DNA of 64,000 nt. Origin: Paraglaciecola sp. L3A3 (GTDB lineage Bacteria > Pseudomonadota > Gammaproteobacteria > Enterobacterales > Alteromonadaceae). This document shows positions 1 to 64,000 of the stretch, piece by piece. A program made the position numbers and the translations under genes. The notes beneath the pieces were generated by a model. It did not search any database and had not been told where the DNA came from. It was given only the letters and a program-made list of their open reading frames with translations. Every line of letters starts with the position of its first letter. The stretch's first letter is position 1. The stretch is from NCBI RefSeq assembly GCF_009796765.1, contig NZ_CP047023.1:5005501-5069500 (forward strand), written 5' to 3'.

Positions 1-124
1 GACTTGATTCGCAACTCGCTTTATTTAGATATATTAATGACCGCTTAGAACCGAAGCACGGCTTAATCTGCCAAACTAATATTTAGGTACCATACTTATA
101 TCTCCGTTAAATAGGAGAACTTTC

Positions 125-748
125 ATGTATGCCTTAACCATTTATGTTCCCAAAGAACCTTGGAACAAAAATAAACTTATTGGACAGAAGCTACCGCTCA
201 AACTTCAACAAATTTGGTCTATTCGAATACGGTTAGAACTATCCAACAAGACAAGAGACCTAGCACTTTTTAATCTGGCAATAGACAGCAAGTTGCGTGG
301 TTGCGATCTCGTCGCATTGCTGGTCAGAGATGTTTGTCGTGGCAATATTATCCAATCTCGAGCAATTGTTGTTCAGAAGAAAACACAGCAACCCGTTCAG
401 TTTGAGATAACTGAAAATACCAGAAAATCTATTTCAGAATTGATTGCCACACAAAACCTAAGTCCAAACGATTACTTGTTCAAATCGAGAGCCAAGCCCT
501 CAGACCATATTTCTACGAGGCAATATGGCAGAATTGTTGGTAATTGGGTTGATTCAATTGGTTTGGACAAAACTCAATATGGCACGCATTCGATGCGACG
601 AACAAAGCCATCACTCATTTATAAGAAGACGAAGAACTTAAGAGCTTGTCAGTTATTGCTTGGGCATCGAAAACTTGAAAGTACCGTTAGATATTTGGGT
701 ATAGAAGTTGATGATGCACTTGAAGTGTCTGAAAGTATTGATGCGTAG
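125..748 (+). CDS. Short tyrosine recombinase (catalytic domain only)
   Basis: 207 residues, starting at an ATG with a good ribosome binding site (AGGAGA, 7 nt upstream). The complete catalytic set of the phage integrase family is visible: R58 in SKLRG, lysines near 85, H155-x-x-R158 in THSMRR, H181 in LLGHRK and the nucleophile Y190 in VRYLG. The N-terminal core-binding domain of typical 350-400-residue integrases is missing. Short integrase-like proteins of this kind are found as stand-alone genes in islands of marine gammaproteobacteria. It may be active as it stands or be a helper. DNA strand cleavage and rejoining is the expected activity; the target site is unknown. Confidence 0.8.
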   Translation: MYALTIYVPKEPWNKNKLIGQKLPLKLQQIWSIRIRLELSNKTRDLALFNLAIDSKLRGCDLVALLVRDVCRGNIIQSRAIVVQKKTQQPVQFEITENTRKSISELIATQNLSPNDYLFKSRAKPSDHISTRQYGRIVGNWVDSIGLDKTQYGTHSMRRTKPSLIYKKTKNLRACQLLLGHRKLESTVRYLGIEVDDALEVSESIDA

Positions 749-1075
749 CTAGATAGCCAAAGGACTGTATATCCTTTGGCAAGTTCTATCGTAAACAGGA
801 AGTCGAGTTGTAATCACTTGGGCTTGGTTGTGTAGTGGTAGACATTAGCCACAGGCTTACTAATAATCTAAAATTACTGTAAAGCAGCTTTTCAGAGCGA
901 CGAAGAAATATTGGGTGAAAGTAACATATGTAAGCCTACTTAGTATGAATCAAGTATATATTCGAATCAGAGATATCCATTGCAATTAGAGGATAAGGCG
1001 CTAGTCTGGATATTTATTTAATAATAAATATCCAACAATATTAAATAGCAATGATGCTAAGGAAGGTAACCACTT
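749..1075. other. Gene-free stretch, no clear feature
   Basis: 327 bases between the short recombinase and the 585-residue protein. It is AT-rich. I see D-arm-like (around 836-846) and T-loop-like (around 960-967) words, but they are too far apart and lack acceptor-stem pairing, so no tRNA is called. The last 15 bases hold the AAGGAAGG ribosome binding site of the next gene. Otherwise I see nothing. Confidence 0.5.
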
Positions 1076-2833
1076 ATGAATCAAGATTGGCTTCTCCAAA
1101 AAAAAGAGACCCGACGGACCTTTTCTAATTCAACTTGGGTTCCTTTGAGAGCCTCTTGCGATAACGAAAAAGGTAACGTTAAAAATATAGGTTATATTAA
1201 CGAGTTTTTCGGGTGCGGTTCTGTTGCATTTACACCGGAGCATCGTGAAGCCGCTGAAAAATTAAGTTGGAGTGATATTGGAATTGGTTGTAGTGCTCAA
1301 CCCTATGCTTACGACGATGGTTATTATTCTTCTATTGAACAGTATCAATTGAATGATAAAGAGCCGATCGGAATTCACCTTGTCTTTGAACATCCTCAAC
1401 CAGTAATTGGCGGAAATCTATGGCTATTGAATCCTGACTTAGTTGTTGCGCTTCGCCTTATAAAAGAGGGAAATAACTGGGTAAGACCAGAAGAGAATTT
1501 CGTTGTGGTAGCACGAGAAACGCTAGACGCAGAAGGTAAGCAGAAGCTAATTGAGATTAAGAGAGAGTACCTTCTCGACTATTTAGCTGCTAGAAATATG
1601 TCACTAAGGCTCTCTTACTACCGTCAAAGAGTGGAAAATATAGCCTCTCTTGACTCTAGTGAATATGCTAGCTTGGAAAACTATCAAGAAGAGCGAGACA
1701 ACGGTCGATTTGAATTATTAATTCGTGGTGTAAATGATGTTTTTGGGGGGCGTTGGGCTATGTTTCGTACCTGGCGCACTGATGTTGATGAAGATGACGA
1801 CGCGCCTGTAATGGGGCCAGAAACAAACGACAATATTGATCATGAAAGCTCCGAGGGAAATAGTGGTGACTATGAGGGTGTGCGGGTGGAAGGTGAGTTT
1901 TGGAGGGATGAGTGGATTGAGCATCAAGGAATAAGTAAGCGGGTTAGAGGAGATGCAGACAAAAATCTACCTCAATATATAGTTGAAACCGATAGTACGC
2001 GTATGCCCTCTACTGAATTAAACAATGAAGATGTTGGTAGATGGCTGTGGTTTCGCTCAGGTATTATAAATGAACTTCTCGGCCTTCGTGGCTTTTCCCT
2101 TAAGTGGTGTACGGCAGAAACAGGGAAAATTCAATCCACATCTGGATATTCAATTCACTTCGGAATAAATTCTTCTGATCTAGTCACTGTTTATGCTTAT
2201 GACGTTGCTCGTCTTCCTGCATGGGAACAGTATTTATGGGCAGCTCAAAATGTAGTCCCTGATGGAAAGGTTTCAAACGAACTCTTAGCCTCACAAGTGA
2301 AAGCTCAGCCAGCATCTACACATGCTGTCGAGGAGCTTCTTTTCAAGGTCATGGGTATGCTTGAGGACGGGTTTCAACAAGAGTTCAACGTTGTTCTTTA
2401 CTTGCACGACCTAGATCGCTTAGAAGCTATGAAGCAAATATCTCGCTTCGCAAGCACGGATCAAGTATCACTGCTGAGATTGGCAAAAGAGCTCGTTCGT
2501 GTTTTTTCAGATCGGCTTGATGTTCGTGAACTTCGCAAACTATCAACACACCGAAATAAGGAAAAACTGGCGTCAAATAAGCTCCTACAAGATGTGCTAG
2601 CTCAGAAAGTTGGCATTGATAAAGCTCGTGAAGTATTTGGACCGCTTGTAGGTGCCTATGATATGCGAGTAGGTGATGCTCACCCTACTAGCTCGAATAT
2701 TGGAGATGCTTTGAAACTTGCAGGAATTGACGAAAATAAATCATTTTTAAGGCAAGGAGAGCAACTGATTTCCAATTTTGGCCGATCAATATGGTTAGTT
2801 GGCAAGTTGCTGTTTGAAAAACCTCAAGAGTGA
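1076..2833 (+). CDS. Unknown 585-residue island protein with HEPN-like motif
   Basis: I do not recognise the family. The start is supported by AAGGAAGG 7-8 nt before the ATG. The protein is soluble, without signal peptide or membrane segments. The middle (about residues 235-275) is acidic and low in complexity, suggesting two domains joined by a linker. Near the C-terminus R531-VGDA-H536 fits the R-x4-6-H signature of HEPN RNases, with an Asp two residues before the His. HEPN proteins are frequent in defence and toxin-antitoxin loci, and the gene sits in an integrase-rich island. A defence role is inference only. It stands alone, with about 300 non-coding bases on each side. Confidence 0.7.
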   Translation: MNQDWLLQKKETRRTFSNSTWVPLRASCDNEKGNVKNIGYINEFFGCGSVAFTPEHREAAEKLSWSDIGIGCSAQPYAYDDGYYSSIEQYQLNDKEPIGIHLVFEHPQPVIGGNLWLLNPDLVVALRLIKEGNNWVRPEENFVVVARETLDAEGKQKLIEIKREYLLDYLAARNMSLRLSYYRQRVENIASLDSSEYASLENYQEERDNGRFELLIRGVNDVFGGRWAMFRTWRTDVDEDDDAPVMGPETNDNIDHESSEGNSGDYEGVRVEGEFWRDEWIEHQGISKRVRGDADKNLPQYIVETDSTRMPSTELNNEDVGRWLWFRSGIINELLGLRGFSLKWCTAETGKIQSTSGYSIHFGINSSDLVTVYAYDVARLPAWEQYLWAAQNVVPDGKVSNELLASQVKAQPASTHAVEELLFKVMGMLEDGFQQEFNVVLYLHDLDRLEAMKQISRFASTDQVSLLRLAKELVRVFSDRLDVRELRKLSTHRNKEKLASNKLLQDVLAQKVGIDKAREVFGPLVGAYDMRVGDAHPTSSNIGDALKLAGIDENKSFLRQGEQLISNFGRSIWLVGKLLFEKPQE

Positions 2834-2917
2834 GCTGTCAATCAACTTTTTAACTGTATTCCTACAACACTAAGAGCGCGGCATTCACTGAAGTTAGGAA
2901 TTGGATAGACATCAATT

Positions 2918-3061
2918 ATGAAAGGAACGCTGACTTTAATTCGCTCAGGCAGTTTGAAAAACCATATTTTGCCATTCAACCTGTTAAGTTATTTAGTCCG
3001 CTTTGGGCGTGAAGCCGAAGTTACTATCAATAAGCTATGGATGATCAATATTGGCACTTAA
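2918..3061 (+). CDS. Possible 47-residue small protein
   Basis: A short frame inside the 311-base gap after the 585-residue gene. It starts with ATG at 2918 (MKGTLTLIRSGSLKN) and ends at TAA. No strong ribosome binding site is seen (a weak AGG lies upstream). It could equally be the remnant of a longer gene or random. No function can be given. Apart from this and the terminator at 3097-3122 the gap holds nothing obvious. Confidence 0.2.
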   Translation: MKGTLTLIRSGSLKNHILPFNLLSYLVRFGREAEVTINKLWMINIGT

Positions 3062-3096
3062 GAGATTAAATAAGTTTCTATGCTTTAGTTTTAGAC

Positions 3097-3122
3097 AAAA
3101 AAGCGAGCCAATTGGCTCGCTA
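3097..3122 (-). terminator. Rho-independent terminator of the 3145-3834 gene pair
   Basis: A perfect 20-bp palindrome (AGCGAGCCAA with its complement, 3102-3121) is followed on the minus strand by a run of six T. It lies 23 bases beyond the stop codon of the minus-strand gene ending at 3145. Confidence 0.8.
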
Positions 3123-3144
3123 ATAAGTTATAGCTTTTTCAAGC

Positions 3145-3546
3145 TTAGATGTTTTCTAATTTATTAAGCCATTGCGATTCAGCAACTTCAAAATAGCTTG
3201 ATGGTTCGATTAGAAATACGTCTTCAAATTCATCTGCGAATAATTCACAAAACGAACGTATGTCGTCAATATGTATCAATAGTAAAGCTATCATGTCTAT
3301 GTCTGCTAAGTATTTTGAGTCAAACTCAGTATGACTATTCAACAAAGATTGACTGATACTCACGCCTAAGCTTCGGCCAGCAGAGTCTCTATGTAAATAG
3401 ATGTACTGCTCAAAACTCAGTTCCATTTCATCATTATCTGAAGTTTTTACGTTAGCTAATAAAAGAATGGTACTGCTGTCATTCCAAGGGCTTTTTGATG
3501 CTCTTTTGTATTCGCGTATAAATTGTGAAGTTGTTTTGTCGCTCAT
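3145..3546 (-). CDS. Hypothetical island protein
   Basis: I chose the ATG at 3546 (MSDKTTSQF) because AGGAAA lies 8 nt before it; an upstream ATG at 3576 would add ten residues without such a site. About 133 residues, acidic, soluble. The centre (DIDMIALLLIHIDDIRSFCELF) looks like an amphipathic helix pair. I do not recognise a family. It lies 33 bases downstream of the 84-residue gene and both share the terminator at 3097-3122, so they are probably one small operon. Confidence 0.55.
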   Translation of the reverse strand: MSDKTTSQFIREYKRASKSPWNDSSTILLLANVKTSDNDEMELSFEQYIYLHRDSAGRSLGVSISQSLLNSHTEFDSKYLADIDMIALLLIHIDDIRSFCELFADEFEDVFLIEPSSYFEVAESQWLNKLENI

Positions 3547-3579
3547 TTTTAATTTCCTAGTTGATGTCTTCAACATTAA

Positions 3580-3834
3580 CTAGAACGGTAGTGGGGAGAA
3601 TTCAGGCGAGTAGTGATATTCAATCAACTTATCAATCAGTTTTAACCTTTGCTCTTCATCATTTTCGAGTAGTAATAAACGGATAATGAGATGTGTTGAA
3701 TCAGTCTCTATGATACTCGTCAAATCAAGGGGAAATGGGGTTTCTAGTGTATTTTGTTTTTGTGTTACTCGGTCTAAGAGTAGTTTGCAGATAATCGTAA
3801 CTCTCTTTTCCATTTTTTTCGAATAATGAAGCAT
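3580..3834 (-). CDS. Hypothetical small island protein
   Basis: 84 residues, starting at ATG 3834, preceded by GGAA at 5-6 nt; an alternative ATG lies at 3813. It looks helical and soluble, with leucine-rich stretches (IIRLLLLEN, LKLIDKLIEY). No family recognised. It is the first gene of a two-gene minus-strand operon with the 133-residue protein downstream. The genes lie between recombinases, so they are probable island cargo. Confidence 0.5.
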   Translation of the reverse strand: MLHYSKKMEKRVTIICKLLLDRVTQKQNTLETPFPLDLTSIIETDSTHLIIRLLLLENDEEQRLKLIDKLIEYHYSPEFSPLPF

Positions 3835-3966
3835 GCTGTTTTCCGTATTATTGTTTAAAAAACTAAATACATACGTTTAATACGAATTTTTTGAATCTAC
3901 CTCATAAATAGTTCGCATCGTTTGGTGTTACTTCAAATTGAGTACAATCAATTAGGAGTAAGAAAA

Positions 3967-4308
3967 ATGTTGAATTCTATTAATAGTGGTAATAGGTGCA
4001 CACAAAGGTGTGAGCCAGAAATGTTGGTGCTATACAAGTCAGAAGACAAACTAGACAAAATAGTGCTACACAAAAGTTTGGAAGGGCAGTGTGAATATGT
4101 AATGTTATCGAAAAATATGGTGACGCATTGTGAATACTGTAATCCACTGGGCAGCAATATTTTATTTATGAATCAATATCGCTTACTCAGTCGATATAAA
4201 GCTCAAATAGAGCGATATATCAAACTTCAGGACACAAAGCAGTTATTTAACATGATAGTTGGTATTGAGTTAAACGCGTTTTTATCTCAATTTGAAGGGA
4301 AATGTTAA
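3967..4308 (+). CDS. Hypothetical cysteine-containing small protein
   Basis: 113 residues from the ATG at 3967, which has AGGAG 8 nt upstream. A start at 3922 in the same frame has no ribosome binding site and is rejected. Seven cysteines, including C-x3-C near residues 11-15 and the paired CEYV / CEYC words in the middle, hint at a metal site, but no known zinc motif is complete. The gene ends 9 bases before a strong terminator. It is divergent from the 3580-3834 gene with a short shared promoter region. Function unknown. Confidence 0.55.
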   Translation: MLNSINSGNRCTQRCEPEMLVLYKSEDKLDKIVLHKSLEGQCEYVMLSKNMVTHCEYCNPLGSNILFMNQYRLLSRYKAQIERYIKLQDTKQLFNMIVGIELNAFLSQFEGKC

Positions 4309-4317
4309 ACCATTATT

Positions 4318-4344
4318 AAGCCGGCACTAGCCGGCTTTTTTTTT
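4318..4344 (+). terminator. Rho-independent terminator
   Basis: Stem GCCGGC (4320-4325) and its complement GCCGGC (4330-4335), ACTA loop, then nine T. It closes the 113-residue gene. Confidence 0.9.
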
Positions 4345-4587
4345 AATTTTTTTTTGCGTGTTTTTGATTTTTAATTTGTCTATATAAAACAATGACTTAT
4401 ATTTTATTTTTTATGATTAACAGCAAAAACCAAGCATAATCCATTTTTCTTGAAAAAAAATATATGTGGAAAATATCACGTCGACTTCAATTGTAAAAAA
4501 GAACCTCGACATGACAGCTATAATCTTCTTAAAAGAACTTATTAATAAGCACAGGAAAGCAGGTGAATATTTAGCGAATTTACTTAA

Positions 4588-6219
4588 ATGGTAAATTTGG
4601 AACCTGTTAAACAAGAGCTATCGAACAATATCCCCAGTAAATATAAATTGTGGGACTCGAATCATGTTGCGAATATCTTTGAAATTGAGCCTGTAGTAGT
4701 CGTTGAGTGGGCTGAAGAAGGTATGTTGGCAGGAACATACTCAAAATTAAAAAATGAATGGTATTTTTTTCCTAAGGCGATTCAGGCGTTCTTCAATAAA
4801 AGTGATGCAGGGTGTGAAGTCGCCACTCAAATTGATACTTCTAAAAAAGACTCTAATGTATTTCCACAAACATTACAAAAGCCAATAGAAAATATACCTG
4901 TTTCCAATCAAAGTAATGAAACAAATATTAAGACTCTAGAAGCTGAGGAGTTATGCCGTAAGGAATATCTCGATATAGTTACTGCAAAAATAAGTGAATA
5001 TGACGCTGCTAATAAAACGAAAAAAACTAAACTTATTAATAGTGGATTATCGCAAATACAAGGCGGAAATCAGCGCAAAACTGTGACCTACGTAGAGACT
5101 TTCAATCTGAATGTAACTGAAGTCAAAAAAGGAGCCCCATCACAGGGCTTTAGACTGGATCTTAGAAAACAGACACCAATAAATATTAGACTAAAGCGCA
5201 TATTCAATAACCAGAGCAGAATCAGGATCGAAGGAAAAACAGAGAAAGAAGCCAAGATTGCAGCCAATAAATTGATAGGTGAAAAGTCAAATTTGATGAA
5301 TATTAATCTGTTGGATTATGTAGAAGGAAAAACACTTTTGGATGGTCTGATTACGGGGTTCAAAACAAATAAAATATCTACAAGCAAGACTGTAGATGAA
5401 ATGAATAGAGATGTTGCTCTTTTACAATTTATAGCCGGCTTCGTACCATTAAAATTATTTAATGACGACTTTGTTTTAGATATCATTCTATGCTTCAAAG
5501 AAGCTAGCTCAAACCTATCCTCTTCAACTATAAATAAGTTCTGCTGTGAATTAAGAAAGACACTTCAACTATGCTACGAGCGAAGCTGGATAGAAAAAGT
5601 TCCGAATATACCCAGTTTTCAATCTGGCGGTCGTCAATTCATTGATATTAATAAAGAGAAGTTTGCGGTGTTCACAGATACATATTCTCAATTATGCTCT
5701 GAAAAAAGCACTGATAAATTATTTAGTTATCATTACCACAATACTTGTTTAAAATTATTCAGATATAGTGGGATGCGAAAAGCTAACTTATTCGAAATGA
5801 AAATTTCAAATATTGACTTTACATACAAAATTTATCGAATACACAGCGCCGAATCTAAAAGTAATATCGATATAGATATCCCTCTTTCAGATAGAGCCAT
5901 GGAAGCTATACAAACTTTACTTGGTGAGCGTAAGCGAGTAGGAATCAAAAGTGATTATTTATTTGCTACACAGTCTGGTAGAAATTCATATCTAATTGAC
6001 AGGCGGTGTTGGAAACTGGCAGTTCAAAAGGCTAAGTTATCAGAAAGACTCTCACCTCATTATTTTAGACATTACTTTTTGACAATGATAATAAGAAATG
6101 GTGGTTCAATAAGTGATGCTAAGATCGCTGGCGGCTTTAAAACCACAAGAGCACTGAAAAAATATTTACACGTCAAAGTGACTTCTGGTAGCACCAATAT
6201 GGTAAATAGTGTTGAGTAA
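4588..6219 (+). CDS. Tyrosine recombinase with N-terminal helix-turn-helix region
   Basis: 543 residues. Residues about 18-70 (LWDSNHVANIFEI ... WYFFPKAIQAFF) look like an excisionase-type winged helix that reads a binding site. After a linker comes an integrase core with R397 (SGMRKAN), K in the ESKSN turn and H491-YF-R494-H (HYFRHY). The nucleophile is Y526 (KKYLHV). The second His/Trp position reads GGF instead of GH or GW, a substitution that could lower activity. The start ATG has only a weak ribosome binding site. It lies 76 bases before the next integrase in the same direction and may work with it. Confidence 0.75.
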   Translation: MVNLEPVKQELSNNIPSKYKLWDSNHVANIFEIEPVVVVEWAEEGMLAGTYSKLKNEWYFFPKAIQAFFNKSDAGCEVATQIDTSKKDSNVFPQTLQKPIENIPVSNQSNETNIKTLEAEELCRKEYLDIVTAKISEYDAANKTKKTKLINSGLSQIQGGNQRKTVTYVETFNLNVTEVKKGAPSQGFRLDLRKQTPINIRLKRIFNNQSRIRIEGKTEKEAKIAANKLIGEKSNLMNINLLDYVEGKTLLDGLITGFKTNKISTSKTVDEMNRDVALLQFIAGFVPLKLFNDDFVLDIILCFKEASSNLSSSTINKFCCELRKTLQLCYERSWIEKVPNIPSFQSGGRQFIDINKEKFAVFTDTYSQLCSEKSTDKLFSYHYHNTCLKLFRYSGMRKANLFEMKISNIDFTYKIYRIHSAESKSNIDIDIPLSDRAMEAIQTLLGERKRVGIKSDYLFATQSGRNSYLIDRRCWKLAVQKAKLSERLSPHYFRHYFLTMIIRNGGSISDAKIAGGFKTTRALKKYLHVKVTSGSTNMVNSVE

Positions 6220-6295
6220 AAAATAGCTGGCTAAAGTTGTTTCTATCATTAGAGTAAGAAGATATATACGATAAAATGATTGAGTCGGTGGATCA

Positions 6296-7573
6296 ATGCT
6301 CTACAAAAAAGATAACTCCAAATACTGGTATACCAAATTTGAACTTTCATTTGGTGGGAAATTAAATAAAGTAAACCGTAGCACAAGAGAAACCTCAAAA
6401 ATTAAGGCGCTCGCCTTTGAACAAAATCTTAGAATCGAAATATGGGATAAACTGACCCTCGAAGAGAAAAACATTGGCTCTTGGAAAGAAGCTGCCTTTT
6501 TATATTTAGATTCGAGACAATCTAATAAGACAATTGCCAGTAAGCAAAATAAGTTGGATTGGTGGGAAAAGTGCCTACCTTCAATAATTCTTTCTTCTAT
6601 CGATGCTCAATCGATCATGCTAACAATTGCTAAGCGCACAGATATTGGTTTAGCCACAAAAAATCGATATTTAGCTGAGATAAAATCGTTTCTTTCATTT
6701 GTTCATAAAGAGCTTGGTTGGATCGAAAAAACACCTCATATAAAGATTTATAAGGAATATGAGCGATCTTTTTACAAGTTATCTGACAATGATGTAGATA
6801 GCCTCATTAAACACTCTCCTCTCTTTTTAAAGCCCATAATTATATTTGCGTTAAATACTGGGCTACGTGCATCGAATATCACACAGCTGAGATGGGATAT
6901 GGTTGATTTAAGCACTAGGACGCTTTCAATTCATGGAACACAGCATAAAAGTGGTGCTTCTATCAGACAGCCATTTAACAGAGTAGTAGAGTTATTATTG
7001 CTTAAGTTACATGAATCAAAATCGAATCAATATGTATTCTTAAATGCAAACCAAAGCCCCATCAAGGATTTAAACCGAAGATTGTGGGGCAAAGTATGCG
7101 ATAAATCTGGATTGAAAGGATTAAGGTTTCATGATTTAAGACACAATTGGGCCTCTAGGCATGCAGAGAGCGGGACTGATGTATTGGCAATCAAAGAGTT
7201 GGGTGGATGGAAAACATTAGAAATGGTTCAGCGCTACACGCACCCATCTATGGAATATTTGAGCGTACAATCAAATAATATAATTAAGCAAGACGCTGTG
7301 CCAAATGATGAAGAAATTACTGTTTGTGACGAAAAATCGTCACACCTGGTGGTTTTAGATAAGATTTCTATAGTAAAAGACAAGGCCCAGAAATGGAAAA
7401 ACCTGATAAGTTTCAATAACTTATCAGGTTTAAAATGTGGTGCCCAGACTCGGGATCGAACCAAGGACACGAGGATTTTCAATCCTCTGCTCTACCAACT
7501 GAGCTATCTGGGCTTCAACTTACAAGTTTTTGTCTTAAAGACTTATTCTTGCTTCGTTGTGGGTGCGTATTAA
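6296..7573 (+). CDS. Phage-type integrase reading through tRNA-Phe
   Basis: 425 residues. A SAM-like core-binding domain (about 70-165) is followed by the catalytic domain: R191 (TGLRAS), K near 220, H279-DL-R282 (HDLRHN), GGWK around 305 and Y314 (QRYTHP). This is the full set for an active integrase, with Trp in the second His position as in many family members. The last ~45 residues are encoded by the complement of the tRNA-Phe gene (GAQTRDRTKDTRIFNP), so the frame crosses the attachment site and ends in host sequence. It probably integrates the island at tRNA-Phe. Confidence 0.85.
   Translation: MLYKKDNSKYWYTKFELSFGGKLNKVNRSTRETSKIKALAFEQNLRIEIWDKLTLEEKNIGSWKEAAFLYLDSRQSNKTIASKQNKLDWWEKCLPSIILSSIDAQSIMLTIAKRTDIGLATKNRYLAEIKSFLSFVHKELGWIEKTPHIKIYKEYERSFYKLSDNDVDSLIKHSPLFLKPIIIFALNTGLRASNITQLRWDMVDLSTRTLSIHGTQHKSGASIRQPFNRVVELLLLKLHESKSNQYVFLNANQSPIKDLNRRLWGKVCDKSGLKGLRFHDLRHNWASRHAESGTDVLAIKELGGWKTLEMVQRYTHPSMEYLSVQSNNIIKQDAVPNDEEITVCDEKSSHLVVLDKISIVKDKAQKWKNLISFNNLSGLKCGAQTRDRTKDTRIFNPLLYQLSYLGFNLQVFVLKTYSCFVVGAY
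7399..7431 (-). terminator. Hairpin behind tRNA-Phe, probable terminator
   Basis: Twelve-bp perfect stem (AAACCTGATAAG, 7399-7410, with its complement 7420-7431) and 9-nt loop, followed on the minus strand by TTTTT. It starts 7 bases beyond the CCA end of tRNA-Phe and lies within the coding sequence of the integrase on the other strand. Confidence 0.75.
7438..7513 (-). tRNA. tRNA-Phe (GAA)
   Basis: 76 bases including an encoded CCA. The acceptor stem GCCCAGA pairs with TCTGGGC; the D arm (TAGCTCAGTTGGTAGAGC), anticodon loop ATTGAAAAT with GAA and T arm (GGTTCGATCC) are all regular. It matches the bacterial tRNA-Phe pattern closely. It marks the border between the island (lower coordinates) and the chromosome core, and its 3' part is the likely attachment site. 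Confidence 0.97.
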
Positions 7574-7674
7574 ACGGATTTAGGCCATTCAAGTCAACAC
7601 CTTTTTTAGCTATTTTTACTGTTTGCTTATAGATTGAGCAAAAACAGCCTAAAAATTGACAAATTTAAAGAATA

Positions 7675-7947
7675 TTAGCTTTTTGGAGGCACATATCCTT
7701 CAATATCTGGCTCTTTATTTTCAAATAAATAGCCCTGCATTTGCTCTTCTAAGAACTTTCTTGCATTGGGTTCCATCATATTTAATTTATTTTCGTTAAT
7801 TAACATGGTTTGTTTAGCTTGCCACTCGGCCCATGCTTCTTTACAAATGTTATCAAAAATCTTTTTACCCAGTTCACCAGGGTAAAGTTGAAAATCTAAG
7901 CCATCGGCTTCTTTTTGTAAGCGTTGGCAAAATACAGTTCTGCTCAT
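7675..7947 (-). CDS. yggX: Fe(II)-trafficking protein YggX
   Basis: 90 residues, the usual length of YggX. The N-terminus [10 protein letters not shown] with the conserved Cys7, the central [15 protein letters not shown] and the C-terminal YVPP are diagnostic. In enterobacteria YggX protects iron-sulfur clusters from oxidative damage. It acts in the cytosol. It follows mutY by 22 bases in the same direction, the standard gammaproteobacterial mutY-yggX operon, and MutY itself carries a 4Fe-4S cluster. It lies directly beside the island junction at tRNA-Phe. Confidence 0.95.
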
Positions 7948-7969
7948 GATGTTTATCTAACTTTGGTTG

Positions 7970-9037
7970 TTAAAAATTCTTACTGATTGTACTAAATAGT
8001 TTCTTAGTTGGCGCGGCTAATCCAACATTTTGTGGTGCTAATAAATCAAACCACATTTGAGTGTCTTCCATTACTTGTGTTTGAGGAGCTTGTTTTAGAT
8101 GTAAAACAACAGGGGTAATGTCTAAATGGAAATGACTAAAGGTATGACGAAAATCAGCTAATTCGGTTTGTTGCACATCATCAAAGCCAAGTTTTTCTGC
8201 TTGAGAAATTATTTGTTGTTGTTCATCAACTTCATGAAAACCCCATAATCCGCCCCACAACCCACTTGGAGGACGTTTATAAATAAACACCTGTTGTTGC
8301 CACATTGGAATAAGCATTATAGTGGCTTTAACTGGAATGTCTTTTTTAGGCTTTTTATGGGGTAACTCAGCTTGTCTGCCCTGCACAAATGCTAAACATG
8401 TTTGAGCAAGTGGGCAGTGGTCACAGTCTGGTTTAGAACGGCTACACAGGGTTGCGCCCATATCCATCATAGCTTGGGTATAGTCACCGGTTCGACTAGC
8501 AGGGGTAAGTTGATCGGCGTATTGCCATAATTCTGTTTCAACTTTTTTATTCCCCGGCCAGCCTTCTATAGCAAAATAACGAGCCAATACTCGTTTCACA
8601 TTACCGTCTAAAATGCTGTGGTGTTGATTGCAGGCTAACGAAAGTATCGCACCAGCAGTTGAACGGCCAATACCTGGCAGGGCGATCAGTTGTTCGATTT
8701 GCTCAGGAAATTGCCCTTGGTACTGGTCTCTGATCACTTGTGCCGCTTTTTGTAAATTTCGTGCCCGAGCGTAATAACCTAAACCAGTCCAGTGATGTAG
8801 CACTTCATCTTGTGGCGCATTAGCTAAATCTAGTACGCTGGGGAAAGTTTGCATAAAACGTTGATAATAAGGGATCACAGTTTTAACTTGTGTTTGTTGC
8901 AACATAATTTCAGACACCCAAACTGAATATGGGGTTTTATTAGATTGCCAAGGCAAGTTTTTGCGACCATAAATATCAAACCAATTTAAAACATTTAGGC
9001 TGAAATCGCTATTAATTGTATTTTTATTGATTGGCAC
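7970..9037 (-). CDS. mutY: A/G-specific adenine DNA glycosylase MutY
   Basis: 355 residues. It removes adenine mispaired with 8-oxoguanine in base excision repair. The helix-hairpin-helix region ([13 protein letters not shown], about 119-132), catalytic E43 ([10 protein letters not shown]) and D144 (LDGNVKR) are present. The 4Fe-4S ligands C198-x6-C205-x2-C208-x5-C214 are intact. Residues about 240-350 form the NUDIX-like domain that recognises 8-oxoG ([22 protein letters not shown]). Length and domains are standard. First gene of the mutY-yggX operon. Confidence 0.97.
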
Positions 9038-9169
9038 AGAATTGATTACTTTGCGCTTATGATAATTAACCGGATAATACCTGATTAAATATTAATATCG
9101 ATACTCATAAAAATAATTGCCCATATAACCAAAAAAATTATTTATGAGGAGCTCGCAGCGGAGAAGAAA

Positions 9170-9910
9170 TTGTCTAATTTGAATGCCCCAAGTTACCAGA
9201 TCGAACAACCAGTGATTTTTTTACCTGGCACCCTGTGTGATGAAAGAATTTTTAATGCCTGTTGGCAATATCTAGATATTCCTATGCGTGCATTTGTACC
9301 GCTACAATGGGCGGAAGATCTCACTCAAATGAAAATGTTAACCAGCGACAGGTTGGCATATTTTTCACAAAAGGTGCATTTAGTGGGTTATTCGATGGGC
9401 GCTTATATTGCAGCATTAACCGCTTTAGAAAACCCTAATAGAATCGCCTCTTTAACTTTAATTGCCAGTACTTGTGATGCCTTGCCAGAAGCCGCTCAAA
9501 AGGCTCGCCAACAAACACTAAAACTAATAAAAAGCAGACAATACAAAGGTTTAACCAAAAAGCATTTAGCTCAATTTTTTCATTTATCTAATCAAGATAA
9601 GCAACAACAAGCCTTAGTTAAGGCAATGGAACAAGATTTGGGACCGGGAGTTTTAGCTGCTCAGTATCAAGCCACAGCAAATCGAAAAAACTTAATGCCT
9701 AAGTTAGCTAAAGCTAATTTTGCTATTAATTTAATTGCTGGCGAACAAGACAATTTTGTCTCGCAACAAGTATTTACCTTAATGCAAAACGCACTACCTA
9801 AAGCCAATAGTCTTATCATTCAAAATACTGGGCACATGTTACCAATTGAACAACCCGCAGAACTAGCGAAACATCTAGCAGCAAATATTAACCAGCTTAC
9901 TATTGCTTAA
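9170..9910 (+). CDS. Alpha/beta hydrolase
   Basis: 246 residues from a TTG start with GGAG 6 nt upstream; no in-frame ATG fits better. The oxyanion-hole region FLPGTLCDE, nucleophile elbow G-Y-S75-M-G, an acidic residue in GEQDNF (about 200) and H in NTGHMLP (about 222) make a full Ser-Asp-His triad. No signal peptide, so it is cytosolic. The substrate cannot be named; close family members are annotated only as alpha/beta-fold hydrolases. It is divergent from mutY and precedes trmB by about 100 bases. Confidence 0.8.
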   Translation: MSNLNAPSYQIEQPVIFLPGTLCDERIFNACWQYLDIPMRAFVPLQWAEDLTQMKMLTSDRLAYFSQKVHLVGYSMGAYIAALTALENPNRIASLTLIASTCDALPEAAQKARQQTLKLIKSRQYKGLTKKHLAQFFHLSNQDKQQQALVKAMEQDLGPGVLAAQYQATANRKNLMPKLAKANFAINLIAGEQDNFVSQQVFTLMQNALPKANSLIIQNTGHMLPIEQPAELAKHLAANINQLTIA

Positions 9911-10013
9911 GCTCATTATTAGGTGTGTTAATCTTGCAATCAGCTGAAGGCAAAGGATAATGCGCAATAATGAATGATGAAATATCAGTACAAATTTATA
10001 ATGAGATCGCAAC

Positions 10014-10733
10014 ATGAGTCAGTTTAAAAACGAACAAGAAGCAGCCGCAGCAGGCGTTTATATTCGTAAAATTCAAAGTTTTGTAAAAAGAGAAGGGCGC
10101 TTAACCACAGGTCAAGCTAAGTCACTTGAGCTAAATTGGCCGACTATGGGCTTAGAACATGCCAGTGGTTTACAAAATTTTGCCGAAACATTTGGTCGCC
10201 AAGCCCCAATTGTTTTAGAGATTGGCTTTGGTATGGGTAAGTCATTAGTAGAAATGGCACAAAACGAAGCAGACAAAGATTTTATCGGCATTGAAGTTCA
10301 CAGACCTGGTGTTGGAGCCTGTTTAGGCGAAGCGGCAGAAAAGGGTGTGACAAACCTAAAAGTATACGAACATGACGCAGTAGAAATATTGGCCGACTGT
10401 GTGCCGGATAACAGCCTAGCTCGTGTACAATTATTTTTCCCTGATCCTTGGCACAAAACCCGCCATCATAAAAGACGGATAGTGCAGCCTGAGTTTGTCC
10501 AAAAACTTAGGGCCAAATTAGCCATTGGTGGTGTATTTCACATGGCTACAGATTGGGAAAACTATGCTGAACATATGTTAGAAGTAATGACAGCTGCAAC
10601 TGGCTTTGAAAACCAATCAGATACCAATGATTTTGTGCCTCGCCCCGAACAACGTCCACTTACCAAGTTTGAACAACGTGGTCATAGATTGGGCCATGGT
10701 GTTTGGGATCTGATGTTTGAGAGAGTGTCCTAA
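10014..10733 (+). CDS. trmB: tRNA (guanine-N7)-methyltransferase TrmB
   Basis: 239 residues. It transfers a methyl group from SAM to N7 of G46 in the variable loop of tRNA. The SAM-binding [14 protein letters not shown] (about 73-86) and the family signature [15 protein letters not shown] (about 141-155) with the catalytic Asp are present, and the C-terminal T-x-F-E-x-R-G-H word ([13 protein letters not shown]) is intact. The stop codon overlaps the start of rsmC by one base (TAATG), so the two are translationally coupled RNA-modification genes. Confidence 0.96.
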
Positions 10734-11758
10734 TGTTATCAGCCGCTAGTCAGGTACTAGTTAGAAATGAAGAATTTTTTGCGACTGGAAAGTGGTTATT
10801 AGTTAACCCTACAGATAGTCATATTGCCGCAACGTTAAGTGATGCTGACATCTCAGTTTTTCATCAATATTTCGATATTTATCAGCAAAGTAAAGACCAA
10901 GGCAAAGCAGACAAGCATACTTTTGCAGCGGCTTATCCTACTGATAAAAAGTTTGACGGTGCTGTGATATATGTACCTAAATCCAAAGAACAACTAAAAA
11001 TGTTGATCGCCAACGTAGCCGCTTGTTTAACCCCAAATGCGAGTTTATTACTGGTAGGCGAAAACAAAGGCGGCATAAAAAGTGCGGTCAAATTGCTTGA
11101 TTCTATTTGTTCACAAACCAATAAAATAGACTCTGCACGCCATTGTGCTTTATTTGGTGGCCAAGTTGATAAAACAATTAAAGCTTTTGATATCAACAAA
11201 TGGCAAACAGAAGTCGCACTTTCAGTGGCAGGGCAAGATTATAAAGTTTGTTCTTTACCAGGGGTCTTTAATCACGGGATTTTAGATTTAGGAACTCAGC
11301 TATTACTTGAAAATTTACCTGAAGTGAAAGCCGGCCGTTTGTTAGACTTTGGCTGTGGTGCAGGTGTGATTGGTTGTTATTTAGCCCTCAAAAGCCCCAA
11401 AAGTGAAATAGTGATGAGTGATGTCAGCGCTTTGGCTATTTATTGCTCTAAACAAAGTGCCAAATTAAATAATCTTGATGTACAAGTAGTCCCTTCGAAC
11501 GGTTTAGCTGATGTTAATGGCAAGTTTTCTGCGGTTTATACCAATCCTCCTTTTCATACAGGAATCCAAACCGATTACTCAGTCACAGAAAATTTTATTA
11601 GTCAGTTGAATAATTACCTAGCAAAAGCTGGTAGTTTAGTTTTAGTTGCTAATAAATTTTTGCGTTATTCTGAATTACTTGAAAAACGATTTAGTTCAGT
11701 AAGCTTAGTAGAACAAACTAGCAAGTTTAGTCTTTATCATTGTAATCGTATTAAATAA
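10733..11758 (+). CDS. rsmC: 16S rRNA (guanine-1207-N2)-methyltransferase RsmC
   Basis: 341 residues with the tandem arrangement of RsmC: a degenerate N-terminal methyltransferase-like half for RNA binding and a catalytic C-terminal half with LLDFGCGAGVIGCYLA (SAM site, about 202-217) and the N-methyltransferase motif TNPPFHTG (about 270). It methylates G1207 of 16S rRNA. It starts one base inside the trmB stop codon and ends 8 bases before glgA, so the three genes probably share a transcript. Confidence 0.95.
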   Translation: MLSAASQVLVRNEEFFATGKWLLVNPTDSHIAATLSDADISVFHQYFDIYQQSKDQGKADKHTFAAAYPTDKKFDGAVIYVPKSKEQLKMLIANVAACLTPNASLLLVGENKGGIKSAVKLLDSICSQTNKIDSARHCALFGGQVDKTIKAFDINKWQTEVALSVAGQDYKVCSLPGVFNHGILDLGTQLLLENLPEVKAGRLLDFGCGAGVIGCYLALKSPKSEIVMSDVSALAIYCSKQSAKLNNLDVQVVPSNGLADVNGKFSAVYTNPPFHTGIQTDYSVTENFISQLNNYLAKAGSLVLVANKFLRYSELLEKRFSSVSLVEQTSKFSLYHCNRIK

Positions 11759-11766
11759 GGGTGTTC

Positions 11767-13191
11767 ATGAAAATACTATTTGTTGTATCAGAAGTTGAAG
11801 ATCTAGTTAAAACCGGTGGTTTAGCTGATGTAGGTAAAGCATTACCGTTAGCCTTAGCGGAGCTTGGCCACGAAGTAGTTATAGTTATGCCTTACTATCG
11901 TCAATTGGCTGAAAAATTTAATGCCGACGATATTTGCGAAAAACAAACTCTTTTTTCTGGGCATACCGCTTATGAATTTGGCATTAAAGAATTAAATCTG
12001 CATGGTTTAAAAGTATTGGCAGTTGATCACCCCGAATTTTTTAATCGCAAAGGTTTATATGCAGATAGTTATCATGCCTATGCAGATAATGCTGAGCGTT
12101 TTGCATTTTTTGCTCACGCAGCCCTTAAAGCCTCTCAAAAGATCAATTTCCAACCTGACATAGTTCATTGTAATGATTGGCATACCGCATTAACGCCTTA
12201 TTTTGTTAGCATTGATGATACCGGTTTTTATGATAATTCACGTACCGTTTTCACTATTCATAATGGGGCATATCAAGGCACTCATAAGTTCAGCGACATA
12301 CCTTATTTACAACCCCATTATCAGTTGCACGGTCAATTAGATGGAGATGCATTAAATTATGTACGTATGGGGATTCGTTATGCCAATAAAATTAATGCAG
12401 TAAGTCCTAACTACGCCCAAGAGTTATTAAGTCCTTTGGGCTCGCATTATTTATTTGAAGAGTTTCAACGACGATATTCTGACGTCAGCGGCATTTTAAA
12501 CGGTTGCGATTATAGTCAGTGGGATCCAAATACCGACCCTTATATTGCACAGAATTACCAACTCGATAATTTAGCTGGGAAATACGTTTGTAAAAGCGAT
12601 ATTCAAAAAGAAGTTGGATTACCACAGCTCCCTGATGTGCCATTAATTGGTATGGTATGCCGTTTAACTGAACAAAAAGGATTTAGTTTTATATTGCCAA
12701 TTTTAGATCAGCTTATGCAACATAAGGTGCAACTAGCGATTATTGGCACAGGTGATCCAGAAATTAGCCAAGTATTGCGTGAAATCGAAAGTAAATATCC
12801 CGACAAATGTGCTTTTGTAGAAGACTTCAGCGTACGTAAAGCGCATATGATTGAAGCGGGTAGCGATTTCTTTTTAATGCCTTCTTTATTTGAACCTTGT
12901 GGTCTAAATCAAATGTATAGTTTAGCTTATGGCACCTTACCAATCGTTAGAGCAGTAGGAGGACTGAGAGATACAGTTATTGATATAGCTGAACAACCTG
13001 ATAAGGCAACAGGGCTCGTTTTTGTAGAGCCAACTGGAGCCGCTTTATTGTCTTGTATACAAAGAGCATTATTGTTTTATCATGAAGATCCAGCAGGTTT
13101 TGAACAGGTAGTAAAACGTGCCATGACAACACATTTTACTTGGCAAGATGCCGCTGAGAATTACTTATCACTGTACCAAAGCACTAGATAA
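11767..13191 (+). CDS. glgA: Glycogen synthase GlgA
   Basis: 474 residues from the ATG at 11767, preceded by AAGG; a GTG six bases upstream is less likely because the family begins M-K-I-L. It adds glucose from ADP-glucose to the growing alpha-1,4-glucan (GT5 family). K15-T-G-G-L19 is the ADP-glucose binding motif; the C-terminal GT-B part shows MPSLFEPCGLNQMYSLAYG. Complete and of standard length. Unusually, no other glycogen genes (glgB, glgC, glgP) stand beside it; it follows rsmC directly. Confidence 0.95.
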   Translation: MKILFVVSEVEDLVKTGGLADVGKALPLALAELGHEVVIVMPYYRQLAEKFNADDICEKQTLFSGHTAYEFGIKELNLHGLKVLAVDHPEFFNRKGLYADSYHAYADNAERFAFFAHAALKASQKINFQPDIVHCNDWHTALTPYFVSIDDTGFYDNSRTVFTIHNGAYQGTHKFSDIPYLQPHYQLHGQLDGDALNYVRMGIRYANKINAVSPNYAQELLSPLGSHYLFEEFQRRYSDVSGILNGCDYSQWDPNTDPYIAQNYQLDNLAGKYVCKSDIQKEVGLPQLPDVPLIGMVCRLTEQKGFSFILPILDQLMQHKVQLAIIGTGDPEISQVLREIESKYPDKCAFVEDFSVRKAHMIEAGSDFFLMPSLFEPCGLNQMYSLAYGTLPIVRAVGGLRDTVIDIAEQPDKATGLVFVEPTGAALLSCIQRALLFYHEDPAGFEQVVKRAMTTHFTWQDAAENYLSLYQSTR

Positions 13192-13193
13192 AC

Positions 13194-13520
13194 ATGAAGT
13201 TGATAACTTGTAGGTTAGGCTTTGTAATCTTGACTGCTATCACATGTGAAGTGATAGCAGCTGTGCCTGCACAATGTTTGCAAGCACCTGAACGATCAAC
13301 CCCCTGCCCTCATATTTTATATAAAAAAGCCGCAGTTGCAGTGCCTGACTTACAAGTAAAAAAAGGACAAGTAATTTGTCTTTGTTTAAGTGATTTGCAA
13401 GCGTTACGAAACAATAGTAAAACTAAACTAGAAGAAATTGATCAACAAGTTACACTTGAGAGAACAGCTAAAAAGTATAATGTTAGCCAAGATGAAATAA
13501 GAATATTACTACAACATTAG
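13194..13520 (+). CDS. Small secreted cysteine-containing protein, unknown
   Basis: 108 residues, beginning 2 bases after the glgA stop, so co-transcribed with it. Residues 1-23 form a signal peptide (CRLGFVILTAITCEVIAA), so the product is probably periplasmic. The mature part has C-x8-C (QCLQAPERSTPC) and C-L-C (VICLCLSD), possibly two disulfides, and a helical tail that resembles a LysM or helix-turn-helix turn (AKKYNVSQDEIRILL). No family recognised with confidence. Confidence 0.6.
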   Translation: MKLITCRLGFVILTAITCEVIAAVPAQCLQAPERSTPCPHILYKKAAVAVPDLQVKKGQVICLCLSDLQALRNNSKTKLEEIDQQVTLERTAKKYNVSQDEIRILLQH

Positions 13521-13574
13521 ATTTTTTAAATTTTTCGACCAAGATTAAAATTCCTAGCCATGGCCAAATAAACT

Positions 13575-15224
13575 ATGTCATTTGACGTAAAATTTTTATC
13601 AATAAAAAGCCTAATTATATGGGGGGTAGTGGGTATCACTTCGGCCTCCCTAATTATCGCTTCTGGCGTAAATCTATATACGAAAATCAATAACTATCAT
13701 CAGTCTATCAAAAGTGACGTTATGGTTTTTTCGGATTTAGTTAGCCGTAATGCAGTAAAATACGTTAAAGAAGACAATGTACACACAGAACAACAAAACC
13801 TTAAAGCGTTAGAAGCATCTGAAGTCATTGAAAATATACATATTTATAAAGTACTTGAAGATGGTTCAATCGAATTTTTTGCAAGTTACAACAAAGAAGG
13901 CATTGCCCCAGTTAAAGCAAAATTTGAACAAGTTAAAGACTTTGCTAGCCCGAGGATCTCTGGCGAAGTAGTTGAAATGATTCAACCCATCATAGATCAA
14001 GACATTATTATCGGTTACACCTATTTAAGGGCTTCTACTGAACGCTTACAGCAACGAATTTCTTCCTCCATTTTTATCACCATAGGTATCTTTTTGTTGT
14101 GTTTATTGTTTTGTTTCATTTTCACATATAAATTGCAAAGAGCTATCACAGAGCCAATCCATTCATTAGTTAAATTAGTACAGAGAATTTCAAGACAGCG
14201 TGACTATTCTACTCGTGCAGAATTAACCGGTATCAAAGAGTTAGACATGTTAAGTGATGCATTCAATGGCATGTTACAGCGTACTCAAGTGCATATGGAT
14301 AAACAAACCCAAGCTGAAGCAGAACAAGTACGGTTAAATGCCAGCTTAGAAGAAAAAGTTAACCAAAGAACTTTAGCCCTAAAAGAAGCCAACACAGAAC
14401 TCATTCAAACATTAGAAAAGTTACATCAGTTCCAGCGGCAAATTGTGCAGAATGAAAAAATGGCCTCGCTTGGTGATATGGTTGCCGGTGTGGCTCATGA
14501 AGTAAACACCCCTATAGGGTTAGGGGTTACTGCTTCTACTATGATGTTAGATAGGTTGTCAGACATACGTAAATCTTTCGAGGATAAAACCCTGAAGGCC
14601 AGTGCCTTATCTAAATTTATGATGGAAGGTGAAGAAAACCTTAATATTATTTATCGTAATTTAAACCGAGCAGCTGAACTGATTTCAAGTTTCAAACAAG
14701 TGGCTGTCGACCAATCATCTGAAAATAATCGCATTTTTTCGGTTGCTAAATTGATGGATGAAATTTTGATGTCGATGCGACCCAAGCTGAAAAAAGTGAA
14801 TCATAAAATTAATGTGATTTGTCCGAATGATTTATATGTAGAAACAAAAGCCGGTCCTATCAACCAAATTTTTATTAACTTAATAATGAATTCAATTATT
14901 CACGGTTTTGAATTTATTGATCGCGGCGAAATAATAATTATCATCAAAACGGTAAACCACAATAAACTCAATATAGAATTTTCGGATAATGGTCGAGGTA
15001 TACCTGAACAAATCCGTAAAAGAATTTTTGATCCTTTTGTCACCACCAAACGTGGGCAAGGAGGTAGCGGTTTAGGTATGCATTTAGTGTATAATTTGGT
15101 TACTCAAGCATTGAATGGTTCAATATCTCTCACTACAGAAGCTGAAAAAGGCGTTAAATTTAACATTTTATTTCCGGTAACTGTGGTTGAAAAAGAAAAC
15201 ATACCTAACAATGCAAGTGTGTGA
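13575..15224 (+). CDS. Membrane sensor histidine kinase
   Basis: 549 residues. Transmembrane segment 1 (about 12-32), a periplasmic sensor region of ~140 residues, transmembrane segment 2 (about 172-193), a HAMP domain (about 195-250) and a coiled coil. The phosphoacceptor H308 lies in GVAHEVNTP. The ATPase has the N box NLIMNSIIHG, G1 DNGRGIPE and G2 GSGLGMHLVYNLV. The H box is of the DctB/NtrB-like type rather than that of ArcB, and there is no receiver or HPt domain. It lies 135 bases before arcA in the same direction, but its true partner is not known. Confidence 0.88.
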   Translation: MSFDVKFLSIKSLIIWGVVGITSASLIIASGVNLYTKINNYHQSIKSDVMVFSDLVSRNAVKYVKEDNVHTEQQNLKALEASEVIENIHIYKVLEDGSIEFFASYNKEGIAPVKAKFEQVKDFASPRISGEVVEMIQPIIDQDIIIGYTYLRASTERLQQRISSSIFITIGIFLLCLLFCFIFTYKLQRAITEPIHSLVKLVQRISRQRDYSTRAELTGIKELDMLSDAFNGMLQRTQVHMDKQTQAEAEQVRLNASLEEKVNQRTLALKEANTELIQTLEKLHQFQRQIVQNEKMASLGDMVAGVAHEVNTPIGLGVTASTMMLDRLSDIRKSFEDKTLKASALSKFMMEGEENLNIIYRNLNRAAELISSFKQVAVDQSSENNRIFSVAKLMDEILMSMRPKLKKVNHKINVICPNDLYVETKAGPINQIFINLIMNSIIHGFEFIDRGEIIIIIKTVNHNKLNIEFSDNGRGIPEQIRKRIFDPFVTTKRGQGGSGLGMHLVYNLVTQALNGSISLTTEAEKGVKFNILFPVTVVEKENIPNNASV

Positions 15225-15359
15225 AATTAGCGATTTATGCTTTAAATTGTTAAAAAATTGCAAAAAAATATTTCAAATTGCAAATATTGCTAGATAAAAC
15301 CCTGAATATTAGATATTTTCTGGTAAACTTTTAACTAAATTCCAAATCAGGCCTGAAAC

Positions 15360-16067
15360 ATGCAGACCCCAAATGTATTAATTGTTGAAGATGAAGTTGT
15401 TACTCGTACAACCCTAAAAAGTTTATTTGAAGCTGAAGGGTATAATGTATTCGAAGCTGAAAACGGCGAACAGATGCATAATATCTTTGAGAACAATACG
15501 ATTAACTTGGTAATCATGGACATAAACTTGCCCGGTAAGAATGGTCTTATTTTGGCTCGCGAAGTGCGTGGCCGTAAGAACATTGGTTTGATATTCCTTA
15601 CTGGAAGAGATAACGATGTTGATCGTATTTTAGGATTAGAAATCGGTGCAGATGATTATCTGACTAAACCATTTAATCCAAGAGAACTAACTATACGTGC
15701 GCGTAACTTGTTAACTCGTACTTCGAATACTAGTGAAGATGATGATTTACCTAGTCGTGTAAGCTTTAATGGTTGGATATTAGACGGCGACAGCAGAAGT
15801 TTAATTTCTCCTAGCGCTAAAGAATTCCGCTTACCTCGCAGCGAATTCAGAGCACTACACTTATTCTTGAATAACCCCGGTAAAATCCTAACTCGTGAAC
15901 AATTGATTATGGAAATGACAGGTCGCGAATTACGTCCTAACGATAGAACAGTAGACGTTACTATCCGTCGTATTCGTAAACATTTTGAGTCAGAAGTCAG
16001 TGCCGACGACCTAATTGTCACCATACACGGTGAAGGTTACCGTTTCTGTGGTTCTGTCGACGCATAA
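15360..16067 (+). CDS. arcA: Aerobic respiration response regulator ArcA
   Basis: 235 residues. The receiver (residues 1-120) holds the acidic pocket ED11-E12 (VEDE), phosphoacceptor D54 ([12 protein letters not shown]), and K103 ([18 protein letters not shown]). The winged-helix DNA-binding domain ends in the ArcA signature [16 protein letters not shown] and HGEGYRFCG. Similarity to E. coli ArcA is high along the whole length. Under low oxygen phospho-ArcA represses aerobic respiration genes. Followed by a terminator at 16093-16116; the neighbouring kinase upstream is not ArcB. Confidence 0.96.
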
Positions 16068-16092
16068 GTCACAAATTTCTAAAATAAATTGT

Positions 16093-16116
16093 AAAAGCTC
16101 CTTCGGGGGCTTTTTT
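16093..16116 (+). terminator. Terminator of arcA
   Basis: Stem AAAAGCTCC / GGGGCTTTT with TTCG tetraloop and a T6 tail, 25 bases after the arcA stop. Confidence 0.92.
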
Positions 16117-16196
16117 GTTTGGCCTTTCTTAAGTTTTATTTAAGATTGCTACTCTACAATGATTTTATTGAAATTAAACTTGGTGAGAACATCTTG

Positions 16197-16694
16197 TTGA
16201 ATAAATTGAAGATCAAAACGCTTATAGTACTAATGCTTACCGCTCTGACCACATCTTGGCTAGTCAGTGCTGAGCAGCCTGCAAAAGACTTTGCACTTAA
16301 GCTAGAAAACATGCCTGCGCAATTATCTGACTTAAAAGGGCAAGTAGTATATGTAGACTTTTGGGCGAGTTGGTGTAAACCCTGCAGAAAGTCATTCCCT
16401 TGGATGAACGCAATACAACAAAAATACGCCAAACAAGGTTTACAAATAATCACAGTCAATCTCGATAGCGAGCAAAACCTAGCTGATGAGTTTTTACAAA
16501 ATACGCCAACCACGTTACCTGTCGTATTTGATCCAGAAGGTAAAATTGCTTCTGCCTACCAACTCGTTGGTATGCCAAGTAGTTATTTAATCGATAAAGC
16601 GGGCAACATACGTTTCACTCATACCGGGTTCTTTACGAAAAAAGAAACTAAGTATGAACAAGAAATTGTTTCACTTATTCAAGAAAAAGAGTAA
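16197..16694 (+). CDS. TlpA-like periplasmic thioredoxin
   Basis: About 166 residues from a TTG start at 16197 with GGTGAG 9 nt upstream; a longer frame exists to 16119 but would precede the signal peptide with unlikely sequence overlapping the arcA terminator region. Signal peptide KIKTLIVLMLTALTTSWLVSA, then a thioredoxin fold with active site W-C-K-P-C (WASWCKPCRKS), the cis-Pro loop VGMPSSYLI and no further domain. It probably reduces disulfides or delivers electrons in the periplasm. First gene of a cluster with DUF4266, DUF3570 and ApbE, 6 bases before the lipoprotein gene. Confidence 0.85.
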   Translation: MNKLKIKTLIVLMLTALTTSWLVSAEQPAKDFALKLENMPAQLSDLKGQVVYVDFWASWCKPCRKSFPWMNAIQQKYAKQGLQIITVNLDSEQNLADEFLQNTPTTLPVVFDPEGKIASAYQLVGMPSSYLIDKAGNIRFTHTGFFTKKETKYEQEIVSLIQEKE

Positions 16695-16700
16695 TCCAAA

Positions 16701-16925
16701 ATGCACAATAAATTCATTAAAATTGTAGGTTTGCTGTTTACTCTGCAGCTAGCAGCTTGTAGCAACTTAGGGGTTAAACCTTGGGAGAAAGATATATTAG
16801 CCAAAAAAGAAATGGCCTTAGATTCAGAAGGCGTAGACTTAGGGCTGGATGATCATATCTATTTTAGTAAAGAAGCTACCAGCGGCGGCAGAGCATTTGC
16901 TGGGGGAGGTTGTGGATGCAACTAA
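16701..16925 (+). CDS. DUF4266-type lipoprotein
   Basis: 74 residues. A lipoprotein signal (LLFTLQLAAC, Cys at 20) predicts membrane anchoring. The mature part is short and ends in the glycine-cysteine tail GGGCGCN, which I recognise as the hallmark of the DUF4266 family. Members are usually encoded beside DUF3570 and ApbE genes, as here. The two C-terminal cysteines could bind a metal or be substrates of the adjacent thioredoxin; this is inference. The gene overlaps the next by about 10 bases. Confidence 0.8.
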   Translation: MHNKFIKIVGLLFTLQLAACSNLGVKPWEKDILAKKEMALDSEGVDLGLDDHIYFSKEATSGGRAFAGGGCGCN

Positions 16926-18208
16926 CTAAACAAAAAAACATCACCGCTACTTTAGCAACGGCAACCTGTGCATTGTTGGGTATAGCGCCTACAGCACAAG
17001 CTGAAGAGCCTGTTTGGGAAATGGACACTGCATTGCTATATTACGGTGAAACAGACCGTGTGACTGCCGTTGAGGGCGTATTTTCGGCCAAAAAAGATTT
17101 TGGTGATGAACATATATTTTCCGGTAAGTTAGTTTTAGATACCTTAACAGGTGCCTCAGCTACTGGTGCAGTGCCACAATCTGACGTGCAAACTTTTACT
17201 CGACCTTCAGGTAATGGCCAATATCAAATTGCGGCTGGTGAAACACCATTAGACGATACGTTCAAAGATACTCGTGTGCAGGTTGAAGCTCAATGGACAC
17301 AGCCAATCTGGCAAGAATATAGAGTTAGTTCTGGTGTACACCTTTCTAAAGAATATGATTATTTGTCTCTTGCTGCAAACGGCTCATTAGCTAGAGACTT
17401 TAATCAGAAAAATACCACTATCTCCGCAGGCTTGTCTTTGGCATTTGATTCAATTGATCCTGAAGGTGGGCGCCCTATTGCATTTTCAGAGATGGTCATA
17501 GACCAAGGTCAATTTGTCAATGAAGATGCCTACAGAGCTGCCTTTGATGCGACTCGCCAAAATGATAGCGACAACAAAACCACCATTGATTTGTTATTTG
17601 GTGTGACTCAAGTCATTAATCGTAAAATGTTGATGCAATTTAATTATGGTTTCTCAGTATCAGATGGTTATCACACAGACCCATTTAAGGTATTAAGTTT
17701 GGTCGACTTGATGGGCAACACCCAAGGTTTATTGCACGAGAACCGTCCAGATAAACGAACCAGACATAGTGTTTATTGGCAAACAAAATACGCTACAAGC
17801 ATAGGTGTTTCAGACGTATCTTATCGTTACGCTACTGACGATTGGGATATTAATTCACATACTATAGATACACGTTTTCGTATCAACTTGAGCAACAATA
17901 CCTATATCCAGCCTCATTTTAGATATTATCAGCAAAGTGCTGCAGATCTATATCGTCCATTCTTAATGGAAGGTAATGAGTTGCCTACCTATGCCAGTGC
18001 TGATTATCGACTAGGAGAAATGACAGCGTACACCCTAGGCTTCAAATATGGCCTGGCTATGTCTGACGGCAATGAGCTTGCGTTTCGTCTAGAGTATTAT
18101 CAACAAAATCCTGAAAACTCTGGTTTTGATATACCAACAGGATTGGAACAACAAGATTTATACCCTAGCTTAAGTGCAATCATTGCTCAGGTTAGTTATA
18201 GTTTTTAA
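16916..18208 (+). CDS. DUF3570 outer-membrane barrel protein
   Basis: About 430 residues from the ATG at 16916, which has GGGGGAGG 6 nt upstream inside the preceding gene. Signal peptide (LATATCALLGIAPTAQA) and then alternating beta strands rich in aromatic residues, ending in Phe (AQVSYSF), as outer membrane barrels do. The family is DUF3570, of unknown activity, almost always next to DUF4266 and ApbE. Its role may be to bring a redox-active or metal-bearing partner to the surface; that is inference from context. Confidence 0.8.
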   Translation: MQLTKQKNITATLATATCALLGIAPTAQAEEPVWEMDTALLYYGETDRVTAVEGVFSAKKDFGDEHIFSGKLVLDTLTGASATGAVPQSDVQTFTRPSGNGQYQIAAGETPLDDTFKDTRVQVEAQWTQPIWQEYRVSSGVHLSKEYDYLSLAANGSLARDFNQKNTTISAGLSLAFDSIDPEGGRPIAFSEMVIDQGQFVNEDAYRAAFDATRQNDSDNKTTIDLLFGVTQVINRKMLMQFNYGFSVSDGYHTDPFKVLSLVDLMGNTQGLLHENRPDKRTRHSVYWQTKYATSIGVSDVSYRYATDDWDINSHTIDTRFRINLSNNTYIQPHFRYYQQSAADLYRPFLMEGNELPTYASADYRLGEMTAYTLGFKYGLAMSDGNELAFRLEYYQQNPENSGFDIPTGLEQQDLYPSLSAIIAQVSYSF

Positions 18209-18214
18209 GGATTC

Positions 18215-18248
18215 TTATACCAATCCGTAATAATTCGGATTGGTATAA
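18215..18248. repeat. Palindromic 34-bp repeat-like element
   Basis: Two 13-base arms (TTATACCAATCCG and its complement) around the loop TAATAATT, just behind the DUF3570 stop. Similar TATACCAAT palindromes are dispersed in Alteromonadales and relatives, so this may be a copy of such a repeat. Only one copy is in the window. No T run follows, so it is not a classical terminator. Confidence 0.55.
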
Positions 18249-18265
18249 CTGTCAAAGGAACAATA

Positions 18266-19165
18266 ATTAACAGCAATCAGAAATTCGCCATCGAGCAGAA
18301 AAACGACCATTTTATTGGTCGTTTTTCTGCTATGGCCAGTCCATGCGAAATCTTAATTGAATCAACAAATCTTCAATTAGCGACCGATTTAACCTCTATT
18401 GCTTATACCGAATGTCAAAGAATCGAACAAAAGTATAGTCGCTACCGTAGCGGTAACTTAATGGATCAAATCAATAACAGTCACGGCCAAGCCGTAAAAA
18501 TCGATGACGAAACATATAGATTATTAGAGTTTGCCAATACTTGTTATGTGATCAGTGAAGGTTTGTTTGATATTAGCTCAGGAGTTTTACGCAAAGCATG
18601 GAAATTTGATGGTTCAGATAAACTAGCAACAGCTGCAGGGGTACAAGAGTTATTGCCCTATATAGGCTGGCAAAAAGTAAAATATGATCAGTCGTCAATC
18701 ACCCTTATCCAAGGTATGCAGCTAGATTTTGGTGGTATAGGCAAAGAGTATGCTGTAGATAACGTGGCAAAACTTTGTACTCAATATGCCCCAGCAGTTT
18801 CTGTTCTGGTAAATTTTGGTGGCGATATTCAGATCACTCAACCAAGACAAAACCAACAAGCTTGGTTAATTGGCATTGAAAGTTTTGCATCAGAACAAAA
18901 AGCCCAAAAAGTACTAAGTATATATCAGGGAGGTTTAGCCACCAGCGGCGATGCAAAACGATACTTATTAAAAGATGGGCTCCGCTACGGGCATATACTC
19001 AACCCCAAAACTGGTTATCCCATCGAACATGCCGCTCGCTCGGTCACAGTAGCAACAACACATTGTATTCAAGCTGGGTTATTAGCCACCTTAGCCTTGT
19101 TGCAAGGCCCGAATGCCGAACAGTTTTTACAACAACAAGCAGTAAAACACTGGTGTTATAGATAA
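18266..19165 (+). CDS. apbE: FAD:protein FMN transferase (ApbE)
   Basis: ApbE moves FMN from FAD to a Thr of partner proteins. Family motifs: AMASPCEI near the start, FDISSGVL, LDFGGIGKEYAVD, LVNFGGDI and the metal/substrate loop HILNPKTGYPIE. The first ATG is at 18332, but it lies inside a conserved motif and has no ribosome binding site. The same frame is open upstream without a stop (reading HFIGRFSAMASPC, as in homologues) and a good site AAGGA precedes an ATT codon at 18266. I therefore extend it to 18266; the true start is uncertain. No secretion signal. It completes the TlpA-DUF4266-DUF3570-ApbE cluster. Confidence 0.82.
   Translation: MNSNQKFAIEQKNDHFIGRFSAMASPCEILIESTNLQLATDLTSIAYTECQRIEQKYSRYRSGNLMDQINNSHGQAVKIDDETYRLLEFANTCYVISEGLFDISSGVLRKAWKFDGSDKLATAAGVQELLPYIGWQKVKYDQSSITLIQGMQLDFGGIGKEYAVDNVAKLCTQYAPAVSVLVNFGGDIQITQPRQNQQAWLIGIESFASEQKAQKVLSIYQGGLATSGDAKRYLLKDGLRYGHILNPKTGYPIEHAARSVTVATTHCIQAGLLATLALLQGPNAEQFLQQQAVKHWCYR
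18295..18330 (+). repeat. Perfect 15-bp hairpin at the apbE start
   Basis: Arms GCAGAAAAACGACCA (18295-18309) and its exact complement (18316-18330) with a six-base loop, ending one base before the first ATG of apbE. It has no T run after it, so it is not a standard terminator. If translation starts upstream, the hairpin is coding; if it starts at 18332, it would sit in the initiation region. Either way it could affect apbE translation. Confidence 0.6.
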
Positions 19166-19404
19166 GTACTGTAATTGTTCTTTGCCGTTAACGATAATCG
19201 TTGAATTTAATCTTATCTTTTAACTGCTTTATTCTGCAACACGCTGCCGTATTCTGCTTTTATTGCTTTTCTCTGTGTAGTGCAGCCTCTGTGATCGGCT
19301 TTTGATTTTAATAATGTTAAGGCTCTTCTCTGTGTAACTCTGTGACAAATTCTTATGCTTTAAGCTCGAATTCCGTGGCTTTTTACTGCTGCCGCATCCT
19401 GCTC

Positions 19405-19680
19405 TTAACTACGATACAACGTTTTGATTAAATGAAAGCCGAACTGAGTTTTGATTGGCCCATGTACCTTCAGAATTTCTTTCTTAAACACCACGTTATC
19501 AAACGCTTTTACCATTTTTCCTGGGCCAAATTCACCTAAGTCTCCGCCTTTTTTGCCTGACGGACAAATAGAATATTTTTTGGCTAATTGCTGAAAATTT
19601 CCACCTTTATCTAGTTGGGCTTTTATTTTTTCAGCTTCTTCTTTAGATTTGACTAAAATGTGGCAAGCGCATGCTTTCAT
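19405..19680 (-). CDS. ppiC: Peptidyl-prolyl isomerase, parvulin type (PpiC)
   Basis: About 91 residues from ATG 19680; a start at 19710 would add an unlikely basic extension overlapping the gene before. The whole protein is one parvulin domain: ACHILVKS, FQQLAKKYSICPS, GGDLGEFGPGKMVKAFD and QFGFHLIKT, the standard set. No signal peptide, so cytosolic, catalysing cis-trans isomerisation at proline bonds. It matches E. coli PpiC (93 residues) in length. It is the last gene behind the iron-permease operon on the same strand. Confidence 0.92.
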   Translation of the reverse strand: MKACACHILVKSKEEAEKIKAQLDKGGNFQQLAKKYSICPSGKKGGDLGEFGPGKMVKAFDNVVFKKEILKVHGPIKTQFGFHLIKTLYRS

Positions 19681-19699
19681 GATTATTTTTGCTCTGTGT

Positions 19700-20407
19700 T
19701 TAAAACTCATATTCTAACGCAAATCTCAAAGTATGATCTTTTGCATCACCATTTAATCCAGCAATAAATGCCATTTCCCATTTTAATTGTTTTTGCCCTT
19801 GGTATCTTTGAATACCCATAAAAGCGGGGCCAATACCGACAAAATCTTCACCTGTATAAACCTCTATGGCGGGCTGAAAAGCAGGAGTGTATCGATAGCG
19901 ATATTTTAATCTAAACTCAGTTTCAAATTCATCTTGAATATTTTTACCCCACTCATAAACAAGTAAGGCATTGAGAGTTAAGCTGGTACGAGTAAATTCT
20001 TTTTCGAATAAGACTCCAGTCGTTAATTCAAAATTATCACTACCTTGCTCTTTGGCAATTTCCAATAAAGTCCCCCAATCAGCCCATAACTCTCCTTGAT
20101 CGGTCAACATCCAGCGGGCTTCTATCTCATAACCATGTAAGCCAAAATCACCTACTTCATCCCGCTCACCCACAATATAACCTTCAATTGTTAGATATTC
20201 TGACAAGGCATGGCCGTAAGCAAACTTCTGCATTAATACATTGCCATCATCATTTTGCCTAGAGGTGAAACGCCATTCCAATTCACGCTCATTTGCCAAT
20301 ACATAAGGGTGATAAACTTTATCGACAGGGGTCCCGTCCGCCCAACTTACTGACATATTGATATAAATTAAGACCAAGAGAGTTGCCAAGTGGTAAACAG
20401 TTTTCAT
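19700..20407 (-). CDS. Outer-membrane beta-barrel-like protein, unknown
   Basis: 235 residues with a signal peptide (LATLLVLIYINMSVSWA). The mature part alternates charged and aromatic residues in strand-like runs and ends in Phe (LRFALEYEF), typical of small outer-membrane barrels. No family name is certain. It overlaps the FTR1-like permease gene by 4 bases, so it belongs to the same operon and may help ferrous or copper ions or a carrier across the outer membrane. That role is inference from context. Confidence 0.65.
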   Translation of the reverse strand: MKTVYHLATLLVLIYINMSVSWADGTPVDKVYHPYVLANERELEWRFTSRQNDDGNVLMQKFAYGHALSEYLTIEGYIVGERDEVGDFGLHGYEIEARWMLTDQGELWADWGTLLEIAKEQGSDNFELTTGVLFEKEFTRTSLTLNALLVYEWGKNIQDEFETEFRLKYRYRYTPAFQPAIEVYTGEDFVGIGPAFMGIQRYQGQKQLKWEMAFIAGLNGDAKDHTLRFALEYEF

Positions 20408-21165
20408 CGTTTTCTACCTTGCTTGGTTGAGAAAAAATACATAGATAAGGCTATGCATAAAGTGAAGATATACACTACGAGTTGATTGAATGAAGGTGTC
20501 GCTTGATAACCAAACAGCGCGTTAAAAAGCTGCCCAAATTCTGATTGATTAGAAAGTATATTTTGGCTATTCCAAACTACGGCAGAACCGTCAATCACAT
20601 CGACCTGTACCAAAAGTGGTAAAGAGTTTGTAAATTGACCTATTGTGTATATCAAAATAAACAAAAGGCTGACTCTTTGGTTAAATTTACTGTCTAGCCA
20701 GCTAGTCACAAAATAAATTAAAATCATTAAACTAAGGCAGATCCCCAATCCCAAGAAAAGCCCTAACAACATAGGTTGTAGAGCATCTATCTGCCTAAAA
20801 TAACCAGAAAAATATACAGTGAAATTTGCCCCCTTGCTAGCCAGTGTCAGTACCAACATACAAGTTGCAGTTAACAACAAAAATCGTTTATTTCTTTGTT
20901 TTTTAACTAATTGGTAGCCCAAATACAAGGCTAAACAGTAGTTGGTAAAATGCATAAATACCATTAACAACTCAGTGCCACTACCATCAAACCAATTACC
21001 AATAAAATTAAGTTGCCCCACTAGTAGTACTGTTGTTATTAAGCCAAGCAAAATGGAGCTAGGCAACCAAACACGATTAAATGCTAGTTGGGTCCACAAC
21101 AAGCTGATTAAAACAAAAATTGGCAATGCGTCTCGCAACAATAAGATTACCGTGTTAATTAACAT
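20404..21165 (-). CDS. Divergent FTR1-family iron permease
   Basis: 253 residues with about seven membrane segments. The C-terminal half matches FTR1/FtrC/EfeU permeases: VVWNSQNILSNQSEFGQLF, then NALFGYQATPSFNQLVVYI. The expected iron-binding REXXE in the first segment reads RDALP (LLLRDALPIFVLIS), so the catalytic glutamates are not conserved. It may therefore transport iron differently, or serve as a partner subunit. Gene overlaps with the cupredoxin upstream (11 bases) and the barrel protein downstream (4 bases) make a tight operon resembling FtrBC. Confidence 0.75.
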   Translation of the reverse strand: MLINTVILLLRDALPIFVLISLLWTQLAFNRVWLPSSILLGLITTVLLVGQLNFIGNWFDGSGTELLMVFMHFTNYCLALYLGYQLVKKQRNKRFLLLTATCMLVLTLASKGANFTVYFSGYFRQIDALQPMLLGLFLGLGICLSLMILIYFVTSWLDSKFNQRVSLLFILIYTIGQFTNSLPLLVQVDVIDGSAVVWNSQNILSNQSEFGQLFNALFGYQATPSFNQLVVYIFTLCIALSMYFFSTKQGRKR

Positions 21166-21514
21166 TCGGCTCTCCTTGCTTCTGCTTCACTACTATTACT
21201 TTACCTTGCGCTGAATTGGGGTTGTACTCACCAAAAAAGTCATAAATACCGGGTTTTAAAGGACCTATATAAATAAATGACTGCTTATTGGGGAACAAAA
21301 CTTTTTCGCGGTTTAAAGAAAAACTATCAAATTCCTCGGGGGTGTCATCCATGTTTTGAATAATTAATTTTACTTTTTGCCCTGCGGGGATTTCAATTTT
21401 AGACGGATAAAACAAATGGCCTTTTAACTGAATTTTGTATTCAGCGGTGGCAGCGAAGAGCTCATCACACGCAACCGAATTAACCAGTAAAATTAACACT
21501 AATAGTCTAAGCAT
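21155..21514 (-). CDS. Periplasmic cupredoxin-like protein (FtrB/EfeO type)
   Basis: About 119 residues from ATG 21514; the frame extends to 21571 but the signal peptide MLRLLVLILLVNSVACDELFA starts here. The mature part is one cupredoxin fold with the pattern of FtrB/EfeO domains: FYPSKIEIPAGQKV, EEFDSFSLNREKV and GPLKPGIYDFFGEYNP. In ferrous-iron uptake systems such proteins oxidise or hand over iron to an FTR1 permease, which is the next gene. It overlaps the kinase stop by about 8 bases. Copper ligands cannot be fixed by eye. Confidence 0.78.
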   Translation of the reverse strand: MLRLLVLILLVNSVACDELFAATAEYKIQLKGHLFYPSKIEIPAGQKVKLIIQNMDDTPEEFDSFSLNREKVLFPNKQSFIYIGPLKPGIYDFFGEYNPNSAQGKVIVVKQKQGEPNVN

Positions 21515-22847
21515 GGCTAATACTCTTGTTCGACAGGCTGCTCTGAAAAAACAGTGAAATTGATAAGCCACCTAATGCGGTAGATTTGGTTAGCTTAAAT
21601 TTAGCATTGTGCAGGTGAGCAATATGTTTCGATATCGCTAACCCCAAGCCACAGCCAGGTTCAGTACTAGTATGTCGATCGCCACCCACACGATAAAAGC
21701 GTTCAAATATTCGCTCATATTCTTGTTCTGCTATTCCAGGCCCAGAGTCCTCTACAGTTAAGATTATTTGCTCTGACATTTGCAACAAATTGACTGATAT
21801 TTTTGCTGCGACAGGAGAATATTTACTGGCATTGGCAATAAGGTTTTGTAATAAAACCCCCAAAGAGAATTCATCGCCCAATATCGAAATGTCTTTGCCT
21901 TTAAATTCAATATCTTGCTGTTTCTCTGCAATTTGAGGATAGATCCTCGCAATAGTATTTTGACATAAGGTTTTCAAATTGAGTTCAGTAAAACTAACTC
22001 GATACTGGTCTGGATTAGTACGATTGAGTAGCAGAATTTGCTCCACCACATGGCCCATACGTTCAATACCATTTTCTAGGTCGACTAAATTTGTAGAAGC
22101 AAAGTCCTCTGTAGCAAGTTCATGTTTTAAGTTGTGGATATTAATTTTCAGTACGCTTAAGGGGGTTCTAAGTTCGTGGGCCGCATCAGAAGCAAACCTT
22201 TTTTCTCTGATAAAAGCAGCATCTAGCCTTTTGAATAGCTGATTAAGAGTATGCAATACAGGCTTTAATTCTTTAACGTCTTGACTAAGTTCAACTGCAG
22301 TTAAATCATTTACTTTTTTTGATTGCAAGTCTTTCGAAAGGTGTCTAAGTGGACTTAACCCTGAATGAATAATGAAATAGATAGCGATGGCCAATAGAGG
22401 TATAGATAAAATTAATGGGGTGACAGCCGCTAAAATCATCTCTTCGGCTAATTCAAAACGTCTATTTAATGGTTGCGCAACTATCACCCATCGTTCGGAT
22501 TGGGGGAAATATTGCGTATAGGTGCGCCAACGTTGGGATAAGAAGTTATTTTCGGAGTAACCATTTTCACGTTCTGCAATGGTTGCGGTTAAAACCAGAT
22601 TTGAGCTCACTATTAATTGATCATTTTGCCAAATTTGATAAATCAATGTTGGGTCGGAATATTCATTCGAAAGATCTTGAATGACAGAGCTTTGGGTTGA
22701 GAAAACACGAGCCAATGAAGTCAGTTCATTATCAAAAATAACCCCAGCTTTTACCATACTGCTGCGATAACCTTGTAAGGCAGCAAAAAATGTAACCAAA
22801 GTGATTACAGATAATAAAATTAAGGTGAGATAACGACGAATTGACAA
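21507..22847 (-). CDS. Sensor histidine kinase (QseC/PmrB-like)
   Basis: 446 residues. Transmembrane segments at about 7-25 and 138-161 flank a ~110-residue periplasmic sensor; HAMP-like linker; H224 in SDAAHELRTPLS; ATPase with N box LLQNLIANASKYS, DSGPGIAEQ and GCGLGLAISKHIA. Architecture and length match QseC/PmrB-type kinases that pair with OmpR-type regulators. The regulator gene ends 3 bases upstream and the cupredoxin/FTR1 genes follow with overlap, so this pair most likely senses a metal or membrane condition and controls the operon. The signal is not visible. Confidence 0.9.
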   Translation of the reverse strand: MSIRRYLTLILLSVITLVTFFAALQGYRSSMVKAGVIFDNELTSLARVFSTQSSVIQDLSNEYSDPTLIYQIWQNDQLIVSSNLVLTATIAERENGYSENNFLSQRWRTYTQYFPQSERWVIVAQPLNRRFELAEEMILAAVTPLILSIPLLAIAIYFIIHSGLSPLRHLSKDLQSKKVNDLTAVELSQDVKELKPVLHTLNQLFKRLDAAFIREKRFASDAAHELRTPLSVLKINIHNLKHELATEDFASTNLVDLENGIERMGHVVEQILLLNRTNPDQYRVSFTELNLKTLCQNTIARIYPQIAEKQQDIEFKGKDISILGDEFSLGVLLQNLIANASKYSPVAAKISVNLLQMSEQIILTVEDSGPGIAEQEYERIFERFYRVGGDRHTSTEPGCGLGLAISKHIAHLHNAKFKLTKSTALGGLSISLFFQSSLSNKSISHA

Positions 22848-22850
22848 GTC

Positions 22851-23513
22851 TTAAACGCCTTTGGAGACACTGTAACCTACGCCTCTAATTGTTTTGATAA
22901 AGTCTGCAGGTAATTTTTTTCGTAAATGGTGAATATGCACCTCAACCGCATTACTCGCAACTTCTTCACCCCACTCATAAAGTTTAGACTCTAACTGTTC
23001 TCTAGATTGGATTCTGCCTGCTTGCTCCATAAGTATTCTTAGCAACATGAATTCTTTACGAGATAAATCTATTTTGTTCTTGTCGACAGTTAGTTCGTGT
23101 GCAGCTAAATCAAGGGATACATTGCTAATTGTGACCATAGAAGTAGTCGCTGTTCCGAGACGCCTTTCTATTACTCGTAACCTCGCAATCAGTTCGTTCA
23201 CATCAAAAGGTTTACACAAGTAGTCATCAGCTCCTTGGTCTAAACCTTTGATTTTATCATCTACCGTATCCCTTGCAGTCAAGATAAGTACAGGTAAAGA
23301 TGGTGATACTTTTCGAATTCTTTTTAGTAAATCTAAACCGTCCATGTCTGGTAGACCTAAATCTAAAATTAACATGTTGCATTGATTAGTTTGCACACTT
23401 AACAAAGCAGATTTTGCAGTGCTCACATGATTGGCTGTAAAACCTTCTTTCCTAAGAGATTGATGTAAACCTTTAGCTAATTGAGCATCATCTTCTACTA
23501 ATAAAATGCGCAT
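22851..23513 (-). CDS. OmpR-family response regulator
   Basis: 220 residues. Receiver with E7-D8-D9 (LLVEDDAQ), phosphoacceptor D51 (LILDLGLPDMDGLDLL), T in LILTARD and K in LCKPFDVNEL. The winged-helix output domain ends in NAVEVHIHHLRKKL and IKTIRGVGYSV. Close in design to QseB/PmrA. It heads the operon regulator-kinase-cupredoxin-permease-barrel-ppiC on the minus strand; only 44 bases separate it from fxsA, so a promoter must lie in that gap or within fxsA. Confidence 0.92.
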   Translation of the reverse strand: MRILLVEDDAQLAKGLHQSLRKEGFTANHVSTAKSALLSVQTNQCNMLILDLGLPDMDGLDLLKRIRKVSPSLPVLILTARDTVDDKIKGLDQGADDYLCKPFDVNELIARLRVIERRLGTATTSMVTISNVSLDLAAHELTVDKNKIDLSRKEFMLLRILMEQAGRIQSREQLESKLYEWGEEVASNAVEVHIHHLRKKLPADFIKTIRGVGYSVSKGV

Positions 23514-23557
23514 TTGACAGTTTAAACCTAATTGGAGACATGATTGATAACAACAGT

Positions 23558-24079
23558 TTAATCTGGTTTTCTTAAAGTAGGCTTAATTTTTTCGTCTTTA
23601 TCTTCATCTTTATCGACAAATTCACCTTCGATTATTTCACCAGACTGTTCTTCTTTTTTTTGTTGAAAATCATATTGAGAGTGGCTTTGTTGAGTAAACT
23701 CACCTTGAAATGATTGATTAACCATGCTTACCGACATGTGTTTAAGTATATTTTTTGCAATCAGTGGACGTGTCATCGGAAGACTTAACAAAAAGCCAAG
23801 ACCGTCTGTTATAAAACCGGGAGTGACTAACAACACACCAGCAATAACCAACAGTAAACCCTCAGCCATTTCTTGTCCTGGCATCTGTCCAACTTGCATT
23901 TTTTGTTGAGCTTGAGCCAGTGTAGCTAAACCTTCCTGGCGGACTAAGCGTGCGCCAAAAAATGCAGTAAGCACGACAATTGCCACTGTATACCAACCAC
24001 CAATTTGATCACTCACATTGATTAGCAGGGCTATTTCCAGAATGGGTAATATCACGAATAAAACAAATAACTTTGCCAC
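23558..24079 (-). CDS. fxsA: FxsA family membrane protein
   Basis: 173 residues. Three to four membrane segments in the first 110 residues (LFVLFVILPILEIALLI, YTVAIVVLTAFFGARLV, GLLLVIAGVLLVTPGFITD) and a hydrophilic, acidic tail. The QEG and TPGFITDGLG words are family hallmarks. In E. coli FxsA overproduction relieves exclusion of phage T7 by the F-plasmid PifA protein; its normal role is unclear. In many relatives it neighbours groES or dsbD; here dsbD lies on the other side of a 313-base divergent region. Confidence 0.93.
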   Translation of the reverse strand: MAKLFVLFVILPILEIALLINVSDQIGGWYTVAIVVLTAFFGARLVRQEGLATLAQAQQKMQVGQMPGQEMAEGLLLVIAGVLLVTPGFITDGLGFLLSLPMTRPLIAKNILKHMSVSMVNQSFQGEFTQQSHSQYDFQQKKEEQSGEIIEGEFVDKDEDKDEKIKPTLRKPD

Positions 24080-24392
24080 TGAAACCTCGAATAAAATATG
24101 TATTGTAATGATATTGGTCGTTAATCTTTAATAACCAAGGTTAGCATTGTTACAGAGTGTTGCTTGGCTTGTCTAATTTAATCAAGCTTATGGCATACTG
24201 CTTGTTGAAAGTTAGAATGAAGTTTACGGGTCTTAATATTTTGTTAAGCTTACCTGTTTAAAATGGGTAATCAAGTTTAGCCACAAGCTAGGTCTGTTAA
24301 TCAATACTGCGCTTTATATAGCGTTTTAGATCGAACAAAATTTATAACACAAAGGCCAACAGTCCCTAACACTAATATGAGAAATACAGTAG
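24080..24392. other. Divergent promoter region fxsA / dsbD
   Basis: 313 bases without a gene between fxsA (minus) and dsbD (plus). It must hold promoters for both. I could not fix -35/-10 boxes with confidence, and saw no riboswitch or strong hairpin. The bases directly before dsbD lack a strong ribosome binding site. Confidence 0.4.
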
Positions 24393-26195
24393 ATGAAATT
24401 TAGTCGCCATTTTTTTACCCTCTTTATTGCTTTTTGTTTGTTGCCATTTTTCAGTTTGGCTCAAACAAACGAGCCCTTAGCTGATTTATTTTCTGATGAG
24501 CCAGAATTTTTAAAAGTTGAACAAGCATTCGAGTTTGATTTTAAACAAGAAGGCGACAAGTTAACCTTAAGTTGGGATATTGCTGATGGTTACTATTTAT
24601 ATAAAAAGCAATTTAAAGCTGTGGTCAAAAATGCTGACTTGTCTGAGCCGACATACCCCAAAGCAGAACAAATCGAGGATGAATATTTTGGCTTGTCAGA
24701 TATTTTTCGTAAGCGAGTAGATATTGAATATTCTATTATTTCAGCGCAAGACAATGGTTTAGTTAAAATCCGTTTCCAAGGTTGTGCTGACGCAGGTCTT
24801 TGTTATCAACCTATCATTAAAGAAGTGTTTCTCAATCCAGTTACCACAACAGCTTCCAGACAAACAGCTAACTCGTATGAAACAGCCCCCACTGATAAGC
24901 CACCCCAAGCCCAGCAATTTGAGTTAGCCAGCCTACTGTCTAGTGAACAAAGTTTACCATGGACATTATTGTTATTTTTAGGCTTAGGCATAGGTTTAGC
25001 TTTTACTCCTTGTGTATTCCCTATGTACCCTATTTTATCGGGCATTGTTATTGGTCAAGGTAAGTCGATTAGTACCTCAAGAGCATTTACTTTGTCTTTT
25101 GTGTACGTACAAGGCATGGCCATAACTTATTCACTGCTAGGGCTAATAGTGGCTTCGGCAGGCGTGCAATTTCAGGCCAGTTTGCAACACCCGGCTATTT
25201 TGATTGGTTTAATTGTGATTTTTGTTTTGTTGGCGATAGTGATGTTTGGTGCCTATGAATTACAATTACCGAGCTCATGGCAAGAAAAATTAAACGCTAT
25301 GAGTAACAAACAAACTAGCGGTAGTTATTTGGGAGTATTAGTGATGGGGGCGATTTCGGGCTTAGTTGCTTCGCCTTGCACTACTGCACCGCTCACCGGA
25401 ATTTTACTTTTTATCGCACAAAGCGGCGATTTAGTTTTAGGCTTCACTGCTTTGTATGCTTTGAGTTTAGGTATGGGGATCCCGCTCATTCTGTTTGGTA
25501 TAACGGGAGGTAAGTTATTACCTAAAGCAGGTAATTGGATGAACATAGTTAAAGTGACCTTTGGTTTTATGATGTTAGCCGTGGCCATTATGTTTGTTGA
25601 ACGTTTGGTTTCCCATATGGCCACAGATATAGCTTGGAGCCTTTTAGGTTTAGCTACCTTTAGTTATTTTTATGTAATGAATCAAGGCAGCCAAACATCT
25701 TTTTATAAAGGTGTACGAGCACTATTAATTTTTGTAGGTTTATTTGCTTCAGCTGGTTATGGTTATCAAACTATCAGCAGTGTTAGTGCTACTAATGAAC
25801 ATGGCCAAACATCTAAAGCCGACTCGACTCATGTCAGTTTTGTTGAAGTGACCAACTTAGCAGACTTCGAGAAAAAAGTAGCCGAGGCCAATGCCGAGGG
25901 TAAAACTGTGATGATCGATTTATATGCTGATTGGTGTGTAGCTTGTAAGGAGTTTGAAAAATATACTTTTCCTGATCCTGCAGTGGTAAAAGCACTACAA
26001 AATACAGTGCTGTTACAAATTGATTTAACTGATAATACCGATAGTAATTTGGCCTTCCAAGAGCGCTTTTCTGTTTTGGGATTACCTACTATTTTGTTTT
26101 TTGATTTAAATGGCCAAGAAATCCAATCATCAAGGGTGACGGGATACATGCAAGCAAAACCTTTTGCCCAGCATGTAAATAACTTTCTAAATTAA
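24393..26195 (+). CDS. dsbD: Thiol:disulfide interchange protein DsbD
   Basis: 600 residues. Signal peptide, then the periplasmic N-domain with the Cys pair in GCADAGLCYQP, eight membrane segments with the two redox cysteines in FTPCVFPMYPILSG and SPCTTAPLTG, and a C-terminal thioredoxin domain with DWCVACKEFE. DsbD passes electrons from cytoplasmic thioredoxin through the membrane to periplasmic DsbC, DsbG and CcmG. All six conserved cysteines are present. It is separated from convergent upp by a 15-bp hairpin. Confidence 0.96.
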   Translation: MKFSRHFFTLFIAFCLLPFFSLAQTNEPLADLFSDEPEFLKVEQAFEFDFKQEGDKLTLSWDIADGYYLYKKQFKAVVKNADLSEPTYPKAEQIEDEYFGLSDIFRKRVDIEYSIISAQDNGLVKIRFQGCADAGLCYQPIIKEVFLNPVTTTASRQTANSYETAPTDKPPQAQQFELASLLSSEQSLPWTLLLFLGLGIGLAFTPCVFPMYPILSGIVIGQGKSISTSRAFTLSFVYVQGMAITYSLLGLIVASAGVQFQASLQHPAILIGLIVIFVLLAIVMFGAYELQLPSSWQEKLNAMSNKQTSGSYLGVLVMGAISGLVASPCTTAPLTGILLFIAQSGDLVLGFTALYALSLGMGIPLILFGITGGKLLPKAGNWMNIVKVTFGFMMLAVAIMFVERLVSHMATDIAWSLLGLATFSYFYVMNQGSQTSFYKGVRALLIFVGLFASAGYGYQTISSVSATNEHGQTSKADSTHVSFVEVTNLADFEKKVAEANAEGKTVMIDLYADWCVACKEFEKYTFPDPAVVKALQNTVLLQIDLTDNTDSNLAFQERFSVLGLPTILFFDLNGQEIQSSRVTGYMQAKPFAQHVNNFLN

Positions 26196-26213
26196 ATAAC
26201 CCAAATTTAGATT

Positions 26214-26254
26214 TTTACTAGCGGTAGTACTAATTATTCACTACCGCTAGTAAA
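26214..26254. terminator. Hairpin between convergent dsbD and upp
   Basis: A perfect 15-bp stem (TTTACTAGCGGTAGT, 26214-26228, with its complement 26240-26254) and 11-base loop lies midway between the two stop codons. The T run on either strand is short and partly inside the stem, so it is a less than ideal but probable bidirectional terminator. Confidence 0.65.
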
Positions 26255-26262
26255 TGCTGCGA

Positions 26263-26892
26263 TCATTTAGTACCGAATATTTTATCACCCGCATCGCCTA
26301 AACCAGGCAAGATATAACCTTTGTCATTTAACTTTTCATCAATAGCTGCGGTATAAATATCTACATCAGGGTGCGCGGCTTGCACAGCGGCTAATCCTTC
26401 AGGTGCAGCGACTAAAAACAAGCCCATAATTTTTTTACAGCCTTTTTCTTTGAGTAAATCTATAGTGGCGATCAACGTACCACCAGTGGCTAACATAGGG
26501 TCAACAATCAAAGCGGTACGCTGTTTGGTATCTTTTACTACTTTATCGAAATAGGCCACGGGTTGCAGTGTTTCTTCGTCTCGATATAAGCCAACCACAC
26601 TGATTTTTGCGTTTGGGATCAATCTGAGTACACCATCTAACATACCCAAGCCAGCACGCAAAATAGGCACAACAGTAATCTTTTTGCCCTTTATTTTTTG
26701 TGTGTTAAGCATTTTTCCGTTCCAACTTTCAATCTTCACAGTTTCAGTAGGAAGATCTCGGGTTGCTTCATAAGTCAGTAAGTTGCCCACTTCGCTGGCA
26801 AGTTCTCGGAAGTCTTTACTGCTGATCCCTTTCTCGCGCATTAAGGCTAATTTATGCTGAATTAATGGATGTTCTATTGCGTGAATTGTCAT
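26263..26892 (-). CDS. upp: Uracil phosphoribosyltransferase Upp
   Basis: 209 residues, standard length. It converts uracil and PRPP to UMP in pyrimidine salvage. The PRPP loop [10 protein letters not shown] (about 130-139), [11 protein letters not shown] and the C-terminal uracil-binding [17 protein letters not shown] are diagnostic. Cytosolic. It is monocistronic here, convergent with dsbD and divergent from aroQ across about 290 bases. Confidence 0.97.
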
Positions 26893-27184
26893 CTAAATAC
26901 TCATTATAACTAGTTGCAGTGTTAACAAGTGTAATCGAAATTTGTTGTCAGGTAGATATCAGATAATAAAATTACTATTTTACTTTACTCAAAATCACAA
27001 TATTTATAAACTTTGCGGTAATCTTCGCTGATTCGACCAGTATTTTGCTGTTAAATTCTGTTTACTCACTATAATGGTTTAATTATTGTATTTTTTGTAC
27101 ATTTACTGTACAAATTACAGCGTAATCACTAAATAGTTACTTGCTGAAGGCAAGTTGGGGCTTTTTTATTAACATGGCAATCTT

Positions 27185-27619
27185 GTGAATTTATTACTGA
27201 TAAATGGTCCGAATCTCAATATGTTAGGTAAACGTGAACCTGAAACTTATGGTTCACAGAGTCTCGAACAAATTAATGATGAGATAAACCTATATGCCGA
27301 AACTCTCGGCATCTCAGTTACTCATGTGCAGTCAAATGCTGAACATGTATTAATTGATACTATCCATAGTGCGTTTCAAAAGATCGACTTTATTGTAATT
27401 AATCCTGGAGCATTCACTCATACCAGTGTTGCTTTGCGAGATGCCCTGTTAAGTGTTTCGATTCCCTTTATTGAGGTGCATTTATCGAACGTACATGCAA
27501 GAGAACCTTTTAGACAACATTCATATTTATCGGATGTGGCGCAAGGTGTGATTTGTGGCTTAGGTTCACAAGGTTACAAATTTGCTATCGCTGCCGCGAA
27601 AAATTTTTTAAAGAAATAA
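27185..27619 (+). CDS. aroQ: Type II 3-dehydroquinate dehydratase
   Basis: 144 residues from a GTG start. It converts 3-dehydroquinate to 3-dehydroshikimate in the shikimate pathway. [20 protein letters not shown] holds the catalytic arginine and tyrosine (R17, Y22); [16 protein letters not shown] and [14 protein letters not shown] carry the substrate-binding residues and catalytic His. It stands 45 bases before accB, the conserved aroQ-accB-accC order of gammaproteobacteria. Confidence 0.96.
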
Positions 27620-27664
27620 AATCAACAACACTCAGTAGTTGATGACTAGATTAGAGAGAGAATA

Positions 27665-28117
27665 ATGGATATACGTAAAATAAAAAAACTGATTGAGCTG
27701 GTGGAAGAGTCTGGCATATCTGAATTAGAAATTACCGAAGGTGAAGAATCGGTTCGCATCCATCGCGGTGGCGCTGCCAGTCAAATGATGGCTCCTATGC
27801 AATATGCAGCTCCACAACAACAAGTTGCGGCACCAGCACCTGTTGCTGCGGTTGAAGCCCCAGCTGCTGCCCCGGCAATCACTGGCCATGTTATGAATTC
27901 TCCTATGGTTGGTACTTTTTATCGTTCATCTTCTCCTGAAGCAAAACCTTTTGTTGAAGTGGGACAAAAAGTTAATGTGGGTGATACCTTGTGTATTATC
28001 GAAGCAATGAAAATGATGAATCAAATTGAAGCTGATAAATCAGGTGTTGTGACACAAATTTTAGTGGACAACCAAGAGCCAGTAGAATTTGATCAACCTA
28101 TGTTTGTGATTGAATAA
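27665..28117 (+). CDS. accB: Biotin carboxyl carrier protein AccB
   Basis: 150 residues. N-terminal helix region ([22 protein letters not shown]), an Ala/Pro-rich flexible linker (about 37-72), and the C-terminal biotinyl domain with E-A-M-K116-M, where K116 is biotinylated. It carries CO2 between AccC and the carboxyltransferase in malonyl-CoA synthesis. Preceded by AGAGAGA and followed after 13 bases by accC in the same operon. Confidence 0.97.
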
Positions 28118-28130
28118 AAGGCGTATGACT

Positions 28131-29480
28131 ATGCTTAAAAAAGTCCTTATCGCAAACCGTGGTGAAATTGCTTTACGCATATTACGTGCATGTAAAGAAT
28201 TAGGCATTAAAACTGTAGCTGTGCACTCAACTGCAGATGAAACGCTTAAACATGTATTGTTAGCTGATGAAACAATTTGTATTGGTAAAGCTTCCGCCAC
28301 TGAAAGTTATCTTAATATTCCACGAATAATTGCTGCTGCAGAAGTAACAGATGCCGACGGTATTCACCCAGGTTATGGCTTTTTGGCAGAAAACGCAGAC
28401 TTTGCTGACGCCATAGAAAAAAGCGGGTTTGTGTTTATTGGCCCTACAGCCGAAACCATTAATTTAATGGGTGACAAAGTTTCAGCGATTAGATCGATGA
28501 AAGCTGCTGGTGTGCCATGTGTGCCTGGTTCTGACGGCCCATTAGGCCCTGATGAAGAGCGTAATAAAGAATTAGCTCGAGGCATTGGTTATCCCATCAT
28601 AGTGAAAGCTGCTGGTGGTGGTGGTGGTCGTGGTATGCGTGTGGTCCGTAGTGAAGAAGAATTAATTTCGTCCATCGCTATGACTAAAAGTGAAGCCGGC
28701 GCAGCCTTTAACAATGACGTAGTTTACATGGAGAAATTCCTAGAAAACCCACGTCATGTCGAAATTCAAATTTTAGCGGATGGTCAAGGTAACGCGATTC
28801 ATTTAGGTGAGCGTGATTGTTCAATGCAAAGACGTCATCAAAAAGTAGTTGAAGAAGCCCCAGCACCAGGTATCACTCCTGAAATGCGTGCAAAAATTGG
28901 CGCAAGATGTTGCCAAGCATGTGTTGAAATTGGTTATCGCGGCGCAGGTACCTTTGAGTTCTTATTCGAAAATGATGAGTTCTATTTCATTGAAATGAAT
29001 ACCCGTATTCAGGTTGAACATCCAGTATCAGAAATGATTACAGGTGTAGATTTAATCAAAGAACAACTACGTATTGCTTCGGGTCAAAAACTGACTATCA
29101 GTCAAGACGATATAGTGGTAAAAGGTTTTGCAATCGAATGTCGTATTAACGCAGAGGATTCAAAAACCTTTATCCCAAGTCCTGGACAGATCACTAAATT
29201 TCACGCTCCTGGCGGTTTAGGTGTGAGATGGGATTCGCATATCTATGCTGGTTATACTGTACCTCCATATTATGACTCTATGATAGGCAAATTAATCACT
29301 TATGGTGAAACTCGCGATGTTGCCATTGCCAGAATGCGCCATGCCTTAGATGAGTTAGTGATTGGTGGCATCAAAACTAATGTTGATTTGCAAAAGAGCA
29401 TTATGGCCGATGAGGCTTTTGCTGCTGGTGGCGCTAATATTCATTACCTAGAGAAAAAATTAGGCATGGATGGCCATTAG
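28131..29480 (+). CDS. accC: Biotin carboxylase AccC
   Basis: 449 residues from the ATG at 28131 ([17 protein letters not shown]), the same length as E. coli AccC; AAAAGGCG precedes it. ATP-grasp enzyme that carboxylates biotin on Acc[11 protein letters not shown], the glycine-rich lid [12 protein letters not shown], catalytic [15 protein letters not shown] and the C-terminal barrel-sandwich part are complete. Second gene of accBC; the fatty acid synthesis operon ends here before the convergent chemoreceptor gene. Confidence 0.97.
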
Positions 29481-29534
29481 TTACTTTGTTAACTAATTAA
29501 GGTTATTTAAAACAGGGGCTTAAACGCCCCTTTT

Positions 29535-30839
29535 TTATAGTTGTCGTTTTATTACTTCAACCACTTCTTTTGTGCCTGTACTAATTTCATTAATTGCGTT
29601 ACCTGTTTGTTCAACTAACCCCATTCCAGCTTTTGAGCTTTCTACAACTATTTCCATTAATTTCACAGCTTCAGACGCAAGATTATTATTTTCTTTCACC
29701 ACGTTATCTATTTCAGCGGTAGATTTACTGGTTCTCGCTGCTAACTGACGAACTTCATCGGCCACTACAGCAAAACCTCTACCTTGCTCACCAGCTCTAG
29801 CTGCTTCTATTGCCGCATTTAAAGCCAATAAATTAGTTTGATCTGCTATTGCTGAAATCGTATTTACAATATTACTAATTTGTTCTGATTGATTGCTAAG
29901 AGAATTAATACTAGTGGCCGTTGTAGCTAAACCATTAGAAACTTGAGACATGGCAATAATTGCCTCATTTACTATACCTAAACCTTTTTGCGATATTTGG
30001 TCGGTATTCATTAAGGACTCAAATGCAATTTGGCTAGCTTTTTGTGAAGTTATAACAGTATCTGTGATATCGGTGGCAAACTTAACCACTGTAGTTATTT
30101 GCCCATCAGCATTAAAAATTGGATTGTAAGTTGCTTCTAGCCAAATTGGCTGCCCCGTTTTATCTAATCTTTTGAACTTACCAGATAAAAACTGCCCTTG
30201 GTTTAGGTTCTGCCACATTTCTCTGTATTGGCCAGAGTTAACATATTCAGGGGTGCAAAACATTTTATGATGATGTCCAACAAGTTCTGATTCGGTGTAA
30301 CCTGTAGTAGTTAAAAAATTATCGTTACATTTTAATATAGTACCATTTAAATCAAATTCTATTACAGCCATTGATCTTCGCACTGAGTTAACCATACTTT
30401 TTAACTCTTTCATATGAGTCACAGTATCGGTAACGTCAGAAGCAATTTTTATGACTTTTTCGACTTGTCCAGTACTATCAAAAACTGGGCAATAACTCGC
30501 AGCTAACCATATTTTTTTGCCCGATCTAGTAATACGTTCGAACTCTCCCTTCATCGCTTTACCACTGCCAAGGCTTAGCCAAAAATCCCTGTAATCAATG
30601 CTATTGATTAATTCAGGTGAGCAAAACATTTTGTGGTGATTACCTACGATTTGCTCAGAGCTATACTCCATAGTTTTTGCAAAATTTTCATTTGCCTTAA
30701 GAATATGACCACTGGGAGAAAACTCTATTATTGCCATAGAAGTAGACAAGGCATTTATCATCAAATTTTTAGCAGTCAGTTCACTTTCTTTTTTAAAAAG
30801 TTGGTTTTCTAGTTCTTTGTTTTTCTTCTGAAACCACAT
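29535..30839 (-). CDS. Cytosolic PAS-PAS chemoreceptor
   Basis: About 434 residues from ATG 30839 (MWFQKKNKE); the frame is open to 30935 but those residues do not resemble the family. A short coiled coil is followed by two near-duplicate PAS domains (about 45-140 and 165-260) sharing the words GHHHKMFC / GNHHKMFC and [17 protein letters not shown] / [17 protein letters not shown]. The methyl-accepting signalling hairpin has the tip [18 protein letters not shown]. There are no membrane segments and no HAMP, so it senses an internal cue such as redox state. It stops soon after the signalling domain. Confidence 0.9.
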
Positions 30840-31060
30840 TAAGTTTTTCTCACATAAAAAAGCATCCACCTTAACAGGTCGGATTTGTATTGGATATAAA
30901 ACCAAAGTAGTACTATTTGTATATTTTCTAGGCATTAATCCACTTAACGATTTTACATCTATTTAAAATTAACGGTTAAAAAAGAATGATCTGCTCTACA
31001 GATTATTATTCATTTAACTAGTGATATACTAACTGACAAATTATTAGCTCGAATATAAAG

Positions 31061-31939
31061 ATGCCTTGGATCCAACTTAAAATTAATCATCAAGCTGAAT
31101 ATGCCGAACAAATCGGTGATATGTTATCGGCAAATGGTGCACAAGCTGTTACTTTTGTCGATGCAAAAGACACTCCCATGTACGAACCCAAACCAGGTGA
31201 AGTAATGTTGTGGCCAGACACTCAAGTGGTGGGTTTATACGACGCCAATCACGATATGCAGCGAGTGATTTCTCAATTAGAAAAGTCAAAAATATTAGGT
31301 AAAAACTTCAACCACAAACTCGATCAATTAGAAGACAAAGATTGGGAAAGAGAGTGGATGGAAAACTTTCATCCAATGCAATTTGGTAAGCGTTTGTGGA
31401 TTTGCCCTAGTTGGCGCGACGTACCTGATCCAAATGCAGTAAACGTTATGCTCGACCCTGGTCTTGCCTTTGGTACAGGTACTCACCCAACCACTAGTTT
31501 ATGTTTAAGATGGTTAGACAACTTAGAATTAAGCCAATCTTTAGTAGTCGACTTTGGCTGTGGCTCAGGTATTTTGGGCATAGCGGCTTTAAAATTAGGA
31601 GCTAAACGAGTGGTAGGTATCGATATTGACCCTCAAGCCCTATTGGCTAGCCAAGACAACGCTAATCGTAATAATATAGGCCATATGATTGAGCTTTATT
31701 TACCCCAAGATCAACCCGTATTAGAAGCCGATGTAGTACTAGCCAATATTTTAGCTGCCCCTCTCAGAGAGTTAAGAGAAGTCATTACCGCTTATTGTAA
31801 ACCCGGCGGTAAATTAGTGTTGTCGGGTATTCTAGATAACCAAGCCGAAGAAATTAACCAATTGTATAGCCAAGACTTCGACATGGAACCGATAGAAATT
31901 GACGGAGAATGGGCCAGAGTGTCAGGGGTTAAACGTTAA
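31061..31939 (+). CDS. prmA: Ribosomal protein L11 methyltransferase PrmA
   Basis: 292 residues. It trimethylates L11 with SAM. N-terminal L11-recognition domain (about 1-60), linker, and a Rossmann methyltransferase with [34 protein letters not shown] and [16 protein letters not shown], all family signatures. Standard length. It is divergent from the chemoreceptor gene and separated from hemC by about 120 bases. The dusB-fis genes that follow prmA in many relatives are not here. Confidence 0.96.
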
Positions 31940-32061
31940 GCACTTAAAAGCCTAATAACAAAACTCTTGCTTACATTTATTTGAGTTCAGGGCTTCACCG
32001 GACTCTTGAATTTTCTGTTAATATCAACAACAAATGTTGTCCCTGTAATTTTGGAATTTAG

Positions 32062-33000
32062 ATGTCAAAACGAACAATACGTATTGCTACCCGTAAGAGT
32101 GCACTCGCTCTGTGGCAAGCAGATTATGTAAAAGCCGCCTTGCTCAATGCTCATGCAGATTTACAAGTAGAGCTTGTACCCATGAGTACTCAAGGGGATA
32201 TCATTCTAGATACGCCACTGGCTAAAATTGGTGGTAAAGGTCTATTTATTAAAGAATTAGAAGTGGCCATGACAGAAGGTCGTGCCGACATAGCCGTGCA
32301 TTCGATGAAAGACGTGCCGGTTGAATTTCCTGAGGGGTTTGGTTTACATGCTATCTGCGAGCGCGAAAACCCTTTTGATGCATTTGTCTCGAATAACTTT
32401 GCTAGTTTAGATGCGCTACCTCAAAACGCCGTAGTAGGTACGTCAAGCCTTAGACGTCAATGCCAATTACGTAAGCGTAGACCAGATTTAGTGATCAAAG
32501 ATTTGCGCGGCAATGTGAATACCCGTTTAGCAAAGCTAGATGCCGGTGAGTACGACGCTATTGTTCTAGCAGCTGCAGGGTTAATTCGTTTAGGTATGCT
32601 TGGGCGTATTACTCACGAAATTCCTTTTGATGTGTCTTTGCCTGCTGTTGGCCAAGGGGCTGTGGGCATTGAATGCCGTAACGACGATCAAGAGCTAATT
32701 GCATTACTTGCACCATTGAATCATACCGAAACCTCAATTCGAGTTCGCGCCGAGCGCGCCATGAACGCTAAGTTAAATGGCGGCTGCCAAGTGCCTATTG
32801 GCAGTTTTGCGGTAATCAATAAAAATGCCAACAGTGAACAAGTTACCCTTAAAGGCTTAGTGGGTTCGGTAGATGGTCAAACTCTTTTGTATGCAGAACA
32901 AACTGGCAGTATCGAACAAGCCGAACAAATAGGTGAGCAAGTCGCAGATAAGTTACTTGCCCAAGGCGCAGGAGACATTCTTGCAGCCTTACATGACTAA
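32062..33000 (+). CDS. hemC: Porphobilinogen deaminase HemC
   Basis: 312 residues. It joins four porphobilinogens into hydroxymethylbilane in haem synthesis. [16 protein letters not shown], catalytic D84 (HSMKDVP), [11 protein letters not shown] and C242 ([10 protein letters not shown]), which carries the dipyrromethane cofactor, are all present. First gene of hemC-hemD-hemX-hemY, 36 bases before hemD. Confidence 0.97.
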
Positions 33001-33036
33001 GATTAATTTAGGATGAGTAATTTAGGATAATAAGCA

Positions 33037-33768
33037 ATGTTTTTACTCCTTAGGCCGCAAGCAAAATGCCAAACAAGTGCTGCGGCTTTCCAGCAGGCAG
33101 GTTTAACTGCTGTGGCCTGCGGTTTAATTGATACTGTATTAGATCAACAAGCCGTGGCGCAGTTACCGGAAAAAATTCAATCTTTAGGTCGTGCTACTTA
33201 TAACGAACATTTAATTTTAGTTACTAGTACAGTGGCTGCCGAGCAATGTGTTTTATTCAAGCAGCAATGGCCAAACAATTGCCTATTTTTTGCAGTAGGC
33301 GAGAGCACTGGCAAGTTATTAACCCAAGGCGGCATCAATAATATTGTTCCCAAAGAAGCGCGAACTGAAGGTTTACTTGGCTTACCTGAGCTAAATAACA
33401 TAGAAAACAAAAGTGTTATTATTATGAAGGGGTACGGCGGGCGGGAGCTGTTGCGCGACACATTACTCAACCGTGCAGCACTGGTGCAAGAGTGGGAAGT
33501 ATATAAAAGACAACAAGTTGCTAAACCTTTGTCCACACAAGACTGGCAAGAGAGTCAAATTAGTTGCATTATTGCTACCAGTGGTGAAGTTATTCAAGCT
33601 GCGTTTGCTCGATTTGAGTCAACTTGGCTTAGCCAAGTGAAGTGGATTGTCGTGAGTGAGCGTATCGCCCAAATTGCATCTACACTTGGTGTAAAACAAA
33701 TAGAAATCAGCCGTGATGCTAGTGATCAGGCTCTTATCCAATGCGCACAAAACATGATGTTGCGCTAG
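33037..33768 (+). CDS. hemD: Uroporphyrinogen-III synthase HemD
   Basis: 243 residues, the family length. It closes hydroxymethylbilane to uroporphyrinogen III with inversion of ring D. The sequence of this family is weakly conserved; here LLRPQAKCQTSAAAFQQAG, LVTSTVAAEQCVLF, FFAVGESTG and CIIATSGEVIQAAF fit the two-domain HemD fold, and the position between hemC and hemX secures the call. Confidence 0.93.
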   Translation: MFLLLRPQAKCQTSAAAFQQAGLTAVACGLIDTVLDQQAVAQLPEKIQSLGRATYNEHLILVTSTVAAEQCVLFKQQWPNNCLFFAVGESTGKLLTQGGINNIVPKEARTEGLLGLPELNNIENKSVIIMKGYGGRELLRDTLLNRAALVQEWEVYKRQQVAKPLSTQDWQESQISCIIATSGEVIQAAFARFESTWLSQVKWIVVSERIAQIASTLGVKQIEISRDASDQALIQCAQNMMLR

Positions 33769-33787
33769 ACATTCTTTGGAGCTTTAA

Positions 33788-35077
33788 ATGGCAGATAGTC
33801 AGGACAAATTAACCCCAGAAGAGCAAAAAAAATTAGCGGAGTTGGAGCTACAAGTGGCTAAAGATAAATCAACAGAAAAGGTCAAAACCAGCCAAAAAGA
33901 AACTGTGGCAGTAAAAAAAGAAACTATCAGTACGCCGCCCAAAGAAACTCAAACAGCTAAATCAAGCAGCACAGCTCGCTCTCCAGCAACGGCTAAACAA
34001 AATAAAACTGGTGCTTTATGGTTTTTCACGGTTTTAAATTTACTTATACTGATTGCCATTATTGCTGCAGGTTATTGGGGCTGGATGCAATGGCAAACTC
34101 AAAAACAACAACAAACCGATTTGTTGACCAAGCAACAAACTCGCGTCCAGAGCCAACAAACTGAGATCAATCAATCTTTATCTGCCGCACGTGCCACCGA
34201 GAACTCACTATCTGCGCAAAACAAAGCTCTGCAAACGAGCATGCAAAGTGTGATTGACCAACTACAAATGACCAGCGAACAAGTGAGAGTCAATCAACAA
34301 AACTTGGCTGATGTATCCGGTCGTCGTCCTTCTGATTGGTTGTTAGCCGAAGCTGACTATTTAGTACGTATGGCTGGACGTAAGCTATGGTTAGAGAACG
34401 ATGTAAAAACTGCACTCATGATGCTGCAATCTGCCGATACTCGCTTACAAGATTTAGACGATCCAAGTTTATTACCTATACGTGAAAAGTTAGTCGCAGA
34501 CATGCAAAGCCTACAGCAAGTCAATCAAGTCTCTATTGATTCTATTGCCTTGTCGATTGGAGCATTAGCGCAGCAAGTTGATAGCTTACCGCTAGCCTTT
34601 TTTAAAAAACCAGTTGAACCCAATCAAACTGACGCAGCAAGTGAAGCTAACGATTGGCGTAGTAACTTGGCTCGTAACTGGCAACAAGTCACACAAGACT
34701 TTTTCAGTGTAAAACGTAAAACAGCCGAGATAAAACCTTTTATGTCAGACCAAGAACAATGGTTGTCTAAAGAGCAATTAAGATTTGCGCTGTTACAAGG
34801 GCAAGCAGCTGTATTGCGTGAAAATGCAGGTTTATATCAACAGTCGTTACAAACCGCCCAAGACCTAACTGCTGAATATTTTGATACCCAAAAAACAATG
34901 GTTAAACAATTTGTTACGAGCATAAAAGAATTACAAGCCACAGATATTAAGCGAGTTTATCCAGAACAATTTACTGCCGCTCCTTTGTTGCTTGACGTAT
35001 TAGAGCGCCGCTTAGATAGTCGCTTTACAACGCCAGTGACACAGGCCGCTGAGGAAACAGAGGCGGTACAACCATGA
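33788..35077 (+). CDS. hemX: HemX membrane protein
   Basis: 429 residues. A long polar N-terminal tail rich in Lys/Thr, one membrane segment (about 77-97, LWFFTVLNLLILIAIIAAGYW) and a coiled-coil, helical periplasmic domain. It is often annotated as a uroporphyrinogen-III C-methyltransferase, but it lacks any SAM-binding fold; its role with HemY at the membrane is not settled. The DWLLAEADYLVRMAGRKLWLEND stretch is the conserved family core. It overlaps hemY by ATGA. Confidence 0.92.
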   Translation: MADSQDKLTPEEQKKLAELELQVAKDKSTEKVKTSQKETVAVKKETISTPPKETQTAKSSSTARSPATAKQNKTGALWFFTVLNLLILIAIIAAGYWGWMQWQTQKQQQTDLLTKQQTRVQSQQTEINQSLSAARATENSLSAQNKALQTSMQSVIDQLQMTSEQVRVNQQNLADVSGRRPSDWLLAEADYLVRMAGRKLWLENDVKTALMMLQSADTRLQDLDDPSLLPIREKLVADMQSLQQVNQVSIDSIALSIGALAQQVDSLPLAFFKKPVEPNQTDAASEANDWRSNLARNWQQVTQDFFSVKRKTAEIKPFMSDQEQWLSKEQLRFALLQGQAAVLRENAGLYQQSLQTAQDLTAEYFDTQKTMVKQFVTSIKELQATDIKRVYPEQFTAAPLLLDVLERRLDSRFTTPVTQAAEETEAVQP

Positions 35078-36240
35078 TTAGAATATTTGTTGTACTGGTA
35101 TTACTGCTCATCGCACTCATGGTAGGCGCAATGGTGTTTGATGACCGCGGTTATGTGTTTGTCGAATTTAGTGGCTGGGTAGTAGAAATGAACGTGTTTT
35201 CATTGGCTATTTCGCTGATCTTTATTTTTGTCGGATTTTTATTGATCAACTGGTTAGTCAAAAATGCCTTAAGAGCCGCTTCTGGCTCTCGTAATTGGTT
35301 TGGTAATTGGGGAGCTCGTAAAAAACAAAAAGCCTTTACCAGTGGTTTAATTGCTTTAGCAGAAACCAATTATTTAACCGCTAAAAATCATTTAAGCAAA
35401 ATCGAAAATGAAGATTTTGACGGTATTAATCTATTGGCTGCTGCCGAAATAGAAATGCAACTAGGTCAATCACAGCAAGCACAAACTTATTGGCGTATGG
35501 CCAGTACCTATGAAAAATCAGCATTAGCAGCCAATCTTTGTTTAATTCGTTTTGCCTTAAACCAACAACAAAATGATGAAGCCCTGCAACTTATCGAAAC
35601 CTTGAACGCTAAACAAAAAGAACAAGCAACTGTGATAAAACTGTGGGCTCAAGCATTAGCTCAAGCTGGTAAGTGGCAAGTATTAAAAGGCAAACTCAAA
35701 ACTTGGAAAAAAGCCCTAGGTGAAGACTATCCGGCATTAATGCAACAAGCTTCAAAAGGTAGTTTTGCCGAAATAGCCAGCAAACAAGGAGCAGTCGAAC
35801 TTAAACAAAACTGGCTAGATCAGCCTAGAGCGACACGTAAAGATCCAGCACAACAAGCAGCTTATATTCAACAATTAATTGACCAAGGTATGTATGCCGA
35901 CGCCGAACAAGTATTAGTTGAACAACAAAAATCTGGACCTAATTCTTTGTTAGTTCCCTTGTTTAAACAAATTAAATTACCTAACCCAACCGCCTCTATT
36001 CGGTTATTAGAAAGTTGGATTAAACGAGACGAACTCAACGTCGACTTGTTATCGGCTTTAGCCCATGTGGCGAATGCTTCAGGTGACAAAGTCTTAGCTG
36101 AAAAAGCCTTAGGTAAAGCGATTAAATTAGCCAACCGTCAACAAGATTTATTATTGATGGCAGAAATTAAAGAATCGCAACATGACGATAGCCAAGCTCT
36201 ACAGTTATATAAACAAAGTTTGGCACAACAACCAAGGTAA
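35074..36240 (+). CDS. hemY: HemY TPR membrane protein
   Basis: 388 residues. Two membrane segments in the first 65 residues (FVVLVLLLIALMVGAMVF, FSLAISLIFIFVGFLLINWLV), then TPR-like helical repeats to the end. This is the gammaproteobacterial HemY of the hemCDXY operon, not the protoporphyrinogen oxidase of the same name in Bacillus. RKKQKAFTSGLIALAETNY is the typical start of the repeat region. Exact function unknown; probably a scaffold for haem synthesis. It overlaps hemX by four bases. Confidence 0.93.
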   Translation: MIRIFVVLVLLLIALMVGAMVFDDRGYVFVEFSGWVVEMNVFSLAISLIFIFVGFLLINWLVKNALRAASGSRNWFGNWGARKKQKAFTSGLIALAETNYLTAKNHLSKIENEDFDGINLLAAAEIEMQLGQSQQAQTYWRMASTYEKSALAANLCLIRFALNQQQNDEALQLIETLNAKQKEQATVIKLWAQALAQAGKWQVLKGKLKTWKKALGEDYPALMQQASKGSFAEIASKQGAVELKQNWLDQPRATRKDPAQQAAYIQQLIDQGMYADAEQVLVEQQKSGPNSLLVPLFKQIKLPNPTASIRLLESWIKRDELNVDLLSALAHVANASGDKVLAEKALGKAIKLANRQQDLLLMAEIKESQHDDSQALQLYKQSLAQQPR

Positions 36241-36248
36241 ACAGCCCA

Positions 36249-37247
36249 GTGAAATATTTTTGTATTTTGTTGCTTGTTTTTACAAGCTTAGCGCAAGCAA
36301 AGTCGACCGACAGCAACCCCAAAGCAGTATTCGAACTCATCACGTTAGGTGACAGCGGTGGTATACAAGACGGTAACCTGAGTGCCTTTTTGCTTAGGTC
36401 ACTAACAGAAAATAACTATGTAGCTTTAGATGCTGGCTCAATTGTTAATGGTATTGATGTTGCACTTCAAAACCAAGCCTTTGCACAACTACCAATTGCT
36501 AACGATCCTGAGTGGAACACAACAGGTGTTATTTTACGCCAACATGTAAAAGGTTATTTGATTAGTCATGGCCATTTAGATCATACCGCTGGCATGTTGA
36601 TTTCGTCGCCACAAGACAGTAATAAACCTATTTATGCCTTACCTTCAGTCAATCAAACCATGTTAGACACCTATTTTAATTGGCAAGCATGGGCTAACTT
36701 TACTGACAAAGGTATACAGCCGCAATTAAAAAAATACCAACTCATTGACCTAGTCCCTTCACAAACCATTGCCGTCAAAGATACCTCATTAAAAGTCACA
36801 GCATTAAGTTTGAGTCACCCATTAGAGTCCACTGTTTTTGTGATTGAACAAGGCAACGACCTATTTGTTTATTTTGGTGATACAGGGCCAGATGCTGTAG
36901 AAAAACAAGGCAAGCTTAAAGCCGTTTGGCAATATTTAGCCAAACAAATGCAAACTAAACAGCTCAGAGGTATAGTGATAGAAGTCTCTTTTCAGAATAA
37001 CCGCCCCGACAATTTATTGTTTGGTCACTTAACTCCTAAATGGTTAATAACCGAACTCAAACAATTCAGCTCATTATTAAACTCTGGTGCATCATTACAA
37101 GGTGCTAAAATAGTGATTAGCCATATTAAATACAGCCTAGCCAAAGGCCCAGATCCACGAGTCACAATCAAACAAGAATTAGCCCAAGGTAACAACTTAG
37201 GCATAGAATTTATTTTGGCTAAACAAGGGCAACGCTTACTATTTTAA
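36249..37247 (+). CDS. Class II cyclic-nucleotide phosphodiesterase-like metallohydrolase
   Basis: 332 residues from a GTG 8 bases after hemY. Signal peptide (YFCILLLVFTSLAQA), so periplasmic. Metallo-beta-lactamase fold with the metal motif H107-G-H109-L-D111-H112 (LISHGHLDHTAG) and further ligands in LSHPLES and YFGDTGPD. FELITLGDSGGIQDGNLSAF at the start and the C-terminal ISHIKYS match class II 3',5'-cyclic nucleotide phosphodiesterases (CpdP/PDE1 type). Hydrolysis of periplasmic cAMP is the likely activity; other cyclic esters are possible. Confidence 0.85.
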   Translation: MKYFCILLLVFTSLAQAKSTDSNPKAVFELITLGDSGGIQDGNLSAFLLRSLTENNYVALDAGSIVNGIDVALQNQAFAQLPIANDPEWNTTGVILRQHVKGYLISHGHLDHTAGMLISSPQDSNKPIYALPSVNQTMLDTYFNWQAWANFTDKGIQPQLKKYQLIDLVPSQTIAVKDTSLKVTALSLSHPLESTVFVIEQGNDLFVYFGDTGPDAVEKQGKLKAVWQYLAKQMQTKQLRGIVIEVSFQNNRPDNLLFGHLTPKWLITELKQFSSLLNSGASLQGAKIVISHIKYSLAKGPDPRVTIKQELAQGNNLGIEFILAKQGQRLLF

Positions 37248-37295
37248 ACTCAGTAACCTGAACTCTGAGTAAGCGTTTTACTGTTTAGTATCCAA

Positions 37296-38666
37296 CTAGC
37301 CGCTGAACTTGTTCCAAGGCCCTGTTATTGCCAATGTTTTAGTCGGTGAGTACACATTAACAAACATGGTTGAGCCGTCAGGTGAAAAACAGGCGCCAGC
37401 CAATTCTGTTTGCATAGTTAAACGGGCAAAGTTATATAACTCCCCCTCTGGTGTCACGCCTCTAAGGTAATTATCTACAATAGCTGTATATTGATCTTCA
37501 CAGACAATAAGATGGCCAGCAGGTGTAACCGTTAAGTTATCGCCAAAGTTATACAAAGACTTATCTGCACTTTCTAAAAATAACTGTAAACGACCCGGAG
37601 TATGGATTTCGCCATCTTGCCCTTCGTATTTAGAAGGTTGATAACGCATGACTTGCCCTAGTTTTTTTGCTCCGCCGTTAGTACAACAAAAATATAATTC
37701 ATTTTCGCCCCAATGAATTCCTTCGCCACGGGCAAATACGGCCGCGCCATTTGTATAACCCTGTTTACGTAAATCATCTTCAGGGCTTTCAGGATTACTT
37801 AAGTTGATCCACAGGGCATTATGCCATTGTTGAACTTGCATAGTGTTAGCAGACCAGTTGCGGCTGTCATAACTAGGTTTATTCTGCACCACTAAGGCTT
37901 GTAACTGCCCGCCTTGATGTAACTCACCTTTGACCTTAGGAATAAAGCGATAAAACAAACTGTCGCCCCTGTCTTCGGTTAAGTAAACAATACCCGTGTT
38001 TGGGTCGACTGCAGCCGCTTCATGATTAAAACGGCCCATCTCTTTTAACGGTACAGGATTAATTAAACCGGTAGCCGCCGCTGGTACTTCAAAAATATAA
38101 CCATGATCTCGAGTAAAACCATCTTGCACCCTAGACACAGACTCTTCACAAGTTAACCATGTATTCCAAGGGGTAATGCCACCAGCACAATTACGAATAG
38201 TCCCCACTAACGACAAAAACTCTTGTTCTAATTTTTTGGTTTTAAGGTTATAGACCAAGTTGCTAGTACCACCGGGTAAAGCCACACCAGCAGAGTCATG
38301 ATCATAAGCCAAAGCTGTTTTATGATTTTTTAACGCCTTCGCTGCCTTAGCTAAATCACTAGGTTTTAATTCGTGATTTCGCACCAACACCACTCTGTCA
38401 TCATCAAGAGGCAAACAGCCCATGCCATCAGCTTTATCAGGTACAGTAAAACCGTCGCTCATTTTATTGTCTAACTGCGAAATAACTTGGTAACTAAAAC
38501 CAGCAGGTAAATCTAAAATTTTATTAGGATCGGAAATTAACGGCCCATAACCAGTTACCGTTTTAACATTCACATTTGCCTGAACCTTACCTAAAAAGCT
38601 GGCCGATAAACCGCCAAATGCCAACGCTCCCACACCAATAGTAAACTGTCTTCTTGTAACCATCAT
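37296..38666 (-). CDS. PhoX-type phosphatase, Tat-exported
   Basis: 456 residues (the second ATG could also start it). A Tat signal (TRRQFTIGVGALAFGG) predicts folded export. The body is a PhoX-like six-bladed propeller: LVRNHELKP, GTSNLVYNLKTKKL, NCAGGITPWNTWLTCEESV and FNHEAAAVDPNTGIVYLTED are hallmarks and contain likely Fe/Ca ligands and the paired cysteines. PhoX enzymes release phosphate from organic phosphate in the sea. The family also includes proteins of unproven activity. Monocistronic; no Pho box recognised. Confidence 0.87.
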   Translation of the reverse strand: MMVTRRQFTIGVGALAFGGLSASFLGKVQANVNVKTVTGYGPLISDPNKILDLPAGFSYQVISQLDNKMSDGFTVPDKADGMGCLPLDDDRVVLVRNHELKPSDLAKAAKALKNHKTALAYDHDSAGVALPGGTSNLVYNLKTKKLEQEFLSLVGTIRNCAGGITPWNTWLTCEESVSRVQDGFTRDHGYIFEVPAAATGLINPVPLKEMGRFNHEAAAVDPNTGIVYLTEDRGDSLFYRFIPKVKGELHQGGQLQALVVQNKPSYDSRNWSANTMQVQQWHNALWINLSNPESPEDDLRKQGYTNGAAVFARGEGIHWGENELYFCCTNGGAKKLGQVMRYQPSKYEGQDGEIHTPGRLQLFLESADKSLYNFGDNLTVTPAGHLIVCEDQYTAIVDNYLRGVTPEGELYNFARLTMQTELAGACFSPDGSTMFVNVYSPTKTLAITGPWNKFSG

Positions 38667-39052
38667 TCATCCAAATCTCTGTTAATTTACCGCCGGCCTG
38701 TATCAAAAAACAAAATACACAACAATTTGTTATAACATAACAATATTAGCACCAGCTATTCAAGTCATTAATTCTATCAGCCAAAAGTGACCGATATATT
38801 GCACTCAAATGTATACTGCACCTATAAAATCAAGATGGCCTCAGAAATTGATTAAATAACAGTGGAAAAAAACCTATATTTCATTAGAATCACCGCTCGC
38901 TTGAACAAGTGGGTTATTTACGAGGCTTATGTTATTTAGCTTAAGTGAATCACATACATGTCCATGATGATTGGCACCCAAACTCGACACCTATATTTAT
39001 ATCTAGGTCGAGTTTTACAATCAGACGCTGCATGCAGCGAAAGAAACTGATT
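38667..39052. other. Intergenic region before tRNA-Arg
   Basis: 386 bases. The left part should hold the promoter of the PhoX-like gene. At 38980-39014 there is an imperfect hairpin (AAACTCGAC ... TCGAGTTTT with further CCTA/TAGG pairing and TTTT after it) that could be a terminator or part of the tRNA promoter-proximal region. Nothing else is recognisable. Confidence 0.4.
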
Positions 39053-39130
<78 letters not shown>

Positions 39131-39350
39131 TTATAAAGGCCTTAGGCTTATTTCAAACTCTGAATATTCTAAATTGCAATTTCATGTAGCAAATATGTAG
39201 CATATCTCATTTTGATGTTTAGTTTTACTTAGTTAAAAATAGTACGCTGATTGACAAAGCGTATATATGTTTTACGACATAATTTATCGCCAGATTTAAG
39301 TACTTTATATTGAATAGTATTAACATTATTTAGACTGATCGTGAAACATA

Positions 39351-39377
39351 AAAAAAGCTCCTTTGAGGAGCTTTTTT
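39351..39377. terminator. Bidirectional terminator
   Basis: AAAAAAGCTCC - TTTGA - GGAGCTTTTTT. It ends the minus-strand STAS/GHKL operon (13 bases after its stop) and can also stop transcripts coming from tRNA-Arg. Confidence 0.9.
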
Positions 39378-39390
39378 AAACGAATTCGAG

Positions 39391-39723
39391 TTAGGCCAAA
39401 GCAGCCATTTCTGCTTTTACAGGTGCAGAAGACTCTAATTCAGCTCTTCTTCTATTAATCACTTTTGCAATGCTAAATAATACATGCCTTTTAGCGCCTT
39501 CCAACTGAATACTTTCAAGAACTTTGGTGGCACCATGTTTTAAAACAAGTACCCCAAACAGTTCATCTGAATAAGATTCAGATATTGAAGAAACGTTAGT
39601 CAAGTCTAAATGCACCTTTATCGAATTTTTAGATATATATTGTTCTATTTTATTGCGCTCAATAATTGCTAGCTTACGGGAAGCTAGATCACTGGTAGGC
39701 AGACTAATAAATATTGGTTTCAT
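39391..39723 (-). CDS. STAS-like domain protein (DUF4325)
   Basis: 110 residues. The pattern KVHLDLTNVSSISESYSDELFGVLVLKHG matches STAS-like DUF4325 proteins, which resemble anti-sigma-factor antagonists: a beta strand, a Ser-rich loop that could be phosphorylated, and a helix. The start codon overlaps the stop of the GHKL ATPase gene (ATGA), so the two are made together and are likely partners, as kinase and antagonist are in SpoIIAB/SpoIIAA. The regulated process is unknown. Confidence 0.8.
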   Translation of the reverse strand: MKPIFISLPTSDLASRKLAIIERNKIEQYISKNSIKVHLDLTNVSSISESYSDELFGVLVLKHGATKVLESIQLEGAKRHVLFSIAKVINRRRAELESSAPVKAEMAALA

Positions 39724-40679
39724 AAATTGCCTCCTAATTGCCGCATTATTAACTTTAATTCATCATCTATATCGTCATCTTGAGCAAATTTTATTAGCTC
39801 TGATTCTTTAAGCTTACATGATATTCCAACGCCCTGCCATTCACTTTGTATTTCTTCGTATGTTTTTTGACCTTGTGTGTTGATATGTAAAATTGAGTTT
39901 CCACTAACAATACATAATTCGCCACTATAGTCCCTAATCAGCTCAACCAAGTGAGCAAGTCCTAACCCTTGATGGTGATTTTCATCAGTGCGAGTTTGTA
40001 CGACACTTCCAAGAGGGCTCCCACCCACATTATCGATAGGTAATTGCTGTGCCCAATCATCAATATCATCGCTATGTTTAGTTGAATGTCCTTTCTGTAT
40101 ACACCATTCAATTGCCTCTCTATGACTTTCTACTGGCTTGCCGATACGTTTCATTTCTGCCAAAAAACCCAACCCACTATCGGCAAGGGCAAATTCAAAA
40201 TAATGATCTTCTTCATAAGGGACTTTAGATTTCTGTGCCATAGAAAATCCAGATTTCTTCCCGTGTGACCATACATTATCGTGAAGCTCACCAACTACAA
40301 AGTTCAAGTTATGAATACCTTTAATATCACTACCTTGTGTAAGTTGCCTTATACAACTGTTAATCAAACCGGTAGCATTATCCACTTCCAAATCAGAATG
40401 TAGAGGGATAATAGGACTGTAATTTTTGCCTGCATTAATATTATTTGGAAGGGACCCTCCCCAAATGGCACAATTAAAATGCATCGTATCGAAATAGCTT
40501 TGATTATTACTACAATCACAGTAAAAATTTCTTTGTTCTACTTGATTATGATTTAAATACGCACACAACGTAACGACGTAACCGGGAGTGTAAAAGTTTT
40601 CCGGTAAATGAAGTTCGCCATATTCAGAATCGTAGAATTCATGGAGTTCTACTACCGCATCCTTCAAGCTTTTACCCAT
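39720..40679 (-). CDS. GHKL ATPase domain protein
   Basis: 319 residues, soluble. After an unknown N-terminal region with several cysteines (about 35-75) comes a histidine-kinase-like ATPase: N box VVGELHDNVWSHG (about 130-142), G1 ALADSGLGFLAEM (about 170) and G2 HHQGLGLAHLVELIRDYSG (about 238). There is no phosphoacceptor His domain, so this is an anti-sigma-kinase-like or Hsp90-like ATPase rather than a sensor kinase. It forms an overlapping pair with the STAS-like gene and is probable cargo of the element; a signalling or defence role is inference. Confidence 0.78.
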   Translation of the reverse strand: MGKSLKDAVVELHEFYDSEYGELHLPENFYTPGYVVTLCAYLNHNQVEQRNFYCDCSNNQSYFDTMHFNCAIWGGSLPNNINAGKNYSPIIPLHSDLEVDNATGLINSCIRQLTQGSDIKGIHNLNFVVGELHDNVWSHGKKSGFSMAQKSKVPYEEDHYFEFALADSGLGFLAEMKRIGKPVESHREAIEWCIQKGHSTKHSDDIDDWAQQLPIDNVGGSPLGSVVQTRTDENHHQGLGLAHLVELIRDYSGELCIVSGNSILHINTQGQKTYEEIQSEWQGVGISCKLKESELIKFAQDDDIDDELKLIMRQLGGNL

Positions 40680-40766
40680 CTAAACAAATTTCCGTGTGAA
40701 ATAATTTCCCAATATTTTAATATACATCGTTCTGATTGTAATAAAAATATCATGCAGTACAGTTAT

Positions 40767-42428
40767 TTACAGAACTCCAAGTGAAGGCATAAAAGCCGTT
40801 CCGGCTTTCCCCAAGATCCATGTATGGATTCGGGTAATGATTTCATTGCCTTTGTACTTTATGCCTTTGAGTTTAAAAGTGAATAAACCGTCAAACCAAC
40901 TCGTTTTGATTAGTCCTGTTTCTTTATTCATTTCTATGTCGTAGAACGGGCGAATAGCTTGAGAATTACGTTTACAGAATACACCGCCCATTAGTTCTGT
41001 AAACTTTGCCCAATTTCCTGAATCTGCAGCAGAGTGAATATCAACTAAATCATCATCTATTTTTTCAATTTTCTGGGCTTTCCTTAATTCGCGCCATACA
41101 GTAACCGACACACCACCTATTTGCTGAAATTGGCGAACTCCCCAGCAACTTGCCCATGCCTCAACCCGATTAGCCGCTTCAGGGGCGTTACCGCCATCGA
41201 TATCACTATCTAAGTTACCACCATCAATATTTTTACTTATATACTTTGCCACATAGCCAGTGGCAGAACCTTTACTCGGATCGATATCTACAAAATCGAC
41301 TCGATTTTCTTTCGCACCTTCTTCATCACCATCTTCTTGCAAGGCATAGTGGTTTATTACATCTTTGAATTCTGATTTTTGTTCTGAATGAATAAAGATG
41401 ATCATATGCCAATGAGGTGTTCCATCGTGCTGAGGCTCTGCAATACGAAATCCAAATATATTAATATTTTGACGTGCTAATTCTGCCCGAATTCGTTGCC
41501 ATACTGTATTTAAATATTGTTGACCATCGTAAGGTGTTAAGCCTTGCCAATTTGGGTTTCTATCACCCGACCTAGCGTAAGTATTATGGTATTTTGAAGG
41601 GCAAGTCAGCGTAACAAACACCCCATCACAATCAAGCGACTTAGCTAGCTCTTCACAACCGGCTAAGCGAGTCATTAGTTCATGTCGCCTGTTAATAGGA
41701 TTAGAAACATTTTTTTCATATATTTCTCGCAATGAAAAACTCTCTTTATCCTCGTTAGTAATAAACAACTCTTCCATTGCTTTAAGTTGCCGTTCTTTTT
41801 GAGCTTTACGGTGCTTAACATTTAAGTCGCTACAGTATTTTCCTTTTTTACTATTCACTTGCCCGAGACGAATTAAAGCTTCTTCTTTTTTTCTAACTAG
41901 CACTTTTCTAAGTTTACGTAACCACCAATACTTATCTTGTGTTCGCTTTATCACCCCCGTTAAGGTTACGGTTTTTGATATTTTTTGGGCAGCTATTCCA
42001 TAACCATTAACGAACTCAACAATAAGTGCATAAATATCATTAAGCCCCTTAACGGAATCAATTTCCGTTACGTTACAGGGTTGCTTGCTTAGTTGGGCTC
42101 TAATTTGAATATGACTACAACGCTTTGCATTAGCTTCAGCAAGATTTCTTAATTCTTCCTCACCAGCGTTAAAGTGCGGAATGATTTTTTGCGGTAACAA
42201 ATTATTTAGTATTTCGGTTTGCTTACGTAAAAAAGTATTAGCATCAAAAAGGGTTTTAAATGCTCGGTATCTTTCAATGAGTAATTTTTGAATTTCATTT
42301 GGAAAGTGTGAAATTTGTTTTTTTACAAAAATACGATCATCTAAAGCAAGCCCTTGATAAAACGCTCCAAAATCATTATCTATTGAATCCAATAAAATCG
42401 AAGTAACTGATTCACTACGAGGCCTCAT
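40767..42428 (-). CDS. HUH replication endonuclease (phage gpA type)
   Basis: About 553 residues from ATG 42428 (AGG 6 nt upstream); a GTG 12 bases earlier is possible. The C-terminal half has the rolling-circle motifs: VFVTLTCPSKYH (motif 1), P-H-W-H-M (HUH metal site, about 338-342) and the catalytic tyrosine pair Y-x3-Y in TGYVAKYISKNID (about 392-396). This is the phage P2 A protein pattern. It nicks the element's origin to begin replication. It overlaps the small gene upstream by 14 bases and belongs to the AlpA operon. Confidence 0.88.
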   Translation of the reverse strand: MRPRSESVTSILLDSIDNDFGAFYQGLALDDRIFVKKQISHFPNEIQKLLIERYRAFKTLFDANTFLRKQTEILNNLLPQKIIPHFNAGEEELRNLAEANAKRCSHIQIRAQLSKQPCNVTEIDSVKGLNDIYALIVEFVNGYGIAAQKISKTVTLTGVIKRTQDKYWWLRKLRKVLVRKKEEALIRLGQVNSKKGKYCSDLNVKHRKAQKERQLKAMEELFITNEDKESFSLREIYEKNVSNPINRRHELMTRLAGCEELAKSLDCDGVFVTLTCPSKYHNTYARSGDRNPNWQGLTPYDGQQYLNTVWQRIRAELARQNINIFGFRIAEPQHDGTPHWHMIIFIHSEQKSEFKDVINHYALQEDGDEEGAKENRVDFVDIDPSKGSATGYVAKYISKNIDGGNLDSDIDGGNAPEAANRVEAWASCWGVRQFQQIGGVSVTVWRELRKAQKIEKIDDDLVDIHSAADSGNWAKFTELMGGVFCKRNSQAIRPFYDIEMNKETGLIKTSWFDGLFTFKLKGIKYKGNEIITRIHTWILGKAGTAFMPSLGVL

Positions 42429-42696
42429 GATCAACCTCACTTAGCTTATTAAGCTCAATACCACGTTCATTAATAGCAAGAACGCTCCATCTTAGGCCAT
42501 ATACAGTGTGTTCATGTTCTGACAACAAAGACCTAATTAATAATGCATTTAATATTGTTTTAGAAAATCCGTCGGGTTTGCCACTGGGGAAAGCGCAACA
42601 CCCTAAACAGCGACCTATTGAGGTACATATTTCTACAGTTGCACCAGTAGCAAAAAAAGCTAACAGCGCTTGTTGGTGATTGGTTAACTTAGCCAT
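42415..42696 (-). CDS. Small element protein, unknown
   Basis: About 93 residues from ATG 42696 (MAKLTNHQQALLAFF), which shares one base with the stop of the AlpA-like gene (TAATG); the longer frame to 42753 overlaps that gene fully and is unlikely. It has a cluster of cysteines (CTSIGRCLGCC) that might bind a metal. It lies between the regulator and the replication gene, and overlaps the latter, so it may assist replication. No family recognised. Confidence 0.6.
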   Translation of the reverse strand: MAKLTNHQQALLAFFATGATVEICTSIGRCLGCCAFPSGKPDGFSKTILNALLIRSLLSEHEHTVYGLRWSVLAINERGIELNKLSEVDHEAS

Positions 42697-42932
42697 TACG
42701 CTGATCTCCCATCTTGATAAAGATGAGACTGGCGCACAAAGCTTTCCAACCATTTATCTAAATCTTCTTTGATATAACGGACAGAACGTCCAATTTTGAT
42801 AAAAGGTGGTGCAGGTGTGCGGTTATCACGATTTCCTTCCATTCTTGCCTGTCGCAAAAAAGAACGGCTCATACCGATATATTGTGATGTTTCTATTTCT
42901 GATAAAACGCGAGATTTAATTGGCTGTTGCAT
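42696..42932 (-). CDS. AlpA-family excisionase/regulator
   Basis: 78 residues from ATG 42932, with AGGAG 8 nt upstream; upstream in-frame ATG 42986 is less supported. A single MerR-like winged helix: VLSEIETSQYIGMSRSFLRQARMEG, then FIKIGRSVRYIKEDLDKWL, which is the AlpA/Xis-type DNA-binding pattern. Such proteins direct excision and activate early genes of P4-like elements. First gene of the operon alpA-like, small gene, replication endonuclease; a large dyad lies upstream. Confidence 0.88.
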   Translation of the reverse strand: MQQPIKSRVLSEIETSQYIGMSRSFLRQARMEGNRDNRTPAPPFIKIGRSVRYIKEDLDKWLESFVRQSHLYQDGRSA

Positions 42933-42979
42933 CTTTGTTCTCCTAAGTTCATTAATTGATCTCGGAGGCAAAGTTAAAC

Positions 42980-43019
42980 GTCCCAAAAGTCCTAGGACGT
43001 TATTTAGGACTAATGGGAC
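42980..43019. promoter_or_regulatory. 15-bp inverted repeat before the AlpA-like gene
   Basis: GTCCCAAAAGTCCTA (42980-42994) and TAGGACTAATGGGAC (43005-43019) form an inverted repeat with 13 of 15 positions matching and a 10-base spacer, 48 bases upstream of the AlpA-like start. The left arm also contains a small GTCCTAGGAC palindrome. It looks like an operator for the element's own regulator. Confidence 0.6.
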
Positions 43020-43022
43020 AAA

Positions 43023-43922
43023 TTATTTATTTTTTTCTTCAGACACCATGTTTCTAAATGTCTTTTTAGTAATTGTACGCTGGATATTTTTAACATCTAT
43101 CCAAGTCAGCTCATCTCTGCCAACTTCATCAAGTATCGATTCTGGATCTAATGACTCATCAGACTCATGATGCTCATAAAGGTGATCCCACAAGGCAGTT
43201 CCACCTTTTTGTGGATGAAGTTGAATAAGGTTTTTAACTAACCTTTTAAAAGCACTCTCAGTGCGTAAGGAATCGACATTATCAGGCTTAGCTGCAATAG
43301 GGTGAACGTGAGGTATATCATTTGGCAATCGAACTCTTTCAAATTCATCATGCAATATAACAATATCTTCAATTTTAATTCTGTGGCCTATTACTGTTAA
43401 CGTCTTAGGAAAAGTAACTTTGGTTCTATTGAAATCCTTCTCACCAGATAAAGTATTATCACTAATTTGTTGATTTCTATAATTCTTAATCGAGTCTGAC
43501 ATCATTCGCAATGAATCCAAACCTTCTATTGGATAAATTTTTCCCGCTAATTCGTTGCCAATTAAAAACGATAAATCTTTAGGCTGCCAGTCATATAGGT
43601 ACTTATTGGGGTATTTAATTGTAAAATTATACTTTGTAGAATGTTTGATAATATTTGCTGCATCTACAATTGAGAAATGAATTAAACTTATTTTAGATTT
43701 CTTCAACACCTCCAATTGGTCGTTACGGTAGAGTTTAATTAACCCCCTATAATATCCATATCCAAAACCGACGAAGCCCTTGCCTTTAAAATAGCCTCCA
43801 TAAACAATTTTTAAGTTATCAACATAAACATGTAAGTCTAACTTCGACTGCTCAACTAAGTAACGAACTTTACTTAATGGCAGTCCTAACTCATCTAATC
43901 GATAGTATTCTTGATGGAACAA
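43023..43922 (-). CDS. Unknown element protein
   Basis: 299 residues, soluble. I do not recognise the family. The N-terminus (RLDELGLPLSKVRYLVEQSKLDL) resembles a helix-turn-helix, similar in style to proteins that precede AlpA genes in such elements, so it may be a DNA-binding regulator. The rest is mixed alpha/beta, with an acidic C-terminal part (HHESDESLDPESILDE). It ends 91 bases before the AlpA-like start and is transcribed the same way, with the dyad 42980-43019 in between. Confidence 0.6.
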   Translation of the reverse strand: MFHQEYYRLDELGLPLSKVRYLVEQSKLDLHVYVDNLKIVYGGYFKGKGFVGFGYGYYRGLIKLYRNDQLEVLKKSKISLIHFSIVDAANIIKHSTKYNFTIKYPNKYLYDWQPKDLSFLIGNELAGKIYPIEGLDSLRMMSDSIKNYRNQQISDNTLSGEKDFNRTKVTFPKTLTVIGHRIKIEDIVILHDEFERVRLPNDIPHVHPIAAKPDNVDSLRTESAFKRLVKNLIQLHPQKGGTALWDHLYEHHESDESLDPESILDEVGRDELTWIDVKNIQRTITKKTFRNMVSEEKNK

Positions 43923-44390
43923 TTAAATCCTCCTTTAATAGCAAACAACCTAAAGCTTAAAATTTGCGTGATTAAATTTTATTCGTACAGCTATAGCTTA
44001 TCTAATTAGCTATAGCCCAAATATAGCTTTAGCTTACTTAAAACATTCCAGAATATTGACTTGCTATTATCGCTTTTTTTTCTTCTATGATGCCATTACT
44101 TTGTAATGCCATAAGTTAACTGGCATTTTCAAAATAAAAAAGCACTTTAGTATTTTTCAAATCGACGCATCTTAGCCAATTTAAGTATGGAAAATATTCT
44201 TCACATAGTTTTTAATAGGATGCATAAAAGTCGCGTTAAAGTCAGGTCTCCTTTTGCTTTTGTAATTCATTGCAGTTTTGATGGTGTGGTAGTAAAAAAC
44301 ACTTAATAAAGTCTAAAGGTAAGTACTGAAAATGGCAGAAATAAAAATTAAATCGAGAAGTGACATATACGACATGCTCGATAATAAGCG
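43923..44390. other. Gene-free regulatory region of the element
   Basis: 468 bases between the unknown minus-strand gene and the inserted gene cassette. Two direct copies of AGCTATAGC (43989-43997, 44008-44016), 19 bases apart and with palindromic cores, plus a related ATAGC at 44024, look like operator half-sites. A 26-codon frame (44332-44412, MAEIKIKSRSDIYDML) with AAAGGT before it runs across the cassette border and is probably the truncated start of an older gene. Confidence 0.45.
43989..44016. promoter_or_regulatory. Direct repeats AGCTATAGC, possible operator
   Basis: Two identical 9-base words with a 19-base period, each containing the palindrome GCTATAGC, 67 bases upstream of the 299-residue gene. 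Placement and spacing (about two helical turns) fit a repressor site. Confidence 0.4.
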
Positions 44391-45112
44391 TTATGAGTAT
44401 TGTCGAATTTAGATACTAGATTCATGTATAAGGATTAATTAATTGAATTACGAAGAAAGAATAATTTCTGCAATTGAAAAAACAAAATCACTCGGTCTCG
44501 AATTAACTGTTAATCCTTACCCTTTTAAAGCTGCATTAAGCCATGAAGAAAAACTCAAAGCTCTTCGGCTATGTGTAGATCTTCTTTATTCCAAGGGGTT
44601 TAAGAGTTCATCTGATCTAGCAAATAACTGTACCCCAGTTCACTTAATGACGCAGCACCTCCTTAAAACAGAATTTAATATCGATAGTTTTATTACTATT
44701 GGAGATAGGTATTGGGATGATTATGTTTACTGTGAAATGTCATATGAAAAGATTGAACGTGAACTAAAAAGTCCTGATTTAAATAAACCAATTAAAGCTC
44801 ATGTCTGGTTAACCTTATCCGATGGAACAATAATAGATTTTACAGCTGAAGCCCATGCTGACCTGCTATTTCAACGAGGCGAAAACCCAATTGAAAATTG
44901 TATAATGATTGTGGATATTGATAGTGAAGAAAATGATAAATCTGGCTATCATCGTCCTTATTTATTGGGAGCCGACTTCCTGCAAAGGGTTGGTGTATGT
45001 AAAATCTCATCAGAGTAAGATACTCATAACAAGAGAATCAAAAAGGGCTAAAACAGCGGGCTGTTCACTCCGCTCAATTTTAGCCCACTATTTTTAGCCT
45101 GTTATTTGGGCG
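44391..45112 (+). mobile_element. Single integron-type gene cassette (722 bp)
   Basis: The cassette contains one gene (44443-45018) followed by an attC-like site. The key sign is that GTTATGA at the left border (44390-44396) is the exact complement of TCATAAC (45024-45030), the inverse core of the attC-like site, as required for a circular cassette whose core site is closed by its own first bases. The right border has GCGTTGAGG. No integron integrase is in the window, so it was probably inserted from an integron elsewhere. Confidence 0.65.
44443..45018 (+). CDS. Cassette-borne transglutaminase-like protein, unknown
   Basis: 191 residues from a TTG start with AAGGA 9-10 nt upstream. No signal peptide. 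The stretch AHVWLTLSDGTIIDFTA (H120, D132) resembles the His-Asp part of transglutaminase/papain-fold enzymes, and C63 (NNCTPVHLM) is a possible nucleophile, so a Cys-His-Asp triad is plausible. The family is not recognised with certainty. It is the only gene of an integron-type cassette, where unknown functions are common. Confidence 0.65.
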   Translation: MNYEERIISAIEKTKSLGLELTVNPYPFKAALSHEEKLKALRLCVDLLYSKGFKSSSDLANNCTPVHLMTQHLLKTEFNIDSFITIGDRYWDDYVYCEMSYEKIERELKSPDLNKPIKAHVWLTLSDGTIIDFTAEAHADLLFQRGENPIENCIMIVDIDSEENDKSGYHRPYLLGADFLQRVGVCKISSE

Positions 45113-45118
45113 TTGAGG
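45024..45118 (+). repeat. attC-like recombination site
   Basis: Inverse core TCATAAC (45024-45030) and core GTTGAGG (45112-45118) surround an imperfect dyad: ATAACA with TGTTAT (45100-45105), GGGCTAAAA (45045-45053) with TTTTAGCCC (45078-45086), AGCGG with CCGCT. About 95 bases, within the attC size range, placed right behind the cassette gene. Confidence 0.65.
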
Positions 45119-45136
45119 CTGTAGAAAAAGGTCGAG

Positions 45137-45299
45137 TCAAAAAACATACCGTGTTTTAGGCTGATTTTTTTGAAGTGCAATGGTAAAACCTATCCAAGTT
45201 TCACGTAGCAGTGCCATTTGGTGTGTGTTTTTAAGTAACTTTGATAATAAATTTAAGGCTGGGACTTTTCTAAAGCCTCGATAGGCTAATAAGGTAATC
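45137..45299 (-). pseudogene. Possible C-terminal gene remnant
   Basis: A frame open for about 53 codons without a start (reads AYRGFRKVPALNLLSKLLKN ... and ends at TGA, 45137-45139). It looks like the C-terminal end of a truncated protein, perhaps a transposase, lying directly behind the cassette. No family could be assigned, and it may be chance. Confidence 0.25.
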
Positions 45300-45300
45300 T

Positions 45301-45879
45301 ATGAGTAATATTCTTGACCATTTAAATCAGAAACCTTTGTCTGAATTACTACAGAAACTTTTAATTGCTGCAACTGAAGCTCAAGATAATCAGTTAATTA
45401 AATGGGCAAAACTTGAATTGACAGGTTATCAAAGTCCTTTAATGGAGGAGGGAGATTTGGTACCTGAATACAGAACTGTAAACGGATATCATACGGATGA
45501 TTTTCATCATAAACTTATGATTGAAGAAGTTGATTTACAATTCATCAATTCTACAAACCTCCGAGCTAGTGTCATTGAACTCGAGGCATATCAAGAAAAA
45601 GGCCTTATATTAAAAGATCCTCAACTTTGTAATACAATTTTTGAATATTTAAATGTTAAAGTGACTTCATTTCATGTCTCTTCATCTCAGGTTCAGAAAT
45701 TACTAGCAGCTATAAAGTGTGAGCTTATTAGTAAAGTTAATACTTTAAATGTCAAAACGAGTGAAATAATACCAGAAACTACGAATGTTGAAGATATTAT
45801 AGATTTCAAGCCTAATTTTTATGGCATTGGTTTAAATCTTAATGCAATGAAAAAAAGATGGTTTCCGCGTAAAAATTAG
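45301..45879 (+). CDS. AbiTii-domain protein
   Basis: 192 residues. The N-terminal third (LSELLQKLLIAATEAQDNQL, IKWAKLELTGY, then LVPEYRTVNGY) matches the AbiTii domain, found in proteins linked to phage defence and abortive infection, although the domain itself is poorly characterised. The C-terminal part is unknown and basic at the end (MKKRWFPRKN). Start ATG is preceded by TAAGG. It lies in the cargo part of the element, 30 bases before a membrane protein that may be its partner. A defence role is inferred. Confidence 0.65.
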   Translation: MSNILDHLNQKPLSELLQKLLIAATEAQDNQLIKWAKLELTGYQSPLMEEGDLVPEYRTVNGYHTDDFHHKLMIEEVDLQFINSTNLRASVIELEAYQEKGLILKDPQLCNTIFEYLNVKVTSFHVSSSQVQKLLAAIKCELISKVNTLNVKTSEIIPETTNVEDIIDFKPNFYGIGLNLNAMKKRWFPRKN

Positions 45880-45909
45880 CCATACATAGAGTTCATACTC
45901 ACTAAATTA

Positions 45910-46566
45910 ATGTGCGAGTCAAAAATGTTTTTTAATGAAATTACACTGTTATTTCTTGGTCTTATAGTAGGACTACTCGTAAATAATTATCTACCAAAGT
46001 ATTTTGGTAAAAAAGGGGAAAACCTTGCGACTAAAGAAGATATTACAGAAATCACAGATAAGATAGAATCAGTTAAAAAGGATTATGCTCATCAACTGGA
46101 AGCAACGAGGGCTGAGCTAACTTCTCAGCTTCAAAACAATAGTTATAGATACGAAAAAGAATATTCTATTCTAGAGTCACTTACGGAGTCTCTAGTCGAT
46201 GTCAGGAACTGCGCAAATAGATTGAGACCTGTTGTTGACATAGTTACTAAAGACAAAACAGAAGAAGAAATAAAAAAAGAGCGTCTTCAAGCATTGCATA
46301 ATGCAAGATTATCTCTTTATGAGATAAGAGAGAAGAAACGACCTTTCTATCCAAAGAACATTTATAATTCTCTATGTGATATTGATACGCTTGCACATTC
46401 AGAATCTGTGAAGTACCAATACCACTCACCTTCTTATGGAAATGAATTCGATACATATTGGGAAGAAGCAGAGAAAAATCAAAAAGAGATTGCCGAAAAA
46501 TCTAATATATCTATCAACTTGGTTCGAGAAAGAATCGTGGAATGGGAAAAGCTTCCAAACATATAA
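45910..46566 (+). CDS. Membrane-anchored coiled-coil protein, unknown
   Basis: 218 residues (a second ATG at 45925 is an equally good start). One membrane segment near the N-terminus (EITLLFLGLIVGLLVNNYL), then KKGENLATKEDITEITDKIE leading into a coiled coil and a helical C-terminal domain. Proteins with this layout and the NLATKEDI word are common as unknowns in islands and prophages. It follows the AbiTii-domain gene by 30 bases and is probably co-expressed; together they could be a membrane-linked defence pair (inference). Convergent with the integrase. Confidence 0.6.
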   Translation: MCESKMFFNEITLLFLGLIVGLLVNNYLPKYFGKKGENLATKEDITEITDKIESVKKDYAHQLEATRAELTSQLQNNSYRYEKEYSILESLTESLVDVRNCANRLRPVVDIVTKDKTEEEIKKERLQALHNARLSLYEIREKKRPFYPKNIYNSLCDIDTLAHSESVKYQYHSPSYGNEFDTYWEEAEKNQKEIAEKSNISINLVRERIVEWEKLPNI

Positions 46567-46578
46567 CCACAAGCCAAA

Positions 46579-47814
46579 TTAACCAATCAAATTAACCGCA
46601 GCTGCCTTATGTTCAGGTGCTAAATGAGCATATCTAAGTGTCATAGTTAAGTCACTATGTCCGAGTAATTCTCTCACCGTATTAAGATCGACTGAAGCCA
46701 TAACTAATTTACTTGCAAAGTGGTGGCGCAAATCATGAAAACGGAAATCTTCAATTTTTGCCATATCTAAAACAGTTGCCCAACTTTTGCGAATTTCTAA
46801 CAGTTGTTTACCATCTTGACCTTTAAACACTAAACCATGAAAGCCTGAATCAATTTTCCAATTTTTTAGGGTTTCATAAGCTTCATTGTTTAAAGGAATG
46901 TGTCTGGTTTTTCCCGATTTGGCATTTTCAGATATCACGGTTAGGTTTCTATTAGATAAGTCTACATTTTGCCATTCAATACTTAAGATTTCCCCCCGTC
47001 TCATGCCTGTATTCATTGCTAGTAAAACGATAGGAGAGAGATAATCAGCGAATGTGTTTTGTGTTAAGTCAGGGAGTAATTCATAACCTCTTTCTACTCT
47101 AAATTTGTTCGCGCTAGTACGCTGACTTTTAATTTTGCCATCTCTACTCTTTAAGGCATCTCTTAGCCGTTTTTCTTCGTCTTTATCTAAATACCTAACC
47201 TTTGAATTATCTACTTTTAAAGCTTTAACTTTGTGCAGGTCATGACTTTCAATTATTTCCCATTCTACTGCACGGCTAAGGCAACCCTTTAGCGTGTTTA
47301 TTCGACGGTTAATTGTGGCAGGTTTCAGCCCGCCACTCTTTTTCTCATTACGCCATTTTTCCAAATGCCAAGCGGTTATATCTGAAAGCTGAAAATCTAA
47401 GAACTGAGGAAATGACGCTTTTAAATTTTTAATAGCGGCCGTTGAAGTTTTGGCATTTCGTGTTTCTAGCCAAGGTTTATACTTTTGTTCAACAAACGCC
47501 CTGAGAGTTGATAACTTTGAAAGCCTTACTTGCTCTTTGGCTTGCTTCCTTACAGCCTGAACATCAATACCTTTTATTATCTCGGCAGATTTATCTTTTG
47601 CTAAATCACGTGCTTGTGCAGGCGTAATTTGACCATCCGCCCCCAATAGATAATTAACTTGTTTTCCATTAAGACGATAAAACAAGTAATACTTAATTTT
47701 ACCGTTCTCAGTGATACGAGCATGAAATCCTGAAATGTCGGTATCATTTAACCTTTTATCACTAGGTTTTAAGTTTCGAATAGTCGAATTAGAGATCTTC
47801 GCTTTAACTGCCAT
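46579..47814 (-). CDS. P4-type tyrosine integrase of the element
   Basis: 411 residues. N-terminal DUF4102-like arm-binding domain (SNSTIRNLKPSDKRLNDTDI ... YYLFYRLNGKQ), core-binding domain (about 105-185) and catalytic domain with R272 (TGMRRGE), K299, H360-DL-R363 (HDLRHH), H386 (LLGHSD) and Y395 (LRYAHL). All catalytic residues are intact. It lies 180 bases inside the right attachment site and recombines at the 3' half of tRNA-Arg. Length and arrangement are typical of integrases of tRNA-targeting islands. Confidence 0.95.
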   Translation of the reverse strand: MAVKAKISNSTIRNLKPSDKRLNDTDISGFHARITENGKIKYYLFYRLNGKQVNYLLGADGQITPAQARDLAKDKSAEIIKGIDVQAVRKQAKEQVRLSKLSTLRAFVEQKYKPWLETRNAKTSTAAIKNLKASFPQFLDFQLSDITAWHLEKWRNEKKSGGLKPATINRRINTLKGCLSRAVEWEIIESHDLHKVKALKVDNSKVRYLDKDEEKRLRDALKSRDGKIKSQRTSANKFRVERGYELLPDLTQNTFADYLSPIVLLAMNTGMRRGEILSIEWQNVDLSNRNLTVISENAKSGKTRHIPLNNEAYETLKNWKIDSGFHGLVFKGQDGKQLLEIRKSWATVLDMAKIEDFRFHDLRHHFASKLVMASVDLNTVRELLGHSDLTMTLRYAHLAPEHKAAAVNLIG

Positions 47815-47993
47815 AAGCTTTTAAACAATTCCTGTGTAGCAAATATGTAGCAGTTGAATTGTGCAACAATGAACAGGAAGAAACAACAAAAAACCAAAAA
47901 TACCAAACAAACCATTGTTTTTATTATTATTTTAAGTTTATTGTGGATTTTTAATGTTCACACTTGTTCATAGAAAAACAATATAAAATCACA

Positions 47994-48039
47994 CTCCGGA
48001 GGCAGAGGTCGCGCGTTCGAATCGCGCCGGGTGCACCAT
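47994..48039 (+). repeat. Right attachment site (46-bp core)
   Basis: Exact copy of tRNA-Arg positions 39085-39130. It marks the right end of the integrative element; the following bases are the original downstream flank of tRNA-Arg. Confidence 0.93.
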
Positions 48040-48888
48040 CTCTATATTCTAAGATATCACTTACCTCACAAACCCATTACACCTGTAAATTTATCACTAA
48101 TGTGCACCCTGCCGAGGCGAACGCGTCCGTTCGACAAAATTGTCTGGAACAATTTTGGACATGCGCAGCATGGTCGCGAAGCGACGAAGCACATGGATGT
48201 GCTGAGCAATCCGCGGGTGCACCATTTATACCTTCAAAAATACCACTTGCCTTATAATCCCATTACACCTGTAAATTTATCACTAATGTGCACCCTGCCG
48301 AGGCGAACGCGTCCGTTCGACAAAATTGTCTGGAGCAATTTTGGACATGCGCAGCATGGTCGCGAAGCGACGAAGCACATGGATGTGCTGAGCAATCCGC
48401 GGGTGCACCATTTATACCTTCAAAAATACCACTTGCCTTATAATCCCATTACACCTGTAAATTTATCACTGATGTGCACCCTGCCGAGGCGAATGCGTCC
48501 GTTCGACAAAATTGTCTGGAACAATTTTGGACATGCGCAGCATGGTCGCGAAGCGACGAAGCACATGGATGTGCTGAGCAATCCGCGGGTGCACCATCTC
48601 TATATTCTAAGATATCACTTACCTCACAAACTCATTACACCTGTAAATTTATCACTAATGTGCACCCTGCCGAGGCGAACGCGTCCGTTCGACAAAATTG
48701 TCTGGAACAATTTTGGACATGCGCAGCATGGTCGCGAAGCGACGAAGCACATGGATGTGCTGAGCAATCCGCGGGTGCACCATCGCTATATTCTAAGATA
48801 TCACTTACCTTACCAACCTATTACGCCTGTAAATATATCACCACTGTGGCCCCCTGCCGAAGAGAACTCGTACGCTCGACAAAATAGT
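48031..48888 (+). repeat. 186-bp tandem repeats carrying the tRNA-Arg 3' end
   Basis: GTGCACCAT, the last bases of tRNA-Arg plus one, recurs at 48031, 48217, 48403, 48589 and 48775, always 186 bases apart: four full units and a decayed fifth to about 48888. Each unit has a 71-base spacer of two alternating types (type A in units 1, 4, 5; type B in 2, 3) and a nearly constant 115-base core bounded by GTGCACCC and CGGGTGCACC. The layout recalls the E. coli tyrT locus, where 178-bp repeats carry the tRNA-Tyr 3' end. Confidence 0.92.
48102..48226 (+). ncRNA. Putative structured repeat RNA (first copy)
   Basis: The core can fold into hairpins CGAACG/CGTTCG (48118-48133), CAAAATTGT/ACAATTTTG (48135-48157), GTCGC/GCGAC (48173-48185) and AGCACAT/ATGTGCT (48188-48203), closed by a tRNA-like acceptor stem GCACCC/GGGTGC followed by ACCA. 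Copies at 48288, 48474 and 48660. The two base changes inside stems (copy 2 near 48335, copy 3 near 48494) turn Watson-Crick pairs into G-U pairs of the plus-strand RNA, supporting transcription in the tRNA direction. Not known to be expressed. Confidence 0.5.
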
Positions 48889-48959
48889 GTATTATTATAT
48901 ATTAATGAATCTCCACCCCAATGTAAGATAAGCTTCGTTTAATATAGAATGGGGTAAAC

Positions 48960-50033
48960 ATGATAAAATCTAATAGAACTTATTTGGCACAATTTAAAAC
49001 ACGTACAGCTAACTTTGTCATCAAACAAGACCACATCCGAGAAGCAAGCGTTGGGACTGGAGCGAGTACCACAATTAATGCAATATTGCGCTTTCAACAA
49101 GTGCTATTCACATCTATTTTCGCTTTACTTGTAGGATGCTCTTATACAGGTCCTCAATCCACAATTCATAGCGAAAAAGAGACTAAGCATATTCTTTTAC
49201 TTTCGGGTAAAAAGACCCATGGCCACGGACAACATGAAAATAATTCAGGTATTTCTGTACTTGAAAACTTACTGCAGAGACAAACTAAAGCCAATTTTGT
49301 GACAAAGATATTTTTAGACGCGGCTTGGCCGACTCAATCTGAACTAGATAATGCAGATGCCATTGTGATTATGTCTGATGGTGACCAAAATCACTTACTC
49401 AAAGATAAAATGGCAGAATTTGACTCGTTATTAGAAAAAAATAGCGACCTAGGGCTGTTATTTATCCACTACGCCACTGTTCCCGAAGGAAGAAAATCAC
49501 CTGACTTCAAAGGCACCTATTTCAATAACTGGATAGGAGGCTTTTATGCCGGAAACAGTAAAAACAGAACCTTGACAAGGTGGACGCACATTCAAAGTAA
49601 ACTCTCTGAACACCCGGTTAATAAAGGGGTAGAGCCCTACACTATTTTTGATGAAATCTATTACAGGATGGAATACGTAGATAGTATTAAACCCATAGTC
49701 GTAGCGGAGACATTTAACCAGGTTCCTACCTTTTACTCAAATACTGGAAAATCTAAGTATGAGAGAGATCGCAATCAAGTCGCAAGTTTTCTAAGCGAAT
49801 TAGAGAGGACTATTTTTTGGAGTTTTGACAGAAAAGGGGGCGGCAAAAGCATTGGTACAACTATGGGCCATACTCACTCAAATTTCTGGATGACAAAGAG
49901 TATTCGCAAACAGCTGGTTAATAGTGTCGCTTGGATTTCTGGGATGGATATCCCTGAGGAAGGGTTTGACGCATTGGACTTAACAGAAGACCAGATGATG
50001 CTTAATCATTCGTTGCCTAATAAGCATAAATAA
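48960..50033 (+). CDS. ThuA-like lipoprotein
   Basis: 357 residues. A hydrophobic stretch with a lipobox (IFALLVGC, Cys near 61) lies unusually far from the first ATG, so the real start may be later, for instance a GTG in the same frame near residue 50. The body (KHILLLSGKKTHGHGQHEN ... LGLLFIHYA ... GGKSIGTTMGHTHSNFW) fits the ThuA-like glutamine-amidotransferase fold seen in sugar-metabolism and domain-of-unknown-role proteins. It would be membrane-anchored in the periplasm. It precedes the PHP phosphoesterase lipoprotein by 65 bases; the two are probably co-expressed. Confidence 0.75.
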   Translation: MIKSNRTYLAQFKTRTANFVIKQDHIREASVGTGASTTINAILRFQQVLFTSIFALLVGCSYTGPQSTIHSEKETKHILLLSGKKTHGHGQHENNSGISVLENLLQRQTKANFVTKIFLDAAWPTQSELDNADAIVIMSDGDQNHLLKDKMAEFDSLLEKNSDLGLLFIHYATVPEGRKSPDFKGTYFNNWIGGFYAGNSKNRTLTRWTHIQSKLSEHPVNKGVEPYTIFDEIYYRMEYVDSIKPIVVAETFNQVPTFYSNTGKSKYERDRNQVASFLSELERTIFWSFDRKGGGKSIGTTMGHTHSNFWMTKSIRKQLVNSVAWISGMDIPEEGFDALDLTEDQMMLNHSLPNKHK

Positions 50034-50098
50034 CACGACGCAATAAAAATAATGTAGCTTATTGAGGACCACCTTAATAACAGCCTTTGGAGTTATGA

Positions 50099-51565
50099 AT
50101 GAAAACAATGCGATTAAAGTTATTCTGTGTCGGTCTAACCCTTTTAAGTGTTAGCTGCACTAAGGTACAGCAGCATGACCATGACCACTCTAGCCATAGC
50201 CATGACAAAAATACCAAGCAGTGGTTAGCGGGTGATCATCATATTCATGGTACCTACAGCGCTAAGTGGGACAATAGTGTTACGCCACCAGCCCCAATAA
50301 TTGGTGGTGATGCCATTTATACAACACAAATGAATGCACAAATGGCCCATAAACACGGCTTAAGTTGGATGGTCACTACAGATCATGGCGGACCTAATCA
50401 TAGTAAACTTAATTTAACCCAAGCCTATCCAGATTTATTGGCGTCACGTAAAGCGGTACCCGACATAATCCAATTTTATGGCATGGAATTAAATACCCCT
50501 GGCGCAGAGCACAGCAGTTTAATTATTCCCCACAGCCATGATGAAGCAGAGCAACTTCACAATCTTGAAAAAAGCTATGATATAAAAGAGGCTCATCCAG
50601 TTGATCCCCAAAGAAACACCGAGGAGCAAATGTTAGTTGCCCTTGCAGATATGGAAAGCCAAACAAAGCAGCCGATTGTAATTGTTAATCACCCTGGTCG
50701 CACCGCAAAAGATTTAGGGGTTTACACTAAGGTCACCCCAACCGAATTACGCAATTGGAACAATGCCGCACCAACGGTTGCTATTGGTATGGCAGGATCT
50801 CCAGGGCATCAGGCTGTAACATTAAAACCTAATGGTGAGATCAAACAAGATGTACAAAGGGGCAGATATAGAGGTTTTCCCACTATGGGAGGCTTTGACC
50901 AAATGACCGCACGTTTGAGTGGGTTTTGGGACAGCATGCTAGGCGAAGGGCGTCATTGGTGGGTAACGGCTGCGTCTGACAGCCATAAACATTATACTGA
51001 CGGAGGCCAAGATTTTTGGCCCGGCGAATTTTCAAAAACTTATATCCATGCTGCAAAAAATTATGATGACATCTTAGAGAATTTTAGAAAAGGACATGTA
51101 TTTGTTACCACTGGCGATTTGTTATCCGAGCTTTATGTCACCGTAAGCGTCAATCATACAGCACAAAGCGCCAACATAGGTGACACTTTAATGGTTAATG
51201 CTGGTGACACTGTCATGGTGCAAATCAAGTTTCTTGATCCTGAGAGTAACAACGCCCGTGGTGAAAACCCTCAAGTGAATCATGTCGATATCATTACTGG
51301 CAAAGTAATGGGGTTATTAATAGACAAATCTGTGGATACCAATCCAACAACACAAGTTATAGGTCGTTTTTATCAAGATAATTGGCAACAAGATAATCAA
51401 TATCAAGTAATCAATTACACTATCAAAAACATAGCTCAAGATAGCTACCTGCGAGTTCGGGGCACTAATACTGAACAACTCGAGCCTCAGCCCGATGAAT
51501 ATGGAGAAGACCCTTGGTCTGATCTTTGGTTTTACAGTAATCCTATTTTTATTAAGGTTAATTAA
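50099..51565 (+). CDS. PHP-domain phosphoesterase lipoprotein
   Basis: 488 residues. Lipobox (LTLLSVSC, Cys 20), then a His-rich spacer (HDHDHSSHSHD) that may bind metal. The PHP metal site is visible in order: GDHHIHGT, TTDHGGPNH, NHPGRT and ASDSHKHY. The C-terminal third is beta-rich and not recognised. PHP domains hydrolyse phosphate esters with two or three metals; the substrate here is unknown. Anchored in the periplasm or on the outer membrane, next to the ThuA-like lipoprotein. Confidence 0.82.
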   Translation: MKTMRLKLFCVGLTLLSVSCTKVQQHDHDHSSHSHDKNTKQWLAGDHHIHGTYSAKWDNSVTPPAPIIGGDAIYTTQMNAQMAHKHGLSWMVTTDHGGPNHSKLNLTQAYPDLLASRKAVPDIIQFYGMELNTPGAEHSSLIIPHSHDEAEQLHNLEKSYDIKEAHPVDPQRNTEEQMLVALADMESQTKQPIVIVNHPGRTAKDLGVYTKVTPTELRNWNNAAPTVAIGMAGSPGHQAVTLKPNGEIKQDVQRGRYRGFPTMGGFDQMTARLSGFWDSMLGEGRHWWVTAASDSHKHYTDGGQDFWPGEFSKTYIHAAKNYDDILENFRKGHVFVTTGDLLSELYVTVSVNHTAQSANIGDTLMVNAGDTVMVQIKFLDPESNNARGENPQVNHVDIITGKVMGLLIDKSVDTNPTTQVIGRFYQDNWQQDNQYQVINYTIKNIAQDSYLRVRGTNTEQLEPQPDEYGEDPWSDLWFYSNPIFIKVN

Positions 51566-51770
51566 CCCTAAAAATATCATCTCCTCTTTAATGCAACAAA
51601 GAGGACTAGGCAGGTTTTGGCTATACTCAAACTAAAGAAAATTATTTTTTAAGTACTACTTTTAGAACACGCCGCCATTGTTAAACAACAGTGGTAAAGG
51701 TAAAATGAGAGACAGAAAAATACTGGCACTTTTTAATTAAATAATATGCACAACAATTACGTTAAATTTT

Positions 51771-52031
51771 ATGGATCATTTTGAGCTATTAGGGGTTACT
51801 AGAACCTCTTCCACTACCGAAATTAAAAAAGCGTATCGTAAGCTAGCTAATCAATACCACCCTGATAGAAACAGTGCGGCAGAAGCAAAAGACAAATTTC
51901 AGCTTATTCAAAAAGCCTATGAAGTCATTGCCGATCCGAAGAAGCGCGCTTTATATATTAAAAGTAATTACACAATTATCACAGACCCAAGAGAAGTAGC
52001 TGATTCTTTTTGGCACAATGCCTTGTTGTAG
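51771..52031 (+). CDS. Minimal J-domain protein
   Basis: 86 residues consisting almost only of a J domain: [20 protein letters not shown], then the invariant H30-P-D32 (QYHPDRN), [20 protein letters not shown]. It should stimulate the ATPase of an Hsp70 (DnaK). No zinc, G/F or substrate domains as in DnaJ, so its substrate specificity must come from partners, perhaps the three genes that follow. It heads a four-gene operon (12-base gap to the next gene). Confidence 0.9.
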
Positions 52032-52042
52032 GGATCACTTAA

Positions 52043-52507
52043 ATGAAATTTCAAACCGCAATACCTGCTTATTTGGCTGATGAGTTTTCAATGTATTTAG
52101 AGAACATGGAGTCGTTAACTGATCCTGAAAATCCAGAATTATTGACTAATTACCTTAAAGTTTTACAAGCTCAATTAGCCACCAACAGTTCAGTTTTTAC
52201 TGGGCTAGTGGATCAATTGGCTATGGCCATTACTCGCAGTGTACGAATTAATTCAGAAAAGCTGGCTAAACTAGATATCACTCAGCCGCCATTATGGGCT
52301 GACGTGAAACCTTTTGTTGGTGTGCATACCGATGCTAGAGCGACCATTACTCAGTTAATGGAGCACTCAGAAGACGAGTTAAAAATGGCTGTGTTATTGG
52401 TGCATCTTTATAATACTTATGATGCTACACCTTTACCTGCAGAGGTTGAAATTGACGACAGAGATCACTCTGAAGACCCCTATGAAACCTACGGCTATGA
52501 TGAATAA
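52043..52507 (+). CDS. Unknown acidic protein of the J-domain operon
   Basis: 154 residues from an ATG with AGGG upstream, 11 bases after the J-domain gene. Helical and acidic with a strongly acidic tail (EIDDRDHSEDPYETYGYDE). No family recognised. The conserved operon position suggests a client or adaptor of the J-domain protein. It has no signal peptide or membrane segment. Confidence 0.7.
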   Translation: MKFQTAIPAYLADEFSMYLENMESLTDPENPELLTNYLKVLQAQLATNSSVFTGLVDQLAMAITRSVRINSEKLAKLDITQPPLWADVKPFVGVHTDARATITQLMEHSEDELKMAVLLVHLYNTYDATPLPAEVEIDDRDHSEDPYETYGYDE

Positions 52508-52534
52508 AATTAAACTATTTTTGAGGAACACCCA

Positions 52535-53182
52535 TTGACTAGTAAAGCACTAATTCTCGCTACCGATATTACCGAGCAAGCCCAACACAGTGGTAGACAA
52601 GCGGGTACCTCATTAGAACAAATAGCCTCTGAGCAGGGTGATAAAGCCATGTTAGCGGTATTTGCCGAGATGGATATTTTAACCGTAGCTAAAATTGTGC
52701 GTGAGCATGATGCCACTATACCGTCGATTGCCACTTGGTTGATGGATGCCGAGTCGGTTAAAAAATTATTAAATGTTGAACCTTCATACTGGCAAAATTT
52801 AGATGAAGAATCGCTATTTTGCGCACAAACCGAAGCCCATAGTTTGCTCTCTCAAATATTCTTGTCTTATGACGATGATGAAAAACAAAAAGATGTACTG
52901 AAAACTATTGTGCAAGATGACTTTGGTCTGTTGTATTTGTCACTGCCTTTTGTGGGTCATGATTTTACTGAACTAGAATATGATGAAGAACAAGTTTCCG
53001 GCAGCATTGAAGAGTTATTACTAAAAATCAAACACCTTGATGAAGAAGCCTACAACGAAGTCTTAGCAGTAAGCACTAACGGCACCTTAGACAATATAGA
53101 AGCCGCCTTAAAAAATAATGCTAACAAACAAAGAGTGACAGCGGTTGAAATGGACACCGACGATATGTTTGCGCCTCTTTAG
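52535..53182 (+). CDS. Unknown acidic protein of the J-domain operon
   Basis: 215 residues from a TTG start with TTGAGG upstream. Soluble, acidic, mostly helical, ending in MDTDDMFAPL. No recognised domain. It lies 27 bases after the 154-residue gene and 9 before the 304-residue gene in one apparent transcript, so it is likely part of the same unknown process. Confidence 0.7.
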   Translation: MTSKALILATDITEQAQHSGRQAGTSLEQIASEQGDKAMLAVFAEMDILTVAKIVREHDATIPSIATWLMDAESVKKLLNVEPSYWQNLDEESLFCAQTEAHSLLSQIFLSYDDDEKQKDVLKTIVQDDFGLLYLSLPFVGHDFTELEYDEEQVSGSIEELLLKIKHLDEEAYNEVLAVSTNGTLDNIEAALKNNANKQRVTAVEMDTDDMFAPL

Positions 53183-53191
53183 GATAATGTC

Positions 53192-54106
53192 ATGAAAATA
53201 GCAGAGTTAAGGAACAAACCCTTTGTACTTTTGGTTCTAAAAGATGGTTTGGCTGATGGATATTTTTCACAGGAGTTTGTAGACAAAACCAAACAACAAC
53301 TGTCTGATATGTCGTTACGTATTGCTTCAGATAATTTATCGATTATTTATGCGGATCACATTAAAAAAGCCTGTGAAATAGTTCTAGGTATTATTAATCT
53401 AGGCTTGTTAACCCATTGCGAAAATAGCACTGAAAAAGCCAAAGATATAATCAAAACCGAAGGCATAGTGTATTGTTTCAGAGCGGGTTGGGCAAAATAT
53501 TCGGGCTTAAAACAAATTTCTGCCGACTATTTTAAACAAATCAAACTGAGCACTTACGCATTAGCAGCCGACGATACTTCTGACATAAGATTACTGCATG
53601 CCGAGTTGGTCAAACAAGGCCAAGATAGCTTAAAACTATTAAACTTGTACCGAAACATATCTTCACAATATGCTGCTAACGTGGTTATTCCTGAAACGGA
53701 TGAAGACTACCTAAAGTTTGAGCTACAAAAATTGCTCAATTCAGCCGTAGCCCTTATGTTAATAGACTCTCAAGAGAAGGTCTTTAATAATGAGCGTTAT
53801 AACCAACTGATTACCTATTTAACTAGTACAGAGGTAAAACTGATATTGGAAAAATTCGCTCAGTGTGTGACTAACTTTACCGAAAAACAGCCCGCTAGCA
53901 CTAAAAACTACCTCGAAGAGTCTTCTTTATTAGATTTTACTGAGTTTAAATCCATCATTAGCTCACAAAAAACCGTGGCAGTGTATGTTCCAGAAATCTT
54001 AGAGTTGTCGGTCAATGTCACGAATGAATTAAATGATGATTTTGAAGGTGGTTATGACTTTGGTCTAGATGATCAAGATGATATCGCTTATTTAAAGCCT
54101 GATTAA
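53192..54106 (+). CDS. Unknown protein of the J-domain operon
   Basis: 304 residues, ATG preceded by TAGGATAA. Soluble, helical, with an acidic C-terminus (FEGGYDFGLDDQDDIAYL). No family recognised. The three unknown proteins of this operon all end in acidic tails, which suggests common interaction with a basic surface. Last gene of the operon; the chromosome beyond it is decayed sequence. Confidence 0.7.
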   Translation: MKIAELRNKPFVLLVLKDGLADGYFSQEFVDKTKQQLSDMSLRIASDNLSIIYADHIKKACEIVLGIINLGLLTHCENSTEKAKDIIKTEGIVYCFRAGWAKYSGLKQISADYFKQIKLSTYALAADDTSDIRLLHAELVKQGQDSLKLLNLYRNISSQYAANVVIPETDEDYLKFELQKLLNSAVALMLIDSQEKVFNNERYNQLITYLTSTEVKLILEKFAQCVTNFTEKQPASTKNYLEESSLLDFTEFKSIISSQKTVAVYVPEILELSVNVTNELNDDFEGGYDFGLDDQDDIAYLKPD

Positions 54107-54245
54107 GTTTATTGTTTTAGCCGTTAAAGGTGCCTTTAATTAACCATTGAGCCCATATAAACCATTGTTTTACAGGACTAATTTGTTGATTAGTCGCACA
54201 AAACAAGTATTTTATATAAACAATAAAAAAATTTATCGCGCTGAG

Positions 54246-54955
54246 TTACTTATAGGTAAACCATGCTTTAGTTTTTGCATCTCTGCTACTCGTTTCACGC
54301 ATTCAATAAGCAGAAAATCCTTCTGGAAAAGTATGTGATAAAGACTCACCTGCTTTAAGTGAAAACGTTTGGTAATCAACCCACAGGCCTGTGCCATCAA
54401 TGTCCACTTCAAGGGTGATGTTTGGTATCCGCCTGCTATTAATTCAACCGATTTTTTATCTTAAGCTGTCATTATATAAACATCTGAGGGTACATTGGCT
54501 TTCACTGTAGTATTTTTCCATGGTCTACCTTGACCACAAGGCTCATACCAACTCCAATAAATAAATGTACGCTCAGCGAGAATTTAAAAGCGCATAATCA
54601 TCAATGGTTAAGTTATGAGTAGCAATAGGTTGACTTCTCGGCAAATACGGCCTTTAACGTTTTTATAAGCATCGTTTTTAGGCAAGCGGTAATGTTCACC
54701 ATCTTCGACAATAATTGCTGTTGCATCTTCAATTTTGATAATATTTTGTAGCTGTTCTGTACCTTTAAAAATATCGCTATTGTCAGCAACTTTTGTTATT
54801 TCAAGTGCTTCATTCACATCAAAAATACCAGCCTGATTTTTAAGACTCAGTACCTTATGATTTAGCGTATTTATATGTCCCGCCCTAGAATAAGTTGATG
54901 TCTTGTAAGCCAGCATCTTTGCTGTCTTTTTAGTAAGTGCACTAAGTTAGGTGTT
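54246..54955 (-). pseudogene. Decayed gene, polysaccharide-active enzyme-like
   Basis: Fragments in changing frames on the minus strand: a 102-residue piece (54608-54916, with GEHYRLPKNDAYK, then GRICREVN), RPIATHNLTIDDYALLN-like text, then YWSWYEPCGQGRPWK and VPSDVYIMTA-stop-DKKS, then ITLEVDIDGTGLWVDYQTF and AGESLSHTFPEGFSAY-stop. In-frame stops at 54461 and 54303 and frame changes show it is dead. The words recall a family of carbohydrate-active proteins in marine bacteria, but I cannot name it exactly. A deletion seems to have removed part of the middle. Confidence 0.75.
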
Positions 54956-54994
54956 TTCATGCCACAGCTATCATCGATAACATTGACCCTATTA

Positions 54995-55429
54995 TTATGA
55001 TTCATTCAGTTTGACGATCTTAATAAAATCAACGCTATTGTAAAAAACCCTCAATCTCCCTTTTTTTACATAGGCAATTAACCGGTATTTTTTAAGTTGA
55101 GGTATCAATAATGCTAGCGATTTTCTAAAATTATTTTTTCTAAAAAAACCATCGAGTACATACAAAATTTTTCCCTCACTATATTCATATGGGCGCAATT
55201 TATACTCCGCGTTAGAGGCAAGCTGTTTAAGCGTATATTTGGATATTTTGGCAAAACTAATGCTGGCTAATGGTTCGCAGTTTTCTGTTTTGACCATAAT
55301 AATTTGTCTGTGCTTGCTAGCTTCCCACAAACAATGGAGCTGATAGGCATCAACTCCAGATTCGTTTGTAGCGCGTAGTGCTATTGCCTCATTTAATAAA
55401 TCTGCACCTTGATGCTCAACAAAATACAT
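54995..55429 (-). CDS. HlyC-like lysine/peptide acyltransferase of the microcin cluster
   Basis: 144 residues, start with GGAGTG 6 nt upstream. The layout of toxin-activating acyltransferases (HlyC/RtxC) is visible: W35-EASK-H40 corresponds to HlyC SPLH with catalytic His, EPLASISFAKIS to its PVAYCSWANLS strand, and D93 (YVLDGFF) to the catalytic Asp. In microcins E492 and H47 the HlyC-like MceI/MchD works with a partner to fix a glycosylated siderophore on the peptide. It overlaps the SelO-like gene by 14 bases, so the two should act together here. Last gene of the operon. Confidence 0.75.
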   Translation of the reverse strand: MYFVEHQGADLLNEAIALRATNESGVDAYQLHCLWEASKHRQIIMVKTENCEPLASISFAKISKYTLKQLASNAEYKLRPYEYSEGKILYVLDGFFRKNNFRKSLALLIPQLKKYRLIAYVKKGRLRVFYNSVDFIKIVKLNES

Positions 55430-57140
55430 TTTTCACTCCGTTAAAGCTGTTCATTGGGTCATTATCTATAAGGGCAAAAAGACGTTTTAGATACGGATAA
55501 AAATCATAATTCTGCACGATATATGCACTCTGATTGGTCTTTATCATGGCACTCAAAGCACAAATATCAGTAAATCGTTTTTCTATTTTGTTCTTATCAT
55601 TATAGATATACTCATCAGTTGCGTTACTGTATTTGATTTCCACCCCATTACCTGAATAGATTGTGCAGCTTTCATTCAATAAATTTTCATATACCCAATT
55701 GATAACACGTTCGTTTTCGTTAATGATTTCAGCTGTTTTATCAACACTGCCGGTTGCATAATAATCATCCACTGTGCGGCCAATGTAAGTAATAAAAAAA
55801 TAACTGCTAAGAAAAGCCCTTTTTATAATCTGAATGGCAAACGTTATGTAAAAGCTCCTCTCATTTTGCCCATGCCAACCCAACGCAGGTGCCATAAGTG
55901 TGATAAGTGAACGGAGATCTTGGGTAAATTCAGTCAGAAATTTATTCTTTTGATTAATGCCACTATTATTTAATAGGGCATAGAGACTGGCGGACAATAT
56001 ATCATTGAAAAAATCAACCGCATCGACGGTAGGCAATGTACTGGTTTTTGTAGGTGAGCCCATCGACAACAAGGAAAGTGTACGAGATGCTACTTTTTGC
56101 CACTCTAATGTAGAGGAAAGTTTGGTTGACATTTCCCGGTCTAGTCCGAATATAAATCCCATATTAACACTGGCATATTGGTAAAATTTCTCTTCGTAAA
56201 GTTTTAAAAAGTGCTCTTCAACAGGCTCATCCCCTAAAAATTTACTAACTAAATAGAACCATTCTTTTGTAATTAACGCAGGTGTTGACACTTCTTCAAA
56301 GTAACTAGTTACTTGACCATAATTGCTACCAGATACCACAAAACTGCATAGCGCAGTATCCAGTACACGTCCATCCAAACTGATATTAGACGGAGATAAT
56401 GCATTATGGGATAAGCGTGCTATCCGGAAAAAGGACAACTGATCGGCACACTTATCTAAAAAATTTTGTATGAGCGCATAAAAATCAGAAAGTAAAGCTT
56501 GCTTGCCAATCCCCTTATAAATGCCGAGTACCCTAGAATAATCTGAACGCACAAGTGTTTGATACTCTGGCTTAAGCCGGAAGTTGATACAAGGCAAAAA
56601 GTGGCCCGGTCTTGTGATTGGTTCCCTCACCATAAGTACACTGGGCGCTGCATTATCATTATGCAGTGCTGAGGTATGATCCAAAAAGATTAAACCACTG
56701 ATAGCTTGCACTCCAACGGGCGATATTTTACTCAACAAGCGCGAATAAATAATCTCCTTAACTGCCCCCTGAATGTCCAGCCCGCCATATGAGTGTGACC
56801 GCAGTGCGCCCTCGCCGGCCAGTGCATTGGCACCAACACCTTTTACTTGCGCGTCGTTAATATTAACGACCCTAGCACCGCCACCATTTATACCTATGCC
56901 AAACCCGCCATAGCGCTCCGCAAACACTGTTTGTGTAATATCTGATTGCTTTCTGGAACCGTCGGTAAAAAAACTGTTTTTTACAACCCAAGAATAATTA
57001 TCAACAAATTCATTATCTGACATATAACTATTACTAGTGGCAGATTGATCTCGCCACAATAAATGCGTACCAGTAATTTTATTCACTTCAACGGGGAGTT
57101 GATTAAAAGATTTCGCCAATTCAATTAATATTTTTGTCAT
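55416..57140 (-). CDS. SelO-like (kinase-fold) protein, MchC/MceJ position
   Basis: 574 residues, soluble. Residues 77-180 follow the SelO/YdiU pseudokinase pattern: YGGFGIGINGGGARVV, QVK100GVGANAL, VKE129IIYSRLL, VGVQAISG and APSVLMVREP; the metal site is echoed by SHNALSPSN252ISLDGRVLD261. SelO proteins transfer AMP. In microcin E492 synthesis MceI/MceJ activates the peptide C-terminus with ATP before joining it to glucosylated enterobactin, so an AMP-transfer fold fits. The role here is inference from similarity and from the HlyC-like gene that overlaps it. Confidence 0.72.
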   Translation of the reverse strand: MTKILIELAKSFNQLPVEVNKITGTHLLWRDQSATSNSYMSDNEFVDNYSWVVKNSFFTDGSRKQSDITQTVFAERYGGFGIGINGGGARVVNINDAQVKGVGANALAGEGALRSHSYGGLDIQGAVKEIIYSRLLSKISPVGVQAISGLIFLDHTSALHNDNAAPSVLMVREPITRPGHFLPCINFRLKPEYQTLVRSDYSRVLGIYKGIGKQALLSDFYALIQNFLDKCADQLSFFRIARLSHNALSPSNISLDGRVLDTALCSFVVSGSNYGQVTSYFEEVSTPALITKEWFYLVSKFLGDEPVEEHFLKLYEEKFYQYASVNMGFIFGLDREMSTKLSSTLEWQKVASRTLSLLSMGSPTKTSTLPTVDAVDFFNDILSASLYALLNNSGINQKNKFLTEFTQDLRSLITLMAPALGWHGQNERSFYITFAIQIIKRAFLSSYFFITYIGRTVDDYYATGSVDKTAEIINENERVINWVYENLLNESCTIYSGNGVEIKYSNATDEYIYNDKNKIEKRFTDICALSAMIKTNQSAYIVQNYDFYPYLKRLFALIDNDPMNSFNGVKNVFC

Positions 57141-57148
57141 CGTTATTC

Positions 57149-58384
57149 CTATAGCGACAAGATAAACCTTACCGAGGATTCCGTCTCGTCAATAGTGAGG
57201 GTTTGATATTCTTCCGCCTTTGCTGCGATGCTCTTAGATGACATCACATCAATCACTATGCTCACTATCTGATCCACCGAATCATTTAGAAAATCAATCG
57301 CATTGCTAACACCCAATTGCCAGAGTAAAAAAGCATTATCCGGTTGATCAAAAGTATAAGGTGAAATAATTTGTAAAGTGCCAGAGGCCAGAGCTTGTGC
57401 ACAAGTACCTATACCTCCATGATGTATAATCAGTGCCGAATGAGCAAACAAATAGCTAAAGGGAGCCGATGTCAGCGTCAAAACAGGAAAGTCCCCATTG
57501 TCTATAAACGAGTTATTTTGCGAGTGTGCAACAAATACGCCCGGCTTACCGACCAAACGACAAAGATGTCGGATTTTGTCAATTAACAAACGCGTAACCG
57601 GAATTCCCGTACCAAAGGTAAATGTCAAAGGAGAACCGTACCGATTAATAAATTCATCCAGTTGCGTATTGTTATAATGATTCTGAGTGTCCCCTAAAAT
57701 AAAACCGGTATTAAACAACTGTTTAGGCCAGTCGCCAGGATTAGGCTTAAACCACTCGGGAAACAAAGCCAACACTGAAGGACTGGACTCCATGTCAGGT
57801 AAATCCGGTAGTGCCCATTCCGCTAAACCCAACTCTTTACGGGCTGGATTTATTAGGGGTCTAACTAGCCGGTCAAAAGTATCTTTCTTCGCCTTCTTTT
57901 TTATTTGGGTGATTATTTCACTCCACAATCGTTCCTCTACCTGCCTGCGCATGGGGTAGGCAGGGCTTAATATGGAGCTGATACATTGGGGAGCAAGCAC
58001 CACTTGACAGGACTTAAGGCCAAATTCCTCTGCAGCCATTCTGGCCCCCGATAAGGCATCCTGATAAATAACCAGTGGTTGATGCCCTTGCTGAACAACC
58101 TGTTGAATGGCCTTAAACGTTGGTTTGATTGCTGGAAAATGAAACTCATTGTAATGGTTTTGTGCGTGATCACGCGACCAGGTTAACGGGTTATTATAGG
58201 TACTTTCATAAGCTGCCCGAGTCGAAACTGAAAAACACTCAACCCCCATAGAATTCGCCAGAGGTAAAAACTTTTCGTTACCTAAAAAAATGGCTTTCGC
58301 ACCAGTTTCATTTATAGAGGCTGCCAATTTGATAAACGGCAGCGCATCGCCCGTTGTGCCAAGTGAGTAAAGTAAATAATCCAT
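57149..58384 (-). CDS. Family-1 glycosyltransferase (IroB/MchA-like role)
   Basis: 411 residues, GT-B fold. N-terminal acceptor domain starts YSLGTTGDALPFIKLA; the C-terminal donor site shows H321-H-G-G324-IGTCAQALASGT and the following SPYTFDQPDNA, typical of UGT-like enzymes using nucleotide sugars. In siderophore microcin clusters a GT of this family glucosylates enterobactin before it is attached to the peptide. No siderophore synthesis gene is in the window, so the acceptor is unknown. It ends 8 bases before the SelO-like gene and belongs to the same operon. Confidence 0.85.
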   Translation of the reverse strand: MDYLLYSLGTTGDALPFIKLAASINETGAKAIFLGNEKFLPLANSMGVECFSVSTRAAYESTYNNPLTWSRDHAQNHYNEFHFPAIKPTFKAIQQVVQQGHQPLVIYQDALSGARMAAEEFGLKSCQVVLAPQCISSILSPAYPMRRQVEERLWSEIITQIKKKAKKDTFDRLVRPLINPARKELGLAEWALPDLPDMESSPSVLALFPEWFKPNPGDWPKQLFNTGFILGDTQNHYNNTQLDEFINRYGSPLTFTFGTGIPVTRLLIDKIRHLCRLVGKPGVFVAHSQNNSFIDNGDFPVLTLTSAPFSYLFAHSALIIHHGGIGTCAQALASGTLQIISPYTFDQPDNAFLLWQLGVSNAIDFLNDSVDQIVSIVIDVMSSKSIAAKAEEYQTLTIDETESSVRFILSL

Positions 58385-58520
58385 TTTTCTACTCCCAATT
58401 GATTTATATATTAATAGCTATTTTTTCATTTATGAAATCTGTACTTACGCCATAATTGAACAAGTTGAATAAAGTAGAGCACACAACGGGCGTTTTACTG
58501 ATAAGAGAGCTCATCAATCT

Positions 58521-59630
58521 TCAACGCATGAAATTAGAAAAAGCGAAAAAACATGATAAAAGTAAAACTAACGAAACCAATTTCTCTAGGGATACAGACT
58601 TTTTAAATGTAAATATCGACAAAACTAAACATATTGCCCCCCCAATCATCCCCCCAATATGAGCCGCAAAATCTGTGTCATTGATATACAAATCTGACAC
58701 AACTTGAAAAATCAATAAAAGGGCTATCCACCAATAAGGCATTGGATCAACCGACGGCTGCAATGAGCCCTTACTTACTACTTTTAGAACTAGATATGCG
58801 CCAAACAAACCAAATACTCCACCAGACGCACCTACCACAAGATTGTATTGAGAGAAAATTAGAGAAAAAAACCAACCAGACAAAGTTGATAAGATCAAAA
58901 TATTAAAGTATCTAGCTCTGCCAAAAAATCGCTCAAGCATGCCGCCAAGAACGCCAAGGGAAATAAGATTAATGAATAAGTGCACAGGGTCAACATGTAG
59001 AAAAAACGCAGTTACAAACCTATAATATTCACGTGACTCAATTACATTTTTTGAAAACGCAAAATTATCCATCGCTAATAAATAATCATCTTGGCTCATA
59101 AAGAACAATGCAGTGTTCAGTGTGACCATTATAAGCACGGCACTGTAGGTTACTAGCTGCTCACAATAACCAGACACAACTCCCTTCAAACCAAGCTCAC
59201 TATGTTGTGAGTATTTTTTTTCGATTCTGCTTAAGCACTTCACTAATGTATGATAGTCATCTTTATCCTCAAACATTTCTGGCATAAATGTGAGGGGAAA
59301 ACGCCCATTAACCGCCATTCTACAAAGACTCATAGACTTCTTTGTCCCAAAAGTTTGAACTTCGATTGACTTTATATCTGCATTGCTAATTTTTTTAGTT
59401 GAGAACAGCCCTGTAATTAACATGCTGTCACTCATTATCTCAATCGATTGCTGTCTCTTTGATATTTCAAACAATATCAGTGCACAAATCAAATTGTAGA
59501 ATACAAATGTTGCTTGTGGACTTATTCGCCAAAAACCATAAGAGATAATAAAAAAAATAACGATATTTCCAGCTGCCAAGATGGCAAACAGAGACCTAAT
59601 GATGTTTTTATTTTTTATAAAAAATTTCAT
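58521..59630 (-). CDS. Rhomboid intramembrane serine protease
   Basis: 369 residues. Two N-terminal membrane segments (about 13-55), a soluble PH-like stretch (about 60-150) and a rhomboid core with H217-x3-N221 (HLFINLIS), the nucleophile G-A-S269-G-G and H324 (AAHIGGMIGG), a full Ser-His dyad. It cleaves membrane segments of other proteins. It sits between the bacteriocin peptide and the glycosyltransferase, the place where immunity genes usually stand. It may process the peptide or its membrane target, or give self-protection (inference). Confidence 0.88.
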   Translation of the reverse strand: MKFFIKNKNIIRSLFAILAAGNIVIFFIISYGFWRISPQATFVFYNLICALILFEISKRQQSIEIMSDSMLITGLFSTKKISNADIKSIEVQTFGTKKSMSLCRMAVNGRFPLTFMPEMFEDKDDYHTLVKCLSRIEKKYSQHSELGLKGVVSGYCEQLVTYSAVLIMVTLNTALFFMSQDDYLLAMDNFAFSKNVIESREYYRFVTAFFLHVDPVHLFINLISLGVLGGMLERFFGRARYFNILILSTLSGWFFSLIFSQYNLVVGASGGVFGLFGAYLVLKVVSKGSLQPSVDPMPYWWIALLLIFQVVSDLYINDTDFAAHIGGMIGGAICLVLSIFTFKKSVSLEKLVSLVLLLSCFFAFSNFMR

Positions 59631-59654
59631 TTAAAGAAACTCGTAAAGCCCTGA

Positions 59655-59682
59655 AAAAAGGGTGTCTGCAGAAGACACCCTT
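59655..59682 (-). terminator. Terminator behind the microcin peptide gene
   Basis: On the minus strand AAGGGTGTC, a short loop, GACACCCTT and a T6 run, 8 bases after the precursor stop. It should give abundant short mRNA for the peptide, with partial read-through into the modification genes. Confidence 0.9.
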
Positions 59683-59689
59683 GATAGTG

Positions 59690-59968
59690 CTAGCCGAAGG
59701 CAGCACTGGCGGCTTGGTAACCGGCGAACAAAGCTAAACCAGCCATTGCGGTAACTGCTATGGGAGAAACTGCAAAAGCCACTCCAACAGCAACTGACCC
59801 CCAGCCTGTTCCAAATGAAGCCATGCCAATACCAAAAGCCGCACCTGATGCGAGACCTGCGGCAACATATCCACCACTGCCCCCGGATATCATTTGAAGC
59901 TCTTCAACAGAAATCTCTTCAAAATCAAATTGTTCATAGTTTTTATCTAAACCAAAAATATTTTTCAT
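59690..59968 (-). CDS. Double-glycine-leader microcin precursor
   Basis: 92 residues, with AGGAG 10 nt before the ATG. Residues 1-30 are a double-glycine leader (EEISVEELQMISGG) matched to the C39 peptidase exporter upstream. The mature 62 residues are rich in Gly and Ala with two hydrophobic helices (VAAGLASGAAFGIGMASFG and SVAVGVAFAVSPIAVTAMAGLALFAG), suggesting a pore-forming class II microcin. It ends AASAAFG and so lacks the Ser/Gly-rich tail to which siderophores are fixed in E492, H47 and M. Function as bacteriocin is inferred; target unknown. Confidence 0.85.
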   Translation of the reverse strand: MKNIFGLDKNYEQFDFEEISVEELQMISGGSGGYVAAGLASGAAFGIGMASFGTGWGSVAVGVAFAVSPIAVTAMAGLALFAGYQAASAAFG

Positions 59969-60165
59969 AAAATATTCTCCTGATTATTAATCTTCCACTA
60001 AAATAGGATTGATTAATTGTCTGTACCATTACTGGGACAAACGGTTAGTTAGGCTGGCCTGAACTATTCATTCAAAGTTAATTCCGGTCGGCCGCTTTAT
60101 TTCCGTTTGGTTGAATATTGAACATAGTCAACCAAGCAGAAAATTCTTTATTATCAAAAGATACC
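59969..60165 (-). promoter_or_regulatory. Upstream region of the microcin gene
   Basis: 197 bases between exporter and peptide gene. Long enough for a separate promoter, with AT-rich text before the AGGAG ribosome binding site. I could not identify specific boxes. Imperfect GGCCGACCGG-type symmetry around 60087-60096 might be regulatory. Confidence 0.35.
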
Positions 60166-62331
60166 CTAACTGCCTTTTCTTGGGTGCTTAGCCGTTGCTG
60201 CTTGATTATTACTTTCGAGGAATAATTGCCCATTCTCTAAGCGATAAATCTTATTGGCCCTGGTAATGGTTTCCTGCCGGTGGGCTACCATAATCCGGGT
60301 CATGTTTAGCTGCTGTATCTGCTCGCTGATCCTGGCTTCGTTGCTGGCATCTAAATGACTAGTGGCTTCATCCAAAAATAGTATAACCGGCTCTTTATAT
60401 AAGGCTCTGGCCAATAATAAGCGTTGCAGTTGACCGCCCGATAAGTTAGACCCCATATCCCCCACTAAGGCGTTATACCCCATAGTCATAAGGCTTACGT
60501 CTTGATGCATAGCTGCAAGCTGTGCGCAGCGCTCTACTTTCAGGTAATTAGGCTCTGGGTCAAAGAAGCTAATATTATCGGCAATGGATCCTGCCAATAA
60601 AGTGTCGTTTTGCATCACACCGCTGATGAGATGGCGGTAATTTTTAAGGCCAAGGTGAGTGATATCCTGACCATCGAGTAATATTCTTCCTGACGTAGGC
60701 GTCAAAAGGCCCAACATCAACTTCATCAGCGTGCTTTTGCCGCAGCCAGAGGCGCCGATAATAGCAATACAATCTCCGGCTTCTATGCTCAAGTTGATCT
60801 TGTCAATAATATCAGGCTGGTCATCAGCGTAACTAAAACTCAGATTTTCCAGTATCAGTTGACCTTTGGGCGCTTTCACCATTGTGTTACCTTCACGGTG
60901 TTTTTCCTGCTCATGCAGGGCAATATCGGCTATGCGATCTAGGTGCAGTCGCATCATTTTGAACTGAATAAGCTGCTCGATTAGATTAGTAAAACGGCTA
61001 GTCAACTGACCTTTGTAAGCAATAAAGGCAAGTACCATGCCTACCGACAAGGTATTTTGCATCACTAGCATGGCTGCCATATAGATAACAGCAACATTTT
61101 CCAAACCAAACAATAGCTGGTTAGCGGCCGAGAAACTGATGTTGAGTTTACCCAAGCGAATATCGGCATTGATCACTTCGGCGTAGCGATTCTGCCAGAT
61201 CCCTTGGCGCTGAGATTCATTACCGAACAACTTTATGCTTTGCATTCCACGGATATTTTCTAAAAAACTACTTTGCTCTTTCGCACCACTCTGGATAGCT
61301 TCTTCAGATGCTTGATGAAGTGGCCGATAAAGGCCCAGCCTCAACAGGCTATACAAGGCTATAGCCAGTAGCACCACCAAGGTTAACTTGGCGCTGTAAA
61401 TAAACATCATACTTAATACCGTGAGGGCCATCACCCCATCCACCAGGGTCTCAACTACCCCTGTGGTTAAACGCTCACGAATATGACCCAGTGAACCAAA
61501 ACGTGAAACCACATCGCCAATATGTCGTCTCTCAAAATACTGCATGGGTAGACGTAATAAATGATGGAGCAGATTTACCCCCATTTGCATATTGAGCAAA
61601 CTAGACAAGCGCAGTACTAACCAGCTTCTGGCACTACTGGTCACCACTGAGATGATAACCAGCAAGGCAAAACCCATGGCCAGCACCGACAGCAAAGGCT
61701 GATCTTGACTTATCAGCACTTCGTCCACCACCCATTGCATATAGTAAGGAGTGGCCAGTGAGAATAGTTGCAATAAAATCGATAGGGCAAATAATTTTAA
61801 TAATGCGGACTTTAACCCTGTCATTTTGCTCCACAGCTGTGATAAGCCCATGGACTGTTGTTCACGTTGTTTAACAAACTTACTGGTGGGATGCAGCTCC
61901 AGAGCGATACCGGTATAGTGATCGGCGAAATCACTCAAACTGAGGCAGCGCTTACCCAAGGCTGGATCATTTGTAGTGGCACTTTTTTTAGATATTTTTG
62001 TCAGTACTACAAAGTGATTCATGTCCCAGTGCAGAATACAGGGCAGGTTAAGTTTATCCACATCGTCAATGGAGCATTTCACAGCGCGACTGACCAAACC
62101 CAAACTGTCACCCACATCAATCAACTGTTGCAGATTCATGCCCTTTAAATTGGCTGAAAAACGCTTGCGCATAGCTGACATATCAAGCTTGTGACCATAG
62201 TACGAGGCAACCATTGCCATCGACGCCAAACCGCATTCGGCAACTTCAGCCTGCAAAATAAGAGGTACCCGTTTGGCTGACGAAAACTCGAGCAGTTCCA
62301 AGGGATTGGCATGCTGGCTTGCTAACGCCAT
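60166..62331 (-). CDS. C39-peptidase ABC exporter (CvaB/PCAT type)
   Basis: 721 residues. N-terminal C39 peptidase: C33 (QAEVAECGLASMAM), H106 (HWDMNHFVVL) and D122 (NDPALG), which cleaves after the double glycine of the leader. Six membrane segments (about 175-440) and an ATPase with Walker A IGASGCGKST, signature NLSGGQLQRL and Walker B VILFLDEATSH. It processes and exports the peptide through the membrane with the fusion protein and a TolC. Its start overlaps the fusion protein stop by one base. Complete. Confidence 0.96.
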   Translation of the reverse strand: MALASQHANPLELLEFSSAKRVPLILQAEVAECGLASMAMVASYYGHKLDMSAMRKRFSANLKGMNLQQLIDVGDSLGLVSRAVKCSIDDVDKLNLPCILHWDMNHFVVLTKISKKSATTNDPALGKRCLSLSDFADHYTGIALELHPTSKFVKQREQQSMGLSQLWSKMTGLKSALLKLFALSILLQLFSLATPYYMQWVVDEVLISQDQPLLSVLAMGFALLVIISVVTSSARSWLVLRLSSLLNMQMGVNLLHHLLRLPMQYFERRHIGDVVSRFGSLGHIRERLTTGVVETLVDGVMALTVLSMMFIYSAKLTLVVLLAIALYSLLRLGLYRPLHQASEEAIQSGAKEQSSFLENIRGMQSIKLFGNESQRQGIWQNRYAEVINADIRLGKLNISFSAANQLLFGLENVAVIYMAAMLVMQNTLSVGMVLAFIAYKGQLTSRFTNLIEQLIQFKMMRLHLDRIADIALHEQEKHREGNTMVKAPKGQLILENLSFSYADDQPDIIDKINLSIEAGDCIAIIGASGCGKSTLMKLMLGLLTPTSGRILLDGQDITHLGLKNYRHLISGVMQNDTLLAGSIADNISFFDPEPNYLKVERCAQLAAMHQDVSLMTMGYNALVGDMGSNLSGGQLQRLLLARALYKEPVILFLDEATSHLDASNEARISEQIQQLNMTRIMVAHRQETITRANKIYRLENGQLFLESNNQAATAKHPRKGS

Positions 62332-63578
62332 CAGCCTATCCTACCTTGTAAACTATAAATTGGATCGAGCATCCAATCGAGTAAAGAACGAGTGTCTAAA
62401 ACTATATCCGCTTCTAATAACATACCACTTTTGAGGGTGAATTCTTGTCCATAACCCCGAATGGATTGCTCACTTAGCTTGCTGCGGGCACGATAGACAG
62501 GTTCAGTAAGGGGCACTGGAAGACTGTTTGTTGCTTGAGTGATCAATGCTTGATCGACCCTGACTATGTGACTTTGCATTAAACCAAAACGTTGATGAGG
62601 AAATGCTTCGAAACGTAATCTGGCTACATCGCCGATTTTGATAAAACCAGCAGAGCGAGTTGGTAGCATCAGCTCCGCCACAAGCTCTGCGCCTTCAGGA
62701 AGCAGACTCATCAGCAAGGTATTATGTTGCACTCCCTGACCTTTATCCACCTGGATGGCCGTAATCGTGCCACTATGTGTGGCATTAATCACCAGTTTAT
62801 GGCTGTTTTGTAAATGGGATGATTGGCGACTAAGTTCAGATTGTTGCTGAGCAATTTCGGTTCTTTTTACGCCGTATCTGTCAGCCAGAGTGACAAGCTC
62901 ATGTTCTAATTGCTGAATTTCATTTTTTTGCTGTAGTGTGCTGCGCAGTAAAGACTCGAGATCTTGTCTGCCTATCAGATGCTTTTCCAGTTGTTGCTGT
63001 AATTCCAGTTCAGAAATATAACCCTGCTGTTGCAACTTGTAGTATTGGCTCTGTTGAGCCTCTAGCAAGGCAATTTTTTCCCTCTGCAATTTTTGTTGGC
63101 GAACCAATCCTGCGAGAGAGTCATTTAGCACACTAAGGCGTTGACTTAGGCGCAAAGACTCCTCCTCCTGTAGTCTTTCTTGTTGCTGCCATTGCTCATC
63201 AAGCAAGCGGCTTTGATTGCTTAGCTCAAGAGCGAGTTTGTCACTCAGCTCTTCGCCTGAGTCAAGAATTTGTGCCGTGACAATTAACGCTAGAGGTTGA
63301 CCAGCGACGACTTTGCTGCCTTCTTGAACAAACAGTTGGTCCACCACCCCGCCACGTTCGGTATAACTTTGTATTAGACCTTCTTCCGGTTTAAGGTAAC
63401 CATGTACTGTTTCTTTACGTGCGTAATTGGTAAAACACAGAAACAGCATTATAGCTATCACCACAGTAGTGAGTGTTAAGGTAAGCACAGTGAGAGACAG
63501 CGGTTGGGCAAGGCATATATTACCATATAACCTTTGTTTTTGTGCGTCTAAGGCTTGTTGACGAAAAAGTTCTGACAT
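62331..63578 (-). CDS. Membrane fusion protein (CvaA/HlyD type)
   Basis: 415 residues. One membrane segment (about 28-50, LTVLTLTLTTVVIAIMLFLCF), a biotinyl-lipoyl half (YLKPEEGLIQSYTERGGVVDQLF), a long coiled coil rich in Gln (about 110-250) and the returning lipoyl and beta-barrel parts (INATHSGTITAIQVDKGQ, VARLRFEAFPHQRFG). This bridges the ABC exporter to TolC in type I secretion. It is the first gene of the cluster, with the promoter region at 63610-63665. Confidence 0.94.
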   Translation of the reverse strand: MSELFRQQALDAQKQRLYGNICLAQPLSLTVLTLTLTTVVIAIMLFLCFTNYARKETVHGYLKPEEGLIQSYTERGGVVDQLFVQEGSKVVAGQPLALIVTAQILDSGEELSDKLALELSNQSRLLDEQWQQQERLQEEESLRLSQRLSVLNDSLAGLVRQQKLQREKIALLEAQQSQYYKLQQQGYISELELQQQLEKHLIGRQDLESLLRSTLQQKNEIQQLEHELVTLADRYGVKRTEIAQQQSELSRQSSHLQNSHKLVINATHSGTITAIQVDKGQGVQHNTLLMSLLPEGAELVAELMLPTRSAGFIKIGDVARLRFEAFPHQRFGLMQSHIVRVDQALITQATNSLPVPLTEPVYRARSKLSEQSIRGYGQEFTLKSGMLLEADIVLDTRSLLDWMLDPIYSLQGRIG

Positions 63579-63609
63579 ATGACTAAATCCATTTAGCTGA
63601 TCGAATAGT

Positions 63610-63665
63610 TGAGAATAATCTTCAGTTAAGGTAATTATTTAGGTCGATAATTAATCGTTTGTCAA
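63610..63665 (-). promoter_or_regulatory. Promoter with Fur-like dyad before the microcin operon
   Basis: On the minus strand TTGACA (63660-63665) and TAAATA (63636-63641) are 18 bases apart, a good sigma-70 promoter. Directly downstream lies TGAGAATAATCTTCA (63610-63624), matching 11 of 14 arm positions of the Fur 7-1-7 consensus TGATAAT-N-ATTATCA. It is 32 bases before the fusion protein start. Iron repression of the cluster would follow if it is real. Confidence 0.45.
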
Positions 63666-64000
63666 GCTAAGGGGTTGACCTGCTCTACAATTTTGTAGCT
63701 TAAAAAAGTAAAATATTTTATATTTCAAAGCGTTATCTTGGGTAATTTTTTTATCAAAAATAGTTTTAAATTTGTCTCCTTTTTATTTTATTAGTACATC
63801 GTTAAGGTGTTTTGGGTGAGGATATTTTTGTCAATTCACTATTGGTTTCTAGGTGTGAATTTATTTAATCAGGGCGATGAATGACAATTAGTCGAAATGT
63901 AAGTACTTTTTCAACTCAATGTTTCTAGTACCTTAGTATAATATCCAAAGTTTGCAGTACCTAATGATGGGTGCCAAAGGTAATTTTGAGCATTTCAACG
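63666..64000. other. Gene-free stretch at the right edge
   Basis: 335 bases, AT-rich, without a plausible gene. A small palindrome CTACAATTTTGTAG lies at 63684-63697. The neighbouring gene on the right is not in the window. Confidence 0.4.

Follow-up and report, generated by a model that had tools for sequence, protein, structure and literature searches.

The 64,000-nucleotide stretch of DNA analysed here (hereafter the window) carries a seven-gene cluster on its minus strand which, we suggest with moderate confidence, encodes a C-terminally modified bacteriocin-type peptide system, resembling the class IIb siderophore microcins in its working but not belonging to that class. The operon described in the earlier note is real: all seven ORFs were found, in the order membrane-fusion protein (MFP), ABC exporter, peptide, rhomboid, glycosyltransferase (GT), 574-aa protein and 144-aa protein. 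The MFP and ABC genes overlap by 1 base, and the tight spacing noted at the end of the operon corresponds to a gap of 8 bases between the GT and 574-aa genes, followed by a 14-base overlap of the 574-aa and 144-aa genes. The features are listed below.

62331..63578, minus strand: HlyD/CvaA-type MFP, 415 aa (Pfam HlyD_D23, 4.6e-9; similar to the Nissle mch HlyD-type protein)
60166..62331, minus strand: C39 peptidase ABC exporter, 721 aa (Pfam Peptidase_C39, 2.4e-32; similar to Nissle MchF)
59690..59968, minus strand: double-glycine precursor peptide, 92 aa (member of a family of 43 peptides)
59879..59968, minus strand: peptide leader, 30 aa, ending in ISGG and near-constant across the family (41 of the 43 peptides aligned)
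59693..59878, minus strand: peptide core, 62 aa, hydrophobic and Gly/Ala-rich, ending in AAFG (5660 Da, GRAVY 1.22)
59693..59698, minus strand: C-terminal Phe-Gly of the peptide, the commonest kind of tail in the family
59654..59680, minus strand: hairpin plus T-run 3' of the peptide gene, a possible partial terminator (RNA fold, -16.3 kcal/mol)
58521..59630, minus strand: rhomboid intramembrane protease, 369 aa, with GASG and AAHIGG (Pfam Rhomboid, 3.4e-27)
57149..58384, minus strand: GT1-type glycosyltransferase, 411 aa (Pfam EryCIII-like_C below cut-off; GtfA and GtfB matches in PDB)
55416..57140, minus strand: MchC/MceJ homologue with a predicted SelO fold, 574 aa (hhalign against Nissle MchC, structural model, PDB chains)
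56385..56390, minus strand: Ser251-Asn252 of MchC, with Ser replacing the Asp of the SelO TDN and the Asn kept (comparison of 82 homologues)
54995..55429, minus strand: MchD/MceI homologue with a predicted HlyC-like fold, 144 aa (BLASTP, window-clade profile, fold)

The hairpin was absent from the earlier note; its RNA fold had a z value of -2.82, with 3 of 200 shuffles equally good. It did not appear in the list of the promoter/terminator scanner for the window, and the promoter-like sites found by the scanner were not in excess (22, versus 26.4 in shuffles).

Searches of Pfam, NCBIfam and PDB sequences with the single 574-aa or 144-aa protein did not identify either of them. By profile comparison, the 574-aa protein is nevertheless recognised as a homologue of MchC/MceJ, a class IIb feature (hhalign against Nissle MchC: probability 100, E 6e-47, the E value being that of one single comparison). 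Its model (pLDDT 92.3) predicts a SelO fold, the top nine PDB chains all being SelO/YdiU; the VIA rows below SelO (Bud32, SbnC, AcsD and kinases) were too close in score to be separated. No Pfam SelO (PF02696) match was obtained at the cut-offs for the 574-aa protein, and only one of 33 MchC family members matched this model (E 0.0011). The MchC proteins keep the conserved Lys, Glu, Asn and Asp of SelO, and Asn252 and Asp261 were present in all 82 homologues compared. However, the Asp at the catalytic position of the SelO HGxxxTDN motif (TDN in SelO/YdiU) is replaced with a serine, Ser251, in 81 of these 82 sequences.

The 144-aa protein matched Nissle MchD by BLASTP (E 5e-9 across 79 aa) and its window-clade profile matched MchD with a probability of 92.7 (E 4e-7), which identifies it as an MchD/MceI homologue at the sequence level, a second class IIb feature. 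This homology rests on these two comparisons because the stronger match of the A9 profile to MchD (E 9e-25) is partly circular, A9 containing two enterobacterial MchD rows. The protein has a toxin-activating-acyltransferase (HlyC-like) fold, but scored 12.3 bits with the HlyC Pfam model (PF02794), below the cut-off of 25, as against 44 bits for Nissle MchD; an HlyC-family search of its own genome was uninformative, since the controls gave no match either. The case made in the earlier note depended on the last two proteins resembling microcin ligase, HlyC or SelO, and such similarity was found. Its labels "SelO-like" and "HlyC-like" hold through the comparisons with Nissle MchC and MchD and through the fold matches, but not at the Pfam cut-offs.

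The core following the double glycine has 62 residues, in agreement with the earlier note. The bacteriocin leader Pfam match of the peptide (0.001) was under the cut-off, as were the scores of leader models in general, although the GG and the family leader are clear. The peptide is one of 43 related proteins with a near-constant leader and a variable core, and it can therefore be ruled out that it is a chance ORF. The family alignment covers all peptides but P0151 and P0158. A C-terminal Gly is present in 34 of the 43 peptides and an [FYW]G tail in 28. After clustering of the cores of 42 peptides (P0151, with a core of fewer than 30 residues, was left out), 9 of the 13 clusters had an [FYW]G-ended representative, a value reached by none of 20,000 shuffles (shuffle mean 0.31). 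This conserved tail suggests that MchC and MchD may read the C-terminal end of the peptide. The universality of the tail across the family is weakened by the 15 peptides that are not [FYW]G-ended, some of which may be truncated at contig ends. The window peptide ends in AASAAFG, and only one of the 43 members ends in Ser, so the Ser-rich tail of class IIb is lacking. We found no description of this family in the open-licence literature.

The leader is accompanied by an export pair, the combination of double-glycine leader, C39 ABC exporter and MFP being a class IIb feature that the cluster possesses. The exporter (Pfam C39 peptidase 2.4e-32 and ABC 1.9e-31) is 38% identical to Nissle MchF across 684 columns and contains a Cys in the sequence VAECGLAS, which we take to be that of the C39 peptidase motif. 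The MFP and its HlyD-type counterpart in the Nissle mch cluster share 25% identity (E 1e-33).

The Pfam match of the GT to EryCIII-like_C (8.8e-7, 29.4 bits) was under the 31.7-bit cut-off, whereas IroB strongly matches the N- and C-terminal EryCIII-like models; residues 3–388 matched the PDB glycosyltransferases GtfA (E 1.1e-10) and GtfB (E 5e-8). Similarity to IroB was confined to 54 columns of the C-terminal half, and the enzyme is thus not of the IroB type (MceC/MchA) over its N-terminal half. Enterobactin supply was assessed with a single marker enzyme, the DHB-AMP ligase, which was not found above the cut-off in any of four genomes, including the window's own (best 223.9 versus 723.55 bits; own best 170.9), in a search in which 2 of 14 controls exceeded the cut-off; by this marker, the class IIb supply is lacking. 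The longest matching frame in the own genome did not exceed 655 aa, and IucA/IucC gave no match in the four genomes, the E. coli control being positive. An enterobactin esterase (MceD/IroD type) was not found among the eight ORFs scanned with Pfam.

The rhomboid carries a GASG serine and an AAHIGG histidine, presumably with catalytic roles, and is 65% identical to the rhomboid of locus L097. The host genome contains two further rhomboid matches, and the best match of the cluster rhomboid among the other 39 relatives searched reached only 38.2 bits (self 802 bits). On account of this lack of a close match and of the identity to the L097 copy, a stray housekeeping GlpG was rejected. No small hydrophobic ORF of the class IIb membrane immunity type was found beside the peptide gene in the window, whereas small hydrophobic or two-helix ORFs are present near this gene in L097, L101, L131 and L132. 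Since L097 has both a rhomboid and a two-helix ORF, the idea that the rhomboid is the immunity protein is weakened.

The gene order of the window recurs in L097, and in L101 without the rhomboid; the same module was found in Cellvibrio japonicus (with a rhomboid) and C. polysaccharolyticus (without). After removal of L107 and L115, which duplicate L004 and L013, MchD adjoined MchC in 57 of 65 other loci, although the profile used was built from hits in those loci and some of them are cut by contig ends; a C39-type ABC protein lay within 10 kb in 41. In the 53 loci flanked on either side by 6 kb or more, we found MchD in 47, ABC in 36, MFP in 32, GT in 3 and rhomboid in 1. The cluster copy is mosaic and patchy, occurring in its own genome only among 22 of its genus, and in a class-level draw 5 of 369 genomes besides its own matched, all weakly, over 62–135 positions. 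Outside Enterobacteriaceae, MchC-MchD pairs occurred in Oxalobacteraceae, Pseudomonas, Cellvibrionaceae and a cyanobacterial MAG. Of 144 genomes in the Cellvibrio family, four carried the peptide family, among them all three with the close MchC clade. In a comparison of 23 of the 43 peptide rows with 36 of the 73 MchC rows, 15 peptide rows had a longest contig equal in size to that of an MchC row, which is suggestive only.

In the most probable scheme, MchC would activate the peptide at its C-terminal carboxylate and MchD would pass it on to the GT product; the acceptor, the killing activity and the role of the rhomboid are inferred. MchC would adenylate the carboxylate of the C-terminal Gly with ATP, yielding an acyl-AMP, and MchD (GNAT/HlyC fold) would hand the acyl group on to the GT product, a sugar-bearing acceptor, at one of its hydroxyls. 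Leader removal and secretion of the conjugate would fall to the C39 exporter, and the hydrophobic Gly/Ala core may attack rival membranes. Where four relatives have a small two-helix membrane protein, the window has the rhomboid, which might cleave stray peptide in the producer membrane or protect the producer otherwise. In its fullest form, this reading is tentative and rather doubtful: ribosomal peptides would be linked, ubiquitin-like, through the C-terminal Gly to a non-siderophore sugar-bearing acceptor by an Asp-less SelO-fold carboxylate-adenylating ligase and a GNAT/HlyC-fold transferase, with a rhomboid, in two loci, guarding the producer from a Gly/Ala-rich membrane peptide.

The rhomboid could instead be a maturation protease acting in a rhombosortase-like step. 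Its location, with the peptide gene on one side and the GT gene on the other in both the window and L097, and its score with the NCBIfam rhombosortase model (TIGR03902; 52.5 bits) are consistent with this, but the score lies below the 84-bit cut-off and no rhomboid was found at that position in L101, L131 or L132, which have the same leader, and we consider maturation unlikely. Less probable again is a glycocin-like product, in which the GT would glycosylate Ser/Thr of the peptide and MchC/MchD would act otherwise, for instance by AMPylation or acylation. The GT gene does adjoin that of MchC at the 8-base spacing, and 3' of MchD L101 carries another GT along with more ORFs of sugar type (read by eye); however, the conservation of the tail favours the C-terminus, and the class IIb GT modifies the acceptor rather than the peptide in the account given in part of a 2020 review (PMC7472721).

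Slightly lower still we place a role other than a weapon, with a secreted, anchored or signalling peptide joined through its C-terminal Gly to a cell-surface sugar or lipid. The Gly-ended tail would fit such a role, as would the window's lack of a small immunity gene next to the peptide, but the variable core and the arrangement of L131, where three different tandem peptides precede the two-helix ORF, resemble bacteriocin-immunity cassettes, and siderophore-microcin immunity proteins are described, in the same part of PMC7472721, with two or three TM helices. Least probable is a true siderophore microcin, its tail joined to a glycosylated siderophore made by the host through an unrecognised route, or obtained from neighbours, and taken up through siderophore receptors. 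The MchC/MchD/GT/C39 set is that of class IIb, and the NRPS-sized frames of two relatives (up to 4375 aa in G775 and 2573 aa in G759; adenylation model matched below cut-off) could make other non-ribosomal siderophores. Against this stand the results for DHB-AMP ligase and IucA/IucC, the N-terminal half of the GT, and the lack of a Fur box within three mismatches in the window (a single 19-base consensus).

The family provides a natural comparison set, in which a single enzyme pair and a near-constant leader go with a short recurrent tail and many cores, and no enterobactin genes are recognised. It opens two questions to direct testing, one being whether SelO proteins of the MchC type can adenylate carboxylates, the other which non-siderophore groups can be joined to a peptide C-terminus. 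It also suggests that leader and tail, instead of the core, could serve as the handle for genome mining.

Class IIb microcins have been published with a Ser-rich tail and an enterobactin derivative on the C-terminal Ser. In PMC7472721, MceIJ/MchCD are reported to attach glycosylated enterobactin at the Ser/Gly-rich C-terminus, and what exactly MceI/MceJ do is described there as unknown. The window shares with MccH47/MccM (E. coli Nissle 1917) and MccE492 the double-glycine leader, the C39 ABC exporter, the MFP, adjacent MchC and MchD, and a GT, but this GT is just a distant GT1 relative of IroB, the tail is FG, a rhomboid is present, and the small immunity ORF, the esterase and the DHB-AMP ligase were not found in the searches described above. 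The "divergent relative" of the earlier note stands as regards MchC/MchD (MceJ/MceI) homology and C39 export, whereas membership of the class is ruled out by the FG tail, the non-IroB-like GT and the missing enterobactin marker. The fold of MchC is common to the SelO/YdiU pseudokinase adenylyltransferases, and SelO AMPylates, according to part of PMC12599244; identity to these proteins is just 11–13%, and the motif differs in its Asp-to-Ser replacement. MchD shares its fold and one conserved Asp column with the RTX toxin-activating acyltransferases (HlyC/ApxC family), but falls under the Pfam cut-off, and no His column of the MchD set reaches 70% conservation. Dudkiewicz et al. (2012; PMC3281104) listed mchC homologues in Cellvibrio japonicus, Xanthomonas and Vibrio; the protein family is the same, with five C. 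japonicus genes there and five MchC matches in G775, and for Cellvibrio the section concerned mentions neither a peptide nor a GT, a rhomboid or a tail motif. The MchC homologues of C. japonicus have been known since 2012; the cluster described here appears to use distant relatives of the enzymes that link siderophores to E. coli microcins, with a peptide lacking the Ser-rich tail and with no recognised genes for that siderophore.

The seven-gene minus-strand operon proposed by the earlier note at 54995..63641 was borne out, with seven intact ORFs read from the sequence in the order membrane-fusion protein (MFP), C39 ABC exporter, double-glycine peptide, rhomboid, GT1-like glycosyltransferase (GT), a 574-aa homologue of MchC (MceJ) with a SelO fold, and a 144-aa homologue of MchD (MceI) with an HlyC-like fold. 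The tight spacing described for the operon end also held (an 8-base gap between the GT and 574-aa genes, and a 14-base overlap between the last two genes), and the operon start is tight as well, with the MFP and ABC genes overlapping by 1 base. The following feature accompanies the peptide gene:

59680-59654, minus strand, hairpin followed by a T-run, 3' of the peptide gene (fold -16.3 kcal/mol, z -2.82)

This hairpin, absent from the output of the promoter/terminator scanner, could lead to the peptide being produced in excess. Elsewhere in the window, the region 39053-47814, with a tRNA-Arg (39053-39129), an ORF that looks integrase-like by eye (46579-47814) and hypothetical genes, is likely to be an integrated element, apart from the operon. 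Positions 48028-48885 hold a tandem array (186-base unit, 4.6 copies, 93% matches).

The peptide family was defined by searching with an alignment of the precursors from the window, from L097 (Cellvibrio japonicus) and from L101 (C. polysaccharolyticus); of 7993 candidates scored, 43 proteins matched at E <= 1, the weakest at 7e-6. The leader is almost invariant (MNTFxLDKNYxQFNFEEISVxELxxISGG) and the cores are diverse, from Gly/Ala-rich and hydrophobic to Pro/Trp-rich or Ser/Thr/Tyr-rich. The C-terminal residue is Gly in 34 of the 43 peptides, and 28 end in [FYW]G; the 15 without this exact tail include peptides ending in GQAFA (two), SCF (three) and CFGK, and one ending in Ser. When the cores were clustered at 40% identity (13 clusters, covering 42/43 peptides), nine of the 13 representatives had the [FYW]G end, a number reached in 0/20000 shuffles (mean 0.31). 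Three further peptides, different from each other and encoded in tandem at L131 (genome G792), end in FG (two) or YA (one). Such a pattern, in which the leader hardly changes and the tail recurs while the core is free to vary, would be expected if the two ends are recognised separately, one by the exporter and one by the MchC/MchD pair.

L097 (genome G775) has the same gene order as the window, and so does L101 (G776) except that it lacks the rhomboid; a rhomboid was found in 1 of the 65 other MchC loci. This kind of GT was found in four of these 65 loci, MchD adjoined MchC in 57, and a C39-type ABC gene lay within 10 kb in 41. On two short contigs, L131 and L132 (from G759, the genome that also carries the Thalassocella locus L003), the order is ABC, peptide(s), a two-helix ORF of 60-63 aa and then GT. 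L097 and L101 have a two-helix ORF of 67 aa, alike by eye, at the corresponding place; none lies beside the peptide in the window, where the rhomboid occupies that place, and L097 has both. The C39 ABC frame of L097 (13365-15122) ends at 585 aa, and the exporter there may be broken or the sequence in error.

Other small peptides were seen near such genes. L108 (G892; 15641-16210 and 8570-10730), with the order MFP-ABC-two GG peptides-GT...MchC-MchD and two more glycosyltransferase-like ORFs (by eye) in between, encodes peptides with a Ser run and then GGA at the end, and is a Cellvibrio-family cluster nearer the class IIb tail type. At L099 (6944-7198), a third MchC locus of G775, the GG peptide contains a Ser-rich stretch and its tail is charged. 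A second small peptide family near MchC/ABC genes (L097 2186-2353 and L112 7261-7419) has a leader ending in QGAG and the core CSFLQGRGFSNTASxxC, with a radical SAM-like ORF (by eye, L097 5335-6579) close to the QGAG-leader peptide.

In the tree of 82 MchC proteins, inferred by a quick method, the window MchC belongs to a nine-row clade with a support of 100, whose other members are L097, L101 and L003 of the Cellvibrio family and five database proteins; the E. coli Nissle 1917 MchC lies in a separate clade (16 rows, mostly enterobacterial, support 99). The close clade was found in the genome holding the window only, of 22 searched in its genus, and in 3/144 genomes of the Cellvibrio family, a set that excludes the window's genome, which therefore lies outside that family. 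Any MchC match was found in 15/144 of these genomes. In the order, 10/394 genomes, the window's included, had any match, some of them weak. The peptide family was present in 4/144, namely all three genomes with the close MchC, among them G759 with peptide and MchC on separate short contigs, and G792, in which no MchC match was found. One contig from a cyanobacterial MAG (L018, 6860-8653) also carries MchC with an MchD-like ORF adjoining it. The window shares 68-79% identity with L097, L101 and L003 in GT, MchC and MchD, and 65% with L097 in the rhomboid, whereas for the exporter genes its identity to L097, L101, L131 and L132 falls to 34-49% (82-87% between L097 and L101). The window copy therefore looks, from these sequence comparisons, like a mosaic, with a Cellvibrionaceae-type modification module behind a different exporter, acquired by one lineage of the genus.

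MceIJ/MchCD attach glycosylated enterobactin to a Ser/Gly-rich tail, the precise function of both being stated as unknown in the available part of PMC7472721, and the siderophore sits on the C-terminal Ser carboxylate (PMC7680869, in part). SelO is described as an AMPylating pseudokinase (PMC12599244, in part). In the 82 MchC proteins, Lys100 and Glu129 are each kept in 81 and Asn252 and Asp261 in all 82, but Ser occupies the Asp position of the HGVMNTDN motif of SelO in 81/82. The roles of these four residues and of the motif-Asp position are presumed, in part by analogy with SelO. MchC would adenylate the C-terminal carboxylate of the peptide rather than a hydroxyl; the loss of the motif Asp would fit this, since a carboxylate attacks ATP without a base. 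Behind SelO, the next structural neighbours of MchC include the siderophore synthetases SbnC and AcsD, which adenylate a carboxylate, but ordinary kinases share their Z. The MchD proteins have one conserved Asp and no conserved His, and the acceptor is probably a sugar-bearing product of the GT.

The mchC family was already known outside the Enterobacteriaceae, because Dudkiewicz et al. 2012 report five mchC genes in C. japonicus; for Cellvibrio, section 11 of that paper mentions neither a peptide nor a tail or rhomboid (PMC3281104). Mortzfeld et al. 2024 widened class IIb within the Enterobacteriaceae (PMC11634061, in part). Among the matches listed from the open-licence literature, available in part, neither this peptide family nor a rhomboid in an MchC/MchD-type peptide cluster was found described.

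Class IIb is defined by a Ser-rich tail and an enterobactin-derived siderophore (PMC11634061 and PMC7680869, both in part). Membership of the window system in this class is not supported by its tail and GT, nor by the searches for a DHB-AMP ligase (none over the cut-off in its genome or three relatives, a cut-off passed by 2/14 controls), an IucA/IucC protein (not found in the same four genomes, with a positive E. coli control) and a consensus Fur box (none within three mismatches in the window, for the one consensus used). A siderophore could still be made by routes undetected here, as G775 and G759 have NRPS-sized frames matching the adenylation model, below the cut-off; the window's own genome has no frame matching this model longer than 655 aa. 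The window operon encodes a peptide with an FG tail where class IIb has a Ser-rich one, and a GT that resembles IroB in just 54 columns, in the C-terminal half of the GT.
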